Source: Arthrobacter sp. ok362 (GTDB lineage: Bacteria; Actinomycetota; Actinomycetes; Actinomycetales; Micrococcaceae). Taken from it: 64,000 nt of DNA. The position numbers and the translations under genes are program-made. The notes beneath the pieces were generated by a model, which ran no database searches, had not been told where the DNA came from, and was given only the letters and a program-made list of their open reading frames with translations. Of this stretch, positions 1-64,000 are shown piece by piece (position 1 is the first letter of the stretch; every line of letters begins with the position of its first letter). The stretch spans positions 124,001 through 188,000 of the forward strand of contig NZ_FNGC01000003.1 in NCBI RefSeq assembly GCF_900102785.1, given 5' to 3'.

Positions 1-1
1 A

Positions 2-1516
2 GCAAGCGGTCCGATCGCCTACGGCACCACGGACAAGGTCACAGCCTTGGATCCGGCGGGCGCGTACGACAACGGTTCGTTCATGGTGATGAACCAGATC
101 TACTCCTTCCTCCTCAACTCGAAGCCCGGCAGCGCAGATCCCGTGCCCGACCTGGCCGAGTCCGCGTCCTTCACCTCGCCGAACGAGTACACGGTCAAGC
201 TCAAGCCGGGCCTCAAGTGGGCCAACGGTCACACGCTCGACTCCAAGGACGTCAAGTTCTCCTTCGACCGGCAGACCAAGATCAACGATCCCGCCGGTCC
301 CGCAAGCCTGCTGACCAACATCGAAAGCATCACCGCTCCCGATGCCAACACCGTGGTCTTCAAGCTGAAGCAGGCGAACGACCAGACCTTCGCTCAGATC
401 CTCAGCAGCCCCGCCGCGCCGATCGTAGACGATGAAGTCTTCCCGGCCGACAAGCTGCTCGATGACGACTCGATCGTTAAGGCCAAGGCCTTCTACGGCC
501 AGTACACGATCGACACGTACAAGAAGAACGAGCTGATCAGCTTCAAGGCCTTCCCTGACTACCAGGGAGTCCTCGGCAAGCCGGCCAATGACGCCGCCAC
601 GATCAAGTACTACGCCGATCCCACCAACATGAAGCTGGACATCCAGCAGGGCAACATTGACGTCGCGAACCGCAGCCTGAGCGCCACCGACGTCGATGAC
701 CTGAAGAAGGATTCCAAGGTCAAGGTCAACGTTGGCCCCGGCGGCGAAATCCGCTACATCACGTTCAACTACAACACCATGCCGTTCGGCGCGAAGGCTC
801 CGGATGCAGATCCGGCCAAGGCGCTCGCCGTCCGCCAGGCCATCGCGAACCTCGTTGACCGCCAGTCCATCGCGGACCAGGTCTACAAGGGCACCTACCT
901 GCCGCTGTACTCCAACGTTCCCAGTGGCTTCCTCGGTGCCAACGAATCGTTCAAGGACGCATACGGCGACGCCGGCAAGCCGAGCCTGGACAAAGCCAAG
1001 AAAGTCCTGGCCGACGCCGGTGTGACGACCCCCGTCTCGATGAACCTGCAGTACAACCCGGACCATTACGGCAAGTCCTCCGGCGACGAGTACGCCATGA
1101 TCAAGGACCAGCTGGAGAAGTCCGGCTTGTTCAAGGTCAACCTGCAGTCCACGGAATGGGTCACCTACAGCAAGGCCAGCCGCGCCGATGAATACCCCCT
1201 GTTCCAGTTTGGCTGGTTCCCGGACTTCAGCGACGCCGACAACTACCTGACCCCGTTCTTCCCGGAGGGCGGCTTCCTGAAGAACCACTACAACAACCCG
1301 ACCGTCAACGACCTGATCAGCAAGCAGCTCACCACCGTTGATAAGGCTAAACGCGAGTCCACGATCAAGGATGCGCAGAATGCCCTCGCCAAGGACATCT
1401 CCACGCTTCCGTTGCTCCAGGGCGCGCAGGTTGCCATTTCCGGCAGCGGTGTCAAGGGTGTCGATTCCACCCTCGATGCCTCCTTCAAGTTCCGTTTGGG
1501 AACTATTTCCAAGTAA
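2..1516 (+). CDS. ABC transporter substrate-binding protein, family 5 (5' partial)
   Basis: This is an extracellular solute-binding protein for peptides or similar ligands that would deliver substrate to the permeases encoded just downstream. The frame is open to the left edge, so the signal peptide and start codon lie outside; a TTG at 47 is in frame but is not the real start because coding sequence of the same family character (YGTTDKVTALDPAG) continues upstream of it. About 504 residues are visible, close to a full mature family-5 protein. Typical traits are the early segment on the target state (NGHTLDSKDVKFSFDR), the mid-protein ALAVRQAIANLVDR helix where the first residues of the ligand pocket lie, and the late FQFGWFPDFSDADNYL segment. 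The ligand cannot be read from sequence; dipeptide or oligopeptide is the default inference. Confidence 0.9.
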   Translation, partial: ASGPIAYGTTDKVTALDPAGAYDNGSFMVMNQIYSFLLNSKPGSADPVPDLAESASFTSPNEYTVKLKPGLKWANGHTLDSKDVKFSFDRQTKINDPAGPASLLTNIESITAPDANTVVFKLKQANDQTFAQILSSPAAPIVDDEVFPADKLLDDDSIVKAKAFYGQYTIDTYKKNELISFKAFPDYQGVLGKPANDAATIKYYADPTNMKLDIQQGNIDVANRSLSATDVDDLKKDSKVKVNVGPGGEIRYITFNYNTMPFGAKAPDADPAKALAVRQAIANLVDRQSIADQVYKGTYLPLYSNVPSGFLGANESFKDAYGDAGKPSLDKAKKVLADAGVTTPVSMNLQYNPDHYGKSSGDEYAMIKDQLEKSGLFKVNLQSTEWVTYSKASRADEYPLFQFGWFPDFSDADNYLTPFFPEGGFLKNHYNNPTVNDLISKQLTTVDKAKRESTIKDAQNALAKDISTLPLLQGAQVAISGSGVKGVDSTLDASFKFRLGTISK

Positions 1517-1536
1517 GGCTGCAGCCCTGCTGTCCT

Positions 1537-1586
1537 GACCAGCCTGCGAGGCGGGGCGCCCTCGAGGCGCCCCGCCTTTGCTGGTC
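1537..1586 (+). terminator. Rho-independent-type hairpin after the binding-protein gene
   Basis: A 12-bp GC-rich perfect stem (1549-1560 with 1566-1577, loop CTCGA) is extended by outer complementary arms GACCAGC (1537-1543) and GCTGGTC (1580-1586). It lies 20 nt after the stop of the binding-protein gene and before the permease genes. In binding-protein-dependent operons such a hairpin usually gives higher expression of the binding protein than of the membrane parts, by partial termination or by protecting the 3' end. Confidence 0.7.
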
Positions 1587-1650
1587 ATTGCCGCATCCTG
1601 CAGTCCACGCCGGCCCGCCCAAGGCCGCGACAGCACAATCTTAGGTACCA

Positions 1651-2742
1651 ATGACAACATTGACTGAGGCGCCGCTAAACGACGCCGACGGACTACTTCC
1701 GTCCAAGAAAAAATCCTCGGGTGGGGGCTTGGGGACCTACATCCTGGTCCGGTTCTTCCTGATCATTCCGACCATTTTCATTTTGGTGACTTTGGTCTTC
1801 TTCCTGATGCGGGTCATCGGCGACCCCATCACCGCAGCCCAGGGCGGCAGGCTTCCCCCGGAGGCGCTCGCGCAGCGCATCCACGACGCCGGCTACGACC
1901 GCCCGATCCTCGTGCAGTACCTCGAATACGTTGGCCAGGTGGCGACCGGCAATTTCGGCACCACCATCACCGACCGCCGGCCCGTTGTCGAAATGATCAT
2001 CACCTTTGGCACGGCAACCCTGGAACTGGCCATCAATGCCCTCATCGTGGCGCTCTTGGTCGGCATCCCGCTCGGGCTCATCTCCGCCTACAAGCGCGAT
2101 AAGGCGCCCGACGCCGTCCTGCGGTTCTTCGCCATCCTCTGCTACGCCACCCCGGTATTCTTCGCCGGCCTGCTGATGAAGCTGGCCTTCTCCGTCTGGC
2201 TCGGCTGGCTGCCCGTCGCAGGACGGGCCTCCACCAGGACCGAACTGGCCATGGGAAGCCTGGCCGCACCGACCGGGATCTACTGGCTGGATGCCTTGCG
2301 CAGCGGCAACATGGCCGCGTACGGCGACGTCGCGGCCCATTCAGTCCTCCCCGCACTCACCCTGGGGCTGCTGACGGCAGGGGTCTTCCTGCGGCTGGTC
2401 CGCACCAACGTCATCGGCACACTCGGCAAGGACTACGTCGAGGCCGGCAGGTCCCGTGGCGTTAGTAATTATCGCCTCGTGACCAAGCATGCCTACAAAC
2501 CGGCCCTCATCCCGATCATCACGGTCATGGGGCTCCAGATTGCCCTCCTGCTCGGCGGCGCCGTCCTCACGGAGTCCACCTTCGAGTGGAAGGGCCTCGG
2601 CTACCAGCTGGTGCAATACCTGAACGCCCGCGACTTCGTCGCCGTCCAGGGAATCGTCGTAATGCTGGCGGTCATCGTTGCCGTCACGAACTTCATCGTG
2701 GACGTCGTCGCAGCCCTGATCGACCCGCGAGTGAGGTACTAG
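1651..2742 (+). CDS. ABC transporter permease, DppB/OppB type
   Basis: This is the first membrane subunit of the peptide-type importer. The 363-residue protein has an N-terminal cytoplasmic tail of about 30 residues, a first membrane segment (ILVRFFLIIPTIFILVTLVF), a large external loop and five further hydrophobic segments. The EAA-like cytoplasmic loop that docks to the ATPase is visible as DYVEAGRSRGVSNYRLVTKH near residues 262-281. ATG at 1651 is chosen; no strong ribosome site precedes it. It sits between the binding-protein gene and the second permease, only 2 nt from the latter, so the two are surely co-expressed. Substrate specificity is not readable from permeases. Confidence 0.92.
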   Translation: MTTLTEAPLNDADGLLPSKKKSSGGGLGTYILVRFFLIIPTIFILVTLVFFLMRVIGDPITAAQGGRLPPEALAQRIHDAGYDRPILVQYLEYVGQVATGNFGTTITDRRPVVEMIITFGTATLELAINALIVALLVGIPLGLISAYKRDKAPDAVLRFFAILCYATPVFFAGLLMKLAFSVWLGWLPVAGRASTRTELAMGSLAAPTGIYWLDALRSGNMAAYGDVAAHSVLPALTLGLLTAGVFLRLVRTNVIGTLGKDYVEAGRSRGVSNYRLVTKHAYKPALIPIITVMGLQIALLLGGAVLTESTFEWKGLGYQLVQYLNARDFVAVQGIVVMLAVIVAVTNFIVDVVAALIDPRVRY

Positions 2743-2744
2743 CA

Positions 2745-3758
2745 ATGAATGCAACCAAAGTAAGCGGGCGCAAGCAGCCCCTCTTCTACCGGCTGCCGGT
2801 GATCTCGCATTTCCGCTCGAGCGTCGGGCTTCAGCGCGGCATGCTCGTCACGGGCATGGTGCTGGCCGCCGTCTTCCTGCTCGTCGCCGTGTTTGCGCCG
2901 TGGATCGCGCCCTACGGGTTTGCCCAGCTCAGCGACGCTGCGGGTCCGTTCCCGACTCAGCAGCCCCCCAGCCCGGCCCACATCTGGGGCACCACGGTGG
3001 GCGGCTATGACGTCTATTCCCGAGTGCTCTGGGGTGCCCAGACGGCCGCGGTGGTTATCATCGTCGCCGTGGCCATGTCGATCTTCCTCGGCGTAGCCCT
3101 AGGCCTCGTCAGCGGGTACTTCGGCGGCTGGCTCGACCGGTTGCTCGTGGTGATCGCCGATGCGATCTACGCTTTCCCGTCCCTGCTGCTGGCCATCGTG
3201 ATGTCAATCGTCATCAGCCACGGCCAGTCCAGTTTCTGGGGAGGCATTGTTGCCTGCTCCATCTCCATCTCGGTGGTGTTCGTCCCGCAGTACTTCCGCG
3301 TCATCCGTGCCGAGACCATCCGGCTAAAGGCGGAGCCGTACGTCGAGTCGGCCAAGGTGGTGGGTGCCTCAAGCATTCGCATCATGGGTCGGCACATCTT
3401 CAAGAACGCAACCCGCACGCTGCCATTGATTTTCACGCTGAATGCGTCCGAGGCCATCCTGACCTTGGCGGGCCTCGGCTTCCTGGGCTTCGGCATCGAA
3501 CCGACCTCCGCCGCTGAGTGGGGCTACGACCTGAACAAGGCCATAGCAGACGCCTCCTCGGGCATCTGGTGGACCGGTGTCTACCCCGGTACAGCGATCG
3601 TCCTGACCGTGCTTGGGCTGACCCTCGTCGGTGAGAGCATCAACGACCTCAACGATCCCCGCCTGCGGGGCCGCAAGAAGGCTGTGGCAGGCAAGGGCGG
3701 ACCTGACTCCACCGCCGGTGCCCAGTCTGCACTCGAAGCAGAATCGAGAGTTCTATGA
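2745..3758 (+). CDS. ABC transporter permease, DppC/OppC type
   Basis: This is the second membrane subunit of the importer, 337 residues. It shows the N-terminal tail and first helix typical of the OppC_N domain (GMVLAAVFLLVAVFAPWIAPYG), then the BPD_transp_1 core with the ATPase-contact loop (EPYVESAKVVGASSIRIMGRH). The frame is open much further upstream, but the ATG at 2745, directly after the stop of the first permease, gives the family's usual N-terminus. The 3' end overlaps the ATPase start by 4 nt (ATGA), a sign of translational coupling. Confidence 0.92.
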   Translation: MNATKVSGRKQPLFYRLPVISHFRSSVGLQRGMLVTGMVLAAVFLLVAVFAPWIAPYGFAQLSDAAGPFPTQQPPSPAHIWGTTVGGYDVYSRVLWGAQTAAVVIIVAVAMSIFLGVALGLVSGYFGGWLDRLLVVIADAIYAFPSLLLAIVMSIVISHGQSSFWGGIVACSISISVVFVPQYFRVIRAETIRLKAEPYVESAKVVGASSIRIMGRHIFKNATRTLPLIFTLNASEAILTLAGLGFLGFGIEPTSAAEWGYDLNKAIADASSGIWWTGVYPGTAIVLTVLGLTLVGESINDLNDPRLRGRKKAVAGKGGPDSTAGAQSALEAESRVL

Positions 3759-5458
3759 CCATCAACATCGACAAGCCCGGCCAGAGCGCAGGCCCGGTCC
3801 TGGACATCGACCGCCTCAAGGTCACGTTCGCCACTGATGCCGGGGATGTGTACGCCGTCAAAGACGTCAGCCTCCAGGTCAACCCCGGCGAGGTCGTGGC
3901 CATCGTTGGCGAATCGGGATCCGGCAAGACTGTGACGGCCAAGACCATCCTGGGGCTCTTGCCGGAGACGGCTATCAGCCAGGGCGCGGTGCTGATCAAC
4001 GGCAACAACGTCATCAGCGTCAGCGAGGCGAAACTGCGGGAGATCCGGGGCCGTGATGTGGCCATGGTGTTCCAGGAACCATCCACCGCCCTTAACCCGG
4101 TCTTCACCGTGGGCTGGCAGATCGCCGAAGGAATCCGCGCACACGCTGGCACCGGCGGCCGCAGCAAGGTCTCGGCCAAGGAAGCCAAGGCGCGGGCAAT
4201 TGAAGCCCTCCGCAAAGTGGGCATTCCGGACCCGGAAACGCGGGTCAACTACTACCCGCACCAGTTCTCGGGCGGCCAGAAACAGCGCGTCGTGATTGCC
4301 GCAGCGCTGGCCCTGAACCCTGGTCTCATCGTGGCGGACGAGCCGACGACTGCCCTGGACGTCACCGTGCAGGCCGAGATCCTTGAACTGCTGCGGGACC
4401 TGCGCGACAACTACGGAACGTCCATCGTGCTGATCACGCACAATATGGGCGTTGTCGCCGACCTCGCCGACCGCGTCGTGGTCATGTACCAGGGCGACGT
4501 TGTGGAGGAGGCATCCTCACGGGTGCTCTTCGCCCAGCCCAAGGAGGACTACACCAAGAAGCTCCTCGCCGCTGTCCCGCACCTGGGCCGCAACTCCGCG
4601 TCGGAGGGCATGGTGGAACGCGCCCACCAGGGCGGCAAAGTGCTGGTTGAGGCCAAGAACCTGACCATCGAGTACCCGGGGCGGCTGGGCAGTCCGGCCT
4701 TCAAGGCCGTCGACGGCGTCAGCTTCACCGTGTCCGAAGGCGAAGTTTTCGGTCTCGTGGGGGAGTCGGGTTCCGGCAAAACCACCATCGGCCGGGCGAT
4801 CGCGGGCCTCAACCGGACCACCGGCGGCAGCCTGAACGTGCTGGGTTACGAGATGCTGAACTTCAAGGAGCGCACCTTCAAACCGCTCCGCAAGGAGATC
4901 GGCTTCGTGTTCCAGGACCCGGCGGCCTCGTTCAACCCGCAGCTGACCATCGGCGACTGCGTGGCGGAACCGCTGATCATCCACTCCAACCCGACGGCGG
5001 CTGAGGCGCGCAAGCGGGTCGGCGAGCTGCTCGAGTCCGTGCAGCTGCCGGCGTCGTACGCTGACCGGTTCCCGCACGAACTCTCCGGCGGGCAGCGCCA
5101 GCGTGCCTCCCTGGCGCGGGCGCTCATCCTGAACCCGAAGCTGCTCATCGCCGATGAGCCGACCTCGGCACTGGACGTGTCCGTGCAGGCCGTGGTGCTG
5201 GAACTGTTCAAGGAGATCCAGCAGGAGTTCGGCTTCGCGGCCCTGTTCATCAGCCACGACCTCGCAGTGGTGGACATGCTCTCCCACTGGGTCGGGGTGC
5301 TCTACAAGGGCAAGATGGTGGAGCAGGGCCTCGGCAACCAGGTGATGGGCAACCCGCAGCACGACTACACGAAGAAACTCATCGCTTCGCTGCCCGTTCC
5401 GGATCCCGACGAACAGGCCAGACGCCGTGAGGCGTTCAAGGCCGTGCTGCACAGCTAA
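3755..5458 (+). CDS. Dipeptide/oligopeptide ABC transporter ATP-binding protein, fused DppD-DppF type
   Basis: This is the energy-coupling subunit. At 567 residues it holds two complete ATPase domains in one chain, each with Walker A GESGSGKT (residues 52-59 and about 335), an LSGGQ or FSGGQ-type signature, and Walker B followed by DEPT (ADEPTTALD and ADEPTSALD). The second half starts near residue 290. Each half ends with the oligopeptide-type C-terminal extension that contains a QxDYTKKL motif ([26 protein letters not shown]). In many bacteria these halves are separate genes, so one polypeptide supplies both nucleotide-binding sites here. It is the last gene of the operon and is followed by two hairpins. 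Confidence 0.93.
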
Positions 5459-5468
5459 CTGCCACGAC

Positions 5469-5505
5469 CGAGCGCCGGGCCGATGCAGCGCCGGCCCGGC
5501 GCTCG
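5469..5505. terminator. Hairpin after the importer operon
   Basis: A perfect 13-bp inverted repeat (5469-5481 with 5493-5505) of almost pure G+C begins 10 nt after the ATPase stop codon. There is no T-run, as is common for actinobacterial terminators. It is probably the operon terminator, acting together with the next hairpin. Confidence 0.6.
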
Positions 5506-5517
5506 TGCAGGCCACTG

Positions 5518-5568
5518 CCAAATGGGCATGCCCACCGTTCGCCACGAACGGTGGGCATGCCCATTTGG
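5518..5568. terminator. Long perfect hairpin, 23-bp stem and 5-nt loop
   Basis: Arms 5518-5540 and 5546-5568 are perfectly complementary over 23 bp, with loop GCCAC. The stem contains the palindromic core GGGCATGCCC, so each arm could also fold on itself and the whole could form a cruciform. It lies between the importer operon and chorismate mutase. It may be a terminator, but a dispersed intergenic repeat is an equal possibility. Confidence 0.55.
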
Positions 5569-5641
5569 TGTGCCGCCTTTGTGCCTGCGGCGAGTGCCTG
5601 CAACGGTGCTTAACACCGGAAGGCATTAGGCTCCCTGCCCC

Positions 5642-5647
5642 TAGACT
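5642..5647 (+). promoter_or_regulatory. -10-like hexamer for a leaderless chorismate mutase mRNA
   Basis: TAGACT lies exactly 6 nt before the ATG at 5654, so transcription would start at or next to the start codon. There is no convincing -35 box at 17 nt and no ribosome-binding site before the ATG. Confidence 0.45.
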
Positions 5648-5653
5648 GGGTCA

Positions 5654-6070
5654 ATGACCGAGCAGAACCTCAATCTTCCTGAAACCGATTCCTACGACCC
5701 GGCGGCAAGCTCCCTGGCCGGTTCCGTGGATCCCGCGGTAATGGCGGAGCTGTTGTCGATCCGCTCCAGCATCGACAACATCGATGCCACCCTCGTCTTC
5801 CTTCTCGCCGAACGCTTCAAGGCCACCCAGAAGGTCGGCTTCCTCAAGGCCGCGCACAAGCTTCCCGCCGGGGACCCGGGCCGCGAAATGGCGCAGATCG
5901 CCCGGCTGCGGCACCTCGCCGCGGAAGCCCACCTGGACCCGGCGTTCGCGGAGAAATTCCTGAACTTCATCATCGGCGAGGTCATCCGCCACCACGAGGC
6001 CATCGCCGAAGACCACCAGGCCGCTCAGGCCTCCGGCTCCGCGGACGCCGCCCGCGCCGCAGACGCCTAG
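5654..6070 (+). CDS. Chorismate mutase, AroQ class
   Basis: It converts chorismate to prephenate, the entry step for phenylalanine and tyrosine, in the cytoplasm. The 138-residue protein is one all-helical AroQ domain. Visible features are the first long helix with RSSIDNIDATLVFLLAERF, the K and R positions of the active site (ATQKVGFLKA and GREMAQIARL), and the last helix FLNFIIGEVIRHHEAI. Flanking low-complexity segments at both ends are rich in Ala, Ser, Asp. It is monofunctional: no dehydratase or dehydrogenase domain is attached. The next gene begins 2 nt after its stop. Confidence 0.85.
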   Translation: MTEQNLNLPETDSYDPAASSLAGSVDPAVMAELLSIRSSIDNIDATLVFLLAERFKATQKVGFLKAAHKLPAGDPGREMAQIARLRHLAAEAHLDPAFAEKFLNFIIGEVIRHHEAIAEDHQAAQASGSADAARAADA

Positions 6071-6072
6071 CC

Positions 6073-7116
6073 ATGGCCGGAACAGACTCGCCCGCACCGG
6101 GCCAAGTGACCGCGACAGGCCTAGGCTCGTGGCCGGGCGAGGACCCGGCCGAGGCCGCCCGCATCATCCGCGGCGAACTGGGCAGCCCGCACCTGCCGTT
6201 CCTTGCCGAACTTCCCGACCGGGGCGTCGGCTCCGATGCCGTGGGCCGGACCGCCTCTTTGCTCGTGGAACTCGCCATCGACGTCCAGCCGCATGGATGG
6301 CGGCTCGTGGACCGCCCCGGCAAGGACCTGCAGCGGGCCAAATCGGCCCTGTCCACCGACATCAACATCCTGGCGGACGTCATCGGGGCCGAGGAAGCGC
6401 AGCCGGAGGAGATCAAGATCCAGCTGCGCGGGCCGCTCAGCCTTGCCGCCGGCCTGCACCTGCACAACGGGGAGCGGGCCCTGCTCGACTACGGCGCCCG
6501 CCGGGACATCGCGGCCTCGCTCGCAGCGGGCGTGGAAGGCTACCTCAAGCGGGTGGCAGAGGCTGCCCCAGGAGCCCGGATCGTGGTCCAGGTCGACGAA
6601 CCGGAAATTGCTTCGGTGCTGGCCGGCACCATTCCAACCGCCAGTGGTTACCGGACCCTGCGCTCGGTCTCGGGCCGGGAAGTCACCGAGTCCTGGCAAT
6701 TGGTAATCGACGCACTCCGGGCCGCGGGCGCCGTCGAAACCGTCGTGGCAGTCTCCGAGGTCGAGGCGCCCTTCGAACGGATCCTGGCGGCAGGCGCCGA
6801 CGGAATCGCCGTACCGCTTCGGGCCCTGACCTCGCGCCAGTGGGAACAACTCGCGGGGGCGGTGGAGGCCGGCAAGCGGCTCTGGGCCGGCGCGCTGGAC
6901 GTGGCCGATCCTGCCGCCACTCTGCCAAGGGTTGGCGACGTGGTGGAAAACGTGTGGCGTCCATGGCGGCAGCTGGGTCTTCCGGCGTCCACGCTGGGGG
7001 CGCTGCGGGTCACGCCGTCGGAGGGTCTGGCGCGGCAGTCACCCGCCGCGGCGACGGCGGTCCTGGCCCGGCTGACCCAGGTGGCGGACGGCCTCAACCA
7101 GCTCGCCCTCGGCTAG
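6073..7116 (+). CDS. MetE-like (UROD/MetE superfamily) protein lacking zinc ligands
   Basis: The 347-residue protein resembles the C-terminal half of cobalamin-independent methionine synthase, with the family's opening TGLGSWPG, a central QVDEPEIASVLAG strand and LPASTLGALRVTPSEGL near the end. True MetE binds zinc through His and two Cys residues to activate homocysteine. This protein has no cysteine at all, so that chemistry is not expected. It is therefore better called MetE-like; mycobacteria have a similar short orphan. It probably shares an mRNA with chorismate mutase (2-nt gap). A role in methyl transfer or one-carbon metabolism is a guess. Confidence 0.65.
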   Translation: MAGTDSPAPGQVTATGLGSWPGEDPAEAARIIRGELGSPHLPFLAELPDRGVGSDAVGRTASLLVELAIDVQPHGWRLVDRPGKDLQRAKSALSTDINILADVIGAEEAQPEEIKIQLRGPLSLAAGLHLHNGERALLDYGARRDIAASLAAGVEGYLKRVAEAAPGARIVVQVDEPEIASVLAGTIPTASGYRTLRSVSGREVTESWQLVIDALRAAGAVETVVAVSEVEAPFERILAAGADGIAVPLRALTSRQWEQLAGAVEAGKRLWAGALDVADPAATLPRVGDVVENVWRPWRQLGLPASTLGALRVTPSEGLARQSPAAATAVLARLTQVADGLNQLALG

Positions 7117-7164
7117 CGCAGCCGCTGGGACTGCCGGGGCTGCCGGGGTGGCCGGCGTCCCGAC

Positions 7165-7872
7165 TTAGACCCTGCTCTCCCAGCCGTCCGGACGGGCGTG
7201 CGGGGGGAGGTACCCCGGCGTCGCAACGCCGTCGGGGTAAGGCTCGAGCCGGTAGTCGAAATGGCCGGCGTACACCAGCACCAGGCCGAGCTGGGGCTGG
7301 ATCACCTTGACCTGGATCCGGTGCCGCCCGCCGTCTTGCGGCTCCCACCACTGCTCGGCATAGGCCTTGGCGTCGAGGGTAGCCGGCAGCGGTATCCGGA
7401 GAGGTCCCAGGAACAGCCGGGACGCCTCGGACACGCCCCGGAGCCGGCCCTCCGGCGTGACGCTGAGATTGAGGTCCGTGACGAGCCGCCGGAACCGGCC
7501 CACGTAGTCCACCAGCCCCTGCCTGCGCCCGGAGTCGTCAAAACTGGTGGTGTCCTGGAACAGCCGGGGGGTACCGGGGAAGAAGATCTCCCGCCGGGCC
7601 GTCAGGCTTGACCTGCCGAATGGGTCCAGATGGGCGTGGTTCTCGATCCGGAAGCGGACGCCCTCGCCGTACTCGGGGAAGAAGGCCTGCTCGCCGGTGG
7701 TGAGCCGGAGCAGGGGACGCAGCCACGCCTGCCGGCAACCGACGACGTCGAACACCCCCTCGCCGACGCCGTAGTGGCCGGAACCCGGCGCCAAGGCGAA
7801 GTATTCTTGGAGCTCCGGCTGCAGCCGGTCAAAGTCGCTGCCCAGGGCGCGTTCGTAAATGGGGGTGTTCAC
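7165..7872 (-). CDS. DUF4166 domain-containing protein
   Basis: This is a 235-residue soluble protein of unknown function matching the DUF4166 family. It starts with TPIYERALGSDFDRLQPELQ, then has GHYGVGEGVFDVV and several Trp/Phe-rich strands, and lacks a signal peptide or membrane segment. The GTG at 7872 is chosen because a perfect AGGAGG (complement of 7878-7883) lies 5 nt upstream of it; the frame stays open far into mtrA on the other strand, but that extension is antisense to a certain gene. It is transcribed divergently from mtrA. DUF4166 also occurs fused to NAD-dependent epimerase-like domains elsewhere. Confidence 0.75.
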   Translation of the reverse strand: MNTPIYERALGSDFDRLQPELQEYFALAPGSGHYGVGEGVFDVVGCRQAWLRPLLRLTTGEQAFFPEYGEGVRFRIENHAHLDPFGRSSLTARREIFFPGTPRLFQDTTSFDDSGRRQGLVDYVGRFRRLVTDLNLSVTPEGRLRGVSEASRLFLGPLRIPLPATLDAKAYAEQWWEPQDGGRHRIQVKVIQPQLGLVLVYAGHFDYRLEPYPDGVATPGYLPPHARPDGWESRV

Positions 7873-7939
7873 GGGTTCCTCCTGCGGTCCGGGCCGGTTC
7901 ACTGGGCCTTTCCACAGCATGCAGGACAACGCGACAATT

Positions 7940-7953
7940 GTCACAGCGTCGCA
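7940..7953 (+). promoter_or_regulatory. Possible MtrA box in the mtrA promoter region
   Basis: GTCACAGCG at 7940-7948 matches the 9-mer reported for mycobacterial MtrA binding, and an imperfect repeat GTCGCA follows 8 nt downstream (7948-7953). It overlaps a 10-bp palindrome GACAATTGTC (7933-7942). It lies about 100 nt before mtrA and 70 nt before the divergent DUF4166 gene, so autoregulation is plausible. This rests on a short motif recalled from the literature. Confidence 0.35.
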
Positions 7954-8052
7954 TGCATCGACCGGGTTCCGGGGGCGCCGGCGGGACCGGCTGCGCCGTG
8001 CCGGTGGGCCGCCCGATACGACAAAGCCAATTCCATGGGGGAATATATAACT

Positions 8053-8727
8053 ATGAAGGCACGCATTCTGGTAGTGGACGATGACGAGGCGCTCGCCGAG
8101 ATGATCGGTATTGTGCTGCGCAATGACGGATTCGAACCCGTCTTCTGCGCGGACGGCGGGCAGGCGCTGGACGTGTTCCGCGCCTCCAAACCGGACCTCG
8201 TCCTGCTCGACCTCATGCTTCCGGGAGTGGACGGCATTGAGGTCTGCCGCCAGGTCCGTGCCGAGTCTGACGTCCCGATCGTGATGTTGACCGCCAAGGC
8301 GGATACCTCGGACGTCGTCCGCGGCCTCGAATCCGGGGCCGATGATTATGTGCCCAAGCCGTTCAAACCCGCCGAACTCGTCGCCCGGGTCCGGGCCCGG
8401 CTCCGTCCGGGTGACCAGAAGGCCCCGGAAACCCTGCGGATCGCCGACGTCACGATCGACGTCGCCGGCCACCTGGTCAGCCGAGGCAACGACCGGATCT
8501 CCTTGACGCCGCTGGAGTTCGACCTCCTGGTCGCCCTCGCCCGCAAGCCGTGGCAGGTGTTCACGCGTGAATTGCTCCTGGAGCAGGTGTGGGGCTACCG
8601 GCACGCCGCCGACACACGGCTGGTCAATGTTCATGTCCAACGGCTGAGGTCCAAGATCGAACGTGACCCCGAAGCCCCCGAAGTTGTATTGACGGTCCGT
8701 GGTGTCGGCTATAAAGCAGGTTCCTGA
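8053..8727 (+). CDS. mtrA: Two-component response regulator MtrA
   Basis: This essential-type OmpR/PhoB-family regulator controls cell-wall turnover, division and replication-linked genes in actinobacteria. The 224-residue protein has a receiver domain (acidic pocket D9-D11, phospho-acceptor D53 in LVLLDLMLPG, Lys in KPFKPAEL) and a winged-helix output domain. It is nearly superimposable on mycobacterial MtrA from LVALARKPWQVFTRE through VWGYRH and VQRLRSKIE to [16 protein letters not shown] at 8053 is chosen because MKARILVVDDD is the exact family N-terminus. Its end overlaps mtrB if the GTG at 8699 is used. Confidence 0.97.
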   Translation: MKARILVVDDDEALAEMIGIVLRNDGFEPVFCADGGQALDVFRASKPDLVLLDLMLPGVDGIEVCRQVRAESDVPIVMLTAKADTSDVVRGLESGADDYVPKPFKPAELVARVRARLRPGDQKAPETLRIADVTIDVAGHLVSRGNDRISLTPLEFDLLVALARKPWQVFTRELLLEQVWGYRHAADTRLVNVHVQRLRSKIERDPEAPEVVLTVRGVGYKAGS

Positions 8728-10795
8728 GCCTGCGGACCGCGGTGTCCGGCAGGCCCTAGCCACGGACACGGCAGCGGACACGGCGCCGGACATGACCCCG
8801 GCAGAGCCATCCGCGGCGTCAACGGCAGAGTCAACGACAGCGTCAGCCGCAGAGTCAACCGCACCGCGCGGGCCCGAAAAGCCGCCTGCTGGCGGCGGGC
8901 CGGGACTTTGGCGCGGATACGCCTTCCGGACCCGGTTGTGGGCAAAACGCGCGAGGATCGTTGGCGTCCGGGTCGCGCGGCTGGTCCGCACCGGCATGCA
9001 ACGTCTCTTGCCCGGCATCCGCTACCTGCTCCGGGAGTTGCATCGGAAGTGGCGGCGTTCGCTGCAGTTCCGGACCGTCCTGACCACGCTGATGCTGGCC
9101 ATCGGTTCGTTCGCGGTGGTAGGCGCTTACCTGTCCAACCAGATCGCCAACAACCTGTTCCAGGAACGGCTCGCCCAGGCCGAATCGGAGTCGCGCTACA
9201 ACGTCAAGCAGGTCCAGGACACGTTCGACGGTGCCCAGGTCACGGACCAGTCCAGCGTCATCACCCTGGTCTATGACACGCTGAACGCGGTCGAAGGCCG
9301 CGGATCCGTGATCCAGCGGCGCTACGTCTTCGAGGCAATGCCGGAGCAGACCAAGCCGCGCAACCGTTGGGTCGAATCCCGGGCCTCGGACCAACTCACG
9401 ATCGGCGTCATCCCTCCGGACCTGCGCAAGGCCGTGCAGGACTCGGGCAAAGACCAGTACTGGGCGTCCACGCAGTTCCCCGTGGGGACCGAAGACCGGC
9501 CCGGCATCGCCGTCGGTAACAAGGTGACCTTCAACGGCACCGTCTACGAGCTCTACCTCATCTACGACCTCAACACGGCGCAGAAGACGCTGGACGAGAT
9601 CCAGAATGTCCTGCTGGCCGGCGGTGCCCTGCTGGTGCTCATGATCGGCGGCGTCGCCTGGTATGTCACCCGCAACGTGGTCAGCCCGGTCAGCCATGCC
9701 GCCGTCGTTTCGGAGAAGCTCGCGGCCGGCCAACTGCAGGAGCGCATGGTGGTCAAAGGCGAGGACGAGGTTGCCCGGCTGGGTGCCTCGTTCAACCACA
9801 TGGCCGCAAGCCTCCAGGAACAAATCACCCAGCTGGCCACGCTCTCGCAAATGCAGCAGCGCTTCGTCTCCGATGTGTCCCACGAGCTCCGCACGCCGCT
9901 CACCACGGTGCGCATGGCCGCGGAAGTCCTCTATGACGCCCGCGAGGACTTCGATCCGATCAACAAGCGGTCGGCGGAGCTGCTCTACAACCAGGTGGAA
10001 CGTTTCCAGTCGCTCCTGGCGGACCTGCTGGAAATCTCCCGGTTCGACGCCGGCGCAGCCACCCTCGACGCCGAGCCCACGGACATTGTGCAGCTCGTCG
10101 CGCAGGTCATTGAGGCAGTGGCGCCGGTCGCCGCCGAATACGGGTCCGCCGTCACGCTTAACGCCCCGGCCGGCAGCGTCATCGTCGACATGGACGACCG
10201 CCGGATCGACCGAATCCTGCGCAACCTGATCCTGAACGCCCTCGAACACGGCGAGGGCCGGCCGGTGAACGTCTCCGTGGCCGCCAGCGATACCGCGGTG
10301 GCCGTGGCCGTACGGGATCACGGAATCGGCATGACTCCTGCCGAGGCGGCCCGCGTGTTCGACCGCTTCTGGCGCGCCGATCCAGCCCGTGCCCGCACCA
10401 CCGGCGGCAGCGGGCTGGGACTGTCCATCGCCGCCGAGGACACCAAGCTCCACGACGGCTGGCTGCAGGCGTGGGGGAGCAAGGACTACGGCTCAAACTT
10501 CCGCCTGACCCTTCCGCTGCGCCGGGACGAGCCGATCACCAGATCCCCGCTCCAGCTCGAGCCGGTCAACGTCGGGCTCCCGGTGGCAGGCAGCCAGCGG
10601 ACCGTGGTCTTGCTGGACCCGCCAGTGGCCGCGGAAGCGCCGGCCAGGACACCCGGGGCCGTGGCCCGCGAGACCATGGCTGACCGTTTCACTGAGGACT
10701 TTACTGGCGACGGCGGCAATGGCGCCGTGGGCGGGCCAACCCCGGACGGCGCCCCGGCCGGCCCCCGGGAAATTGGGACGGAGGGCAGGGCATGA
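8699..10795 (+). CDS. mtrB: Sensor histidine kinase MtrB
   Basis: It is the membrane kinase partner of MtrA. Order of parts: an Ala/Thr/Ser/Glu-rich N-terminal stretch of about 90 residues, a basic segment, a first membrane helix ([19 protein letters not shown], near residue 130), an extracytoplasmic sensor region of about 150 residues, a second helix ([20 protein letters not shown]), HAMP, HisKA with phospho-acceptor H395 in VSHELRTPL, and HATPase_c (N box [10 protein letters not shown] boxes DHGIGM and GGSGLGLS). At 698 residues it is longer than usual, because of the N-terminal stretch and a Pro/Gly-rich C-terminal tail. The start is uncertain: GTG 8699 overlaps mtrA by 29 nt; a downstream ATG (8792) is possible. 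It overlaps lpqB by ATGA. Confidence 0.93.
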
Positions 10796-12510
10796 GTGGA
10801 ATTTCGGGCAAGTTCACCCGCGTGGGGGCAGCGCTGCTGGCTCTCGTCCTGCTCCTGCTGACCTCGTGCGCCCAGATTCCGCGCTCGGGGCCGGTGGGCA
10901 AGAGCACGGACGAGAGCGCGGGAAACCCCAACGCCCCGGTTTTCTTCCCGGCCGCGCCGCGTCCCGGCGCAGGACCCAAAGCCGTGATCGAAGACTTCTA
11001 CCTCGCCGGCAGCGGCTACGAGGACGACTACGCCGTCGCCCGGCAGTACCTCACCCAGGCTCCATCGGTGACGTGGAAGCCGGACCAGCGGGCGCTCGTC
11101 TTCCGGAAGGCCACAGTGGTGGCCACCGGCGTCGAAAACGTCTTCAACTACCAGCTCGACGTCGCCTATTCGGTGGACGCCGACGGCGTGGCCACGCAGC
11201 TTCCGGAGGGCACAACGGAAAACATCCCCGTCACCGTGACCCAGGTGGACGGCGAGTGGCGAATCTCCGATCTTCCGGACGGCACGGCCATTCCGGAAGA
11301 GACCTTCAAAGTCATCTACGGCGCCTACCCGATCTACTTCTACGACCCCACATTCACGTACGCCGTGCCGGATGTCCGGTGGTTCATCCGGAAGAAGACC
11401 GTCAAGGCCATGACGAGCGCCCTCCTGGGCGGGCCCGCTCCATACCTCAAGGGCGCCGTCGTCAGCGCGTTCCCCTCGGGCATCAAGCTGGCCCGCGAGT
11501 CCGTGCCCGTGGTCTCCGGAGCCGCCCAGGTGGATCTCACCGCCAAGGACCTGGTGGAGGCCTCCAACGAGGACCGGCTGCGGATGCAGACGCAGCTGGC
11601 CCTGACGTTCCGCAGCCAGCCGGATGTCATCAATGTCGAGCTCCGGGCCAATCAGGATCTGGTGCGCGTCGAGGACAACGGCACGGTCCTGCCTCCGGTC
11701 CGGGACGAAAGCGTCCCCGCCTACCAGATCGCCGTTAGCAACAATGATCTGGTCCGGTACGAGAACAACAGGCTTTCACCGCTGCCGGACATCCGGTCCG
11801 TCGCGGCCCTGTCACCGCGGGCGCCGGCGGAGTCGACCGAGTCGCACGCCGCCGCGTTCCTCAATGCCGCCCGCAACACGATGTACTCGATCGTTCCGGG
11901 CCAGCCCGCCAGGGCACTGACCACGCGGGCTACGCTGTCCCGGCCTTCGTTCGGCCGCTACGACTGGGTCTGGACCGCCGGGCCGGGTGCTGCCGGCGCC
12001 ACCGAGGTGGTGGCCTACCGGCCGGTCGGTGTGGCGGAGAAAGCCCGCGTCCCCACCGTAACCCTGTCGCCGGCATGGCTCGCCGACCGGACCGTCAAGG
12101 AGTTCCGGATATCCCGGGACGGCACGCGTGCCCTTGTCATTTCCGAGCAGAAAGGCAAGAGCAAGGTCCAGATCACCGGGATCGTCCGGAACGCGGACGG
12201 CACCCCGAGGGATCTGACCGCGCCCCTGACCCTGCTGACTCCCCGAAATCCGGACCAAGGGGTCTGGGTGGATGACACCACGGTCGCGGTCATGAAGGCT
12301 TCCGCCAGCGATGCCGTCACGCCCGAGCTGTTGTCCCTGGCCTCGGCGCAGCCGCAGCAGCTGCCGCCGTGGCCCGGGCTGACCGCCCTCAGCGCAGGCA
12401 ACGGGACATCCGAGATCTACGGCCAGTCCGCCGAAGGAATCTTCCAGCGGCTGGGCAACGGCTGGTCACCGCAGCTCAAGGGCCCCACCGACCCGTCCTT
12501 CCCGGGCTGA
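10792..12510 (+). CDS. lpqB: Lipoprotein LpqB, MtrAB accessory
   Basis: LpqB is an exported lipoprotein that interacts with the sensor part of MtrB and tunes MtrAB signalling. The 572-residue protein has a lipoprotein signal with lipobox LTSC, giving lipidated C26, then a GerMN (sporulation/germination) domain near residues 190-300 and a C-terminal beta-propeller-like region typical of the family ([12 protein letters not shown]-type Trp motif visible as [12 protein letters not shown]). The ATGA overlap with mtrB shows translational coupling. After its stop, a 10-bp stem-loop (12516-12525 with 12540-12549) may terminate the operon. Confidence 0.95.
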
Positions 12511-12515
12511 CCCAC

Positions 12516-12549
12516 GCGCCCTCGGGCGAAGGCGGTGGGCCGAGGGCGC
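12516..12549. terminator. Stem-loop after lpqB
   Basis: GCGCCCTCGG (12516-12525) pairs with CCGAGGGCGC (12540-12549), 5 nt after the lpqB stop. The same decamer recurs inside a 16-nt perfect palindrome at 12591-12606 just before comF. There is no T-run. Confidence 0.5.
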
Positions 12550-12620
12550 CGGCCGGCGGGTTGTCCACATAGCGGCCCGCGGGGCTAGGGCCGAGGGCGC
12601 CCTCGGTCCAGGATCGGAGA

Positions 12621-13601
12621 ATGGGCAGCCACACGGGTCAGGACGCCGGCCGGCCGCGGCCGGCTGCGGATCCGGACCTTGCCCCGGCCGCAGCGACTGC
12701 GGCGCGACACCGCGGCAGCTACGCGCGGCCCCTGGCGAGACTGTGCGACCTGACGGCCGAGGCAGCGGCAGAGGTGCTCGCCCTGGCCATTGCGGTGGAC
12801 TGCGCCTGCTGCGGGGCGGAGGACCTGGCACTCTGCGGCGCGTGCGCCCGGAAGCTGCGCCTGTTGACGCTGAGGCCGTTCCGGGCGGAGGCCCAGGCTC
12901 CGGCCCTGATGGACATGGACGGGTCCGTGCTGCTGCCCGTGGTGGCGGCCGGGGCATACCGGGCCGAGCTGGCGCAGTGCCTGCTGTCCTTCAAAAGCCA
13001 CGGGCAGGCCCGGCTGGGCGCCGAGCTGGCCCGGGCCCTGGCGCGCGCCCTCCACGCCGCGGCCGGGCCGGCGCAGGGGCTAGTCCTCGTCCCCGTGCCC
13101 ACGAGCGCCGCCGCATTCCGCAAGCGGGGTTTCAGTCCCGTCCATCTCCTGCTCCGTCGGCTCCTCCGCGGCAACGCACTCCCGGGGTGCACCGTCGAGG
13201 ACGCGCTCCGGAAAACCGTGCCGCCCGCGCGGCGCCGGATGCCCCCGGCCTTGCCCCTGTTGGACCGGTTGCCGGCCGGCCGGAAAGGGGACCTCTACCT
13301 GTCCGGCGGACAGAAAGGACTGGGCCGGGGAGCCCGCGCCCGGCGCGTACACGGGTCCATGCGGGCCAGGTCCGGCCCGTGGCCCGCACGAGTCGAAGGA
13401 CGTCCCTGCATCATCGTCGATGACGTGCTGACTACCGGTGCCACCCTGGCGGAGGCGGCCCGTGCGCTTCGGGCCGCAGGGGCCGTTGTCAGTGGCGCCG
13501 TTGTGGTCGCCGCGACACGCCCGCCGGCCAACTCCGACGTCGACGCCGCCGGTCCCGCGGTGGCACGGGGGAACGGCGGGACGCAAAAAAATAAACCGTA
13601 A
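12621..13601 (+). CDS. ComF family phosphoribosyltransferase-like protein
   Basis: ComF proteins are PRTase-fold proteins linked to DNA uptake in competent bacteria, with unknown reaction. The 326-residue protein has an N-terminal zinc-ribbon-like set of cysteines (CACCG near residue 60 and CGAC 12 residues later), a central PVPTSAAAFRKRGFSPVHLL region and the PRPP-binding loop IIVDDVLTTGATLAEA near residue 263. An Arg/Pro/Gly-rich insert precedes the PRPP loop. The N-terminal 40 residues are low-complexity and the start could be further in. The position between lpqB and hpf is conserved in actinobacteria including mycobacteria. Whether this organism is competent cannot be told here. Confidence 0.85.
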   Translation: MGSHTGQDAGRPRPAADPDLAPAAATAARHRGSYARPLARLCDLTAEAAAEVLALAIAVDCACCGAEDLALCGACARKLRLLTLRPFRAEAQAPALMDMDGSVLLPVVAAGAYRAELAQCLLSFKSHGQARLGAELARALARALHAAAGPAQGLVLVPVPTSAAAFRKRGFSPVHLLLRRLLRGNALPGCTVEDALRKTVPPARRRMPPALPLLDRLPAGRKGDLYLSGGQKGLGRGARARRVHGSMRARSGPWPARVEGRPCIIVDDVLTTGATLAEAARALRAAGAVVSGAVVVAATRPPANSDVDAAGPAVARGNGGTQKNKP

Positions 13602-13756
13602 AAGGATGAATAACAGGTGTCTATGAACTAACGTCGAAGATGGGTACCAAGAACAGATGTACCTGTCGATAGCGGCTCGGAAAGGGGCTCGACTGTCAGT
13701 CAGATCGGCCCCGGGAAGTACCGCCGTCGTGTCACCGAAGTCATTTGGAGGGCACC

Positions 13757-14482
13757 ATGGAGTTCATGATCAGCGGACGCAACTTGACGGTCTCAGACCG
13801 GTTCCGCGAGTATGCCGACGACAAGATCTCAAAGATCGCGTCGTTGGGAGACAAGGTCCAGAGGGTAGACGCTAAGGTCACCAAAGAGACCAAAGCCCGC
13901 CAGACCGCCGAATCGCTCACGGTTGAGTTGACAGTCCTGGGGCGCGGCCCAGTAATCCGCGCAGAAGCGAGTGCCGCCGACAAGTTCGCTGCGTTCGATC
14001 TCGCTTACAACAAGCTTCTTGAACGCCTGCGCAGGGCCCGGGACCGCAGAAAGGTCCACCACGGCCGGCACACCCCGAAGTCCGTCACCGAGGCGACGGC
14101 AGCCCTGGAACCGGCCAGCCCCAGCGAACCGCTCTACGTGGAGGCGGCGCAGCAGCAGGAGACCCAGGGGCCGGCGGCAGCGAAGTCGCCGTACGATGTC
14201 GAGAACGATATTCCGGCCGGCGATTCGCCCGTGCTGATCCGCCGGAAGGTGTTCCCCGCGGCCCAGCTCACCCTCGATGACGCCGTCGACAACATGGAAC
14301 TTGTGGGTCACGACTTCTACCTTTTCGTGGACAAGGAGACCAAGGCGCCCTCGGTCGTGTATCGCCGTGACGGCTGGACCTACGGGGTCATCTCCCTTGA
14401 CCAGACGTGCGAGCCCGGACATTCGACTCTGGAAGAGAAAATCCTGGCCTACCGTTCAGAGGATGAGCCCGCCAGCGCATAA
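13757..14482 (+). CDS. hpf: Ribosome hibernation-promoting factor, long form
   Basis: It binds the 30S subunit in slow or stationary growth and promotes 100S dimers. The 241-residue protein has an N-terminal S30EA domain (MEFMISGRNLTVSDRFREYA through the basic RLRRARDRRKVHHGRH) and, after an acidic Ala/Pro/Glu linker, a C-terminal dimerisation domain (VLIRRKVFPAAQLTLDDAVDNMELVGHDFYLFVDKE). ATG at 13757 is chosen because GGAGGG (13747-13752) sits right before it; an in-frame TTG at 13745 lies within that site. The 155-nt leader after comF is AT-richer than its surroundings and probably carries its own growth-phase promoter. Confidence 0.95.
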   Translation: MEFMISGRNLTVSDRFREYADDKISKIASLGDKVQRVDAKVTKETKARQTAESLTVELTVLGRGPVIRAEASAADKFAAFDLAYNKLLERLRRARDRRKVHHGRHTPKSVTEATAALEPASPSEPLYVEAAQQQETQGPAAAKSPYDVENDIPAGDSPVLIRRKVFPAAQLTLDDAVDNMELVGHDFYLFVDKETKAPSVVYRRDGWTYGVISLDQTCEPGHSTLEEKILAYRSEDEPASA

Positions 14483-14515
14483 GCTGGTGCAGACTTTTCC
14501 GACGAAGGGACTAAC

Positions 14516-15733
14516 GTGCAAGCAACGCTGAGCCTGGCACAGGCACGGCGGATCGCGTTGGCAGCCCAGGGATTGGACAAGGAACGGCCCGCCGGACCCG
14601 TGAGCGCACGGGCGGTGGGCCGTACCTTTGCCCGGCTGCACCTGGTTCAGATCGACTCCGTCAATGTGGTGTCCCGCAGCCACTTCCTGCCGTTCTTCTC
14701 GCGGCTCGGCAACTACGACCGCGCCATCCTCCAAAGGATGGCGGGGAGCCACCCGCGCCGGATGATGGAGTACTGGGCCCACGAAGCCTGCTTCATCCGG
14801 CCGGACCACTTCTACGACCTTGTGCAGTGGCAGAACCGCAAATGGGTGGGCGCGCACGGCATGGACCCCGAACTGCGCAACGGGGTGGCGGCCAGGGTGC
14901 TGGAAACCCTGGCCGCCGGGAGGCCGATGACCGCCGCCGAACTGACAGCCCGGCTCGGCCACGTGGAGGATCAGCAGCGGGACAACTGGGGCTGGAACTG
15001 GAACGCCGTCAAAAGGGTGCTGGAACATCTCTTTGAAGAGGGTCTTGTCTCCGCATCCTCGCGGACCGAATCCTTCGAACGGCGCTACACGCTCACCTCC
15101 AAGGTGCTCCCCGGACCGGGCGGGGAGGCGGCGGCGCCCGAACCCGACGCGGCCGCCGCGATGGACCGGCTGATCGACGCCGCGGCACGGGCCCACGGTA
15201 TTGGGACCGTGCGGTGCTTCGCGGACTACTTCCGGACACCGCAGAAAGCAGCCGCCGTGGCAGTCCGGAACCTCGTGGACAGCGGCCAGCTGGAACCGGT
15301 CACGGTGGCCGGCTGGGACCGGCCCCTGTACCGTCACGCGGAGGCGAAACTTCCGCGCTCAGCCACCGGCCGGGCACTCCTGAGCCCCTTCGACTCCCTG
15401 GTGTTCGAACGCCGGCGGCTCGAGGAGCTGTTCGGGTTCCACTACCGGATCGAGATCTACACGCCCGAGCCGAAGCGGAGGTACGGCTACTACGTCCTGC
15501 CGTTCCTGCTCCGCGACGCGATCGTCGCCCGGGTGGACCTCAAGGCCGACCGGGCCGGCGGCCGGCTCCTGGTAAGGACTGCCCATGCAGAAGCCGGCGC
15601 CCCGGCGGACACGGCCGTCGAACTCGCCGCGGAACTGCAGCTCATGGCAGAGTGGCTGGGACTGGACGGGGTAGTTGTCTCGCCAACGGGGAACCTTGCG
15701 TCGGCGCTCGCCGAAGCCGTGGCTGCCCGGTAA
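14516..15733 (+). CDS. Winged-helix DNA glycosylase, AlkZ/YcaQ family
   Basis: HTH_42 family proteins excise bulky or crosslinked bases; E. coli YcaQ opens interstrand crosslinks and Streptomyces AlkZ protects azinomycin producers. The 405-residue protein carries the family's Gln-x-Asp catalytic motif as LVQIDSVNVVSRSH (Q45, D47), followed by MMEYWAHEACFI and a late SPFDSLVFERRRLEELFGF with the conserved Trp/Tyr-rich end. GTG start at 14516 is preceded by GAAGGGAC. It lies 33 nt after hpf and before secA, a place where mycobacteria have no such gene. YcaQ-like broad specificity fits better than a resistance role because no biosynthetic genes are near. Confidence 0.85.
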   Translation: MQATLSLAQARRIALAAQGLDKERPAGPVSARAVGRTFARLHLVQIDSVNVVSRSHFLPFFSRLGNYDRAILQRMAGSHPRRMMEYWAHEACFIRPDHFYDLVQWQNRKWVGAHGMDPELRNGVAARVLETLAAGRPMTAAELTARLGHVEDQQRDNWGWNWNAVKRVLEHLFEEGLVSASSRTESFERRYTLTSKVLPGPGGEAAAPEPDAAAAMDRLIDAAARAHGIGTVRCFADYFRTPQKAAAVAVRNLVDSGQLEPVTVAGWDRPLYRHAEAKLPRSATGRALLSPFDSLVFERRRLEELFGFHYRIEIYTPEPKRRYGYYVLPFLLRDAIVARVDLKADRAGGRLLVRTAHAEAGAPADTAVELAAELQLMAEWLGLDGVVVSPTGNLASALAEAVAAR

Positions 15734-15785
15734 TCGCACTATCCGCTGTGAGGGAACAGGCGCCACCGGCCCTGCGTCTCTCCCG

Positions 15786-15791
15786 TAGACT
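15786..15791 (+). promoter_or_regulatory. -10-like hexamer upstream of secA
   Basis: TAGACT lies 45 nt before the secA GTG, in an otherwise non-coding 102-nt gap. No clear -35 was seen. A leader of about 35-40 nt carrying the GGGAG ribosome site would result. Confidence 0.35.
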
Positions 15792-15835
15792 AAACACGCC
15801 AGAATTCGGCAGCTTGAGACTGGGAGCAACTTCAC

Positions 15836-18574
<2,739 letters not shown>

Positions 18575-18592
18575 GCACGACGAGAACGTAGC

Positions 18593-18622
18593 GGAGGACC
18601 GGAGCAATCGCTCCGGTCCTCC
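18593..18622 (+). terminator. secA terminator
   Basis: A perfect 13-bp GC-rich stem (18593-18605 with 18610-18622), loop AATC, is followed by CGTGTTTT. It lies 19 nt after the secA stop. Confidence 0.8.
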
Positions 18623-18723
18623 CGTGTTTTGCGCCTCCTTTCCCTGACAGGCCGGCCCCGGTTCCTGCAGGTTCCTGCCTGTTCCTGCCTGCTTCTGCTC
18701 GTTTCTGCCTGCGGCCCCGCCGT

Positions 18724-19206
18724 TCAGCCGATCTCCAGCACGGTGACGCGCCAGGCCGCTGTGCCGCGCTCCAGCCGCAGCGCGACCGCGCGGACCCGCG
18801 ATTCCTCGACCACCACCGCGCTGGCCTCGTAAACGTCATCCGATACGCGGCAGGCCCGGACGGACCGGACGGACGGGTTGCGGTGCAGGCGGCCCGCCGT
18901 TGGCGAGCTGCCGGAGGCAACCCGGCGGGTCAGTGCGGCACGGTGCTGCAGGGCCGCCAGGCAGCGCGGGTCCAGGCGGCGGGAGAGCTGCTGTGCGGGC
19001 CGTGTTCCGGCCAGCACTTCGATGGCCGCCTGCACGGTGCTGCGGGAAATCGCACAAATCTCGCGGGCCTCGTCAACGACGCGCAGGGGCGGCGGGGCCG
19101 CTGCCGCGTGCACGGCCGGTGTTGCCGTGCCGGACACAACCCGGAGGGTGGGGGCGTGCGGGGCTGGGGGCGCCGCAGCTGAGCGGATCCCGGTTACTGC
19201 ATTCAT
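18724..19206 (-). CDS. Rv3235 family protein
   Basis: This is a 160-residue conserved actinobacterial protein of unknown function, named after the mycobacterial gene found near secA. The N-terminal 45 residues are Ala/Pro-rich; the conserved core runs from ICAISRSTVQAAIEVLAGTRP, through LDPRCLAALQHRAAL, to a strand-rich end (YEASAVVVEESRVRAVALRLERG, then AWRVTVLEIG). No signal peptide or membrane helix. An AAGGA ribosome site precedes the ATG. It follows the LysM gene on the same strand with a 108-nt gap, so the two may be co-expressed. Confidence 0.8.
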   Translation of the reverse strand: MNAVTGIRSAAAPPAPHAPTLRVVSGTATPAVHAAAAPPPLRVVDEAREICAISRSTVQAAIEVLAGTRPAQQLSRRLDPRCLAALQHRAALTRRVASGSSPTAGRLHRNPSVRSVRACRVSDDVYEASAVVVEESRVRAVALRLERGTAAWRVTVLEIG

Positions 19207-19314
19207 GACGGTTCCTTTGCAGATGGCTGATGGCTGGTGCTTGTGGGGTCGTGGTGCTTGCGGGGGAGAGGGCGGGGCTGGTGCTGGATGAACTTCCGCT
19301 GGCCCTGGTTGTGG

Positions 19315-20166
19315 TCATGGCCGGGGCCCTGGCCCAGACCGTGGTGCGGCGGGTCCCGAGTTTGGCGGCGGGAGGACGAGGACTTGTCCGGGCCGCAGGA
19401 AGTGCGGGTTAGCTCCGATGGTGTCGCGGTTCCCCGCATACAGCCGGGGCCACTCTCTGGCGATGTCGGCGTCGGACGCGAAGGGCCCCAGCGTCGCCGC
19501 CGCAATGCTCCACAGCGAATCACCGGACCGGACCGTGACCTCTCTGCCGCCGCCGGGTGTGTCCTGCGCGCGTGCATGGCGTGCGGCCAGGGGGCCGGCG
19601 TCCACGACCGGACTCACTGGCTTCCAGCGCGGATCTACCGCGGAACCGGCGGCCGGATCTTGCGGGCCCGGCGCCGGGGCCTGCCCGGGTGGCGGTGTCC
19701 ACGATGCCGACACCGCTGCGTGGCCAGGCCGGCCCGGACCGGGCCCGTCGGGCGTAGTCGCCGCGGTGGCCAGCGGCGCTGTCAGCAGCTGCAGGCCGAC
19801 GGCGGCGAGAACCAGCCGTCGCATGAACGCCGGACTGAACCGGCCCGTGGCGGCCGCCGCGCGGGTCCTGCCAAGACGGTCAAGCAGGGCTGCCGCGACG
19901 GCGATGGCGAGGGACATCACCCACCAGGTGATGACGATTAGTCCGGCGGTATTTGCCACGATCCCCAGCTGGTCCTCGAAGGAAAGTGACTGCCGGCGTG
20001 CCGAGCCTGACTGCCAGCGATGGACGAGGAAGCCTCCGGTAGCCACGAGGAAGATTCCCAGCAGCAGGATGACGGTGGCCATGGCCGCGTCGGCCCGAAC
20101 CGCCTGCCTGGGCGAGGGCAAGGGCGACGGGTGGGTGCGGGGTTGCGGTGCTGCTGTCCGGTCCAT
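19315..20166 (-). CDS. Membrane-anchored LysM domain protein
   Basis: The 283-residue protein has three hydrophobic segments in its first half (ATVILLLGIFLVATGGFLV, GLIVITWWVMSLAIAVAAAL, LVLAAVGLQLLTAPLATAA), then a Pro/Gly-rich linker and a C-terminal LysM peptidoglycan-binding domain (VTVRSGDSLWSIAAATLG ... FLRPGQVLVLPPP). It would hold onto the wall from the membrane. The ATG at 20166 is chosen because GGAGGAAGC lies just before it; an ATG 15 nt further upstream overlaps that ribosome site. The arrangement of LysM after membrane helices is common in this family of actinobacterial proteins adjacent to Rv3235. Confidence 0.82.
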   Translation of the reverse strand: MDRTAAPQPRTHPSPLPSPRQAVRADAAMATVILLLGIFLVATGGFLVHRWQSGSARRQSLSFEDQLGIVANTAGLIVITWWVMSLAIAVAAALLDRLGRTRAAAATGRFSPAFMRRLVLAAVGLQLLTAPLATAATTPDGPGPGRPGHAAVSASWTPPPGQAPAPGPQDPAAGSAVDPRWKPVSPVVDAGPLAARHARAQDTPGGGREVTVRSGDSLWSIAAATLGPFASDADIAREWPRLYAGNRDTIGANPHFLRPGQVLVLPPPNSGPAAPRSGPGPRP

Positions 20167-20200
20167 GGCTGCTTCCTCCATTCGGTTTCGGTCCTGTTTA

Positions 20201-20220
20201 ATGTCGTTTGATGTCGTTTG
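20201..20220. repeat. Two tandem copies of ATGTCGTTTG
   Basis: Two identical 10-mers sit side by side in the 182-nt divergent gap, within a locally AT-rich stretch (20190-20235). This could be the promoter area of the LysM gene, or a regulator site. Confidence 0.6.
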
Positions 20221-20313
20221 ATAATGTTTAAGGCTGTTGAACGAAGTGTGGGCCTGTAAGAATCAGTTTGTCTAGGGGCAGTTCTATCCCTGTGGATTGC
20301 CGGTGCCTGTGGA

Positions 20314-20342
20314 TTGACCGGTGCGGGAGGCGCGCCTACGCT
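20314..20342 (+). promoter_or_regulatory. Sigma-A-type promoter for a leaderless mRNA
   Basis: TTGACC (20314-20319) and TACGCT (20337-20342) are separated by exactly 17 nt, and the ATG of the next gene follows 6 nt after the -10. This is the clearest promoter in the window and predicts an mRNA that begins at the start codon. Confidence 0.65.
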
Positions 20343-20348
20343 GGCGCC

Positions 20349-20918
20349 ATGCGGTGGGACGCCCTCTTTGACGATATGGAGGCGCAGCTGGCGGCGCGCC
20401 AGCGGCTGGATTTTGAGGCAGAAATAGCGGAGCGTGCACTGGTGGATTCCGCGGGCGTGAAACTCGCGGACCGGCTCCGCGGGTCGCTCGGGCTCAGCAT
20501 CCGCGTGCAGCTGTCCTCGGGGCAGGCGTTCGAGGGGGTGCTGAGCCACGCGGGCAGCGAGGCCCTGGTCCTTGATGAGCCCCAACACCAGGTGTTGATT
20601 CCCTATGCCGCGGCCGCGCAGTATGTGGGTCTTTCGCGGGTGGCGGTCGCCGAACCGTCAACCGTCCGCCGGCGGCTGGGTTTGGGCAGCGCTCTCCGGG
20701 GACTCGCCAGGAACCGGGCGCGGGTGGCGATATGTCTCTCGCACGGGAGGGCCGAGTCCGCGCTCCACGGCGTCATTGACACGGTCGGCCGGGATTTCCT
20801 GGATCTGGCCGTGACGCCGGAGGGCGAGGACCGGCGTCCGGCGGACAAGCGGCAGGTGGTGGCTATTCCTTTTGGCGCCCTGGCGGGCATCAGATCCGTC
20901 GGTGCCGCGGGCGGCTAG
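20349..20918 (+). CDS. Conserved actinobacterial protein of unknown function
   Basis: The 189-residue soluble protein starts with MRWDALFDDMEAQLAARQRLDFEAEIAER, a likely amphipathic helix, followed by two beta-rich repeats that look alike (IRVQLSSGQAFEGVLSHAGSEALVLD and VAICLSHGRAESALHGVIDTVGRDFLDLAV). These resemble small SH3/Sm-like barrels in pattern, but I cannot name a family. No signal or membrane part. The start is fixed by the leaderless promoter above. It is convergent with the BldC-like gene, stop to stop 14 nt apart. Confidence 0.7.
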   Translation: MRWDALFDDMEAQLAARQRLDFEAEIAERALVDSAGVKLADRLRGSLGLSIRVQLSSGQAFEGVLSHAGSEALVLDEPQHQVLIPYAAAAQYVGLSRVAVAEPSTVRRRLGLGSALRGLARNRARVAICLSHGRAESALHGVIDTVGRDFLDLAVTPEGEDRRPADKRQVVAIPFGALAGIRSVGAAGG

Positions 20919-20932
20919 TCAGAACGCCCAGT

Positions 20933-21154
20933 TCAACTTCCGGCAGACTTCGACTTGGCCTCTTCGATCATGCGGCTGGCCTCGGCGTAGCGTTCCTGAA
21001 TGTACTGCTCGAGCATCTTCTCCTCGACACGCCACTGGCCGCGCCCGCCCACCTGGATCGCCTTGAGCTCGCCGCTGCGAACGAGCGCGTAGGCGGCCGG
21101 AGAGTTGATCTGGAGCTGCTCGGCAACGTCAGCGAGGGTCAGGAATCGAGGCAT
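20933..21154 (-). CDS. BldC-like helix-turn-helix protein (MerR-type, excisionase fold)
   Basis: A 73-residue DNA-binding protein made of one winged helix-turn-helix: MPRFLTLADVAEQLQINSPAAYALVRSG then LKAIQVGGRGQWRVEEKMLEQYI, with a basic/acidic tail. The pattern matches BldC and similar small MerR-like proteins of actinobacteria, which bind direct repeats cooperatively and control development or envelope genes. It has no recombinase neighbour, so it is not a phage excisionase. ATG at 21154 is chosen because the helix starts there. It is divergent from the CpaB-like gene. Confidence 0.8.
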   Translation of the reverse strand: MPRFLTLADVAEQLQINSPAAYALVRSGELKAIQVGGRGQWRVEEKMLEQYIQERYAEASRMIEEAKSKSAGS

Positions 21155-21305
21155 GAGTCCATTTTGCCACCGTTGATGCCTACTGGTGCGGTTATCCACA
21201 GTTTGCGCCTGTTTGGCCCTGGATCTTCCACCCGGGCGGTCCGGGCGCAACAATAGGGGTGCCCGGCATCCCGGGAAAGAACGGCGACGACAGGGGAGCG
21301 GACGC

Positions 21306-21950
21306 ATGAGTGCAAGCGCGGCAGCCGAAGGGGCGCGTTTGAAAAAGCCGTCCTGGAAAGACCCCCGGCTCCTCGTCGGAATCCTGCTGGTCCTTGCATC
21401 CGTGGTGGGCGTGGTCTCACTCGTCGGTGCCGCGGACCAGACCACCGAAGCGTACGCGGCACGGGAGCCGATCGCCGTCGGCGAGACGCTGACCGTCGAC
21501 AAGCTGCACCGGGTCAAGGTACGGCTCGGCGAGGTGGAACAGCACTACCTGACCCCGGAATCCGGCCTGGACGCCGGCCTCGTGGCCGTGCAGAGGATCG
21601 GCAAGGACCAGCTGCTGCCGCGCGAGAGTGTCGGCCAGCTCGATGGGCTGGACCGCAAGCCCGTCGCCGTCACCGTCGAGGAAAACCTTCCCGCGCAGGC
21701 CGTCGCGGGCTCCCGCGTGGACGTGTGGGTGGCGCTGCCGGATACCCGCAACGGCTTCAGCGAGCCCACGCTGCTCCTCTCCGGCGCCGAAATTGCCCAG
21801 ATCACCCCGGGCAGCACTGCCCTGGGGTCCTCCCGGTCGACGGTGGTCATGGTGCTCGTCCCGGACGCCCAGATGCCGAAGCTGTTGGGAGCCCAGGCCA
21901 ACAAGGCAAAGATTGCGGTCGTGTGGAACCCGGCCGGTACCGCGCGATGA
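21306..21950 (+). CDS. SAF domain (CpaB-like) membrane-anchored protein
   Basis: The 214-residue protein has a short cytoplasmic tail, one membrane helix (LLVGILLVLASVVGVVSLVGA, residues about 22-42) and an external SAF domain (AREPIAVGETLTVDKLHRVKV ... VGQLDGL) followed by a beta-rich part. This is the layout of CpaB/RcpC, the periplasmic assembly protein of Flp/Tad pili. It is half as long as proteobacterial CpaB. AGGGGAG precedes the ATG. It overlaps the next gene by ATGA. No pilin, prepilin peptidase or TadA ATPase is in the window, so a pilus role is unproved. Confidence 0.72.
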   Translation: MSASAAAEGARLKKPSWKDPRLLVGILLVLASVVGVVSLVGAADQTTEAYAAREPIAVGETLTVDKLHRVKVRLGEVEQHYLTPESGLDAGLVAVQRIGKDQLLPRESVGQLDGLDRKPVAVTVEENLPAQAVAGSRVDVWVALPDTRNGFSEPTLLLSGAEIAQITPGSTALGSSRSTVVMVLVPDAQMPKLLGAQANKAKIAVVWNPAGTAR

Positions 21951-23272
21951 GCATTCCGGTGGTGACGGTGGGGGACTCCCGTGATGACCTGGTGGGCGGC
22001 CTCGAGCGTCTGCACGGACCTGTGTCCGTTGTACGGCGGTGCAGCGAGCTGGCGGAACTGCTGGCCGCCTGCCAGAGCGGGCTGGCCCGCGCAGCTGTCG
22101 TCGCGGCAGGCGGCGAAGAGCTGACGGCCTCGCTGGTGGACCGGCTGTCCGCCGTCGGCGTCGTCGTCATCGCCCTGACTGATAGCCCGGAAGAAACGGC
22201 CCGCCTGCGGACCATTGGCGTGGCAGCGGAATCCCGCGCTGTTGAGGCCGCTGCCCTTGCGGCGCGGATTTCCGCCGCGGTGGCACAGCTCAGTGGCACC
22301 GGGCACCGGCCGGGGCGCGCTGGGTCCGACGATGCTTCCTCCCTTGCCGCACCGGCCGTTGGTCAGGTGCCGCGGTCTTCCGGGGCAAACCCAGCCACCG
22401 CAGGAACAGCCGCGAAGGGCCGGATCATTGCGGTCTGGGGCCCGGCGGGCGCGCCGGGCCGGACCCTGGTGGCCGCCAACATCGCGGGGGAGCTGGCCGC
22501 GGAAGGGCAATCGGTGCTGCTGGTCGACGCCGACAGTTACGGGGCCAGCGTGGCCGCCCTCCTGGGTCTGCTCGACGAGGCTGCCGGGCTGGCCCAGGCC
22601 TGCCGGCTGGCAGACCAGGGACTGCTCGACGCCGATGCCCTGCTCAGGATCGCCACGACGGTGGCGACCAAGGCCGGGACGTTTCATGTGCTCACCGGGA
22701 TCACGCGCGCGGACCGCTGGACGGAACTGCGCGCCGCAGCGCTCACGCTGGTGTTGGAGCGGGCCCGGGAGATCGCAGATGTCACTGTGGTGGACACCGG
22801 CTTCTGCCTTGAAGCCGATGACGAGCTTGGCTTTGACAGCGGCGCGCCGCGCCGCAACGCCGCGACCTTGAGGAGCCTGGAGCTGGCCGACACAGTCTTT
22901 GCCGTCGGGGCGGCCGACTCCATCGGCGTGCCGAGGCTGGTCCGCGGCCTGGCCGAGCTCCGGACGGCCGTCCCGCAGGCAGCGCCCCAAGTGGTCATGA
23001 ACAAAGTCAGGACCTCCGCCGTTGGGCGGTCGCCCGAGCGCCAACTCCGGGCTGCGTGGGAGCGGTACGGCCCCTCGGCGCCGTTGACGGCGTTCCTGCC
23101 GTCCGATCCCGCGGCGAGCGACGCAGCCCTGCTATCCGGGGCACTATTGCTCGAATCCGCACCCGAATCGGAGCTGCGGCGTTCGATCGCCGCACTGGTT
23201 TGTGCACCTGCCCAGCGAAACAAGAAATCCTTTGTCTTTTCTTCCACAGCAGAGCGCCGGGCAAAGGGTTAG
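21947..23272 (+). CDS. CpaE-like P-loop protein with altered Walker A
   Basis: The 441-residue protein has an N-terminal receiver-like domain (residues 1-120) that lacks the usual acidic triad, a Pro/Ala/Ser linker, and a ParA/MinD-like ATPase domain from about residue 160 (GRIIAVWGPAGAPGRTLVAANIAGELA, VLLVDADSYGASVAALLG, VVMNKVRTS). In normal ParA/MinD proteins the loop has two lysines (KGGxGKT). Here the first is replaced and the second is Arg, so ATP hydrolysis may be lost. The fusion with a pseudo-receiver is the hallmark of CpaE. Start overlaps the CpaB-like gene. Confidence 0.75.
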   Translation: MSIPVVTVGDSRDDLVGGLERLHGPVSVVRRCSELAELLAACQSGLARAAVVAAGGEELTASLVDRLSAVGVVVIALTDSPEETARLRTIGVAAESRAVEAAALAARISAAVAQLSGTGHRPGRAGSDDASSLAAPAVGQVPRSSGANPATAGTAAKGRIIAVWGPAGAPGRTLVAANIAGELAAEGQSVLLVDADSYGASVAALLGLLDEAAGLAQACRLADQGLLDADALLRIATTVATKAGTFHVLTGITRADRWTELRAAALTLVLERAREIADVTVVDTGFCLEADDELGFDSGAPRRNAATLRSLELADTVFAVGAADSIGVPRLVRGLAELRTAVPQAAPQVVMNKVRTSAVGRSPERQLRAAWERYGPSAPLTAFLPSDPAASDAALLSGALLLESAPESELRRSIAALVCAPAQRNKKSFVFSSTAERRAKG

Positions 23273-23329
23273 GGTCAACATATGGGCCGCAAAGAGGCGG
23301 CTGTGAACTTCTTTTATGGAGGCGTTTCG

Positions 23330-26300
23330 ATGTCGTCTGGGTCCAGTGTGGAGGATCAGCCCGTTTCGATCGGGAGTAGCGAAGGCTACCTCGGGGATTA
23401 CTACGAGCACCTCGCGGAGGAGGATTTCCGGGCCTATCCCCAGGAAGTCCTGACGGCCAGGGCCGACACCCACCGCCAAATCGCGGCGACGCGGCTGCCA
23501 GGCATCGCGAACATTGTCCTCCGTGACGAGGCCGATTGCAGTGTCCTGTACATCGTCACCGATGACATGCCCTTCCTCGTGGACTCAGTCAACGCCGAAC
23601 TGGTCCGCCAGAAAGCGCCCATCCACCTCGTACTGCACCCGCTTTTCGTGGTGACCCGCAACCGCGAGACCGGCCAGCTGGCCAAGGTGGCGCGCGTACC
23701 CTCCCACCTGGGCATCTCCAGCGGCGACACGGCAGCCATGCCGAACCTCTCCCACCTGATCGCCGAGGGTGACAACGCCTCGCACATGGAATCCTGGATC
23801 GCCGTCGAAATCGACCTCGTGGGCGAGGACAAGCGCGCGGAGCTGGTCAAGGGGATTTCCCGGGTGCTCGGCGACGTCCGCGCCGCCGTCGAAGACTGGC
23901 CGAAGATGCGCACGAAGGCCCTTGAGATCTCCGCGGATTTGGACAGGGTGGCCAACCGGGCCCAGATTGCGGAGCTGCGGCAGGCCCAGGCTCTGCTCCG
24001 CTGGCTCGATGACGGGAACTTCACTTTCCTGGGCTACCGCGAATACGATCTCGTGAACGTATCCGGCGAGGATGTGCTGGAACTGCGCGAGGAAAGCGGC
24101 CTCGGCCTGCTCCGCGCCGGCGCGGACAGCCGCCAGGTCCAGCACCTCACCGAGGCCGGCAGGAAGAAGGCACGCGAGAAGCGCGCCCTCGTGATCACGA
24201 AGGCGAACTCGCGCTCCACCGTGCACCGCTCGGCGTACCTGGATTACATCGGCGTCAAGAGCTTCGACGCCGCCGGTAACGTCAACGGGGAACGCCGCTT
24301 CATCGGCCTCTTCGCCACGACCGCCTACGCCGGTTCCGTCCGCGATATCCCCGTGGTCCGGGAAAAAGTGGCTGCTGTCCTCCACGACGCCGGTTTCCCG
24401 CCGGACTCGCACTCGGGCAAGGACCTCTTGGGCATCCTCGAGACCTACCCGCGCGATGAGCTCTTCCAGATTGAGATCCCCGACCTCGCCGCCATCGCCA
24501 CCGGCATCCAGCGGCTGCAGGAACGCCGCCGGACGCGGCTCTTCCTCCGCCCCGACATCTACGGCCGGTTCATGTCCGCCGTCGTCTACCTGCCGCGCGA
24601 CCGCTACACCACCAACGTCCGCCTGCGCATTGAGCAGGAACTGCGGGAAACCTTCAACGCCGTGTCCATCGACTACGAGGCGCGCATGACGGAGTCCGCC
24701 CTGGCCCGCCTCTTCTTCCGGATCCGGCTGCCCAAGGACGCCGATGTCAGCAACGTCAACAGCGACGAACTGGAGAAGCGCCTGGTCCGGGCCGCCCGCT
24801 CCTGGGGCGAAGGCATTTCCGAAGTTCTGCGCGCCCGCGGCGACGGCGGGGGCGCGGGCCTCAGGGAGGACGGCGCCAAGGAACTGGCAGCCGTCTGGGC
24901 GGAAGCGTTCCCGGCCAGCTACCGCGTGGACTACGAGATCGAAGACGCGCTGCAGGACATCGACCGCTTCGAAAAGTACGGTGCCGCGGCCGAACGGGCC
25001 GGCGAAGGCGTCAAGGAGCAGCCCGGCGTCCACGTCTACCTGCCCGAAGGCGCCGGAGCCACGCTGGAAGAGGACGCCCGCGTCAAGCTCTACATGCTGG
25101 AGCCGAAGAGCCTGAGCCAGATCCTGCCGTACTTCCATAACCTTGGCCTCGAGGTCCTGGACGAGCGTCCGTTCGAGATCGAGACCGCGGATCAGCGGGA
25201 CTTTTTCCTCTACGACCTCGGCCTCAAGTACCCCGCCGGCGTGGATCCACAGGCCACCGGCCAGCTGCTGGGCGAGTCCTTCGGCGCTGCCGTGACCGGC
25301 GCCGTGGAGTCCGACAGCTTCGACCGGCTGGTGCTGCGGGAGGGCATGCACTGGCGCCAGGTGGTCGTACTGCGCGCTTACGCCAAATACATGCGGCAAA
25401 TGGGCAACACCAACTCCTTCGGATTCCTGGCGGACACCCTGCTGGCGAACGCGGATGTCACGCGGGGACTCAGCGCCCTGTTCGCGGCACGCTTTGACCC
25501 GGCACTCAGCGACACCGATCGCGTGCTCAGGGAGGTCGAGGTCCTCGCCGGACTGGATGCAGCGATCGAGCAGGTCGCGACCCTCGACGCCGACCGGTTG
25601 CTGCGCACGTTCAAGAACCTGATCCAGGCCACGCTCCGGACGAACTACTACCAGAACAAGGCCCACCTGAGCTTCAAACTGGATCCGTCCAGCATCGCGG
25701 GCCTGCCGTTCCCGCGGCCCATGTTCGAGATCTGGGTCTACTCGCCGCGTGTCGAGGGCGTGCACCTGCGCTTCGGCAAGGTTGCCCGCGGCGGCCTGCG
25801 CTGGTCGGACCGGCGCGAGGACTTCCGCACCGAAATCCTCGGCCTGGTGAAGGCGCAGACCGTCAAGAACGCCGTCATTGTCCCGACGGGCGCCAAGGGC
25901 GGCTTCTACGCCAAGCAACTCCCGGACCCCGCGGCCGACCGCAGCGCCTGGATGGCCGAGGGCGTCGAGAGCTACAAGACGTTCATCCGCGGACTGCTGG
26001 ACATTACGGACAACCTGATCGTGACGGCCGAGGGCGAAACCGTCAGGCCCCCGGCCGACGTCGTGCGCCATGACGACGACGACTCCTACCTCGTGGTCGC
26101 GGCCGACAAGGGCACGGCGTCCTTCTCCGACATCGCTAACGGGCTGGCCGGCGAATACGGCTTCTGGCTCGGCGATGCCTTCGCCTCCGGCGGCTCCGTC
26201 GGCTATGACCACAAGGCCATGGGCATCACCGCCCGCGGCGCCTGGGAATCGGTCAAGCGCCACTTCAGCGAGCTGGACCTCGACACCCAGGCGGAGCCCT

Positions 26301-28204
26301 TCACCGTAGTGGGCGTCGGCGACATGTCCGGTGACGTGTTCGGCAACGGCATGCTGCTCTCCAAGCACATCCGCCTGCTGGCCGCCTTCGATCACCGGCA
26401 CATCTTCCTGGACCCCACTCCGGACGAGGCAACGTCCTACGCGGAGCGCCAGCGGCTCTTCGAACTGCCCCGGTCCTCGTGGGATGACTACAACAAGTCA
26501 CTCATCAGCGAAGGCGGTGGCGTCTTTGCCCGGCAGGCCAAATCGATCCCCGTGTCCGCGCAGGTCCGCGCCGCCCTCGGCCTCCCGGAGGGCACCACGG
26601 AGCTGAGCCCGCCGGACCTCCTGCGCGCCATCCTCCTCGCCCCGGCGGACCTGCTCTACAACGGCGGGATCGGCACCTACGTCAAGGCCAGCACCGAAAC
26701 GAATGCCGAGGTTGGCGACAAAGCAAACGACGCCATCCGCGTGGACGGCCGCGACCTGCGGGTCAAGGTGGTCGGTGAAGGCGGAAACCTGGGGATGACC
26801 CAGCGCGGACGCATCGAGGCGGCGCTGCAGGGCGTCATCCTCAACACGGATGCGATCGACAACTCGGCCGGTGTGGACTGCTCGGACCACGAGGTCAACA
26901 TCAAGATCTTCGTGGACCGGATGGTGGCCGCAGGCAAGCTTGAGCCCGCTGAGCGTGCGGACTTCCTAGCCTCGATGACCGACGAGGTCGGCCGGCTGGT
27001 GCTCGAGGACAACATCGACCAGAACATTCTGCTCCTCAACGACCGGATGCGGGTCTCCGAATGGAGCCCCAGCTACGAACGGCTCATGGACTGGCTGGAA
27101 AAGTCGGCGGACCTCAAGCGGGACCTTGAGGCGTTGCCCACCACGGCCACGCTGCGCGAGCGCCTGGAACAGGGCCAGGGGTTGACCTCCCCGGAGCTTT
27201 CGGTCCTGGCCGCCTACGCCAAGATCGAACTTGCCAGCGCGCTGCGCGACAGCGACCTCGCCGATGACCCGTGGTTCCGCACGACGCTGCGGACCTACTT
27301 CCCGGAGCAACTGCGGGAGAGGTTCGACGCCGAACTGGACACCCACCCGCTGCGCCGCGAAATCATCGCGACCGTGGTTGCCAACGACATGATCAACCTC
27401 GGCGGCATCACCTTCGCGTTCCGCGCCATTGAGGAAACCTCGGCCACGGAATCGGCCGTCGCCAAGGCGTTCGTGGCACTCCGCGAGGTCTACGAGCTGG
27501 ACATCATGGTCAAGGAACTCAACGAACTGCCGGCGTCGTTCCCGACCGAACACTGGAGCACCGTCCACCTGGACATCCGACGGCTGCTGGACCGCGCCGT
27601 CCGGTGGCTCCTCAGCCAGGGCACTGCGTCCCGTCCCATCGCCGAGATCGTCGCCGAATTCAAGCCGCTCATGGATCCCATGCGGGCCCGGTTGCTGGAC
27701 TACCTCCGGGGCGACGACCGCGCCCGCGTGGCCGAATGGCTGGAGAAAGCGCGCAGCTGGGACCTTCCGGAAGACCTGGCACACCGCTGGGCGGAACTGT
27801 TCGAGAGCTTCGTGCTCCTCGATATCGCCAGGATCGTCCATGTCAGCAAGGAATCCGCGGCCGATATTGCCCACGTTTACTACACGGTCTTCAACCGCTT
27901 CCATGCAGATTCCCTCCTCGAACGCATCACCAAGCTGCCGAGGGCGGACCGCTGGCAGGCACTGGCCCGTGCAGCCCTGCGCGATGACCTCTACTCCACC
28001 GTCTCGGACATGACGACGGCGGTGCTGGAGAGCACTCCGGCCGGGACTCCGGCTGAAGAGCGGCTGGTGGCCTGGGAGGGCCAGAACGCGGAGCAGCTGG
28101 GCCGGGCGGAGTCCATGTTTGACGAGGTCAATGCCCTCGAGGCCGATGACATGGCCTCACTGTCGGTAGCATTGAGGCTCTTGAGGTCAATCGTCCGACG
28201 CTAG
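23330..28204 (+). CDS. gdh: NAD-specific glutamate dehydrogenase, large L_180 type
   Basis: It deaminates glutamate to 2-oxoglutarate with NAD+, linking nitrogen and carbon metabolism. The 1624-residue length is diagnostic of the giant 180-kDa family, with regulatory N-terminal ACT-like domains (about 1-650), a catalytic core near residues 700-1180 (KVARGGLRWSDRREDFRTEILGLVKAQ, VPTGAKGGFYAK, VGVGDMSGDVFGNGMLLS, VVGEGGNLGMTQ) and a long helical C-terminus. ATG at 23330 is chosen because TGGAGG lies 7 nt upstream; an in-frame ATG at 23282 gives an N-terminus unlike the family. In mycobacteria this enzyme is inhibited by the FHA protein GarA. Confidence 0.95.
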   Translation: MSSGSSVEDQPVSIGSSEGYLGDYYEHLAEEDFRAYPQEVLTARADTHRQIAATRLPGIANIVLRDEADCSVLYIVTDDMPFLVDSVNAELVRQKAPIHLVLHPLFVVTRNRETGQLAKVARVPSHLGISSGDTAAMPNLSHLIAEGDNASHMESWIAVEIDLVGEDKRAELVKGISRVLGDVRAAVEDWPKMRTKALEISADLDRVANRAQIAELRQAQALLRWLDDGNFTFLGYREYDLVNVSGEDVLELREESGLGLLRAGADSRQVQHLTEAGRKKAREKRALVITKANSRSTVHRSAYLDYIGVKSFDAAGNVNGERRFIGLFATTAYAGSVRDIPVVREKVAAVLHDAGFPPDSHSGKDLLGILETYPRDELFQIEIPDLAAIATGIQRLQERRRTRLFLRPDIYGRFMSAVVYLPRDRYTTNVRLRIEQELRETFNAVSIDYEARMTESALARLFFRIRLPKDADVSNVNSDELEKRLVRAARSWGEGISEVLRARGDGGGAGLREDGAKELAAVWAEAFPASYRVDYEIEDALQDIDRFEKYGAAAERAGEGVKEQPGVHVYLPEGAGATLEEDARVKLYMLEPKSLSQILPYFHNLGLEVLDERPFEIETADQRDFFLYDLGLKYPAGVDPQATGQLLGESFGAAVTGAVESDSFDRLVLREGMHWRQVVVLRAYAKYMRQMGNTNSFGFLADTLLANADVTRGLSALFAARFDPALSDTDRVLREVEVLAGLDAAIEQVATLDADRLLRTFKNLIQATLRTNYYQNKAHLSFKLDPSSIAGLPFPRPMFEIWVYSPRVEGVHLRFGKVARGGLRWSDRREDFRTEILGLVKAQTVKNAVIVPTGAKGGFYAKQLPDPAADRSAWMAEGVESYKTFIRGLLDITDNLIVTAEGETVRPPADVVRHDDDDSYLVVAADKGTASFSDIANGLAGEYGFWLGDAFASGGSVGYDHKAMGITARGAWESVKRHFSELDLDTQAEPFTVVGVGDMSGDVFGNGMLLSKHIRLLAAFDHRHIFLDPTPDEATSYAERQRLFELPRSSWDDYNKSLISEGGGVFARQAKSIPVSAQVRAALGLPEGTTELSPPDLLRAILLAPADLLYNGGIGTYVKASTETNAEVGDKANDAIRVDGRDLRVKVVGEGGNLGMTQRGRIEAALQGVILNTDAIDNSAGVDCSDHEVNIKIFVDRMVAAGKLEPAERADFLASMTDEVGRLVLEDNIDQNILLLNDRMRVSEWSPSYERLMDWLEKSADLKRDLEALPTTATLRERLEQGQGLTSPELSVLAAYAKIELASALRDSDLADDPWFRTTLRTYFPEQLRERFDAELDTHPLRREIIATVVANDMINLGGITFAFRAIEETSATESAVAKAFVALREVYELDIMVKELNELPASFPTEHWSTVHLDIRRLLDRAVRWLLSQGTASRPIAEIVAEFKPLMDPMRARLLDYLRGDDRARVAEWLEKARSWDLPEDLAHRWAELFESFVLLDIARIVHVSKESAADIAHVYYTVFNRFHADSLLERITKLPRADRWQALARAALRDDLYSTVSDMTTAVLESTPAGTPAEERLVAWEGQNAEQLGRAESMFDEVNALEADDMASLSVALRLLRSIVRR

Positions 28205-28239
28205 GGGCTGCCGTCCCTGGTGTCGCAAATGGAGGTGCT

Positions 28240-29709
28240 GTGGCAATCTTTACGGACCCAATCAGGGAACATGCTGATTTTGGCCCGGGGGACGCCGAAT
28301 GGCTACACCTCCTGGTCGGCGACTGGCAGATGGTCGCTGACCTCGCGTTCGCCGACCTCGCCCTGTGGTTTCCGCATCCTGAGTTCGGCTACGTGGCACT
28401 CGCCCACGTCCGCCCCTCCACCACGCACACGGTGTTCCATGCCGACTTCGTGGGGGAGGGGATCAGGTCGGACCTGCGGCCGCTGGTCGACAAGGCGTGG
28501 GAGAGCCGTGCGATCGAGCGCTCCAACGAGACCAACTGGAGCAGCGATATGGCCCTGCGGGTCGAGGCGGTCCCGATGGTCCGCAACGGCCGCACCCTGG
28601 CGGTCGTCACCTCCCACATGGACCTCTCCAGTTCACGGATGCCCTCCCGGCTCGAGCTCACCTACCGGCAGTGCGCCTACGATCTGCTGCGCATGGGAAC
28701 CCTGGGGCTGTGGCCGGACTTCGCATCGCCCACAGGCTCGCGGCGCGGCGCTCCGCGTGTGGGCGACGGCCTGATCAGGCTCGACGCCGAGGGGATCGTC
28801 CAGTACGCCAGCCCCAACGGGGTCTCTGCATTCCGCCGCCTCGGCGACGGCGAGTCCCTCGAAGGCCGGTCCCTCGCCGAGGTGACGGCGGGGCTTTTGC
28901 GGGACCGGCGCTTGGTCGATGAAACACTGCCGCTCGTCGTCACGGGCCGCATGCCGTGGCGCAGTGAAGTCGAGTCACGGGGCGTTAGTCTTTCGCTGCG
29001 CGCGATCCCGCTGCGCGACGAGCAGCAGCGGTTCGGTGCCTTGGTCCTGTGCCGGGACGTCTCGGAGCTGCGTCGCCGGGAGATGGAACTGGTCACGAAG
29101 GACGCCACCATCCGCGAGATCCATCACCGCGTGAAGAACAACCTGCAGACCGTCGCGGCCCTTTTGCGGATGCAGTCACGGCGCATGGTCAGCGACGAGG
29201 CCAAGCAGGGGCTCGAGCAGGCCATGCGGCGGGTGGCGACCATTGCCCTGGTGCATGAGACGCTCTCGCAGGGCCTGACCCAGAGCGTTGATTTCGACGA
29301 ACTCATCGGCCGCCAGTTCCGCCTCTCGGCCGAGGTTGCCTCGCCCTCGCAGCAGGTCAAGACCCAGCGTTCGGGCCTCTTCGGGGAACTGCCGAGCGAC
29401 TTCGCCACCCCGTTGGCCCTCGTCATCAACGAGCTGGTCACGAACGCCGTCGAGCACGGGCTGGAGGGGAGGACCGGTACAGTCTGGCTGGTCGCCGATC
29501 GCTCGGAGACCGAGGACGGGGATGAACTTCTCACCGTGACGGTGGAGGACGACGGCGTCGGGTTGCCGGCCACGCCGTATGTCGAGGGCCTTGGCCTGCA
29601 AATTGTCCGCACGCTGGTCACGAGTGAACTTGGCGGGACCATCCACTGGCAGGCCAGGGACGGCGGGGGAACCGCAGTCCAGATTGTCCTGAGCCTCTCG
29701 ACGCGCTGA
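28240..29709 (+). CDS. pdtaS: Sensor histidine kinase PdtaS type
   Basis: PdtaS is a soluble kinase that phosphorylates the ANTAR antitermination factor PdtaR and so controls transcript read-through. The 489-residue protein has an N-terminal GAF-like domain (His_kinase_N type, 1-150), a PAS domain (about 170-285) and the HisKA_2/HATPase module with H295/H296 in REIHHRVKNNLQTVAALLRMQ-type sequence, N-box NELVTNAVEHG and G-boxes DDGVGLP and GLGLQIV. No membrane segment. GTG start is set by GGAGG 4 nt upstream. The convergent whiB1 neighbour reproduces the mycobacterial order. PdtaR is not in the window. Confidence 0.92.
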   Translation: MAIFTDPIREHADFGPGDAEWLHLLVGDWQMVADLAFADLALWFPHPEFGYVALAHVRPSTTHTVFHADFVGEGIRSDLRPLVDKAWESRAIERSNETNWSSDMALRVEAVPMVRNGRTLAVVTSHMDLSSSRMPSRLELTYRQCAYDLLRMGTLGLWPDFASPTGSRRGAPRVGDGLIRLDAEGIVQYASPNGVSAFRRLGDGESLEGRSLAEVTAGLLRDRRLVDETLPLVVTGRMPWRSEVESRGVSLSLRAIPLRDEQQRFGALVLCRDVSELRRREMELVTKDATIREIHHRVKNNLQTVAALLRMQSRRMVSDEAKQGLEQAMRRVATIALVHETLSQGLTQSVDFDELIGRQFRLSAEVASPSQQVKTQRSGLFGELPSDFATPLALVINELVTNAVEHGLEGRTGTVWLVADRSETEDGDELLTVTVEDDGVGLPATPYVEGLGLQIVRTLVTSELGGTIHWQARDGGGTAVQIVLSLSTR

Positions 29710-29823
29710 GGTTGCTCGCAGTGAGATGCCTCGGATTGCCCGGCCAAGTATCACCGCCTGATGCGCCCGCGACTCGGGCGGCTAGGCGGGCCGGGCGGCT
29801 GATGCGCCCGGCGGCTTAAACGG

Positions 29824-29859
29824 GCAATGGCCGCGGACCTGGGGGTCCGCGGCCATTGC
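29824..29859. terminator. Bidirectional terminator between pdtaS and whiB1
   Basis: A perfect 16-bp inverted repeat (29824-29839 with 29844-29859, loop TGGG) sits in the convergent gap and could stop transcription in both directions. Confidence 0.75.
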
Positions 29860-29915
29860 TGCAGGGTCGTGCGGTGGCTGCCGGCACTGTAGCTGCCAGT
29901 GCTTGGGCAGCAGAA

Positions 29916-30164
29916 TCAGGAAGCGCGCCGTGCCCGTGCAGCGCGGCGCTTCAGGGCGCGACGCTCGTCCTCGCTCATGCCGCCCCACACTCCGGCGTCT
30001 TGGCCGGATTCCAAAGCCCATTGCAGGCAGGTGTCCACAACGGGGCAGCGGCGGCAAACACTTTTCGCTTCCTCGATCTGCAGGAGGGCAGGGCCCGTGT
30101 TTCCAACGGGGAAGAACAGCTCCGGGTCCTTGTCAAGGCAGGCTGCGCGGTTACGCCAATCCAT
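29916..30164 (-). CDS. whiB1: Iron-sulfur transcription regulator WhiB1
   Basis: WhiB1 is an essential, NO-sensitive [4Fe-4S] protein that binds the primary sigma factor and modulates transcription. The 82-residue protein has the four cluster cysteines C9, C37, C40 and C46 (CxxC within KSVCRRCPVVDTC), the GVWGG turn and a basic C-terminal tail (RRALKRRAARARRAS) that contacts DNA. The length and spacing match WhiB1 rather than WhiB2-WhiB7. It is the only gene in its mRNA, ending at the hairpin shared with pdtaS. A CRP/GlxR-like operator lies 43 nt upstream. Confidence 0.95.
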   Translation of the reverse strand: MDWRNRAACLDKDPELFFPVGNTGPALLQIEEAKSVCRRCPVVDTCLQWALESGQDAGVWGGMSEDERRALKRRAARARRAS

Positions 30165-30206
30165 GCTGATCAGTCACTCCATTCCTGGGAACGCGTTAAA
30201 TGCCTT

Positions 30207-30222
30207 TGTGAATTTATTCACT
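30207..30222 (-). promoter_or_regulatory. CRP/GlxR-type operator upstream of whiB1
   Basis: TGTGA-N6-TCACT matches the CRP/GlxR consensus TGTGA-N6-TCACA at 9 of 10 positions, in an unusually AT-rich part of the window. It ends 43 nt before the whiB1 start codon, so it would sit in the promoter. In mycobacteria whiB1 is a known direct target of the CRP homologue. Confidence 0.7.
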
Positions 30223-30391
30223 AGAGGCTTCATAAGAAAAGGGCCCATGGGGGCCCCCTCGGTCATCTGGATTAAGCGTGTCATGTTAACGCTGTGTAAA
30301 CAAGGGGTAATAGAGGGCGAGATGCCTAGAGACCGTGAGCGATGCATCACATTCAGTGGCGGCGTCCTCACATCTAGACGACTATGTCCGG

Positions 30392-30397
30392 TAGTGT
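30392..30397 (+). promoter_or_regulatory. -10-like hexamer for a leaderless membrane-protein mRNA
   Basis: TAGTGT ends exactly 6 nt before the GTG at 30404. No ribosome-binding site precedes the GTG. No good -35 seen. Confidence 0.4.
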
Positions 30398-30403
30398 GCC
30401 AGT

Positions 30404-30964
30404 GTGTCAAGGCCCCCTGTGAACCCTGAAGACCCCCGTGAAAACCCCGGTGAAAATCCCCGCGAAGGCCCCGGTGAAAATCCCCGCGGGAATGACGGCG
30501 AGCACCCCGGCGAAGATTCGCTCCGGAATCCGGACGCAACCGCTCCCGGAGCCGCCGCCGGAAACCCTGTGCGGCCAAGGGGAATAGTTGTCATCGCCGT
30601 CGTCGTCGCGCTGGAGGCCACTGCGCTGCTCGTGGCCGGCGGCTGGTACGGGACCCAGCTCCTGACCGGAGCGCCGGTGCTCTCCTTCTGGGGCGCCGTC
30701 TTCACGCTTTTCCTGCTGCTGGCGTTCTCCGCATGGCTCTTTGCCGTGGCACGCTTCCTGCTGCGAGGGTTCCGTTGGCCGCGGGCCGGTGCCCTGGTGG
30801 CCCAGTTCTTCGTGCTGACCATTGGCTTCCCGACCCTGACCGGTGGCTATCCGCTGGCCGGACTGGCCATGCTGATCCCCGCCGTGACAACGATCGTGCT
30901 CCTGTTCGACAAGCGGGTCATAGCGTTCGCCTCACGGGCTGCCGGAGCCCCGCCCGCCCTTTAA
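30404..30964 (+). CDS. Small integral membrane protein with repetitive N-terminus
   Basis: I do not recognise a named family. The 186-residue protein begins with a hydrophilic stretch of about 50 residues made of four-residue repeats of the form E-N-P-G/R, then has four membrane helices (GIVVIAVVVALEATALLVAGG; FWGAVFTLFLLLAFSAWLFAVA; ALVAQFFVLTIGFPTL; YPLAGLAMLIPAVTTIVLLF) and a short tail. Similar four-helix proteins are widespread in Arthrobacter-type genomes as hypothetical. Its last 33 nt overlap the end of the opposite-strand FtsK gene. Confidence 0.75.
   Translation: MSRPPVNPEDPRENPGENPREGPGENPRGNDGEHPGEDSLRNPDATAPGAAAGNPVRPRGIVVIAVVVALEATALLVAGGWYGTQLLTGAPVLSFWGAVFTLFLLLAFSAWLFAVARFLLRGFRWPRAGALVAQFFVLTIGFPTLTGGYPLAGLAMLIPAVTTIVLLFDKRVIAFASRAAGAPPAL
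30428..30511 (+). repeat. Seven 12-nt tandem repeats inside the membrane-protein gene
   Basis: Degenerate units related to GAAAATCCCCGC (for example 30440, 30452, 30464, 30476) encode the ENPR/ENPG repeats. The unit length is a multiple of three, so copy-number change would keep the frame. Confidence 0.8.
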
Positions 30965-33900
30965 AGGGCCGTCCCGAGCGGCGTGCTGCGCAGCGGAGAT
31001 CCGGACCTGCCCGCCGGCAGGCGGGACCGGAACGAGCTGGGCGGCAGGGCCAGGCGCCGCCAGCTGGACTGGCGTCGCACGGCCTTCGGAAATGACGACT
31101 GCGCGTCCCGGCGGAGGACCGTGCTCCGTTTCGAACCGGACCCCGAACGGCTCGCCGTCCATGAGCCCCCGCGGGCGAATCAGGACCGCCTGTCCCTGGC
31201 TGCGCGCGATGGCAGCCAGATCCACCCGCTGCCCAAAGGCCGGGCCAAATCCCGCGGTGAGGATCACCCTCCAGCCAAGGCTGTTTAGGGCCGCCAGGGC
31301 GCTGTTGGCTTCGCGTGCGAGCAGGTCAGCGTCGTCTGCGAGCGCAATCGCTGTCCGGTCCAGGGTGCCCGCGAGGGCGCTGGCGTGGAGCCCGGACCAG
31401 TACTGGCCGGGATCGGTTCCCGGCTGCGGCGCGAGCCAGGCACAGGTCGGGTTCATTCCCGGGAGCGCGGCCAGCAGCGTGCTTTTTCCGGCGCCGGGGC
31501 CGCCGAGGACCGCGAGGACGCCGCCGGCCGGCAACCGAATCCCGTGCGGCCGGAGTTCGTCTCCGCCGACCCCGAGAAGGAGTGCGGCCGCCGGGACCGG
31601 GAGGTGCGCGGCGGCCGGGATGGCTGCGGGCAATCGGGCGGGCGGCGGGATCCTTTGCCCCGGCCCCGGGTTGCCGCATTGGGCCAGCACCTCGTCCACG
31701 GTCACCAATACAGGCAGCGCGTCCACCCGGAAGGGCCTCGTCGTGACGGCTCCACCTGCGGAGTGCCGCCCGCCCACGACCATTGGTTCGAAGAGTTGGG
31801 CCGCGTGCCCGGTCGCCAAACGAGCTGGCACAAAGGCGCCGAACACGGCCACGCGGCCGGCGACCGGCTCCAACGCCGGAAGTCGCGGCCACGCAAGCCG
31901 GCCCTCGTCGGTAGACCCTGCTGGAAAGAAGATCCGGTTGGGCAGCCCGGCGAAAAACCGCGCGGTCACGAGCTCACGCTCGCCAGAGACGATGACCGTA
32001 ATCCCTGCCCGGGAACCGTCCCGCACAATGTCATGAACGAGGTCTTCAGCCCACGCCAGCGGCCCGGAACGGAATGCCGAAACCCAGGCGCCCCAGCCGC
32101 TGAGCACCAGGACCAGCCGGGGCCGCGGGCCGGCCGTGTGCCCACTAAGCCGCGACGTGGTTTCTTGGGCGATCCGCCGCAGCACCCTCGCGGCCCGGCG
32201 CACTTCATGCAGGCCGACCACCGTGCCGACCCGGGGCGCGGCCGCGGCGGCGCTGAACACACCGGCGGCGTCGAGTACGTACAGATGCGACTCCACCTTG
32301 GCGGTCAGGAGCTGATCGACAGCCAGGGCCAAGGCGGTATCGCCGGCGCCGGCCTCAGCGCCGACGAGGCCCAGATGCCCGTGCCCGGCAGGACTCCAGC
32401 CCAACTCCGCGACGCGTTGGAGTTCCGGCAAATCCACGCGCCCCAGCCGGACCGTGTCCCCGTCCGCGGGCCCGGGACCCGGATGGGGCAGCAGAGCCGG
32501 CAGCGGATCTGCCACCGGCCGGCGGGGCGGCCGGCCGCCGCGGTCCTGCCACAGGCCCACAGTAGTGTCGATGAGCAGGGCCGCCCCCTGTGTCGGAGTC
32601 AGGGCGGCGCCGCCGTCGTGAGCTTCACGGGCGCCGGCGTCGGCCCGGACACCGGGTACTGCCGGCGCCCGCGTCAGAAATTCCGTGACCGTGCGCACCG
32701 AGACCGCTCCATCTGTCCGTGCGGCGGTCCGGGGCGTCAGGGTGGCCGTCTGGAACTCTTCCGGGGCCTGTGCGCCGCGGATCAGGAACGCCCGCCCCGG
32801 GCGTGTGATGGGGATGGCGGCCGCGAGCCCGGAGCCCATGATGTCGAAGGATTCGGGGCCGGACTGGACCCGGAGGGCGGTGCAGGTGGTCACGTTGGCC
32901 CTGATATCGGCGTTCAGGGCTCCCTGCGGGCGCTGCGTGGCCATGATGAGATGGATCCCCAGTGACCGGCCGATGGCGGCAATCCTCATGAGCTCGGACA
33001 GTGCGCCTGGCACTTCGTCCACCAGGATCCTGAACTCGTCAACGACAATGACCAGATAGGGGACCGGCGGTCCCGCCGCCGGCGACGACTCATAGGCCGC
33101 GAGATCAGGGGCATCCACACGGGCGAGCAGTTCCTCCCTTCGCCGGACTTCGGCCCGCAAGGAAACGAGCGTGCGCTCCACCTGCGCAGCGGCCAGATCC
33201 GTCAGCATGCCGACGCAGTGCGGGAGCCCGGTCAGCGGGCCCAGGCCCGAGCCGCCCTTGAAGTCAATGAAGAGCAGGTTGACCCGGTCCGGCGGATGGC
33301 TGGCCGCGAGGCCGGCGGCAAGAGTCCGCAAGAACTCCGATTTCCCGGAACCGGTGGTTCCTGCGACCAGGAAGTGCGGGCCGTCCGCCTTCAGATCGAT
33401 CCGCAGGGTCCCCAGGCTCCCCGCGCCCACTGGCGCACCCAGCCCGGCCTCCGCGCCGGCCCGGGACCAGCGCCGGGAGATGTCCGGCGCCGCGAGGGGA
33501 AGAACGTCGGCCAGGCTGCAGTGCTGCGGGATGGCCGGCGGGAGAGTCACCGCAGCGTGTGTGGCATTGAAGCCCCGGCAAAAGCGGTCGAAGACCACTG
33601 CCGGGACCAGATCCGGGACGAAGTCCATGGGCGGGGCTCCGCCGGCGATGAGCGTGCTGCGCCGGCCGAGGACAATGCCGGGGTGTTCTGCGGGACCCTG
33701 CTCCGGCGAGCACTCGATCACCCTCCACCCGTGTGCCGTGGCCAAAGTCCGGAACGCCGGCCCTGCACCGGCGATGTCCGGCCCGGGCGCGGCCCCTGAC
33801 TGCCCGGGAGTGCTCCAAAAGATGAGGACTCCGCGGTCGAATCCGTCGCCCGGACCAGCCGCCTCGCCCGGACCCCCCGCCTCGCCCGGACCGCGAGTCA

Positions 33901-35296
33901 ACCCGCCGGGACCGGCAGCCAACAGGGCCGCGGTTGTGGCGTCATTTGCGGACATTGTGACCCCGGGCAGGAAGCGCGCTGAGAACGGGACAGTGTCCGC
34001 CGGGCCGTGAAGCAGCAGGCGGGTCCGGCCGCCGAGGGGATAGGAAGCCAGTTGCAGGATGAATGAGCGCACCAGCCCGGCCACGGCGGGCGCCGGGCCG
34101 TGGATGGTCACCACCGCCGGCGCCGGGTCCAGGGTCAGGGGGACCTGGCCGAGCGGCGGTGGCCGGAAGCCGGAGTCGGGTGGTTCCAGCCGGATGTTCG
34201 CCCTCTGATCCGCCAGGCCGAGCCGCAGGCAGATGTGCCGTGGCTCTCCGTGGGGTACACGGGCCGCCGGGGATGCCCCGGCCGCGCAACCGATGGCCAG
34301 GTCCGCCGCGGAAGGAGCGGCCTGCCGGCGTCGTTCCCTGTCCTGCAGGGCGGCCTCCGCCACAGCGGCGTTGAGCTCGCGGCGCTGCCGACGGCCCGAA
34401 AGGAACGGGACGAGGACGGACACGCCAGAGACTGCGGTGAAGGCCAGGAACATCCACATGCCGGTGAGAAGCGCAAGGCCCACGCCGGCCAGAAGCGGCA
34501 GCACCGCGGCCAGCGCTGTGGCGACCCGGTGGCTTGAGGCGGCGGTGCCGCGGATGACCAGCGGCGCGCCAACACTGGAGCCTGCAAGCGCCGTGACGGA
34601 GTCCGTGGCAGCGTTGGGCACCACAAGAGGCCCGAGCCGGAGCGAGATGGTGGAGTCGCCGCAGCGGATCGAGGACGCCGTGGTCACCGGGACCATTCGC
34701 ACCTTCCGGCCGTCGACGCTGGTTCCGTTCGCACTGCCGAGGTCCACGATCGTGACGTCGGAGTCCGAGACGTCCAGGCGCGCGTGCTCCCGGGAAAGTG
34801 CGGCATCCGGGATCACGATCCCGGTACCGCTGCGTCCGATCCGGAACTGCCCCCTCCGCAGCGCGACAAGCGTGCCTGCGCCGGGACCGCTGTCCACGGC
34901 GAGCAGCAACGTGGCAGTTTCCGGCCGGCCGGGCCCGGGCCGGGATGCTGCTCCCGACGTATTAGCCAGCACAGCACCTTCAGCCAGCACAGCACTTTCG
35001 ACCAGCACGGCATTTTCAACCAGGACTGCACCGGGGACCAGGGGAGGCTCGCCAACAATCATGGCGGCGAGCGGGACTCCCCGGACGGACAGCCCACCGG
35101 TCCCGTAGCGCCGGGCGATGGCGGACTCTAAGTCCGCGCCCGGGCACGGTTCGGGGACCTCGACGGACAGCTCAATGAGCTGCACGTCCGGCGTCGAACC
35201 GGATGTGGGGGTGCTCTGCATGAGGGTGCTGGGTACGAGAGTGCTGGGTGCGAGAGTGCGGGGTGCGAGAGTGCAGTGGAAAATCATCCGGGGCAT
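30932..35296 (-). CDS. FHA-FtsK/SpoIIIE ATPase, EssC/EccC-like
   Basis: This 1454-residue protein resembles the membrane ATPase of type VII secretion. Order: repetitive N-terminus, FHA phosphopeptide domain (IGRSGTGIVIPDAALSREHARLDV, LGSANGTSVDG), two membrane helices (VATALAAVLPLLAGVGLALL; MFLAFTAVSGVSVLVPFL), then three ATPase modules: first with Walker A GTTGSGKS and YLVIVVDEF; second with degenerate loop GAEAGAGDT; third with GGPGAGKST. Three tandem modules separate it from the DNA translocase FtsK. No WXG100 substrate or other secretion gene is near. ATG 35296 follows AGGAAAGG; a second ATG 9 nt inside is equally good. The gene spans the whole gap between the membrane protein and glf. 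Confidence 0.82.
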   Translation of the reverse strand: MPRMIFHCTLAPRTLAPSTLVPSTLMQSTPTSGSTPDVQLIELSVEVPEPCPGADLESAIARRYGTGGLSVRGVPLAAMIVGEPPLVPGAVLVENAVLVESAVLAEGAVLANTSGAASRPGPGRPETATLLLAVDSGPGAGTLVALRRGQFRIGRSGTGIVIPDAALSREHARLDVSDSDVTIVDLGSANGTSVDGRKVRMVPVTTASSIRCGDSTISLRLGPLVVPNAATDSVTALAGSSVGAPLVIRGTAASSHRVATALAAVLPLLAGVGLALLTGMWMFLAFTAVSGVSVLVPFLSGRRQRRELNAAVAEAALQDRERRRQAAPSAADLAIGCAAGASPAARVPHGEPRHICLRLGLADQRANIRLEPPDSGFRPPPLGQVPLTLDPAPAVVTIHGPAPAVAGLVRSFILQLASYPLGGRTRLLLHGPADTVPFSARFLPGVTMSANDATTAALLAAGPGGLTRGPGEAGGPGEAAGPGDGFDRGVLIFWSTPGQSGAAPGPDIAGAGPAFRTLATAHGWRVIECSPEQGPAEHPGIVLGRRSTLIAGGAPPMDFVPDLVPAVVFDRFCRGFNATHAAVTLPPAIPQHCSLADVLPLAAPDISRRWSRAGAEAGLGAPVGAGSLGTLRIDLKADGPHFLVAGTTGSGKSEFLRTLAAGLAASHPPDRVNLLFIDFKGGSGLGPLTGLPHCVGMLTDLAAAQVERTLVSLRAEVRRREELLARVDAPDLAAYESSPAAGPPVPYLVIVVDEFRILVDEVPGALSELMRIAAIGRSLGIHLIMATQRPQGALNADIRANVTTCTALRVQSGPESFDIMGSGLAAAIPITRPGRAFLIRGAQAPEEFQTATLTPRTAARTDGAVSVRTVTEFLTRAPAVPGVRADAGAREAHDGGAALTPTQGAALLIDTTVGLWQDRGGRPPRRPVADPLPALLPHPGPGPADGDTVRLGRVDLPELQRVAELGWSPAGHGHLGLVGAEAGAGDTALALAVDQLLTAKVESHLYVLDAAGVFSAAAAAPRVGTVVGLHEVRRAARVLRRIAQETTSRLSGHTAGPRPRLVLVLSGWGAWVSAFRSGPLAWAEDLVHDIVRDGSRAGITVIVSGERELVTARFFAGLPNRIFFPAGSTDEGRLAWPRLPALEPVAGRVAVFGAFVPARLATGHAAQLFEPMVVGGRHSAGGAVTTRPFRVDALPVLVTVDEVLAQCGNPGPGQRIPPPARLPAAIPAAAHLPVPAAALLLGVGGDELRPHGIRLPAGGVLAVLGGPGAGKSTLLAALPGMNPTCAWLAPQPGTDPGQYWSGLHASALAGTLDRTAIALADDADLLAREANSALAALNSLGWRVILTAGFGPAFGQRVDLAAIARSQGQAVLIRPRGLMDGEPFGVRFETEHGPPPGRAVVISEGRATPVQLAAPGPAAQLVPVPPAGGQVRISAAQHAARDGPLKGGRGSGSP
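34966..35037 (-). repeat. Four 18-nt tandem repeats in the FtsK-like gene
   Basis: Units start at 34966, 34984, 35002 and 35020 (CCAGCACAGCACCTTCAG and variants) and encode hexapeptides of the form VENAVL, VESAVL, AEGAVL before the FHA domain. Confidence 0.85.
35222..35281 (-). repeat. Four 15-nt tandem repeats at the start of the FtsK-like gene
   Basis: Units start at 35222, 35237, 35252 and 35267 (GAGAGTGCTGGGTGC and variants) and encode TLAPR/TLAPS/TLVPS/TLMQS-like pentapeptides right after the first residues. Confidence 0.85.
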
Positions 35297-35363
35297 CCTT
35301 TCCTGCGTGGCGGCCCGGGTTCCACGTTAGGGACGCATCGGCCCGGCTGCGCCCGGAAATTGA

Positions 35364-38731
<3,368 letters not shown>

Positions 38732-38732
38732 C

Positions 38733-39614
38733 GTGACAACCACGATTTCCGGGGAATTGACCCGCCCGGGTCTCGGCGGTGGATTTCGGGATCTTCGCCA
38801 GTCCAGTTTTCTGCTGAAACTGCTGGTCCGCAAGGAACTGAAGGTCCGCTACCGCGGCTCCGTCCTGGGCCTCCTCTGGTCCTATGTGAAGCCCGGTGTG
38901 CAGTTTGTCGTGTTCTACGTGGCCTTGGGCGTCTTCATGGGCCTCGAGCGCAGTGCACGCAACCCGGACGGCCTCTCGAACTATGCCGTGTATCTCTTCT
39001 CCGGAATCGTGCTGATCAACTTCTTCTCTGAAGCCCTCGGGAACTCCGCACGATCGATCGTGAACAACGGCAACCTCATCAAGAAGATCTATCTTCCCCG
39101 GGAGCTGTTTCCGGTGGCATCGGTCTGGGTGTCGGCTGTGCATTTCTTCCCCCAGCTCGTTGTCCTCGTGATCGGATGCCTCTTTGCGGGGTGGCATCCG
39201 GACATGTTCCAGCTGCTGGCCGCGGTTGGCGGATTCGCCATTGTGGGCTTCCTTGCCACCGGGCTTGGCCTGCTTTTCGGTGCCGCCAACGTGTATTTCC
39301 GTGATTCGGAAAACCTCGTTGACATGCTCCTGATGGTGGCGACCTGGGCGTCGCCCGTCATGTACTCCTGGACAATGGTGCAGGCAAAGCTGGGCCCCGT
39401 TTTCTTCGCCATCTACCAGGCAAACCCCATCACGGTGGGCGTCGAGCTGTTCCATTATGCTTTCTGGTACCCCACCACTGACGGTTCTGCCGCGATGCCG
39501 CCGAACCTGTTCAGCCTGTGGCTGCCGATCGGCCTCGTCATTTCGCTGGTGGTCCTGGTTTTGGGACAGCTAACTTTCCGGCGGCTTGAGGGCCGCTTCG
39601 CTCAGGAGCTGTAA
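38733..39614 (+). CDS. wzm: ABC-2 type polysaccharide export permease, Wzm-like
   Basis: This is the channel subunit of a lipid-linked glycan exporter. The 293-residue protein has the amphipathic N-terminal interface helix (LRQSSFLLKLLVRKELKVRYRGS), then six membrane segments with the conserved YLFSGIVLINFFSEAL and YFRDSENLVDMLLM loops. In mycobacteria the same pair exports the galactan precursor. GTG start is 1 nt after the glfT2 stop; the ATPase gene follows with no gap. Confidence 0.9.
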   Translation: MTTTISGELTRPGLGGGFRDLRQSSFLLKLLVRKELKVRYRGSVLGLLWSYVKPGVQFVVFYVALGVFMGLERSARNPDGLSNYAVYLFSGIVLINFFSEALGNSARSIVNNGNLIKKIYLPRELFPVASVWVSAVHFFPQLVVLVIGCLFAGWHPDMFQLLAAVGGFAIVGFLATGLGLLFGAANVYFRDSENLVDMLLMVATWASPVMYSWTMVQAKLGPVFFAIYQANPITVGVELFHYAFWYPTTDGSAAMPPNLFSLWLPIGLVISLVVLVLGQLTFRRLEGRFAQEL

Positions 39615-40340
39615 ATGGCAAGCGCGATCGAAGTTTCCAATGTCAGCAAGGAGTTCGTGCTCCGCCACACCCGTTCCATCAAGGAGGCGGTTGTGTGGCT
39701 CGTGAAGGGCCGCAAGGGTGATCTTTCCAAGAAGTTCCACGCCCTGAAGGACGTCTCCCTCATGGTGGAAACGGGGGAGACCGTGGCCCTGCTGGGCCTC
39801 AACGGCTCCGGCAAATCCACCCTGTTGAAGCACATCTCCGGCGTCATGCTCCCGGACTCCGGCAGTGTGTACACGCGCGGGCGGGTGGCTGGCCTGATCG
39901 AGGTCGGAGCGGGCTTTCATCCTGACCTGTCCGGCCGCGACAACGTGTACCTCAATGGAGCGATCCTGGGGATGACGGAGAAGCAGATCAACGAGCGATT
40001 CGACGCGATCGTGGAATTCTCCGAGATTGGCGAATTCATCGACACGGAGGTCAAGTTTTATTCATCCGGCATGTACCTGCGCCTGGCTTTTTCCGTGGCC
40101 GTTCACACCGACCCCGAGGTCTTCCTGATCGACGAAATCCTCGCCGTCGGAGATGAACCGTTCCAGCGCAAGTGCATAGCCAAGATTCAGGAACTGGCAG
40201 AAAAGGGCAAGACCCTCGTCGTCGTCAGCCACGACCTGGACCTGGTGTCCCGGATCTGTGCCCGAGGTGTCCTGCTTGAGCACGGAAATGTAATGTTTGA
40301 TGGGCCGATCAGCGAGGCGGTAACCCGGCTCCGCAACTAG
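39615..40340 (+). CDS. wzt: ABC polysaccharide export ATPase, Wzt-like
   Basis: This is the ATPase of the Wzm exporter. The 241-residue protein has Walker A GLNGSGKST, an SSGMYLRLAFSVAVH signature typical of Wzt/RfbE, and Walker B VFLIDEILAVGD. It lacks the C-terminal carbohydrate-binding domain of O9a Wzt, so chain-end recognition is not expected from it. It starts right after the wzm stop and ends the first operon of the glycan locus. Confidence 0.92.
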   Translation: MASAIEVSNVSKEFVLRHTRSIKEAVVWLVKGRKGDLSKKFHALKDVSLMVETGETVALLGLNGSGKSTLLKHISGVMLPDSGSVYTRGRVAGLIEVGAGFHPDLSGRDNVYLNGAILGMTEKQINERFDAIVEFSEIGEFIDTEVKFYSSGMYLRLAFSVAVHTDPEVFLIDEILAVGDEPFQRKCIAKIQELAEKGKTLVVVSHDLDLVSRICARGVLLEHGNVMFDGPISEAVTRLRN

Positions 40341-40440
40341 TCGGCAGAGCCCGCTGCCGCCGTCGCGGCGCGGCAGCCGCTAGTGTGGAGACAGGTCCTT
40401 CGGCCCTGCCATAAGGCATGAGAGAAAAGGCACAAGAATC

Positions 40441-41730
40441 GTGAAGATTGCTGTAATTGCGTTGGGTAAGATCGGCCTGCCCTTGGCCGTCCAGTTTGCA
40501 TCCAAGGGTCATGAGGTCGTCGGCGTCGACGTTAACCGGCAGGTTGTCGACCTCATCAACGCCGGAACAGAGCCATTTCCTGGCGAAGCCCGGTTGCAGG
40601 AAAAACTGGCCGAGCTGGTGCCGGCAGGCAAGCTCCGGGCCACGACCGATTACGCGGACGCGGTCCCCGAAGCGGACGTTGTAGTTCTCGTCGTGCCGCT
40701 GTTTGTCGACGCGGACGCAAATCCTGATTTCGGTTGGATGGACGCGGCGACCGCCGAACTGGCGAAGCACCTGACCCCTGGCACCCTGGTGTCCTACGAA
40801 ACCACCCTTCCCGTCGGCACCACCCGGACCCGGTGGAAACCGGCCCTGGAATCGGCCTCGGGCCTGATCGAGGGGCAGGACTTCCACCTTGTGTTCTCGC
40901 CGGAGCGCGTGCTGACCGGCCGGGTGTTCGAGGACCTGCGCAAGTACCCCAAGCTGGTGGGCGGCCTGTCGGAAGAAGGCGCAGCCAAAGCCGTCGAGTT
41001 TTATCAGGCCGTGCTGGACTTCGACGAGCGGACGGATCTGGCCCGGCCGAATGGCGTCTGGGACCTGGGGTCCGCCGAGGCGTCGGAGATGGCGAAACTG
41101 GCGGAAACCACCTACCGCGACGTGAACATTGGACTCGCCAACCAGTTTGCCCGCTATGCCGCCACGGCAGGCATCGACATCTACCAGGTCATCGAGGCCG
41201 CCAACTCCCAGCCCTACAGCCACATCCACACACCCGGAATCGCCGTCGGCGGACATTGCATCCCCGTGTATCCGCGGCTGTACCTCTGGAACGATCCGGA
41301 GGCCACGGTGGTGCGCGCAGCCCGCGCGGCCAACGCCGACATGCCGGCCTACACCATCGGGCTGCTCGAGGGAGCCTATGGCGACCTGACAGACGCCCGT
41401 GTGGTGGTCCTCGGCGCTGCATACCGCGGCGGCGTCAAGGAGACGGCGTTTTCCGGAGTCTTCGACGCCGTCAAGGCACTCGAACTGCGCGGCGCCACCG
41501 CGCTCGTCCATGACCCGCTGTACACCGACGAGGAACTCCAGAAGCTGGGCTTCCAGCCCTACCACCTGGGGGAGCCGGCGGACGCGGCCGTAGTCCAGGC
41601 AGACCACGCCGAGTACCGCACGCTGGGGCCGCAGGACCTCCCGGGTGTCCGGGTGCTCATCGACGGCCGCAGGATAAGCAGCCCCGAGGCGTGGGACGGG
41701 GTCCAGTACCGCGTCATCGGCAAGGCATGA
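40441..41730 (+). CDS. Nucleotide-sugar 6-dehydrogenase, WbpA/WecC-like
   Basis: It oxidises the C6 alcohol of a UDP-sugar to the acid with two NAD+. The 429-residue protein has the N-terminal Rossmann motif (VIALGKIGLPLAVQFASKGHEVVGVD), the central helix with KLAETTYRDVNIGLANQF, and catalytic C273 in GGHCIPVYP. The following three genes suggest the substrate is UDP-GlcNAc rather than UDP-Glc. GTG start follows AGAAAAGG at a usual distance. A 100-nt gap separates it from wzt, so it may begin a new operon. Confidence 0.85.
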   Translation: MKIAVIALGKIGLPLAVQFASKGHEVVGVDVNRQVVDLINAGTEPFPGEARLQEKLAELVPAGKLRATTDYADAVPEADVVVLVVPLFVDADANPDFGWMDAATAELAKHLTPGTLVSYETTLPVGTTRTRWKPALESASGLIEGQDFHLVFSPERVLTGRVFEDLRKYPKLVGGLSEEGAAKAVEFYQAVLDFDERTDLARPNGVWDLGSAEASEMAKLAETTYRDVNIGLANQFARYAATAGIDIYQVIEAANSQPYSHIHTPGIAVGGHCIPVYPRLYLWNDPEATVVRAARAANADMPAYTIGLLEGAYGDLTDARVVVLGAAYRGGVKETAFSGVFDAVKALELRGATALVHDPLYTDEELQKLGFQPYHLGEPADAAVVQADHAEYRTLGPQDLPGVRVLIDGRRISSPEAWDGVQYRVIGKA

Positions 41731-41778
41731 CCGCGGTAGATTCGCCGATCGCTTCTTCCCTTTGACAGGAGATTCACG

Positions 41779-42375
41779 ATGAATAACATTGCCCCGAGCG
41801 CTGATGTTTCGGACCGCGCCGTGCTGGGCGCCGGTACCAAGATCTGGCACCTGGCCCAGGTGCGCGAGGACGCCACCCTGGGAGAGAACTGCATCGTCGG
41901 CCGCGGCGCCTACGTAGGCACCGGTGTCCAGATCGGCGACAACACCAAGATCCAGAACTACGCCCTGGTTTACGAGCCCGCCAAGCTGGGAAAGGGCGTC
42001 TTCATCGGGCCCGCAGTGGTCCTCACGAACGACACCTACCCCCGCTCTGTCAGTCCTGATGGATCGTTGAAGAGCGCGCACGACTGGACCCCGGTGGGCG
42101 TCACAATCGAGGATGGAGCGTCCATCGGCGCTCGAGCCGTCTGCGTGGCACCGGTGACGATCGGACGCTGGGCGACCATCGCCGCGGGCGCTGTCGTCAC
42201 GAAGGATGTGCCCGCCTTCGCCTTGATGGCCGGGGTGCCGGCCAAACGGCTCGGTTGGGTCGGAAAGGCCGGCTTCCCGCTGCGTGAGGCGGACGGGTTC
42301 TGGGTGTGCCCGGAGACGGGCGCCAAATATGTTGAAGAAGAAAATCTCCTGAAAGAGGCAGAGGACAACGCATGA
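41779..42375 (+). CDS. Left-handed beta-helix N-acetyltransferase, WbpD-like
   Basis: It would acetylate the 3-amino group of a UDP-sugar acid with acetyl-CoA. The 198-residue protein is built of hexapeptide turns (GENCIVGRGAYVGTGVQIGDN; IGRWATIAAGAVVTKDVPAFALMAG) and ends with the family's VCPETGAKY. ATG start after ACAGGAG. It overlaps the aminotransferase gene by ATGA. Confidence 0.85.
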   Translation: MNNIAPSADVSDRAVLGAGTKIWHLAQVREDATLGENCIVGRGAYVGTGVQIGDNTKIQNYALVYEPAKLGKGVFIGPAVVLTNDTYPRSVSPDGSLKSAHDWTPVGVTIEDGASIGARAVCVAPVTIGRWATIAAGAVVTKDVPAFALMAGVPAKRLGWVGKAGFPLREADGFWVCPETGAKYVEEENLLKEAEDNA

Positions 42376-43463
42376 GCCTGGACTTTATCCCCGCAGCAAA
42401 GCCGATTATCGGCGATGAAGAGCGGGCGGCCGTAGATGCCGTACTCGCCTCCGGAATGTTGGCCCAAGGCAAGCAGGTAGCGGAGTTCGAAACCGAGTTC
42501 TCCTCGGTGCTCGTCGACGGCCGCGCGGCCGTCGCCGTGAACTCCGGCACCTCCGGACTCCACCTTGGTCTCCTCGCCGCCGGCGTTGGACCTGGCGACG
42601 AAGTTATCGTGCCGTCCTTCACCTTTGCCGCGACCGGCAACGCCGTGGCACTGACCGGTGCGACTCCGGTCTTCGCTGACATCGAGCTGGACCACTACAC
42701 CCTGGACACAGACCACGTCGCTTCGCTGATCACGGAGAAGACCAAGGGCATCATGCCGGTCCACCTGTACGGCCACCCCTTCGACGTCGAGGGCCTCGGC
42801 AAACTTGCCGCGGAGCGGGGCATCGATCTTTACGAGGACGCGGCCCAGGCGCACGGAGCGAGCTTCAACGACAAGTTGGTGGGCAGCTTCGGCACCTTCG
42901 CCATGTTCAGCCTGTACCCGACGAAGAACATGACCTCCGGTGAGGGTGGCATGGTCACGACGTCGGACGCCGCCGTCGAGCACAAGCTTCGGCTGCTGCG
43001 CAACCAGGGCATGGAGAAGCAATACGAGAACGAGATCGTCGGCTTCAACGCCCGCATGACTGACCTGCACGCCGCCATCGGCCGCGTCCAGCTCACCAAG
43101 GTGCTCGGCTGGACCGCGCAGCGGCGGCAGAACGCGGCATTCCTCGACGCCAACCTGGAGAACGTCGGAACCCCGGCAGTCAAGGCGGGGGCAGGCCACG
43201 TCTACCACCAGTACACGATCCGGGTTTCCGAGGACCGCGACGGGCTGGCCAAGGCGCTGCGGGACGAGTACAACATCGGAACCGGCGTGTACTACCCGGT
43301 CCCGAACCACCGGCTTCCGTCCTTCAACCGGACGGAAGATTTGCCGAACACGGAGACGGCCGCCAAGGAAGTGCTCTCCCTGCCGGTTCACCCGTCCCTG
43401 AGCCAGGACGACCTCGAGCGGATCGTCGCTGCGGTCAACGCCGTGGCCAAGGCCGGTGCCTGA
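42372..43463 (+). CDS. DegT/DnrJ/EryC1 family aminotransferase, WbpE-like
   Basis: This PLP enzyme would transfer an amino group from glutamate to the 3-keto group of the UDP-sugar acid. The 363-residue protein has the start FIPAAKPIIGDEERAAV, the PLP site with SLYPTKNMTSGEGGMV (the Lys binds PLP), EDAAQAHGA and the C-terminal GVYYPVPNHRLPSF. Coupled to the acetyltransferase by ATGA, and the oxidoreductase follows within 1 nt. Confidence 0.9.
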   Translation: MSLDFIPAAKPIIGDEERAAVDAVLASGMLAQGKQVAEFETEFSSVLVDGRAAVAVNSGTSGLHLGLLAAGVGPGDEVIVPSFTFAATGNAVALTGATPVFADIELDHYTLDTDHVASLITEKTKGIMPVHLYGHPFDVEGLGKLAAERGIDLYEDAAQAHGASFNDKLVGSFGTFAMFSLYPTKNMTSGEGGMVTTSDAAVEHKLRLLRNQGMEKQYENEIVGFNARMTDLHAAIGRVQLTKVLGWTAQRRQNAAFLDANLENVGTPAVKAGAGHVYHQYTIRVSEDRDGLAKALRDEYNIGTGVYYPVPNHRLPSFNRTEDLPNTETAAKEVLSLPVHPSLSQDDLERIVAAVNAVAKAGA

Positions 43464-43464
43464 G

Positions 43465-44460
43465 ATGGCGAATCTGCGGGTAGGCCTGATCGGACTGGGG
43501 ATGATGGGCCGGCACCATGCCCGGGTTCTTCGCGAGTTGCCCGGCGTCGATCTGGTGGCTGTGGCGGACGTCTATGGCGATCCGCACGGCGTTGCCGGCG
43601 GCTTGCCGGTGCTGTCCTCGGTGGAGGAACTTATTGCCCAGGGCCTGGACATGGCGGTCGCGGCCGTCCCGACGGGGATGCATGAGGAAGTCGGCCTGGC
43701 ACTGGCCGAAGCCGGCATCCACACCCTCGTGGAGAAGCCGATTGCCGAAAGCGCCGCGGCAGGCCAACGCCTCGTGGATGCTTTCGAGGCCAGGAACCTC
43801 GTGGGGGCCGTGGGCCACATCGAGCGCTTCAATCCCGCGCTGCAGTCCCTGCGGAAGCGGATTGAAGCGGGCGAACTCGGCGAGGTCTACCAGATCGCCA
43901 CCCGCCGGCAGGGTCCCTTCCCGTCGCGCATCGCCGACGTCGGGGTCGTGAAGGACCTGGGCACGCACGATATCGACTTGACCGCCTGGCTCGCCCAGAG
44001 CCGCTTCGAGTCGATCTTCGCCCATGTCACCACGCGCAGCGGCCGTCCGCATGAAGACATGGTGGCGGCGACCGGGCAGCTGGAAAGCGGCGTCATCACG
44101 AATCACCTGGTGAACTGGCTCTCCCCCATGAAAGAGCGGCTGACAATCGTCACCGGCGAAAAGGGCGCTTTCGTGGCCGACACGGTTACGGCGGACCTGA
44201 CGTTCTTCGAAAACGGCACCGTGGCCACGGAGTGGGAGTCCATGGCAGCTTTCCGGGGTGTCTCCGAGGGCAACATGACCCGGCTTGCAATCGCCAAACC
44301 AGAACCGCTGCGCACCGAGCACGAGGCCTTCCGCGACGCCGTCCTGGGGCTGCGCAACGACGTCGTGACCATGCGCGAAGGCCTGGACACGCTCGCGGTT
44401 GCCGAGGCCGTGCTGGAGTCCGCGCGCACCGGGCAGATGGTCAAAGTCGCCGCCTCGTGA
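43465..44460 (+). CDS. Gfo/Idh/MocA family oxidoreductase, WbpB-like
   Basis: This is an NAD(P)-dependent sugar oxidoreductase. In the inferred route it oxidises C3 of UDP-GlcNAcA before transamination. The 331-residue protein has GLIGLGMMGRHHARVL and the catalytic LVEKPIAES motif. ATG at 43465 lies 1 nt after the previous stop; a GTG at 43456 overlapping that gene is the alternative. The end overlaps the next gene by GTGA. Confidence 0.85.
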   Translation: MANLRVGLIGLGMMGRHHARVLRELPGVDLVAVADVYGDPHGVAGGLPVLSSVEELIAQGLDMAVAAVPTGMHEEVGLALAEAGIHTLVEKPIAESAAAGQRLVDAFEARNLVGAVGHIERFNPALQSLRKRIEAGELGEVYQIATRRQGPFPSRIADVGVVKDLGTHDIDLTAWLAQSRFESIFAHVTTRSGRPHEDMVAATGQLESGVITNHLVNWLSPMKERLTIVTGEKGAFVADTVTADLTFFENGTVATEWESMAAFRGVSEGNMTRLAIAKPEPLRTEHEAFRDAVLGLRNDVVTMREGLDTLAVAEAVLESARTGQMVKVAAS

Positions 44461-45623
44461 CAGCCCGTCCCCGATTGAGGGTCGCGGTCGCTACCCGGCT
44501 TTTCACGCCCGAAGTGGGGGCCGCTGCCTTTCGTCTCCAGGCGCTGGTAGACGGGCTGGTGGCCGCGGGGGCGGCGGTGCAGGTCGTGACGACCCGCGCC
44601 CCCGGCGGAGCCTCGGCCGGCAGCGTTCCGTTCGGAGTCAGCCGTTGGCCCGTGTTACGGGACCGGGGCGGCAACGTCCGCGGCTATCTCCAGTACCTGA
44701 GCTTCGACATACCGGCCTTCTTCCGCCTGCTGGTTCAGGGCGCGGATGTTGTCGTCTCCGAGCCGCCGCCCACCACCGGGCTGGTGGTGGCCCTCAGCAG
44801 CTGGCTGCGTCGCCGGCCGTTCGTGTATTACGCTGCGGACGTGTGGAGTGAAGCGCTGTCCGCAACTGACGTGCCCGGCGTCGTCATCGGCATGATGCGG
44901 CGCGTCGAAGGCTTCGTGCTGCGACGTGCTGCCTGCGTTATCGCCATTTCTGATGCCGTTGCCGAGCAAGTCGCGAAGTTCGACGTGCCGGCGGAGCGGC
45001 TCCGGGTGGTGGCCAACGGGGTCGACACCTCAGTCTTCAACCCCCAAGGCGAGGCCGCGGCCAGTGAGCGGCCATATTTCGCCTACACCGGAACCATCTC
45101 GGAATGGCAGGGAGCCGATGTTTTTGTCCGCGCACTGCCATTCGTGCAGCTGAAATATCCGGACGCGGAGATCCGCTTTTTCGGGCAGGGCACGGATGAG
45201 CCGGCCGTCCGGGCGCTGGCGGCCGAGGTCGCTCCCGGGAGCGTGGTTTTCGGCGGAGTCGTTCCGCCCCGGCAGGCTGCGGCCTGGCTGCGCGGGGCCG
45301 CAGCAGCACTCGTCAGCATCAAACCAGGTCAGGGCTATGACTTCGCCAAGCCGACCAAAATCTATGCGGCCGCAGGATGCGGGACCCGGGTGATATTTGC
45401 CGGGGCCGGCGAGGGGGCAGCAGTGGTGGCTGACAACGGACTCGGCGACGCCGTGGACCACGACCCCCATGCCGTGGCGGCTGCCATGATCGCCGCGCTC
45501 GAAACCGCCGACACCGGCCGCGGGCATCGCTCGCAGTGGGTGGCGGACCACGCTTCCCTGGCGGCAGCAGGGCAAGCGGCGGCGGCGGCCGTCATCGCGA
45601 CTGCGAAAAACGCTGGTCACTGA
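44457..45623 (+). CDS. Glycosyltransferase family 4, WbuB-like
   Basis: The 388-residue protein has a GT-B fold: N-terminal TRLFTPEVGAAAFRLQALVDGL, and C-terminal donor domain with PYFAYTGTISEWQGADV, FFGQGTDEPA and KPTKIYAAAGCG. The late KPTKIYA motif resembles transferases that use N-acetylated amino sugars such as WbuB. GTG overlaps the oxidoreductase stop; the frame is open further up but that is within the previous gene. Last gene of this plus-strand run. Confidence 0.82.
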   Translation: MTARPRLRVAVATRLFTPEVGAAAFRLQALVDGLVAAGAAVQVVTTRAPGGASAGSVPFGVSRWPVLRDRGGNVRGYLQYLSFDIPAFFRLLVQGADVVVSEPPPTTGLVVALSSWLRRRPFVYYAADVWSEALSATDVPGVVIGMMRRVEGFVLRRAACVIAISDAVAEQVAKFDVPAERLRVVANGVDTSVFNPQGEAAASERPYFAYTGTISEWQGADVFVRALPFVQLKYPDAEIRFFGQGTDEPAVRALAAEVAPGSVVFGGVVPPRQAAAWLRGAAAALVSIKPGQGYDFAKPTKIYAAAGCGTRVIFAGAGEGAAVVADNGLGDAVDHDPHAVAAAMIAALETADTGRGHRSQWVADHASLAAAGQAAAAAVIATAKNAGH

Positions 45624-45642
45624 GGATCCCGGGGGAGCAGCA

Positions 45643-45680
45643 GGGGCGGGAACGGACTTCTTGTCGCCCGTTCCCGCCCC
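45643..45680. terminator. Hairpin between convergent glycosyltransferase and epimerase genes
   Basis: GGGGCGGGAACG (45643-45654) pairs with CGTTCCCGCCCC (45669-45680). No T-run. Fits a two-way terminator in the convergent gap. Confidence 0.55.
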
Positions 45681-45698
45681 GGATAAGGGCCTGCGCCT

Positions 45699-45772
45699 CC
45701 TACTTCTTGCCGGACTCCGCGTTGGAGTTCAGCAACCTACTTCCTGCCGGACTCCGCGTTGAAGCTCAGCAG
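45699..45772. repeat. Tandem duplication of the 3' end of the epimerase gene
   Basis: Two 37-nt units starting at 45699 and 45736 differ at only a few bases. The second unit is the last coding segment of the epimerase with its stop; the first is an extra, untranslated copy with an identical stop triplet, shifted by one nucleotide relative to the frame. Confidence 0.85.
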
Positions 45773-46813
45773 CGCGTCCACGATCTTCTCGGCGGCGTGT
45801 CCGTCGCCGTACGGGGCCGCGTCCGTGGGTTCGGGAGCGGGCCGCTTCACTGTGTCGGCCAGGATGGAGAGGTCTTCGCTCACCAGGACGTTCCACCGCG
45901 ATTCGAGGGTCTCAACCCACTCCGTCTCGGGACGGATCGTCGTGCACGGTACCCGCAGCAGGAAGGCTTCCTTTTGCAGGCCTCCCGAGTCGGTGATGAC
46001 GCCTGCGCTGTTGAGGACGGCGTTGACCAGTTGCGGATAGGCCAGCGGCGGGCACACCCGGATACTTCCCTGCTCGAGCGTCAGTCCGTGACGTTCGGCA
46101 AAACTGACCAGGCGCGGATGGGCCAGCAGGAGGACAGGACGGTCCAGGGAGGCCAGGGACGCAAGGATGGACCTGAGGCGGGACGGTGAGTCCGTATTGT
46201 CCGGACGGTGGATCGTGCTGACATAGTATCCCTGCGGGGCCACGTCGAGGGGGAGCGGCTCCTGCCGGCTCTCCAGCAGGGCACGGACCTGGTACAGGAC
46301 GTCGGTCATGACGTCGCCGACGAGGACCGTCTTGGCGGCGAGGCCCTCGTTGGCCAGGTGGTCAACGGCCACGTGGGTGGGGGCCAGCAACAGGTCCGCG
46401 GCGTGGTCGGTCAGGACGCGGTTGTGTTCTTCAGGCATGCGCCGATTGAAGGAACGCAGCCCCGCCTCAAGGTGGGCCAGGGGTATGTGCATCTTGACCG
46501 AGGCTATCGCAGCGGCCAAGGTGGAATTGGTGTCGCCGTACACCAGTACGCAGTCTGGTTTGGCCTCTTCCAGGATCTCTTCGAGGCCCCCGAGCATGGC
46601 CCCGGTCTGTGCGCCGTGCTTGCCGGAGCCCACGCCGAGGTTGAAATCGGGCGCTGGGATACCCAGGTCACGGAAGAAGACATCGCTCATGAGTTCGTCA
46701 TAGTGCTGGCCGGTGTGGGCAATCAGATGCTCCGCACGGCCGGAGAGGGCTGAAGCGATCGGTGCGAGCTTTACAAACTGTGGTCTTGCGCCGACGACGC
46801 TGAGAATACGCAT
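45737..46813 (-). CDS. wecB: UDP-N-acetylglucosamine 2-epimerase, non-hydrolysing (WecB/WbpI type)
   Basis: It interconverts a UDP-GlcNAc-type sugar with its manno epimer. The 358-residue protein has RILSVVGARPQFVKLAPI, YGDTNSTLAAAIAS, HLEAGLRSFNRRMPEEHNRVLTDH, and ITDSGGLQKEAFLLRVPC. Sequence cannot tell UDP-GlcNAc (WecB) from UDP-GlcNAc3NAcA (WbpI) as substrate. The four-enzyme set on the other strand makes the second likely. It is the last gene of a minus-strand run that begins at 50212. GGGAGC precedes the ATG. Confidence 0.9.
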   Translation of the reverse strand: MRILSVVGARPQFVKLAPIASALSGRAEHLIAHTGQHYDELMSDVFFRDLGIPAPDFNLGVGSGKHGAQTGAMLGGLEEILEEAKPDCVLVYGDTNSTLAAAIASVKMHIPLAHLEAGLRSFNRRMPEEHNRVLTDHAADLLLAPTHVAVDHLANEGLAAKTVLVGDVMTDVLYQVRALLESRQEPLPLDVAPQGYYVSTIHRPDNTDSPSRLRSILASLASLDRPVLLLAHPRLVSFAERHGLTLEQGSIRVCPPLAYPQLVNAVLNSAGVITDSGGLQKEAFLLRVPCTTIRPETEWVETLESRWNVLVSEDLSILADTVKRPAPEPTDAAPYGDGHAAEKIVDALLSFNAESGRK

Positions 46814-46893
46814 GCTCCCAGCTTAGGCGATAGCGGTACCCGGCCACGGCGGGCTGTGATCCTGCGCACCGCTCATGAGCGGGCGCAGGGTGG

Positions 46894-48900
46894 TTAGCAG
46901 GCGTTGACCTTGTACAGTTTGGCCGCGCCTTGGTGGTCCACGAGTTCGACCTTTGCGCCCGGGGTTGCCAGCACGTTGTCGAACGCAGGGTAGGCCTGAG
47001 CCTCCACGAAGTTGAGGATGTAGAAGCGGCCGAAGTCGAGTATGTAGCGCACGTGCTCTTTCTTCGCGAGCTGACAGGTTTCAGCTCCCGCCTGCGACGT
47101 CGTTAGGTCCATCGCAATCTTGCGAAGATCGTCGTCGGGCCCGGGCGAAATATGATACTGGGTGACGTGGCGGCCAGAAATGGCGTAGGCCAGCGGTCCA
47201 CCGTTGAACGGGTTGACGCCGATAACGGCGTCCTTCGGAACGGTCGAATCGAGCCGGGACATCAGGGCGAACTCATCACTGGATACCGCCCAGCCCGGGA
47301 CAAAGGAATAAGAGTCCTTGATCTTGGTGGACACTGCGGTCAGCCCGGGGCTATGGACGCTATCCACCAGGGTGGATAGCGCGAGCGCAAGAATCGCGGC
47401 TGCTGCGACGGCGTACAGGGTCCCAGATCCCCGGAACTCAGGAAGGCCGGGCCGCCGGCCGGCGGAGCGTTTCGCGGCGATGCGCCGAAGCCATCCCCTG
47501 ACCGCGGACACCAGACCGTCCGCACCCACGCTGGCAAGAACAATCATGAACAACGGCACCAAGGCCGCGAGCCGGTAGGGGTCCTGGTACCAGCTGCCGA
47601 TCGTGAAGTGCCGGAAGCGACCCTGATACATGACGACGGCGACGACGTAGAGGGCAGCGGCAATGAGTGCGCAGGCAATAATCCAGCCGCCTCTCCGCCG
47701 CCAGATGATGGTGATTATGCCGACCAGGGCCGCCACCGAGGCGACCATTGTGTCGCCGCCGCCGAGGAGTGTGCCCGTGGCGACGTCGCCCACAGCCTGC
47801 TCCAGGGTCCGGCTGGGTTGCCAACTGTCAAAGTTAAGGAGCAGGGCCTGCCAGACGACGAGGAACGCTGCTGCCGAGGCCACCCCCCAGAGGACCACGA
47901 GCGCGATTGACCTGTTGCCGGCCTTGACGCGGATCCGGGCACGCAGCTGGGAGAACCATGCGGCGGCGATCAGCGGCACGGAGAATGCCAAGAGTGCCGT
48001 GACACCGTTGGGCTGCGACATGAACAACGCCGCAACCGCGATGGCCAGGAAGCACCAGAGGCTGACGTTGTCCAGGAATCTTTCGCGCCCGGCTTGGAAC
48101 AACCCCACGAGGACCAGCAGCGCCAGGGGCAGCAAGCTGTAGGCAAGGGTGTTGGGGTAGAGCGGGCCCCACTGGAGCAACTGAAAGGGGAACATCCAGA
48201 AGCCGCCGCTCAGGGCACCGGCAACCACAAGCGGCAGGACGCGGGGGCCGACGATGCCCCGGACCAGCATGATGCAGGCGAAGGGCCACAGGAGCGCGCT
48301 CACAGCCACGACCACGGCGTTCTCGCTGACAAAGACGTCGTTGTTGGTCAGCTGGGCAACGAGGGCCGCCAGCGAATGCCACACGGACGGGTAGATGGCA
48401 ATCCCGGCATCCGGGCTGAGCATCCGGCCCAACGTCAGTGACGAGGCGTTGCCGGTTTCGAGGATGTACCGGATGGCATTGAGGTGAAAAATGTTGTCGT
48501 ACACCTGGCCGAAATTTCCGGGCTTGCCGATGGCCGGGAGCAGGCGGTTGAATATCAGGGCGGAGCCTGCCACCATACCGCCCAGGATTCCCGCCCACTG
48601 GACGGCGGGCGCCACCGAGGCTGGCGCTACTGCGGAAACCCGTCCATTAAGGAATCTCCGTAGCAGGAATGCCAGGCCGGTGCAGACTGCTGTCACGAGC
48701 AGATAGCTGAAAAGTCCCCAGCCCAGCCGGAACAGTCCTCCCACCACGCCCGCGAGCCCGATGAGTCCGCAGGAAGCCAAGGGGGACATTGCCGCGCAGG
48801 CGAAGCCCTTGGCGCCCAGTGCCCTCGCCAGCACCAACCCGGGGAGAAACATCAAGAGTGCGGCCACGGCGATAGCGGGAAACGCCTGCCACCAGTTCAT
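46894..48900 (-). CDS. Polytopic membrane protein, DUF6541-like, possibly a glycosyltransferase
   Basis: The 668-residue protein has about 13 membrane helices, a first external loop with DNIFHLNAIRYILETGNASS and WHSLAALVAQLT, and a soluble C-terminal domain after the last helix (VGVNPFNGGPLAYAISGRHVTQYH). That layout matches DUF6541 proteins and GT-C enzymes in general; an acidic D in the first loop (YDNIFH) is where such enzymes hold the catalytic acid. The ATG at 48900 is set by AGGAG 6 nt upstream; the frame stays open further but without family character. It could transfer a lipid-linked sugar outside the membrane. Confidence 0.7.
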   Translation of the reverse strand: MNWWQAFPAIAVAALLMFLPGLVLARALGAKGFACAAMSPLASCGLIGLAGVVGGLFRLGWGLFSYLLVTAVCTGLAFLLRRFLNGRVSAVAPASVAPAVQWAGILGGMVAGSALIFNRLLPAIGKPGNFGQVYDNIFHLNAIRYILETGNASSLTLGRMLSPDAGIAIYPSVWHSLAALVAQLTNNDVFVSENAVVVAVSALLWPFACIMLVRGIVGPRVLPLVVAGALSGGFWMFPFQLLQWGPLYPNTLAYSLLPLALLVLVGLFQAGRERFLDNVSLWCFLAIAVAALFMSQPNGVTALLAFSVPLIAAAWFSQLRARIRVKAGNRSIALVVLWGVASAAAFLVVWQALLLNFDSWQPSRTLEQAVGDVATGTLLGGGDTMVASVAALVGIITIIWRRRGGWIIACALIAAALYVVAVVMYQGRFRHFTIGSWYQDPYRLAALVPLFMIVLASVGADGLVSAVRGWLRRIAAKRSAGRRPGLPEFRGSGTLYAVAAAAILALALSTLVDSVHSPGLTAVSTKIKDSYSFVPGWAVSSDEFALMSRLDSTVPKDAVIGVNPFNGGPLAYAISGRHVTQYHISPGPDDDLRKIAMDLTTSQAGAETCQLAKKEHVRYILDFGRFYILNFVEAQAYPAFDNVLATPGAKVELVDHQGAAKLYKVNAC

Positions 48901-49075
48901 TAATGCTCCTGCTCGTCCGAGAATTGCAGACTCGAGTCTAGCAAGCCGGGCGGGTGCCCTTGCGCCCGGGAGCCTCCAGCAGCGGGCGGGACGGTGGCGC
49001 GGGTTCGAACCGCGCGCCATCCCCACGTGAAGCACGATCGATCAGGCGGCCGGGTCGATCCCGAACGATTCCAAC

Positions 49076-50212
49076 TTAACGGAGCGCAAACACTCCCGAC
49101 TTCGTCCGCAACCTCTCGGCAACGTAGTGCCGCAGCACGGAGTCCGCCGAAAACATGGACAGTGGATTTTCCGGCGCCAGTTCGTCCAGCCTGCCGGCGT
49201 GGTTGTAACGGACGACGGCGGCACGCAACTGTGATTCGTCGTGCGCCATGGCGGCGGAGCGGCAGAGGGCGGCATCGCGGCGTGAGAGAGCCGGGAGCGA
49301 GCCGCCGGCCAGGTCGAGGAGCTGCATTTGGGCCTTGGCCCAAGCCGTGCGATCAGCCTCCGACCACACGGGTGTGTCGGGCGATCCGGACAGCGACCCA
49401 CGTCGCACCAGCGCTCCGATGCCATGGACCCGAAGGAGCTTCAGCGCAATCGTCCGGCGTTCGGCTGCAGTGGCTGCAGAGATCCACGGCGTCTGGACAA
49501 GGGCGTCAAGCCACAGAAACTCCTCCGCGAGGGGGCGGACTGCACTGGTCACCCGGGTGTCGCCTGACTCGTCGGTCTGGTGGTAGGCCGGCGCTGAATA
49601 TGGGTACGCGATGCGTCCTCCGCGGAACCAAAGCCTTAGCGCGGCTTCAAGGTCCTCACCGATGGCAATGCCTTCTGCGTAGCGAAATCCGCAGGCGAGC
49701 AACGCCTCGCGCCGCAGCAGGCCGTAGGGGACGCTGCGGTAGGCAAGGCCGTCCCTGACAGGATCCAGCACGGCGGGCTTTGACGGACGGATCCGCGGGG
49801 ACCGGAGGATGGTGCCTTCCGGGGTCCTCAATGGGGCAATGACGGCCGCTGCGCCCCGGGCCTCGGCCACCTTCCACCATGCCGCCAGGGAACCCTCCTC
49901 CAAGTAGTCGTCGGAGTCCAGGAAGCTGAGGAAAGTGGCCGCACTTCGGTCCAGGGCTGCGTTACGTGGCCCGGCAGGGGAGCGGGTGCCGTCGTTGTGC
50001 CCAAGCCAGGTGACGGCGTCGTCCGCCACCTGGGCGGAGGTGACGCTGTCCTTAATGGCCTCGACGGCGATGTTGTGGCAGACCACGGTGGCCCCGAGCT
50101 CCACGCCAAGTGCAGCGAGTTCCGTGCGCTGGGCCAGAATGGACTGCAAGCTCCTTTCCAGCGGCCGTGCCGGGTCATGCACCGGTATGACAACTTCAAT
50201 GCTGGGGATCAT
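49076..50212 (-). CDS. Glycosyltransferase family 2
   Basis: The 378-residue protein has a GT-A domain: EVVIPVHDPARPLERSLQSIL, GTRSPAGPRNAALDRS, metal site FLSFLDSDDYLEEG and GEDLEAALRLWFRGG. The C-terminal third is helical with no named domain. It is a paralogue of the divergent gene at 50268, sharing the unusual SPAGPxN motif and overall length. Starts the minus-strand run toward wecB. Confidence 0.85.
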   Translation of the reverse strand: MIPSIEVVIPVHDPARPLERSLQSILAQRTELAALGVELGATVVCHNIAVEAIKDSVTSAQVADDAVTWLGHNDGTRSPAGPRNAALDRSAATFLSFLDSDDYLEEGSLAAWWKVAEARGAAAVIAPLRTPEGTILRSPRIRPSKPAVLDPVRDGLAYRSVPYGLLRREALLACGFRYAEGIAIGEDLEAALRLWFRGGRIAYPYSAPAYHQTDESGDTRVTSAVRPLAEEFLWLDALVQTPWISAATAAERRTIALKLLRVHGIGALVRRGSLSGSPDTPVWSEADRTAWAKAQMQLLDLAGGSLPALSRRDAALCRSAAMAHDESQLRAAVVRYNHAGRLDELAPENPLSMFSADSVLRHYVAERLRTKSGVFALR

Positions 50213-50255
50213 GGCCGCGCTCTCCTGTGCAAGCTTGGGTCCTTCGGTTCCGCGA

Positions 50256-50261
50256 TAACCT
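50256..50261 (+). promoter_or_regulatory. -10-like hexamer for a leaderless glycosyltransferase mRNA
   Basis: TAACCT ends exactly 6 nt before the GTG at 50268; a CTTGGG lies 16 nt upstream as a possible -35. The whole divergent gap is only 55 nt, so the two opposite promoters must lie close to or within each other's 5' ends. Confidence 0.4.
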
Positions 50262-50267
50262 TACGGG

Positions 50268-51377
50268 GTGGACAACAATTCTGTGGATACCGTGCTGGTC
50301 GATGTGGTGGTTGCCGTGCACACTCCGGACCGACCCATCGAGCGCACGGTCGCGTCGCTCATGGCGTCCGGGCTCCCCACAGGCCCGGAGGGCACCGGGC
50401 GGTTGCGCGTCACCGTGGTGTGCCACAATACCGAAATCGCGCCGATCCGGACGCGCGTGGCACCCGAACACCGGGATCTCGTCCGGTTCGTGCAGTACGT
50501 GGATGGGATCAAGAGCCCCGCAGGACCGTTCAACCACGGGATCTCACTGGCCACTGGCACCTGGGTGTCCATCATGGGCAGCGACGATTCGCTGGAGCAA
50601 GGTGCCCTGGCCCGCTGGGTCGAGGCCGCAGTGAAGGACGGCGCCGACGTCCTGGTTGCGCCGATGGCCCATGCGGGCGGGGCAGCCATCCGGACCCCTG
50701 TGGTGCGCCGCAACCGGCGTGTCAGCCTGGACCCGGTGGCGGACCGCCTCACGTACCGCACCGCACCCCTGGGGCTCATGCGGCTTTCCCTGATCCGTTC
50801 GCTGGGTCTGGAATTTTCCACCCGGTATGCCACGGGGGAGGACCAGTCCTTCTCCGCCAAGCTCTGGTTCTCCGGGGCGAGCGTGAGCTACGGCCGCGCC
50901 CTGCCCCGGTACCTGGTGCACGACGACGCCGCAGTCCGAGTCACAGCAACGCCACGCAGCGTGGCGGAAGATCTCGCCTTTGCCACGGACCTGGTGGACT
51001 CGGACTGGTTTGCCGGACTGGGCCCGGCCCAGCGGGCCGCGATCGTGACCAAGCTCATCCGCGTCCACGTGTTTGGGCATGTGATGCTGCGGGCCGATTG
51101 CGGCACCTGGGACGCCGACGACGCCGCTGGCATGGCCGGGGCTGCCCGGCGGCTGCTCTTCGCCGCACCCACAGCGGCCCGGCCGTTGTCATTCGCGGAC
51201 CGGTCGCTGCTCGATGCTGTGACACGCCAGGAGACCGACCCCGCGGTGATGAAATCCCTGGCCGCGCGCCGACGCACCTTCACGGACCCGCGGACTTGGC
51301 TGCCACGAGACCTCTTGCAGGTGTTGCATCCGGAAGCCCCCTTCCGGTTCATGAGTGCCTCGGCACTGCTTTCCTAG
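50268..51377 (+). CDS. Glycosyltransferase family 2, paralogue of the divergent neighbour
   Basis: The 369-residue protein has VDVVVAVHTPDRPIERTVASLM, KSPAGPFNHGISLATG, a metal site SIMGSDDSLEQG and ATGEDQSFSAKLWFSG, each at the same place as in the neighbour at 49076. The pair probably arose by duplication with inversion and now may add related sugars in sequence. GTG start, probably leaderless. The next gene begins 32 nt after its stop. Confidence 0.85.
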   Translation: MDNNSVDTVLVDVVVAVHTPDRPIERTVASLMASGLPTGPEGTGRLRVTVVCHNTEIAPIRTRVAPEHRDLVRFVQYVDGIKSPAGPFNHGISLATGTWVSIMGSDDSLEQGALARWVEAAVKDGADVLVAPMAHAGGAAIRTPVVRRNRRVSLDPVADRLTYRTAPLGLMRLSLIRSLGLEFSTRYATGEDQSFSAKLWFSGASVSYGRALPRYLVHDDAAVRVTATPRSVAEDLAFATDLVDSDWFAGLGPAQRAAIVTKLIRVHVFGHVMLRADCGTWDADDAAGMAGAARRLLFAAPTAARPLSFADRSLLDAVTRQETDPAVMKSLAARRRTFTDPRTWLPRDLLQVLHPEAPFRFMSASALLS

Positions 51378-51409
51378 CGTTTTCTCCCACAGACCCATTC
51401 AAGGAACAC

Positions 51410-52531
51410 GTGAAGATTCTGGTCATTGCCACCTGGTACCCGCATGAGGAAAACCCCGCCGAGGCGCCGTTCAACGCCGAGCATGTCGAAGCAATCCGCG
51501 GCCAGGGCCACCAAGTACGCGTGGTCCACGTGCGGCTCGGCACGGCACTGCCCATGCCCAGGGCCGCCAACGGCGAGTGGGAGGGCGTCCCGGTGCGGCG
51601 TCTGTTGGCGGACCCACGGCGTCCGGCAACCCTGCTGGCGTGCGAACGCCTGCTGGCCCGGGAGATGGCCTGGGCCGACCTGGTCCACACCATGGCTTTT
51701 TCCTCGATCCTGCTGGCGGTGCCGGCCTGGTCGGCCCGCACGTCTGTTGGCCGCGGAAGCCCATGGGTGCACACCGAGCACTGGAACGGCGTGGTGAACC
51801 CGGCCAGCGTCTCACCCCTGTGGGAAAAACTTTCCGGCTTGCGCCGCCTGCTGCGCTTCCCCCACGTGGTGACGGGGGTGACCACCCAGCTCTCCAGAGA
51901 AATGCAGCGCTTTGCCCGGCCGCATGCCGCCAGGGTGGTGCCCTGCGTGGTGAAGGGGAGGGGACCCGTTGCGCCGTCCGTGTTTGGCTCGCCGCTGTGG
52001 CTGGTCGCAGTGGGCGGACTCATTGCACGAAAGCGCCCACTGGCCGCCATTGAAACCATTGCCTGGCTGCGCGACCACGGAACGGACGCGCACCTGACCT
52101 GGGTGGGGGAAGGGCCCTTGCGGGCTGAGTGCGAGGCATTGGTGTCCAAGCTGGGCCTCGCGGATAGGGTCACCCTGGCAGGCTCTGTGCGACCGGCCGA
52201 GGTGGCGGAACACCTATCCGCGGCCGACCTGTTTTTCCTTCCAACAGCCCAGGAGAACTTCTTCACGTCCGCAGCGGAGGCGCTTGCCGCCGGCCGCCCG
52301 GTGGTGGCTACCCAGGTGGGCGGCTTCAGCGACTACGCCGACGCCTCCAACAGCAGGCTCGTAGAGGATGTCACCCCGGCGGTCTTGGGCCGGGCCGTCA
52401 TGGAAGCCGCAGACGCTTTCCGGACCGTGCCCGCTGAAGAAATTGCCGCGCCCATTCGGGCCAGGTTTGCACCCGGTGCCGTAGGCGCACTTTTCGACGA
52501 GGCCTATGCGGCCGCGATCGCCCGGGCCTAG
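51410..52531 (+). CDS. Glycosyltransferase family 4
   Basis: The 373-residue GT-B protein has KILVIATWYPHEENPAEAPFNAEHVEAI, a middle HTEHWNGVVNP and the donor-site segment FLPTAQENFFTSAAEALAAGRPVVATQVGG. The Glu-x7-Glu motif (ENFFTSAAE) is that of retaining GT4 enzymes. GTG 51410 follows AAGGA; the frame is open far upstream on the same strand but that stretch overlaps two certain genes in another frame. Confidence 0.85.
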   Translation: MKILVIATWYPHEENPAEAPFNAEHVEAIRGQGHQVRVVHVRLGTALPMPRAANGEWEGVPVRRLLADPRRPATLLACERLLAREMAWADLVHTMAFSSILLAVPAWSARTSVGRGSPWVHTEHWNGVVNPASVSPLWEKLSGLRRLLRFPHVVTGVTTQLSREMQRFARPHAARVVPCVVKGRGPVAPSVFGSPLWLVAVGGLIARKRPLAAIETIAWLRDHGTDAHLTWVGEGPLRAECEALVSKLGLADRVTLAGSVRPAEVAEHLSAADLFFLPTAQENFFTSAAEALAAGRPVVATQVGGFSDYADASNSRLVEDVTPAVLGRAVMEAADAFRTVPAEEIAAPIRARFAPGAVGALFDEAYAAAIARA

Positions 52532-52602
52532 CCCGAACGGATCATTTTCCTGGCACCTCCAGGCCCCAGAAACCGACGCAAAAAATTCCAAAGAGGACTA
52601 AC

Positions 52603-53832
52603 GTGACGACTCTTCGCAGGCTGGTTCTACTGACAAATCAATATCCCTATATGCAGGGCGACCATGTGTTCGTCGGCAGCGAAATCGCAGCCCTGGCGGC
52701 CCGCTTTGATGAGATTGAAGTCTTCAATTACACGCCAGGAGCGCCTGCGGGGGTGGCCGAACTGCCGCCGAACGTTGTCTACGGAGGAAATCTGTATGGA
52801 AGCGCCCGTTCGGCCAAGATCAAGGCATGCGGCTCCCCGTCCCTGTTGGCGCGGTCAATAGGAATCGCGGCACGGGAATTCCGGTCCGGGCGCCTGGCCG
52901 GACACGTCGGTCGTTTCCTTTCGGCGGCAGCCGTTGGAATGACCCTTGCCAACGATCCACGGCTCCGCCACTCCTTGTCGAAGCCGAACGCCGAGACGAG
53001 TGTCTACAGCTTTTGGGGCATGGGAGCAGGCCTGCTGGTCCCATGGTTGCCGCGGGGCATCAAGAGCGTGAGCCTCCGGCTTCACCGTTACGATCTCTAC
53101 GAAGAAGAATCCGGGTACCTGCCGTTCCGGCCCTCGTTGTTTGCGCGGGCGAATCGCATCCTGGCCATTTCGGAATCCGCCCGAAGCTACCTGCTCGAGA
53201 AATATCAGGGGGAACGGCTTGGGGGCAAGATAGTTGTGAGCCGGCTCGGAACAGCCAAACCGCTCGAGGCAGACGGTTCCCTGAGTGAGGGACCCGGGCG
53301 AACGATCGTCAGTTGTTCTAACTTGATCGCAGTCAAGCGCGTCGAACGGATTCTGGAATCACTGGAAGAACTACCTCTCGATTCCGACCTGACCTGGATC
53401 CATTTCGGCGGCGGGGTGTTGGAGGATGACTTGCGCCAACGTGCGGCCCGGATCGACCGTCCGGGACTGTCCATCGAAATTCGCGGGGCTACCCCGCACC
53501 CGCAAATCATGGAGTTTTACCGAACGCACCAGATTTCGGCATTCGTCAACGTGAGTGCGTCGGAGGGCCTGCCCGTGAGCATTATGGAAGCCATTTCGTA
53601 TGGCATTCCTGTGGTGGCGACGAACGTGGGTGGAACCGCTGAAATCGTTGGCAGCGACCTCAGCACGGGTGAACTTATCCCGGCCGGATTTACAGCGGAG
53701 GAATTAACTGACGCGCTCGCTAAGGTCATCGCCGCCGCACCGCAAAGCTATGATCCGCGAGCCACGTGGGCCCGGGACTACGATGCGGCAGTCAACGCCG
53801 AGTTTGCCGCTTCAGTCGTTGCAGGCCACTGA
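52603..53832 (+). CDS. Glycosyltransferase family 4
   Basis: The 409-residue GT-B protein begins LVLLTNQYPYMQGDHVFVGSEIAAL, similar to amylovoran/colanic-acid-type transferases (AmsK, WcaL), and has the retaining motif SEGLPVSIMEAISYGIPVVATNVGG. Codon use is less GC-biased than in neighbours (for example ATA, TTA and AGT codons appear), which hints at transfer. GTG start is set by AGAGGA 5 nt upstream. Convergent with the exporter gene, 12 nt between stops. Confidence 0.87.
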   Translation: MTTLRRLVLLTNQYPYMQGDHVFVGSEIAALAARFDEIEVFNYTPGAPAGVAELPPNVVYGGNLYGSARSAKIKACGSPSLLARSIGIAAREFRSGRLAGHVGRFLSAAAVGMTLANDPRLRHSLSKPNAETSVYSFWGMGAGLLVPWLPRGIKSVSLRLHRYDLYEEESGYLPFRPSLFARANRILAISESARSYLLEKYQGERLGGKIVVSRLGTAKPLEADGSLSEGPGRTIVSCSNLIAVKRVERILESLEELPLDSDLTWIHFGGGVLEDDLRQRAARIDRPGLSIEIRGATPHPQIMEFYRTHQISAFVNVSASEGLPVSIMEAISYGIPVVATNVGGTAEIVGSDLSTGELIPAGFTAEELTDALAKVIAAAPQSYDPRATWARDYDAAVNAEFAASVVAGH

Positions 53833-53844
53833 CGCGCGGGCACC

Positions 53845-55668
53845 TCACTTCAATCGAGGTTCGGATACCGTTTCTAAGGGGGTCAAACCCGCCAAGGCCG
53901 CCTGCTGGGCGAAACTTGGGTTGGCTGCAACGACTTCATCAAAGGTCCCCCTGGCCTCAATTGTGCCCTCGCTCATGTACAACACCTGCGCGTTATCACG
54001 GATGGTGGACAGCCGATGGGCGACCGATATGACTGTCACATCGCCCTGAAGTTCCTGGATGGCCGCGGCTACGGCGGCCTCAGTGGCCGTGTCCAGGGCG
54101 CTCGTGGCTTCGTCAAGCACGAGCACCAGCGGGTCCATGTAGAGCGCCCGGGCGATGCCGAGACGCTGGCGCTGGCCGCCGGAGAGCGATCCGCCACGCT
54201 CGCCAACCCGGCCGTGAATGCCCTCTGGGCGGGCCTCGATGGTTTCGAGCAATTGGGCCCGCTGCAACGAAAGCCGCACAAGGTCCTCATCGACATCCCC
54301 ACCCCAAGACAGGGCAACGTTCTGGGCCACGGTTCCGTCGAAAATCGCGACTTCCTGGGGTACATAGCCCACGCGCTTTCGCCATGCAGCCAGTACGTCT
54401 TCAAGCGGAACGCCATCGAGTGTCATGGTGCCGGTGGAGGGTACCAGCAGGCCCAGGAAGATGTCGATCAATGTCGACTTGCCGGCGCCGGACTGTCCCA
54501 CCACGCCGACCGAGGTCCCGAGGGGGATCTGCAGGTTGACATTGGTCACGGCGGGACTATTGGCTCCCGGGTAGGTAAATTCGACGTTGCGCAGCTCAAG
54601 GAGTTTAGGTTCACCGCTGATGGGGGTTTTCCCCAGTTTTTCGGCGTTGTTTCGGAAATCTTCGGCGTCACGAATGTCGGCCATGACAAGCTCCGTGTAG
54701 GGAAGCGTGGACTGCACCAGCGTCACCTGAGACTGGATGGTGGTGAGCGCAGGGACCATTTTGAACCCTGCCAGGGCGAAAATGGCCACCGACGTCATCG
54801 CCGCTCCGATGCCGCCGTTGAAGAATCCGACGGTTCCGATGAGCAGAAAGCCGCCGATGAGAGCCATGTCGATGACAAACTTCGGGACAGCCGCCAGGAA
54901 ACGAATATTGGACCGGGACCTTGCGGCCTTTTCGCGGCTCAAAAAGACAACGTTGCCAACTTCGTCGGCCTTGTCCTGCAGCGTGATCTCCTTTAGTGCC
55001 GCCAGCATCTCCGAAACAAGCGTCGACATCCGCATGGCCGAATCGCGGTTCACCCGGCCCGCCTCATAGGACTTCTTCGACAGGTAAAGATAGAGGAAGG
55101 CAGCGATGAGGCCCAGGTAAATGACCGTAATCAGTGCTGTCTGCCACGAGGCAGCGATCAAAATCACAAGAACGGATGCGAACGTCAATGCCTGGGACGG
55201 CAGCACAACTGCGGGAAACAACACGCCGGCAATGGTGTTGGCGATGCCGACGTCGATCATGCGCACCAATTCGGTGGTTGACCTGTTTTGGCGTGAGGTC
55301 CACGGGGCACGGATGTAGCTCTGAAAGAGGACAGTCCCAATCTCCAACTCGTAGTCGGCAAACTTTCGGGTGGACACCCACTGGAGCCAGATGTTCAAGA
55401 ACGACTTCAGGATCATCACGGCTGCCGAGCACACCAGAAGAAGCAGCCCGACGGTGTCCGAGATGGTGCCGAGAATTGGCAGGGTCATGGGGTTCCCAGT
55501 ACTTTGCGACTGCATGATCTGGTTCAGCACCAGCGCAAAGACGCCCAAGGCGCCCGCGTCAACAAGGACTAGCACCGATGACAACGTCGCGAACAACAGG
55601 AGGAATTTTCTCGCGTTGGTCGGCAAAAGCGGCAGCAGTTGGCCAAGAGTGCGTCGCAGGTTTTTCAA
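53845..55668 (-). CDS. ABC exporter with fused membrane and ATPase domains, PglK/MsbA-like
   Basis: The 607-residue half-transporter has six membrane helices in residues 20-320 and an ATPase domain with Walker A GQSGAGKST (about 389-397), Q-loop YVPQEV, signature [15 protein letters not shown] and Walker B VLVLDEATSALD. In a glycan locus this type (PglK) flips lipid-linked oligosaccharides. It would therefore be a second export route beside Wzm/Wzt. TTG start is indicated by CTGGAG 6 nt upstream. Lower GC than the left half of the window. Confidence 0.85.
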   Translation of the reverse strand: MKNLRRTLGQLLPLLPTNARKFLLLFATLSSVLVLVDAGALGVFALVLNQIMQSQSTGNPMTLPILGTISDTVGLLLLVCSAAVMILKSFLNIWLQWVSTRKFADYELEIGTVLFQSYIRAPWTSRQNRSTTELVRMIDVGIANTIAGVLFPAVVLPSQALTFASVLVILIAASWQTALITVIYLGLIAAFLYLYLSKKSYEAGRVNRDSAMRMSTLVSEMLAALKEITLQDKADEVGNVVFLSREKAARSRSNIRFLAAVPKFVIDMALIGGFLLIGTVGFFNGGIGAAMTSVAIFALAGFKMVPALTTIQSQVTLVQSTLPYTELVMADIRDAEDFRNNAEKLGKTPISGEPKLLELRNVEFTYPGANSPAVTNVNLQIPLGTSVGVVGQSGAGKSTLIDIFLGLLVPSTGTMTLDGVPLEDVLAAWRKRVGYVPQEVAIFDGTVAQNVALSWGGDVDEDLVRLSLQRAQLLETIEARPEGIHGRVGERGGSLSGGQRQRLGIARALYMDPLVLVLDEATSALDTATEAAVAAAIQELQGDVTVISVAHRLSTIRDNAQVLYMSEGTIEARGTFDEVVAANPSFAQQAALAGLTPLETVSEPRLK

Positions 55669-55825
55669 GTTTTACTCCAGAACTGCAGTGGAAGAATCCT
55701 TCCCATACTACGAGGGTTGCCTGGAGCATGCCTTACTCACGCGTTGCCTCCAGGTCTGCGGAGTTCGGGATCTGAACCCTGCGGACCAGGTGCTTGACGC
55801 TGGCAGGAGTGGGTGGAGTGCGACA

Positions 55826-56800
55826 ATGTATGGCATGAACAAGGAAATCCGGGTCACGCAACTCTTCGACTGCGCCGATGTCGGCAAGACCTTCGTCACA
55901 GAGGGGCAGCGGCAGGGCAAGCCGTGGAAGATCATTCAGGGCCCGTGGACCCGCGGCGGCACGAAAGCCGCTTACTACCGTTTCGTCCTGGAACAGGCGT
56001 CCGCCTACCCTCGGACCCAGCTGTGGCATGTGAACATGGGCGGCAGGGCCAAATGGGCGCGGGGCAGGTTTGCCCGGCCGTACGCGTTGACCCTCCACGG
56101 CACCGATATTCGGGAAAACTACTGGCAGGAGCAGCACCACGCCGCCATCAAGGCTGACGTCGACGGAGCCGGTCATGTCTGGTACGCCACCCCGGACAAT
56201 CGCGAAAAAGCGGAGCGCGCCAGGGCTGACGCGGAGTACATGCCTATTCCCGTAGACCTGGCCGAGCTCCCGAAGTGGGCGCCGGCTGACAAACCACGGG
56301 TGTTCTTCCCGTCACGATGGGACGCATCGAAGGGCGGCGATGCGTGGGTGCAGACGGCTGCCGATGTTGCGGCTTCCCTGGCCGGAATGGACGTTGACAT
56401 CGTCGGCTTGGACTGGGGGGACCGTGCGGCGGAGGTCGGCGCATTGGGTGTACAACTGCTGCCAAAGATGTCCAAGGCGGATTACCTTCGCGAAATGTCC
56501 CACGCCCACGTTGCCGTGGGACAGGTTGCGGGGATATTGGCCACCAGCGAACTGGAGGCCATGGGCATGGGCATCCCCACCATCTTTGCTGACCAGCATG
56601 CCGGCTATCCGTCCGACGTGGCCGCCGTTTCGGTTGCCCGGGCTGATGTGGGATCGGCCGTTCGCGAGGCGTTGGCCGATCCGCTCGCACTCTCTCGCAG
56701 GCTCGACAGCGTGAACTACATTCTCAACAACCACGGTCCGGCGGCACTGCTGCCACGGCTGGAAGCTGGCTACAAAAAAGTATTGGACGCCACACGGTGA
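55826..56800 (+). CDS. Glycosyltransferase-like protein (GT-B, family 4-like)
   Basis: The 324-residue protein has a short N-terminal domain with HVNMGGRAKWARGRFARPYALTLHGTDIRENYW and a donor domain with PRVFFPSRWDASKGGDAWV and GILATSELEAMGMGIPTIFAD. The Glu in ATSELEAMGMG sits where GT4 enzymes have their donor-binding Glu. ATG 55826 is set by GGTGGAG 6 nt upstream; a second ATG lies 9 nt inside. Shorter than usual GT4, so the N-terminal acceptor domain is reduced. Overlaps the next gene by GTGA. Confidence 0.75.
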   Translation: MYGMNKEIRVTQLFDCADVGKTFVTEGQRQGKPWKIIQGPWTRGGTKAAYYRFVLEQASAYPRTQLWHVNMGGRAKWARGRFARPYALTLHGTDIRENYWQEQHHAAIKADVDGAGHVWYATPDNREKAERARADAEYMPIPVDLAELPKWAPADKPRVFFPSRWDASKGGDAWVQTAADVAASLAGMDVDIVGLDWGDRAAEVGALGVQLLPKMSKADYLREMSHAHVAVGQVAGILATSELEAMGMGIPTIFADQHAGYPSDVAAVSVARADVGSAVREALADPLALSRRLDSVNYILNNHGPAALLPRLEAGYKKVLDATR

Positions 56801-58140
56801 ACCGGCCCCACCTTCTCTACATTTCCTTTGCCTTCCCGCCCAGCTCGGCTTCCTCGGTGTACCGGTGCACCGCGGTGGCCAACGGCTTTGCAGAAGCCGG
56901 ATGGGACGTAACGGTCCTCACGGTGGAAGCAGACATCTGGGCTGAAGTGACCGGCGCAGACAACCGCCTGTTGGACGCCGTTGATCCCCGAATCAAGGTG
57001 GTCCACGTGCCCGACGGCGGTTCGGAGGAACCAAACCGCCGTGACCTTCGGCGTTACTCGCGGCTCCGGATCGAGGCTCCCTATGTCTGGAAGGAACTCT
57101 TTCGGCGGCGCAGCCGCAAGGCGTTCCCCGAGGACTTTCATGCGTCGTGGTTTGCCCCTGCCAGCGAAGCCGTGCACCAAATTCACTGCGAGCACCGCGT
57201 TGACCTTGTCATGGCCTCGGCAGCGCCCTATGTGTCGTACAAAATAGCCCGCGAACTGGCCGATGTTCCCTACGTTCTGGACTACCGGGATGCGTGGTCT
57301 TTCAGCACGTTTACCGGGGCCGAGATCTTTCCCACCACGTCGGAGCGGGGCATTCTTGAACATGAATATCTGAGGGGGGCGCTCCAGACTTGGTTTGTGA
57401 ATGACCCCATTCGGGACGAATACGCCCGCAGGTACCCGGACACGACCGGAACAATGCGTGTGGTACCCAACGGCTTTGACCCGCAGCCGGGACATGCCCG
57501 TCCTGCGGCCAAAGCAACCAAAGAACCACGCATCGGCTACCTCGGCACCCTTCAATATACGGCCGTTCCCTTGGCCGAGTTCCTGGCGGGATGGGACGCA
57601 GCCTTTGGCGAGGAGGGTGCACAAACGGCGCACGCGGTGTTCCGCGGAAAGCTGAGCCCCACTGGGTTGGTGCCTGCAGACGTCCTGGAGATCTTCAATT
57701 CAGGCGTGCACCGCGGCCTGGCCTATGAAGGCCCCATCTCCAAGCGCGACGTCGCCACGTTCTATCAGAGCGTCGATGCGCTCCTGTTAATACTTCCGCC
57801 GGGTAAGTACGTGACGGGCGGAAAGACTGCGGAATACATTGCCACGGGGCTGCCTATTGTGTCTGTCCATGCGGCGGACAGCGCCGCTTCAACCATGCTC
57901 CGGGATTATCCGCTCTGGTTTGAAGCTCAAGATCTGACTCCAGCGGGCATCGCAGCCGCGTTGCTTGCCTGCGCCGACGAACTTGCCGACCCGGATCCGG
58001 CAAGGTGGGCCGCAGCCTGGGAATTCGGGCAGCAGTTTGAACGGTCCACCACCCTTCGTCCGGCGATCGCCGAACTACGCTCAGAACTCGACCAGCGGGT
58101 CGGACCGACCGCACTGCCCTCTGAGCGGAGCAAGCCGTGA
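56797..58140 (+). CDS. Glycosyltransferase family 4
   Basis: The 447-residue GT-B protein begins LLYISFAFPPSSASSVYRCTAVANGFAEAGWDVTVLT, a style seen in WbuB/FlcA-like transferases, with VLDYRDAWSF, VPNGFDP and KTAEYIATGLPIVSVHAADS. GTG start overlaps the previous stop and its own stop overlaps the next start (GTGA), so three genes form a tight unit. Confidence 0.85.
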   Translation: MNRPHLLYISFAFPPSSASSVYRCTAVANGFAEAGWDVTVLTVEADIWAEVTGADNRLLDAVDPRIKVVHVPDGGSEEPNRRDLRRYSRLRIEAPYVWKELFRRRSRKAFPEDFHASWFAPASEAVHQIHCEHRVDLVMASAAPYVSYKIARELADVPYVLDYRDAWSFSTFTGAEIFPTTSERGILEHEYLRGALQTWFVNDPIRDEYARRYPDTTGTMRVVPNGFDPQPGHARPAAKATKEPRIGYLGTLQYTAVPLAEFLAGWDAAFGEEGAQTAHAVFRGKLSPTGLVPADVLEIFNSGVHRGLAYEGPISKRDVATFYQSVDALLLILPPGKYVTGGKTAEYIATGLPIVSVHAADSAASTMLRDYPLWFEAQDLTPAGIAAALLACADELADPDPARWAAAWEFGQQFERSTTLRPAIAELRSELDQRVGPTALPSERSKP

Positions 58141-58625
58141 CAGAACCCATTCAACTCGCCATCCTCTTGGGCCGTGGCGAGCGCCCGGACATGGCCATTG
58201 ATGAACTGTGGCGTCGAGCCCAGTCGGCCGTGGCCAATCACGATGTCCCCGTCCATTGCGTCGCCGGGTATGCGCGACCGCCCCAAGCGGCGGGTACCGT
58301 TTGCCACGGCAACGTAGACGTCGTCGGGCTGGAGATCTCCGCCCCGGGCCGTTTCGGTGCCCTCGTGGATTCTCTCGCCGCCAAACCGGGACCATTGGGA
58401 ATCGCGGGCCGTCTAGTGAAATACAACCTGGCATCCCGCCGGGTGGCGCGCGCACTGAAGAAAGACCACCAATTAATGAACATTTTTTGCCAAGCCGACG
58501 TCATCGTCTCGGCGGATCCGGAGGCAGACCGGGCCGTGTGGATGCTGCGGCGGCGCACGAGTGCCCGTCTTATGCACGGACCCTTCGCCATGGCCAACGC
58601 GCTGTCCCAGGCTGCAAGGGATTGA
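58137..58625 (+). CDS. Unknown small protein of the glycan locus
   Basis: The 162-residue protein is coupled to the preceding transferase by GTGA. It has no signal or membrane segment, starts with IQLAILLGRGERPDMAID and has two Cys. The last third (FCQADVIVSADPEADRAVWMLRRRT) has the pattern of a Rossmann-type strand and turn. I cannot name a family. It may be a partner of the transferase or a reduced GT-B half. Its expression is supported by coupling and by GC codon bias. Confidence 0.55.
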   Translation: MTEPIQLAILLGRGERPDMAIDELWRRAQSAVANHDVPVHCVAGYARPPQAAGTVCHGNVDVVGLEISAPGRFGALVDSLAAKPGPLGIAGRLVKYNLASRRVARALKKDHQLMNIFCQADVIVSADPEADRAVWMLRRRTSARLMHGPFAMANALSQAARD

Positions 58626-58668
58626 GCTGCGCGGGGACCGCCGGCCCTCCTCGATGCTGGGCATATGG

Positions 58669-58674
58669 GATACT
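58669..58674 (+). promoter_or_regulatory. -10-like hexamer for a leaderless Dpm1-like mRNA
   Basis: GATACT ends exactly 6 nt before the GTG at 58681 and is preceded by an AT-rich CATATGG. No ribosome site precedes the GTG. Confidence 0.4.
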
Positions 58675-58680
58675 TTTGCG

Positions 58681-59346
58681 GTGAGTCGAACTTGGATAGT
58701 CATACCTATGTACAACGAGGCCTCCGTCGTCGGCGGGGTGATCGAGGGACTCCGCCAAGAGTTTCCGAACGTGGTGTGCGTCGATGACGGCAGCAGCGAT
58801 GGCTCGCAGGATGTGGCCAGGCAGGCCGGCGCGGTCGTGGTCCAGCACCCGGTCAACCTGGGCCAGGGTGCGGCACTTCAGACAGGTTTCGAGTATGCGC
58901 TGCAGGATCCCGAACTTGACTGCATCGTAACGTTCGACGCCGACGGTCAGCACCGGGTTGAGGACGCCAAGGCAATGGCTGACCGTGTGCGCACAGGCGA
59001 GGCCGACCTGGTTCTGGGCTCACGGTTCCTGGACGGCCGGACGAAACTTTCCCCGGCAAAGCGCCTGGTGCTGCGGACCGCAGCGATCCAGTCCCGGCTG
59101 GCGACCGGACTGGCGCTGACCGACGCGCACAATGGGCTGCGCGCCATCGGGCCGGAGGTCGCCCGCAAGATCCACCTCACGCAGAACAGGATGGCGCACG
59201 CCTCGGAGTTGATCCACCAGGTGTCCGAGATCAGCCCGCGCTGGGTGGAGCACCCCGTTGAGATCATCTACACCGATTACTCAAAGGCCAAAGGCCAGTC
59301 CCTGCTGAACTCCGTCAACATCATCGCTGACCTTCTGTTTAGGTGA
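58681..59346 (+). CDS. Polyprenyl-phosphate glycosyltransferase, Dpm1/GtrB-like (GT2)
   Basis: It would charge a polyprenyl phosphate with one sugar on the inner face of the membrane. The 221-residue protein is a single GT-A domain: WIVIPMYNEASVVGGVI, VVCVDDGSSDGSQDVA, NLGQGAALQTGFEYAL, FDADGQH, and no membrane helices. GTG 58681 gives the exact family N-terminus; an ATG at 58654 is the alternative. The next gene encodes a DUF2304 protein, the usual small membrane partner of such soluble synthases. Confidence 0.87.
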   Translation: MSRTWIVIPMYNEASVVGGVIEGLRQEFPNVVCVDDGSSDGSQDVARQAGAVVVQHPVNLGQGAALQTGFEYALQDPELDCIVTFDADGQHRVEDAKAMADRVRTGEADLVLGSRFLDGRTKLSPAKRLVLRTAAIQSRLATGLALTDAHNGLRAIGPEVARKIHLTQNRMAHASELIHQVSEISPRWVEHPVEIIYTDYSKAKGQSLLNSVNIIADLLFR

Positions 59347-59350
59347 GAAA

Positions 59351-59749
59351 TTGCAGATCATAGTCCAAATAGTTCTCGTACTGGCCGTCATCGTCGTCTC
59401 CCTCGCGCTCATGCGGGGCGGCTCAAATGCCCGACACCTGGCCATCCGCCGCATCATGCTGGTGATTTTCGCGGTTGTGGCCGCATTGTCGATTTTCTTT
59501 CCCGAGCTGCTGACCATGCTCGCCCGTTCCCTGGGCATTGGCCGTGGCACCGATCTTGTCCTCTACGGCCTGATCGTCAGCTTCATGGTTTTTATGGCCA
59601 CGACCTACCAGCGCTTCCGGCACATGGAGACAACGCTCACCCAACTTTCGCGGCGCATCGCCATTGACGAAACCCCCCGCCCCTGGCTCAAGGATGCGCC
59701 GCAGACCAATTCGGCATTGTTCTCGGAACGGATGCGGGAGACCGAGTGA
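59351..59749 (+). CDS. DUF2304 family membrane protein
   Basis: The 132-residue protein has three membrane helices (QIIVQIVLVLAVIVVSLALM; IMLVIFAVVAALSIFF; LVLYGLIVSFMVFMATTYQ) and a hydrophilic tail. DUF2304 proteins occur next to Dpm1-like GT2 genes and probably anchor them or help flip the product. TTG start is set by AGGTGAG, which overlaps the end of the GT2 gene. Its stop overlaps the acyltransferase start by GTGA. Confidence 0.82.
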   Translation: MQIIVQIVLVLAVIVVSLALMRGGSNARHLAIRRIMLVIFAVVAALSIFFPELLTMLARSLGIGRGTDLVLYGLIVSFMVFMATTYQRFRHMETTLTQLSRRIAIDETPRPWLKDAPQTNSALFSERMRETE

Positions 59750-60837
59750 CGGTTCTCAGGTCACGCCCGGAAGATAGCGCGGCTGTCGCTTCGCCCCGCG
59801 ACTATTCACTGGACATCCTGAGAATTCTTAGTATTTGCGGCGTGGTGGCCATTCACGTCTTCGGGCTACGGGTGGGGGCGGATCCCCAAGCTGGCCGCGG
59901 CTGGTGGGCTGCCGTTGCCATTGACATTGGCTTCATATGGGTGGTGCCGGTGTTTGTCATGATTTCTGGCGCCCTTCTGCTCGGCTCCCGCCAGGTAGAA
60001 GAGGCCCCGGCCGCGTTTTACCGCAAGCGCGCGGTCCGTTTGGTGCCGGCACTCATCTTTTGGAACGCCGTCTATTTGGTTGGCGTGCGGATCTGGATGA
60101 GACAGGAACACCTGTCCACCGCTCGGGTGCTGCAACTGCTCTATGACGGTTCCGTTTTCACGCAACTGTACTTTCTGTGGCTCATTTTGGGCCTGTATGC
60201 CATTGCACCCGTGCTGGCAGGATTCATCCGTGGCAGGGGCAGCCGGCGTGCTTTTGCCACCGCCGGCATTCTGCTTGTCATGACGGTGCTGGCGTTCATG
60301 GTGCCCGGCGTTCTCGCGCATTTCGGTGTTAACCGGCCAATACCTCTGAACATCTTTACGTACTGGATGCCATACGTCGGTTACTTTGCCGCGGGGTATG
60401 CCCTGCGCAAGGTTCGGCTCAGGGGCCTGCGGCTTGCTTCAGCGTCGGTGTTGACGGCCGCATTGATCGCCTTCACCGTCTGGCACTTCGGGCACCGGGG
60501 CGTCCTGCCGGTCGCGGACATGCTGGTTTCCATTTCGTATCTGGGCGCGGGGGTGGCACTGGCAGCGCTCGGTGTTTTCGTCGTCGGGCTGTCCCTCGCC
60601 GAGTTCATCAAAGTACCCCGCCGGGGTGGGGCTTTGCTGGGGACCCTCTCCAACGCCTCCTTTGGTGTGTTTCTGGTGCACTTGGTTGTCTTCGAAGCGA
60701 TTCGGCTCAATGTCCCCGCCGTCCTCGGCGCGAAGTCATTTATGGCGGTCGCCGCGGCCTATGTGGTCACCCTGACGGCCAGCTTTGCCATTTCGTGGCT
60801 TGCTTCAAAGACGCCGCTCCTTCGCAGGGTGTTTTAG
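59746..60837 (+). CDS. Acyltransferase 3 family membrane protein
   Basis: The 363-residue protein has about ten membrane helices and the family's N-terminal pattern SLDILRILSICGVVAIHVF with conserved His, then FIWVVPVFVMISGALLL and AFYRKRAVRLVPALIFWNAVY. Such proteins add acetyl or other acyl groups to surface sugars. GTG start overlaps the DUF2304 stop. It ends the operon that began at 58681. Confidence 0.88.
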   Translation: MTVLRSRPEDSAAVASPRDYSLDILRILSICGVVAIHVFGLRVGADPQAGRGWWAAVAIDIGFIWVVPVFVMISGALLLGSRQVEEAPAAFYRKRAVRLVPALIFWNAVYLVGVRIWMRQEHLSTARVLQLLYDGSVFTQLYFLWLILGLYAIAPVLAGFIRGRGSRRAFATAGILLVMTVLAFMVPGVLAHFGVNRPIPLNIFTYWMPYVGYFAAGYALRKVRLRGLRLASASVLTAALIAFTVWHFGHRGVLPVADMLVSISYLGAGVALAALGVFVVGLSLAEFIKVPRRGGALLGTLSNASFGVFLVHLVVFEAIRLNVPAVLGAKSFMAVAAAYVVTLTASFAISWLASKTPLLRRVF

Positions 60838-60881
60838 CCGCTGCAGCTGCAGCTTAGGTCCGGGTGCCGCCCTCGATCGGG

Positions 60882-60887
60882 AATAAT
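60882..60887 (+). promoter_or_regulatory. -10-like hexamer near a glycosyltransferase start
   Basis: AATAAT lies 7 nt before the ATG at 60895. An AGGGG between could also serve as a ribosome site if the start of transcription is further up. Confidence 0.35.
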
Positions 60888-60894
60888 AGGGGAC

Positions 60895-62034
60895 ATGACT
60901 GAGCTTCCCTCCTTGCTTATCCTGACGTTTTCGCCCATTCGATCGGACCCCCGGGTACTGAAGCAGGTGGAGTTGTTCAAGGAGAAGTACCGTGTGAGCA
61001 CGTGTGCCTATGGTGCCGCTCCCGACGGCGTGGCGGAGCATTTTGCGCTCCCCGAGGACTCTCGCGGTTGGCCGTCAGACAAAGTCGGGCTGGTCAGCCG
61101 CCAGTACACGAAGGTCTATGACGGCCTTCCCGCAGTGAAGTCGGCCCGTGCAATTCTCCCTAAGGGGCGTTTTGACATGATTCTGGCTAACGACCTCAAC
61201 ACCCTGCCGCTTGCACTGGAACTCGAGCCCAAGTTGGGGGTGCATGCGGACCTGCATGAGTTTGCCCCCAGGGAAAAGGAAGACAATCTCAAATGGCGCC
61301 TGTTCATCGCGCCCTTCATGCGGTGGCTGTGCTCCCGCTACCTTCCTGCCGCATCGTCGGTGACGACGGTGTCCCAGGGCATCGCGGATGAATACGTCAA
61401 GGACTACGGGACCCCAACTGGCGTGGTCACCAATGCGGCCCCCTTTTCCGCAGGCACCCCCAGGCCGGTGGGAGAGAAAGTCCGCCTCATCCACAGCGCC
61501 GCCGGTCAGCGGTACCGCAAGCTGGAGAATTTCGTCGAAGCCATGAAGGACGCTCCAGAGTGGCTTTCCTTGGACATGATCGTGATGCCCAACGAACCCG
61601 ACTACGTTGCCGAACTCAAAGCACAGGCAGCGTCGGTTCCCTCCATCACTTTCCGTGACCCGGTGCCCTACAAGGAGCTGGTCGCAACCCTGAGTGAATA
61701 CGATGTCTCTGTGGTGTTTCTGCCGCCCACCAACTTCAACCTGAAGAACGCCCTCCCCAACAAATTCTTCGAGGCCGTGCAAGCACGCATTGGCCTGATC
61801 GTTGGGCCGTCCCCTGCAATGGTGGGCCTGGTGAGGGAGTATGGGCTTGGAGCCATCACGAAGGACTTCTCGGCGGCGTCGCTGCGGGAGACGCTCTGGT
61901 CGCTGACTCCCGAGGTCATTGACGGCTGGAAGCGGGCAGCCGACGAGGCAGCCCGACCGCTGTCAGCCGAATCCCAGGTGGCCGTTTGGGACGCAGCCAT
62001 CGCAGAAATTGCAGCCATGCAGCACTCCAGCTGA
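60895..62034 (+). CDS. Glycosyltransferase, GT-B family 4-like
   Basis: The 379-residue protein begins LLILTFSPIRSDPRVLKQVELFKEKYRV, has a middle ANDLNTLPLALELEPKLGVHADLHEF and a C-terminal domain with RLIHSAAGQRYRKLENFVEAM and LPNKFFEAVQARIGLIVGPSPAM. This is the pattern of glycosyltransferases next to capsule genes; the KFFEAVQA motif is where the donor Glu sits. Transcribed alone; convergent with the next gene. Confidence 0.82.
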   Translation: MTELPSLLILTFSPIRSDPRVLKQVELFKEKYRVSTCAYGAAPDGVAEHFALPEDSRGWPSDKVGLVSRQYTKVYDGLPAVKSARAILPKGRFDMILANDLNTLPLALELEPKLGVHADLHEFAPREKEDNLKWRLFIAPFMRWLCSRYLPAASSVTTVSQGIADEYVKDYGTPTGVVTNAAPFSAGTPRPVGEKVRLIHSAAGQRYRKLENFVEAMKDAPEWLSLDMIVMPNEPDYVAELKAQAASVPSITFRDPVPYKELVATLSEYDVSVVFLPPTNFNLKNALPNKFFEAVQARIGLIVGPSPAMVGLVREYGLGAITKDFSAASLRETLWSLTPEVIDGWKRAADEAARPLSAESQVAVWDAAIAEIAAMQHSS

Positions 62035-62092
62035 GGGGTGCCGTGACGCCGCCACTTCACCTCGCCACCAACTGTGCACCCCGGTTCCAGCG

Positions 62093-62980
62093 TTAGACGC
62101 GGTAAACGGATCGAAGCCGGGTTTCCAATATCCGGCGGTCACCCTTCTTGAGGCGCCCGCAGGCCTCGAGCACTCCGTTCGCAAATTCCTGGATGTCGGG
62201 ATCCGTCGGGTACGGCTGGTTTGAGCGGGGACGGTTATAGAGGACGGTTGACGCCGAACCCTTGAACCCGATGGCGGTCTCAGCCAGCGCCTGGAACGAC
62301 CTCTCAAGGACCACATCGTCGCTTTTCCGGTCCCACGGGCGGGAGCGGCTCAATTGGGTTGAATGGCGGCGGTAGAGGACGGTGGGCAGCGCGTCCAGAC
62401 GGCGCATGCGGATCCCCATGGTTGCAGCCCGAAGCCACATGTCGTAGTCCTCGGCATGTGTCTTTTGGTACCCGTCCAAGGACTCGAGGGCGGCACGGGT
62501 GCCGTACATCGTGGGGTTTGCCAAGACATTGCCGAGCAACAGGTGCAGGGGGACTGCGTCGACCGACAAGCCACGTTCCAAGTACGGCCGGAATGGCAGG
62601 TTCCGTGCACTGATCAACAGCATGGGGGAGAACACGATGTCGGCGCCCTTGAGGGCCCGGCGTTCAACGGAGAAGCGCCACGGGAGGCAGATGTCGTCGC
62701 CGTCCATCCGCGCAACATGTTCGCCCGTCGCATGTCCGAGCAAGGCGGTCCCGGCCGCAGCAACGCCAACGGACTCCTCATTCCGAAAGACCTTCAGGCG
62801 CTTGTCCCGGCCGCTTGCAAGAAATTCGGTGGTGCCGTCGGTGCTGCCGTCGTCCATGACCAACAACTCCGAGTCCCGTGGCATAGCAAACAAGGTACTC
62901 GCGATGGTGGACTTCAGGTACGGCATCCCATTCTTGACGGGGATCATCACACTCAACTGCGGCAAGGACAGCCTCGGCAT
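62093..62980 (-). CDS. Glycosyltransferase family 2
   Basis: The 295-residue protein has a GT-A domain with LSVMIPVKNGMPYLKSTIAS, LLVMDDGSTDGTTEFLA, metal site HVARMDGDDICLPWR and ANPTMYGTRAALESLDGY followed by AEDYDMWLRAATMG. No ribosome site is visible before the ATG at 62980. The 273-nt gap upstream (62981-63253) shows no gene or clear signal. Confidence 0.87.
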   Translation of the reverse strand: MPRLSLPQLSVMIPVKNGMPYLKSTIASTLFAMPRDSELLVMDDGSTDGTTEFLASGRDKRLKVFRNEESVGVAAAGTALLGHATGEHVARMDGDDICLPWRFSVERRALKGADIVFSPMLLISARNLPFRPYLERGLSVDAVPLHLLLGNVLANPTMYGTRAALESLDGYQKTHAEDYDMWLRAATMGIRMRRLDALPTVLYRRHSTQLSRSRPWDRKSDDVVLERSFQALAETAIGFKGSASTVLYNRPRSNQPYPTDPDIQEFANGVLEACGRLKKGDRRILETRLRSVYRV

Positions 62981-63253
62981 TCTGTTGTTGTTTGATTGAA
63001 GGTTACGCGTCGAGCGACTTTAACTATGGGTGAATCCACCCCTTTGAAGCGGCCGTACCCGGTGCAACTTTAGTTGACGGGCAGCAAGCGCCGCCAATTG
63101 CATTGCAACGGTACTGTCCCCGAACCGCGCCGCGGCATGGCGCCAACCCGGCGCCGCGCACTAAAGGCCGGAAACCCTAAAAGTGCTGGCCTCGGACCGC
63201 TCATAGTTGCCCTCACGACACTTAACCAGGAAATGGTCGCGGGCTAGTCGTCC

Positions 63254-64000
63254 CTAGTAGGCGGATGTTGCCATGGAGACCACGGTCGACGACGGCAGGG
63301 TTCCAGCTGTGGTGCGGGGGCCCCACTTGCTTCCCGCGACTATGGGGTAGTAGCCCAGCTGGCCGTTCGCCAGGAGCGCCATGACGCCCTTGGAAGTGGT
63401 GCCAGTAAAGCCGGCCGTACTGGAGAACTGCCGGAACGATTGCCATCCTGAGCCAATCACCTTTCGCGTCTCGGAGACGAAGCCTTTCTGGCCGTTGGAG
63501 CGGTAGAGCCGCATGGCGCCGAGAGAATTGACTGCAAGCAGGTCCTGATTACCGTCGCTGTCGAAGTCGGTCATGGCAATCTTCAGACCACCCCAGCCCG
63601 CCCCGATTTTCACTGGGGCGCTGAGGGCTCGACCGGAAACATTGGCCCAGTAGTACAGGGCGCCGTCCGATCCGTAGCCGACGAGTCCCGGATAGCTGCT
63701 CGCTTTCACCCATCGGCCGGTGACGAAAGTCGTCTTGGCGAAGCCAGTGCTGGCGAGGGTGACCGGACCGGTGAACCCGCCGGTCTTGGCGCCGAAGTAT
63801 ACGCTCAGGGCACCCGAGGACCACTGTGCCAGCACATCGGGCACGCCGTCTTTGTTCCAGTCGAGAACGTGGAGGGTCTTGGCGGCGGACCAGCCGGTGC
63901 CGATCTGGTTCGGCGCGTTCAAGCCGCCGACTCCGTTTGCCGGATGTACCCACAGCTTGCCTGCGGCGTCCACCCGTACGACGTCGGATCCCGATTTAAT
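63254..64000 (-). CDS. FG-GAP/VCBS repeat beta-propeller protein (5' partial)
   Basis: The C-terminal 248 residues are visible and the frame is open to the right edge. It is made of repeats of about 50-60 residues with the Ca-binding-like D-x-N/D-x-D-G-x-x-D motif (DWNKDGVPDVLAQW, DFDSDGNQDLLAV) and recurrent IGxGW motifs (IGTGWSAAKTL, IGAGWGGLKIA, IGSGWQSFRQF). Such C-terminal propellers are found on secreted hydrolases of Arthrobacter-type bacteria. The catalytic or targeting part lies outside the window. Confidence 0.8.
   Translation of the reverse strand: MKSGSDVVRVDAAGKLWVHPANGVGGLNAPNQIGTGWSAAKTLHVLDWNKDGVPDVLAQWSSGALSVYFGAKTGGFTGPVTLASTGFAKTTFVTGRWVKASSYPGLVGYGSDGALYYWANVSGRALSAPVKIGAGWGGLKIAMTDFDSDGNQDLLAVNSLGAMRLYRSNGQKGFVSETRKVIGSGWQSFRQFSSTAGFTGTTSKGVMALLANGQLGYYPIVAGSKWGPRTTAGTLPSSTVVSMATSAY

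Follow-up and report, generated by a model that had tools for sequence, protein, structure and literature searches.

A five-gene set for a predicted di-N-acetylated mannuronic acid in an Arthrobacter genome

Five genes of the soil bacterium Arthrobacter sp. ok362, all within the 64,000-nucleotide stretch of DNA analyzed here (the window), very probably make UDP-2,3-diacetamido-2,3-dideoxy-mannuronic acid (UDP-ManNAc3NAcA) from UDP-GlcNAc, to judge from the proteins they encode. What was observed is the presence of the genes, their lineages, active-site residues and co-inheritance, and the natural variants that lack the later steps. From these we infer the substrates, the order of the steps and the polymer, and the full explanation, in which UDP-ManNAc3NAcA is made, polymerized and exported to the wall, is likely. 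ManNAc3NAcA, a rare acidic sugar, is already known in actinobacteria: it is reported, by NMR, in the teichuronic acid of Streptomyces griseus (PMC13274773) and in a polysaccharide of Cutibacterium acnes (PMC6598116). Two of the five enzymes come from lineages other than those of Pseudomonas and, on their sequences, may act in a different order.

In the proposed route, the Gfo/Idh enzyme would oxidize UDP-GlcNAc at C3, the DegT enzyme would transaminate C3, and the beta-helix acetyltransferase would acetylate N3. The dehydrogenase would then oxidize C6 to give the uronic acid, and the epimerase would act on C2 as the fifth step, a final position that can be predicted with high confidence. The sugar would be incorporated in a polymer, probably with galactofuranose, and reach the wall via the adjacent Wzm/Wzt ABC transporter. 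Placing 3-amination before 6-oxidation, unlike in the Wbp route, is a suggestion that stands at about an even chance.

The gene set and its surroundings

All five pathway genes are intact open frames with the expected Pfam classes, so the complete set claimed in an earlier note on this DNA is indeed present. Four lie on the plus strand: a UDP-sugar 6-dehydrogenase of a Thr/Tyr clade (40441..41730; 429 aa, UDPG_MGDP_dh), a left-handed beta-helix N-acetyltransferase of the WbpD/WlbB kind (41779..42375; 198 aa, Hexapep), a DegT-family PLP aminotransferase, predicted to be a sugar 3-aminotransferase (42372..43463; 363 aa, DegT_DnrJ_EryC1, 395 bits), and a predicted NAD-dependent 3-dehydrogenase of the Gfo/Idh/MocA family that is GnnA/archaeal-like (43465..44460; 331 aa, GFO_IDH_MocA). 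From the coordinates, these genes are separated by 48 bp, a 4 bp overlap and 1 bp, as tightly packed as had been said. Both ATG 43465 (331 aa) and GTG 43456 (334 aa) are possible starts for the Gfo/Idh gene. The fifth gene, on the minus strand, encodes a non-hydrolyzing UDP-sugar 2-epimerase of the Tyr/Trp type, with UDP-GlcNAc3NAcA as its predicted substrate (45737..46813; 358 aa, Epimerase_2, 300 bits). A GT4-like glycosyltransferase on the plus strand (44457..45623; likely start GTG 44457, with the frame opening at 44232) is, by its position, a candidate transferase for ManNAc3NAcA.

The plus strand also carries genes for a UDP-galactopyranose mutase (GLF, 35367..36737), a GlfT2-like galactofuranosyltransferase (36734..38731), a Wzm-like ABC-2 polysaccharide exporter permease (38733..39614) and a Wzt/TagH-like exporter ATPase (39615..40340). 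Next to the epimerase and on its strand is a gene for a DUF6541 protein (46894..49035, minus), neighbored by one for a GT2-like protein (49076..50212, minus). Promoter and terminator scans gave no excess over shuffles (1 versus a mean of 1.6, and 8 versus a mean of 10.4). CDP-glycerol glycerophosphotransferase-like genes are located on another contig of the genome.

The arrangement is not due to chance, since the order acetyltransferase, DegT, Gfo/Idh, adjacent and on one strand, is kept in 44 of the 46 loci that have all three among 80 fetched actinobacterial loci. All five enzyme classes fall inside the fetched stretch in 41 of the 80.

Enzyme lineages and the order of steps

The earlier note matched the five proteins one to one with Wbp proteins of Pseudomonas, represented in the comparison by an operon (L144) on a plasmid of P. 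frederiksbergensis in which one gene is annotated wbpA. The match stands for the acetyltransferase (WbpD) and the epimerase (WbpI) but not for the dehydrogenase (WbpA) or the Gfo/Idh enzyme (WbpB), which belong to other lineages. The acetyltransferase has 3mqg as its best PDB match (129 bits; the next scores 80) and is of the WbpD kind, at 41-44% identity to Wbp-type proteins and 39% to the Haloferax one. The DegT enzyme is nearer to that of Haloferax gibbonsii (47%) than to its Pseudomonas counterpart (37%), all within the same superfamily, and the WbpE structure 3nyu (200 bits) ranks ninth among its PDB matches.

The dehydrogenase carries the site motifs K219-x3-T223 and GGHC273IPVY277P. The usual active-site Asn and Asp are thus Thr and Tyr, as in 70 of 70 readable copies, whereas five other dehydrogenases met in actinobacterial loci and four aligned PDB dehydrogenases keep Asn/Asp. 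In the tree it groups with haloarchaeal, Priestia and Gloeothece enzymes (support 97/94), and a WbpA plus TviB clade (100/98) excludes it. Identity is 30% (166 bits) to the wbpA-annotated enzyme, 38% to that of H. gibbonsii and 42% to one on a Pararhizobium plasmid, the highest outside actinobacteria.

The Gfo/Idh enzyme resembles UDP-GlcNAc 3-dehydrogenases (GnnA and the archaeal enzymes) rather than the WbpB lineage. Against NF040723, which describes archaeal UDP-GlcNAc 3-dehydrogenases, it scores 217.8 bits, under the curated cut-off of 450, and the H. gibbonsii enzyme itself reaches just 230. All 36 members of its alignment, the window protein included, match this profile at E<=0.001; the WbpB-type enzyme gives no match at E<=1e-20. 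Similarity to the Pseudomonas counterpart is 23% over 194 aa (25 bits), seven proteins called WbpB-type from their operon surroundings make up a clade of their own (100/99), and at E<=1e-5 three WbpB-type queries found nothing in any of the 80 loci from actinobacteria. The fit to the archaeal profile, which the WbpB-type enzyme lacks, is one reason to suggest that 3-amination comes first. Another is that six of the 47 genomes with the Gfo/Idh gene in a survey of Arthrobacter's family keep the acetyltransferase, DegT and Gfo/Idh trio with no 6-dehydrogenase of the kinds tried within 20 kb.

In Pseudomonas, C6 is oxidized first, which gives UDP-GlcNAcA, the substrate of the Gfo/Idh enzyme. The same order could be followed in Arthrobacter by enzymes of other lineages, leading to the same product, and this is a serious contender that falls somewhat short of an even chance. 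WlbA of B. pertussis, the structure of which was solved with UDP-GlcNAcA, is unlike the WbpB-type enzyme (21%, 35 bits), so Gfo/Idh lineage does not fix the substrate. It is also almost as near to the window protein as GnnA, the best PDB sequence match (7bvj, 79 versus 69 bits; on partial chains, 94 versus 80 bits, with WlbA at 28% identity), and the predicted structure (pLDDT 91.8) ties GnnA (Z 36.8) with WlbA (Z 36.5), the top rows of the structure comparison being other sugar oxidoreductases (2glx, Z 38.8). In addition, the S. griseus set was assigned a Pseudomonas-like route by its authors (Cell 2025; PMC13274773). However, GHI(E/K)R..PA and HD motifs are common to GnnA and the window enzyme and absent from WlbA and the WbpB-type proteins. 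The tree places the enzyme with GnnA and haloarchaeal enzymes, at a support (88/84) under the 95/80 mark and with long-branch warnings; the Gloeothece enzyme is a long branch without the GHIER motif. The Thr/Tyr site of the dehydrogenase and the six genomes with the trio alone also speak against the Wbp order. Neighborhoods without a dehydrogenase are not exclusive to the GnnA-like type, since no 6-dehydrogenase is annotated within 6 kb of the WbpB-type Gfo/Idh gene of Ruegeria, or within 9 kb in Deinococcus.

If 3-amination does come first, there may be two routes to (Glc/Man)NAc3NAcA, the Wbp route and one used in actinobacteria, haloarchaea and some others, a generalization offered tentatively and a little below even chances. 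In the second, GnnA-like C3 oxidation of UDP-GlcNAc, amination and acetylation would give UDP-GlcNAc3NAc. This 3-acetamido sugar would be oxidized at C6 by dehydrogenases of a clade in which the active site is remodeled, Asn becoming Thr, Gly, Cys or Met and Asp becoming Tyr, and a separate epimerase, gained or lost, would convert the gluco acid to the manno acid. How far the gene ladder extends in each related genome would then decide whether GlcNAc3NAc, GlcNAc3NAcA or ManNAc3NAcA is displayed. A search of the open-licence PMC literature found nothing on ManNAc3NAcA in Arthrobacter or on any such route.

Co-inheritance, the epimerase and the product

In the 149 genomes of the family survey, the genes nest perfectly: 61 have the acetyltransferase, 47 the Gfo/Idh enzyme, 41 the 6-dehydrogenase and 19 the epimerase. 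The Gfo/Idh gene accompanies the dehydrogenase in 41/41, always within 8 kb. Since 22 of the 41 dehydrogenase-bearing genomes lack a 45737-type epimerase, the set could end at or mainly serve GlcNAc3NAcA, with the opposite-strand epimerase belonging to a different glycan, and the S. griseus polymer does have a reducing-end GlcNAc3NAcA besides ManNAc3NAcA (PMC13274773). This is improbable, as all 19 epimerase carriers also have the other three genes tested, 17 of them have the epimerase no more than 10 kb from Gfo/Idh (the other two on a separate contig), and the substrate residues of the epimerase favor the 3NAc acid.

These residues are known from the Thermus thermophilus UDP-GlcNAc3NAcA 2-epimerase, which is also the top PDB match (342.8 bits). 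According to the Discussion of PMC10622841, Ala18, Tyr96 and Trp307 mark its substrate, and UDP-GlcNAc 2-epimerases have at the Trp307 position an Arg contacting the C3 hydroxyl. The window epimerase carries L16, Y92 and W299, two of the three, and thus lacks this Arg. Tyr and Trp are found in 80/80 actinobacterial loci and in the Wbp-type epimerases (47-51% identical). Two points count against a 3NAc substrate: the Ala18 position is Leu in 80/80 loci, like in UDP-GlcNAc enzymes, and the second PDB match, 4neq, is named a UDP-GlcNAc 2-epimerase (249 bits). Matches to 1f6d/1vgv (E. coli WecB) are at 116.6-116.8 bits. A best match to hydrolyzing or WecB-only enzymes, an outcome that the earlier note saw as fatal, was looked for, and the T. 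thermophilus match and the Tyr/Trp residues were found instead. A di-N-acetylated mannuronic acid in the surface glycan, as that note predicted, is supported as the best reading of the epimerase match, these residues and the co-inheritance.

ManNAcA polymers exist in the family, for example in Micrococcus luteus. A WecB/WecC-like pathway, in which 45737 makes UDP-ManNAc, the dehydrogenase converts it to UDP-ManNAcA and a 3-acetamido sugar is the separate product of the trio, has profile names in its favor (TIGR00236 wecB, 255 bits over a cut-off of 210, and UDPMaNacDH_Arch, the UDP-ManNAc dehydrogenase profile and top NCBIfam equivalog of 40441, at 268 bits with a cut-off of 750), but it is very improbable, given Trp299 in place of Arg and a dehydrogenase that co-occurs with Gfo/Idh, not with the epimerase. 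The name TIGR00236 does not discriminate, because the epimerase of the wbp-like operon also passes (323 bits), and the wbpA-annotated enzyme has the same UDP-ManNAc dehydrogenase profile as its best equivalog (230 bits). The genome also has two WecC-like dehydrogenases with Asn/Asp and two WecB-type epimerases elsewhere. These epimerases have Gln and Arg at the Tyr/Trp positions and match the WecB profile at 469 and 427 bits. Lastly, a 2-epimerase search at E<=1e-15 finds nothing in seven of the 22 dehydrogenase-bearing genomes without a 45737-type epimerase and 20 matches, all Arg-type, in the other 15, so the dehydrogenase seems independent of UDP-ManNAc. Among those listed, annotated epimerases of the 45737 type are called wecB or UDP-GlcNAc 2-epimerase, names that may mislead.

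Related loci and significance

The utr locus of S. griseus is assigned the same five classes (UtrD, UtrA/B, UtrJ, UtrH) in PMC13274773, a likeness at the level of class assignment. Streptomyces bobili has all five at 57-70% identity plus a transferase that includes the TarS linker domain, as expected for a utr-like locus. In Arthrobacter, by comparison, the Wzm/Wzt exporter, UDP-galactopyranose mutase and GlfT2-like transferase adjoin, and no TarS-like gene was found among the subset of window ORFs scanned.

The Wbp pathway of Pseudomonas has its epimerase type, acetyltransferase type and, very probably, end product in common with Arthrobacter. The Pseudomonas operon differs in its Gfo/Idh enzyme and dehydrogenase, as well as in gene order (dehydrogenase, Gfo/Idh, acetyltransferase, DegT, epimerase, versus dehydrogenase, acetyltransferase, DegT, Gfo/Idh). 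Similar dehydrogenase and Gfo/Idh pairs occur in haloarchaeal and cyanobacterial plasmid clusters. Haloferax gibbonsii, H. mediterranei, Haloarcula pelagica and Haloterrigena turkmenica share the trio order, an NF040723-matching Gfo/Idh enzyme (32-34% identical to that of Arthrobacter) and a Tyr-type dehydrogenase, all but the last also having the epimerase. Their dehydrogenase gene is downstream of Gfo/Idh, and their epimerases have Ala at the Ala18 position, where Arthrobacter has Leu. GnnA, here from Acidithiobacillus ferrooxidans, serves lipid A 3-amination in Gram-negatives, a system with no uronic acid, unlike the Arthrobacter set.

In Streptomyces, a ManNAc3NAcA polymer is a receptor for umbrella-toxin lectins (PMC13274773), so toxin targeting could be easier to predict once it is known which of the two acids, gluco or manno, a given soil actinobacterium makes. 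The gene ladder is a simple genomic read-out of this, and the dehydrogenase/oxidoreductase pair allows a test of whether two orders of enzyme action converge on one sugar.

There are some irregular loci. The Gfo/Idh enzyme is missing at E<=1e-40 in 3 of 47 epimerase-bearing genomes, a point against the proposed pathway. Leucobacter celer has no window-type Gfo/Idh genome-wide at that threshold and no WbpB-type match in the locus. Nocardioides phosphati was considered as a true-Wbp actinobacterium and rejected, as it has a TviB-like dehydrogenase (567 bits against a cut-off of 592); a TviC-like 4-epimerase lies beside it, and the fetched stretch of its genome has no WbpB-type gene at E<=1e-5. 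The nearest relatives of the window epimerase are in Arthrobacter sp. ES3-54 (98%) and A. oryzae (97%). Homologues of the epimerase and Gfo/Idh enzyme, at 60-64%, are present in 9/9 genomes from the genus to which C. namnetense belongs, presumably including C. acnes.

Relation of the gene set to the Pseudomonas Wbp route

The predicted UDP-ManNAc3NAcA set comprises a UDP-sugar 6-dehydrogenase (40441-41730), an acetyltransferase (41779-42375), a DegT aminotransferase (42372-43463) and a Gfo/Idh oxidoreductase (43465-44460) on the plus strand and a 2-epimerase (45737-46813) on the minus strand. The five open frames and the superfamilies that an earlier note gave them were confirmed by ORF calls, translations and Pfam classes. 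Its one-to-one match to Pseudomonas WbpA, WbpB, WbpE, WbpD and WbpI did not hold, as the Gfo/Idh enzyme and the dehydrogenase are of other lineages by identity, bit score and trees.

The yardstick for Wbp was a Pseudomonas frederiksbergensis plasmid operon (wbpA-Gfo/Idh-acetyltransferase-DegT-epimerase; locus L144), which stands in for the PAO1 proteins and in which only wbpA is so named in the record, the other genes being called Wbp-type from context. Further Wbp-type rows came from Sulfitobacter (L148), Deinococcus (L145), Limimaricola (L162), Ruegeria (L163), Spirosoma (L164) and Sulfitobacter faviae (L165). The window Gfo/Idh enzyme has 23% identity (25 bits) to that of L144, compared to 34% (137 bits) for Haloferax gibbonsii (L146). 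For the dehydrogenase, the values are 30% (166 bits) to Pseudomonas versus 38% (237 bits) to Haloferax and 39% (309 bits) to Priestia (L147), and the DegT enzyme is 37% identical to the Pseudomonas and 47% to the H. gibbonsii protein. The acetyltransferase is closer to the Wbp side (44%/142 bits to Deinococcus and 41%/140 bits to Pseudomonas versus 39%/95 bits to Haloferax), and the epimerase, at 47-51% identity, has no clear preference for either. Three WbpB-type queries against 80 actinobacterial loci gave no match at E≤1e-5.

In the trees, which carried long-branch warnings for Gloeothece, WlbA and the genome's own inositol-dehydrogenase-like enzyme, the window dehydrogenase falls in one group (97/94) with enzymes from haloarchaea, Priestia and Gloeothece, and WbpA and TviB form a separate clade (100/98). 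The window Gfo/Idh enzyme joins the UDP-GlcNAc 3-dehydrogenase GnnA and enzymes from haloarchaea and Gloeothece at 88/84, below the 95/80 support threshold. The seven WbpB-type rows form their own clade (100/99), and WlbA of B. pertussis falls outside both groups.

Epimerase type and co-inheritance

In a search of the whole PDB with the window epimerase, the five top-scoring distinct sequences are the T. thermophilus UDP-GlcNAc3NAcA 2-epimerase (340-343 bits). The next match is 4neq, named a UDP-GlcNAc 2-epimerase (249 bits), and lower ones reach 117 bits at 1f6d/1vgv (E. coli WecB). The WecB profile gives the genome's two other epimerases 469 and 427 bits versus 255 for the window epimerase. 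The T. thermophilus work describes three changes that admit a 3-acetamido uronic acid, namely Arg to Trp307, His/Gln to Tyr96 and Leu/Met to Ala18 (PMC10622841). The window epimerase has Trp299 and Tyr92, with Leu16 instead of Ala at the third position, and this L/Y/W combination is found in 80/80 actinobacterial epimerase loci (the best 80 among the matches listed). The two other epimerases read M/Q/R and Q/R, the second match beginning later. Plasmid epimerases in rows H21-H60 of the match list are called wecB or UDP-GlcNAc 2-epimerase where annotated; these names may misstate the substrate because Tyr and Trp occur together in 15 of the 16 non-actinobacterial plasmid loci with an epimerase match. 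The third place in those 15 is Ala in all but one, which has Ser.

Close homologues were counted in 149 evenly drawn family genomes: acetyltransferase in 61 (E 1e-40), Gfo/Idh in 47 (1e-80), dehydrogenase in 41 (1e-100) and epimerase in 19 (1e-100). The four sets are perfectly nested, with hypergeometric values that ignore kinship and are a guide only, and the dehydrogenase and Gfo/Idh genes lie at most 8 kb apart in 41/41 genomes. All five genes are present in the fetched stretch at 41 of 80 epimerase loci (again the best 80 among the matches listed). Gfo/Idh was found in 44 of 47 genomes bearing epimerase loci (E≤1e-40), which were hand-picked and mostly had a partner gene that was not detected in the locus. 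In 22 family genomes, the dehydrogenase is present without a window-type epimerase; 7 of these gave no 2-epimerase match at E≤1e-15, and in the other 15, all 20 matches are Arg-type. The epimerase thus seems to be an optional addition to genes that would without it lead only as far as UDP-GlcNAc3NAcA, and the dehydrogenase seems to have no need for UDP-ManNAc.

Such sugars are known elsewhere. ManNAc3NAcA is part of a teichuronic acid in S. griseus, and the five enzyme classes seen here were attributed to its utr locus on the model of Pseudomonas (PMC13274773). The matrix polysaccharide of C. acnes RT5 also contains ManNAc3NAcA (PMC6598116). The M. maripaludis N-glycan contains GlcNAc3NAcA, and loss of the acetyltransferase MMP0350 removes its second sugar (PMC2952790). 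In the genus of C. namnetense, epimerase and Gfo/Idh homologues were found in 9/9 genomes examined. The Arthrobacter set is thus another case of a known kind, and its interest lies in the enzyme lineages and the step order that they may imply.

Order of the steps

We give about an even chance to an order in which 3-amination would precede 6-oxidation. It is favored by a profile match, by six gene trios without a dehydrogenase and by a rebuilt dehydrogenase site. Against the UDP-GlcNAc 3-dehydrogenase profile, the window Gfo/Idh enzyme scores 218 bits, and all 36 members of its alignment, itself included, match at E≤0.001; the WbpB-type enzyme compared gave no match at E≤1e-20. The Wbp order, 6-oxidation before 3-amination, is the alternative. 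Other findings speak against early 3-amination: the window score is below the profile's curated cut-off, WlbA (solved with UDP-GlcNAcA) is nearly as close as GnnA (7bvj; 69 vs 79 bits, partial chains 80 vs 94), and a fold comparison was undecided between them. The acetyltransferase-DegT-Gfo/Idh trio is kept in 6 of 47 family genomes with no 6-dehydrogenase, an absence that refers to the 20 kb around the trio only, and in five of the six it stands beside the same GLF/GlfT2/Wzm/Wzt genes. The queries were the window dehydrogenase, its three own-genome paralogues, WbpA, TviB and the Haloferax, Priestia and Gloeothece enzymes. Also against early 3-amination, Ruegeria has a WbpB-type Gfo/Idh without a nearby dehydrogenase.

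The third point for early 3-amination is the dehydrogenase itself. Window-type enzymes keep the catalytic Lys and Cys and have Asn replaced by Thr and Asp by Tyr in 70/70 readable copies (one from the window, the rest from 69 loci; two partial matches are left out). The Asn and Asp, the usual active-site residues of this fold, are present in five other dehydrogenases of these loci (three own-genome, L060 and L127) and in four aligned PDB dehydrogenases. Among plasmid loci with both genes, which are the top of similarity lists from one plasmid collection and not independent, the Tyr-type dehydrogenase occurs with a GnnA-like Gfo/Idh in 6/6 (L146, L149, L152, L155, L160, L161) and the Asp-type with a WbpB-type Gfo/Idh in 5/5 (L144, L148, L162, L164, L165). 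The former six are haloarchaeal plasmids and one cyanobacterial plasmid, with both genes in a single cluster. Gfo/Idh was not seen in the stretches from Priestia L147 (Tyr dehydrogenase) and Haladaptatus L159 (Asp dehydrogenase), nor a dehydrogenase in those from Deinococcus and Ruegeria.

Surroundings of the cluster

The window lies on contig 18 of a 4.7-Mb Arthrobacter genome in 32 contigs, and a genome search found no second close Gfo/Idh copy, the next full-length match having 29% identity. The genes 5' of the set on the same strand encode UDP-galactopyranose mutase (GLF), a transferase resembling GlfT2 and an ABC exporter of the Wzm/Wzt type. A GT4-like gene (likely start 44457) directly follows Gfo/Idh and is faced by the epimerase on the opposite strand. 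Beyond the epimerase, on its strand, are an adjoining gene for a DUF6541 protein (46894-49035, minus strand, 505 bits) and a GT2-like gene. The DUF6541 neighbor is also present in the nearest Arthrobacter loci (L005-L008). The glycan locus differs among close strains. L005 has extra glycosyltransferase-like frames (~11100-13500) between the epimerase and GT4 genes, where the window gap is 113 bp, and L007 and L008 have similar frames, judged from spacing.

Next to the cluster, at 30932-35296 on the minus strand, a 1454-aa protein of the FtsK/SpoIIIE kind carries an FHA domain and may be EccC-like, of type VII secretion. A second glycan region on contig 13 of the same genome (~5-41 kb; L085, L086, L088, L090, L136, L137) holds two WecB-type epimerases, two dehydrogenases with the Asn/Asp pair and two CDP-glycerol glycerophosphotransferase-like genes.
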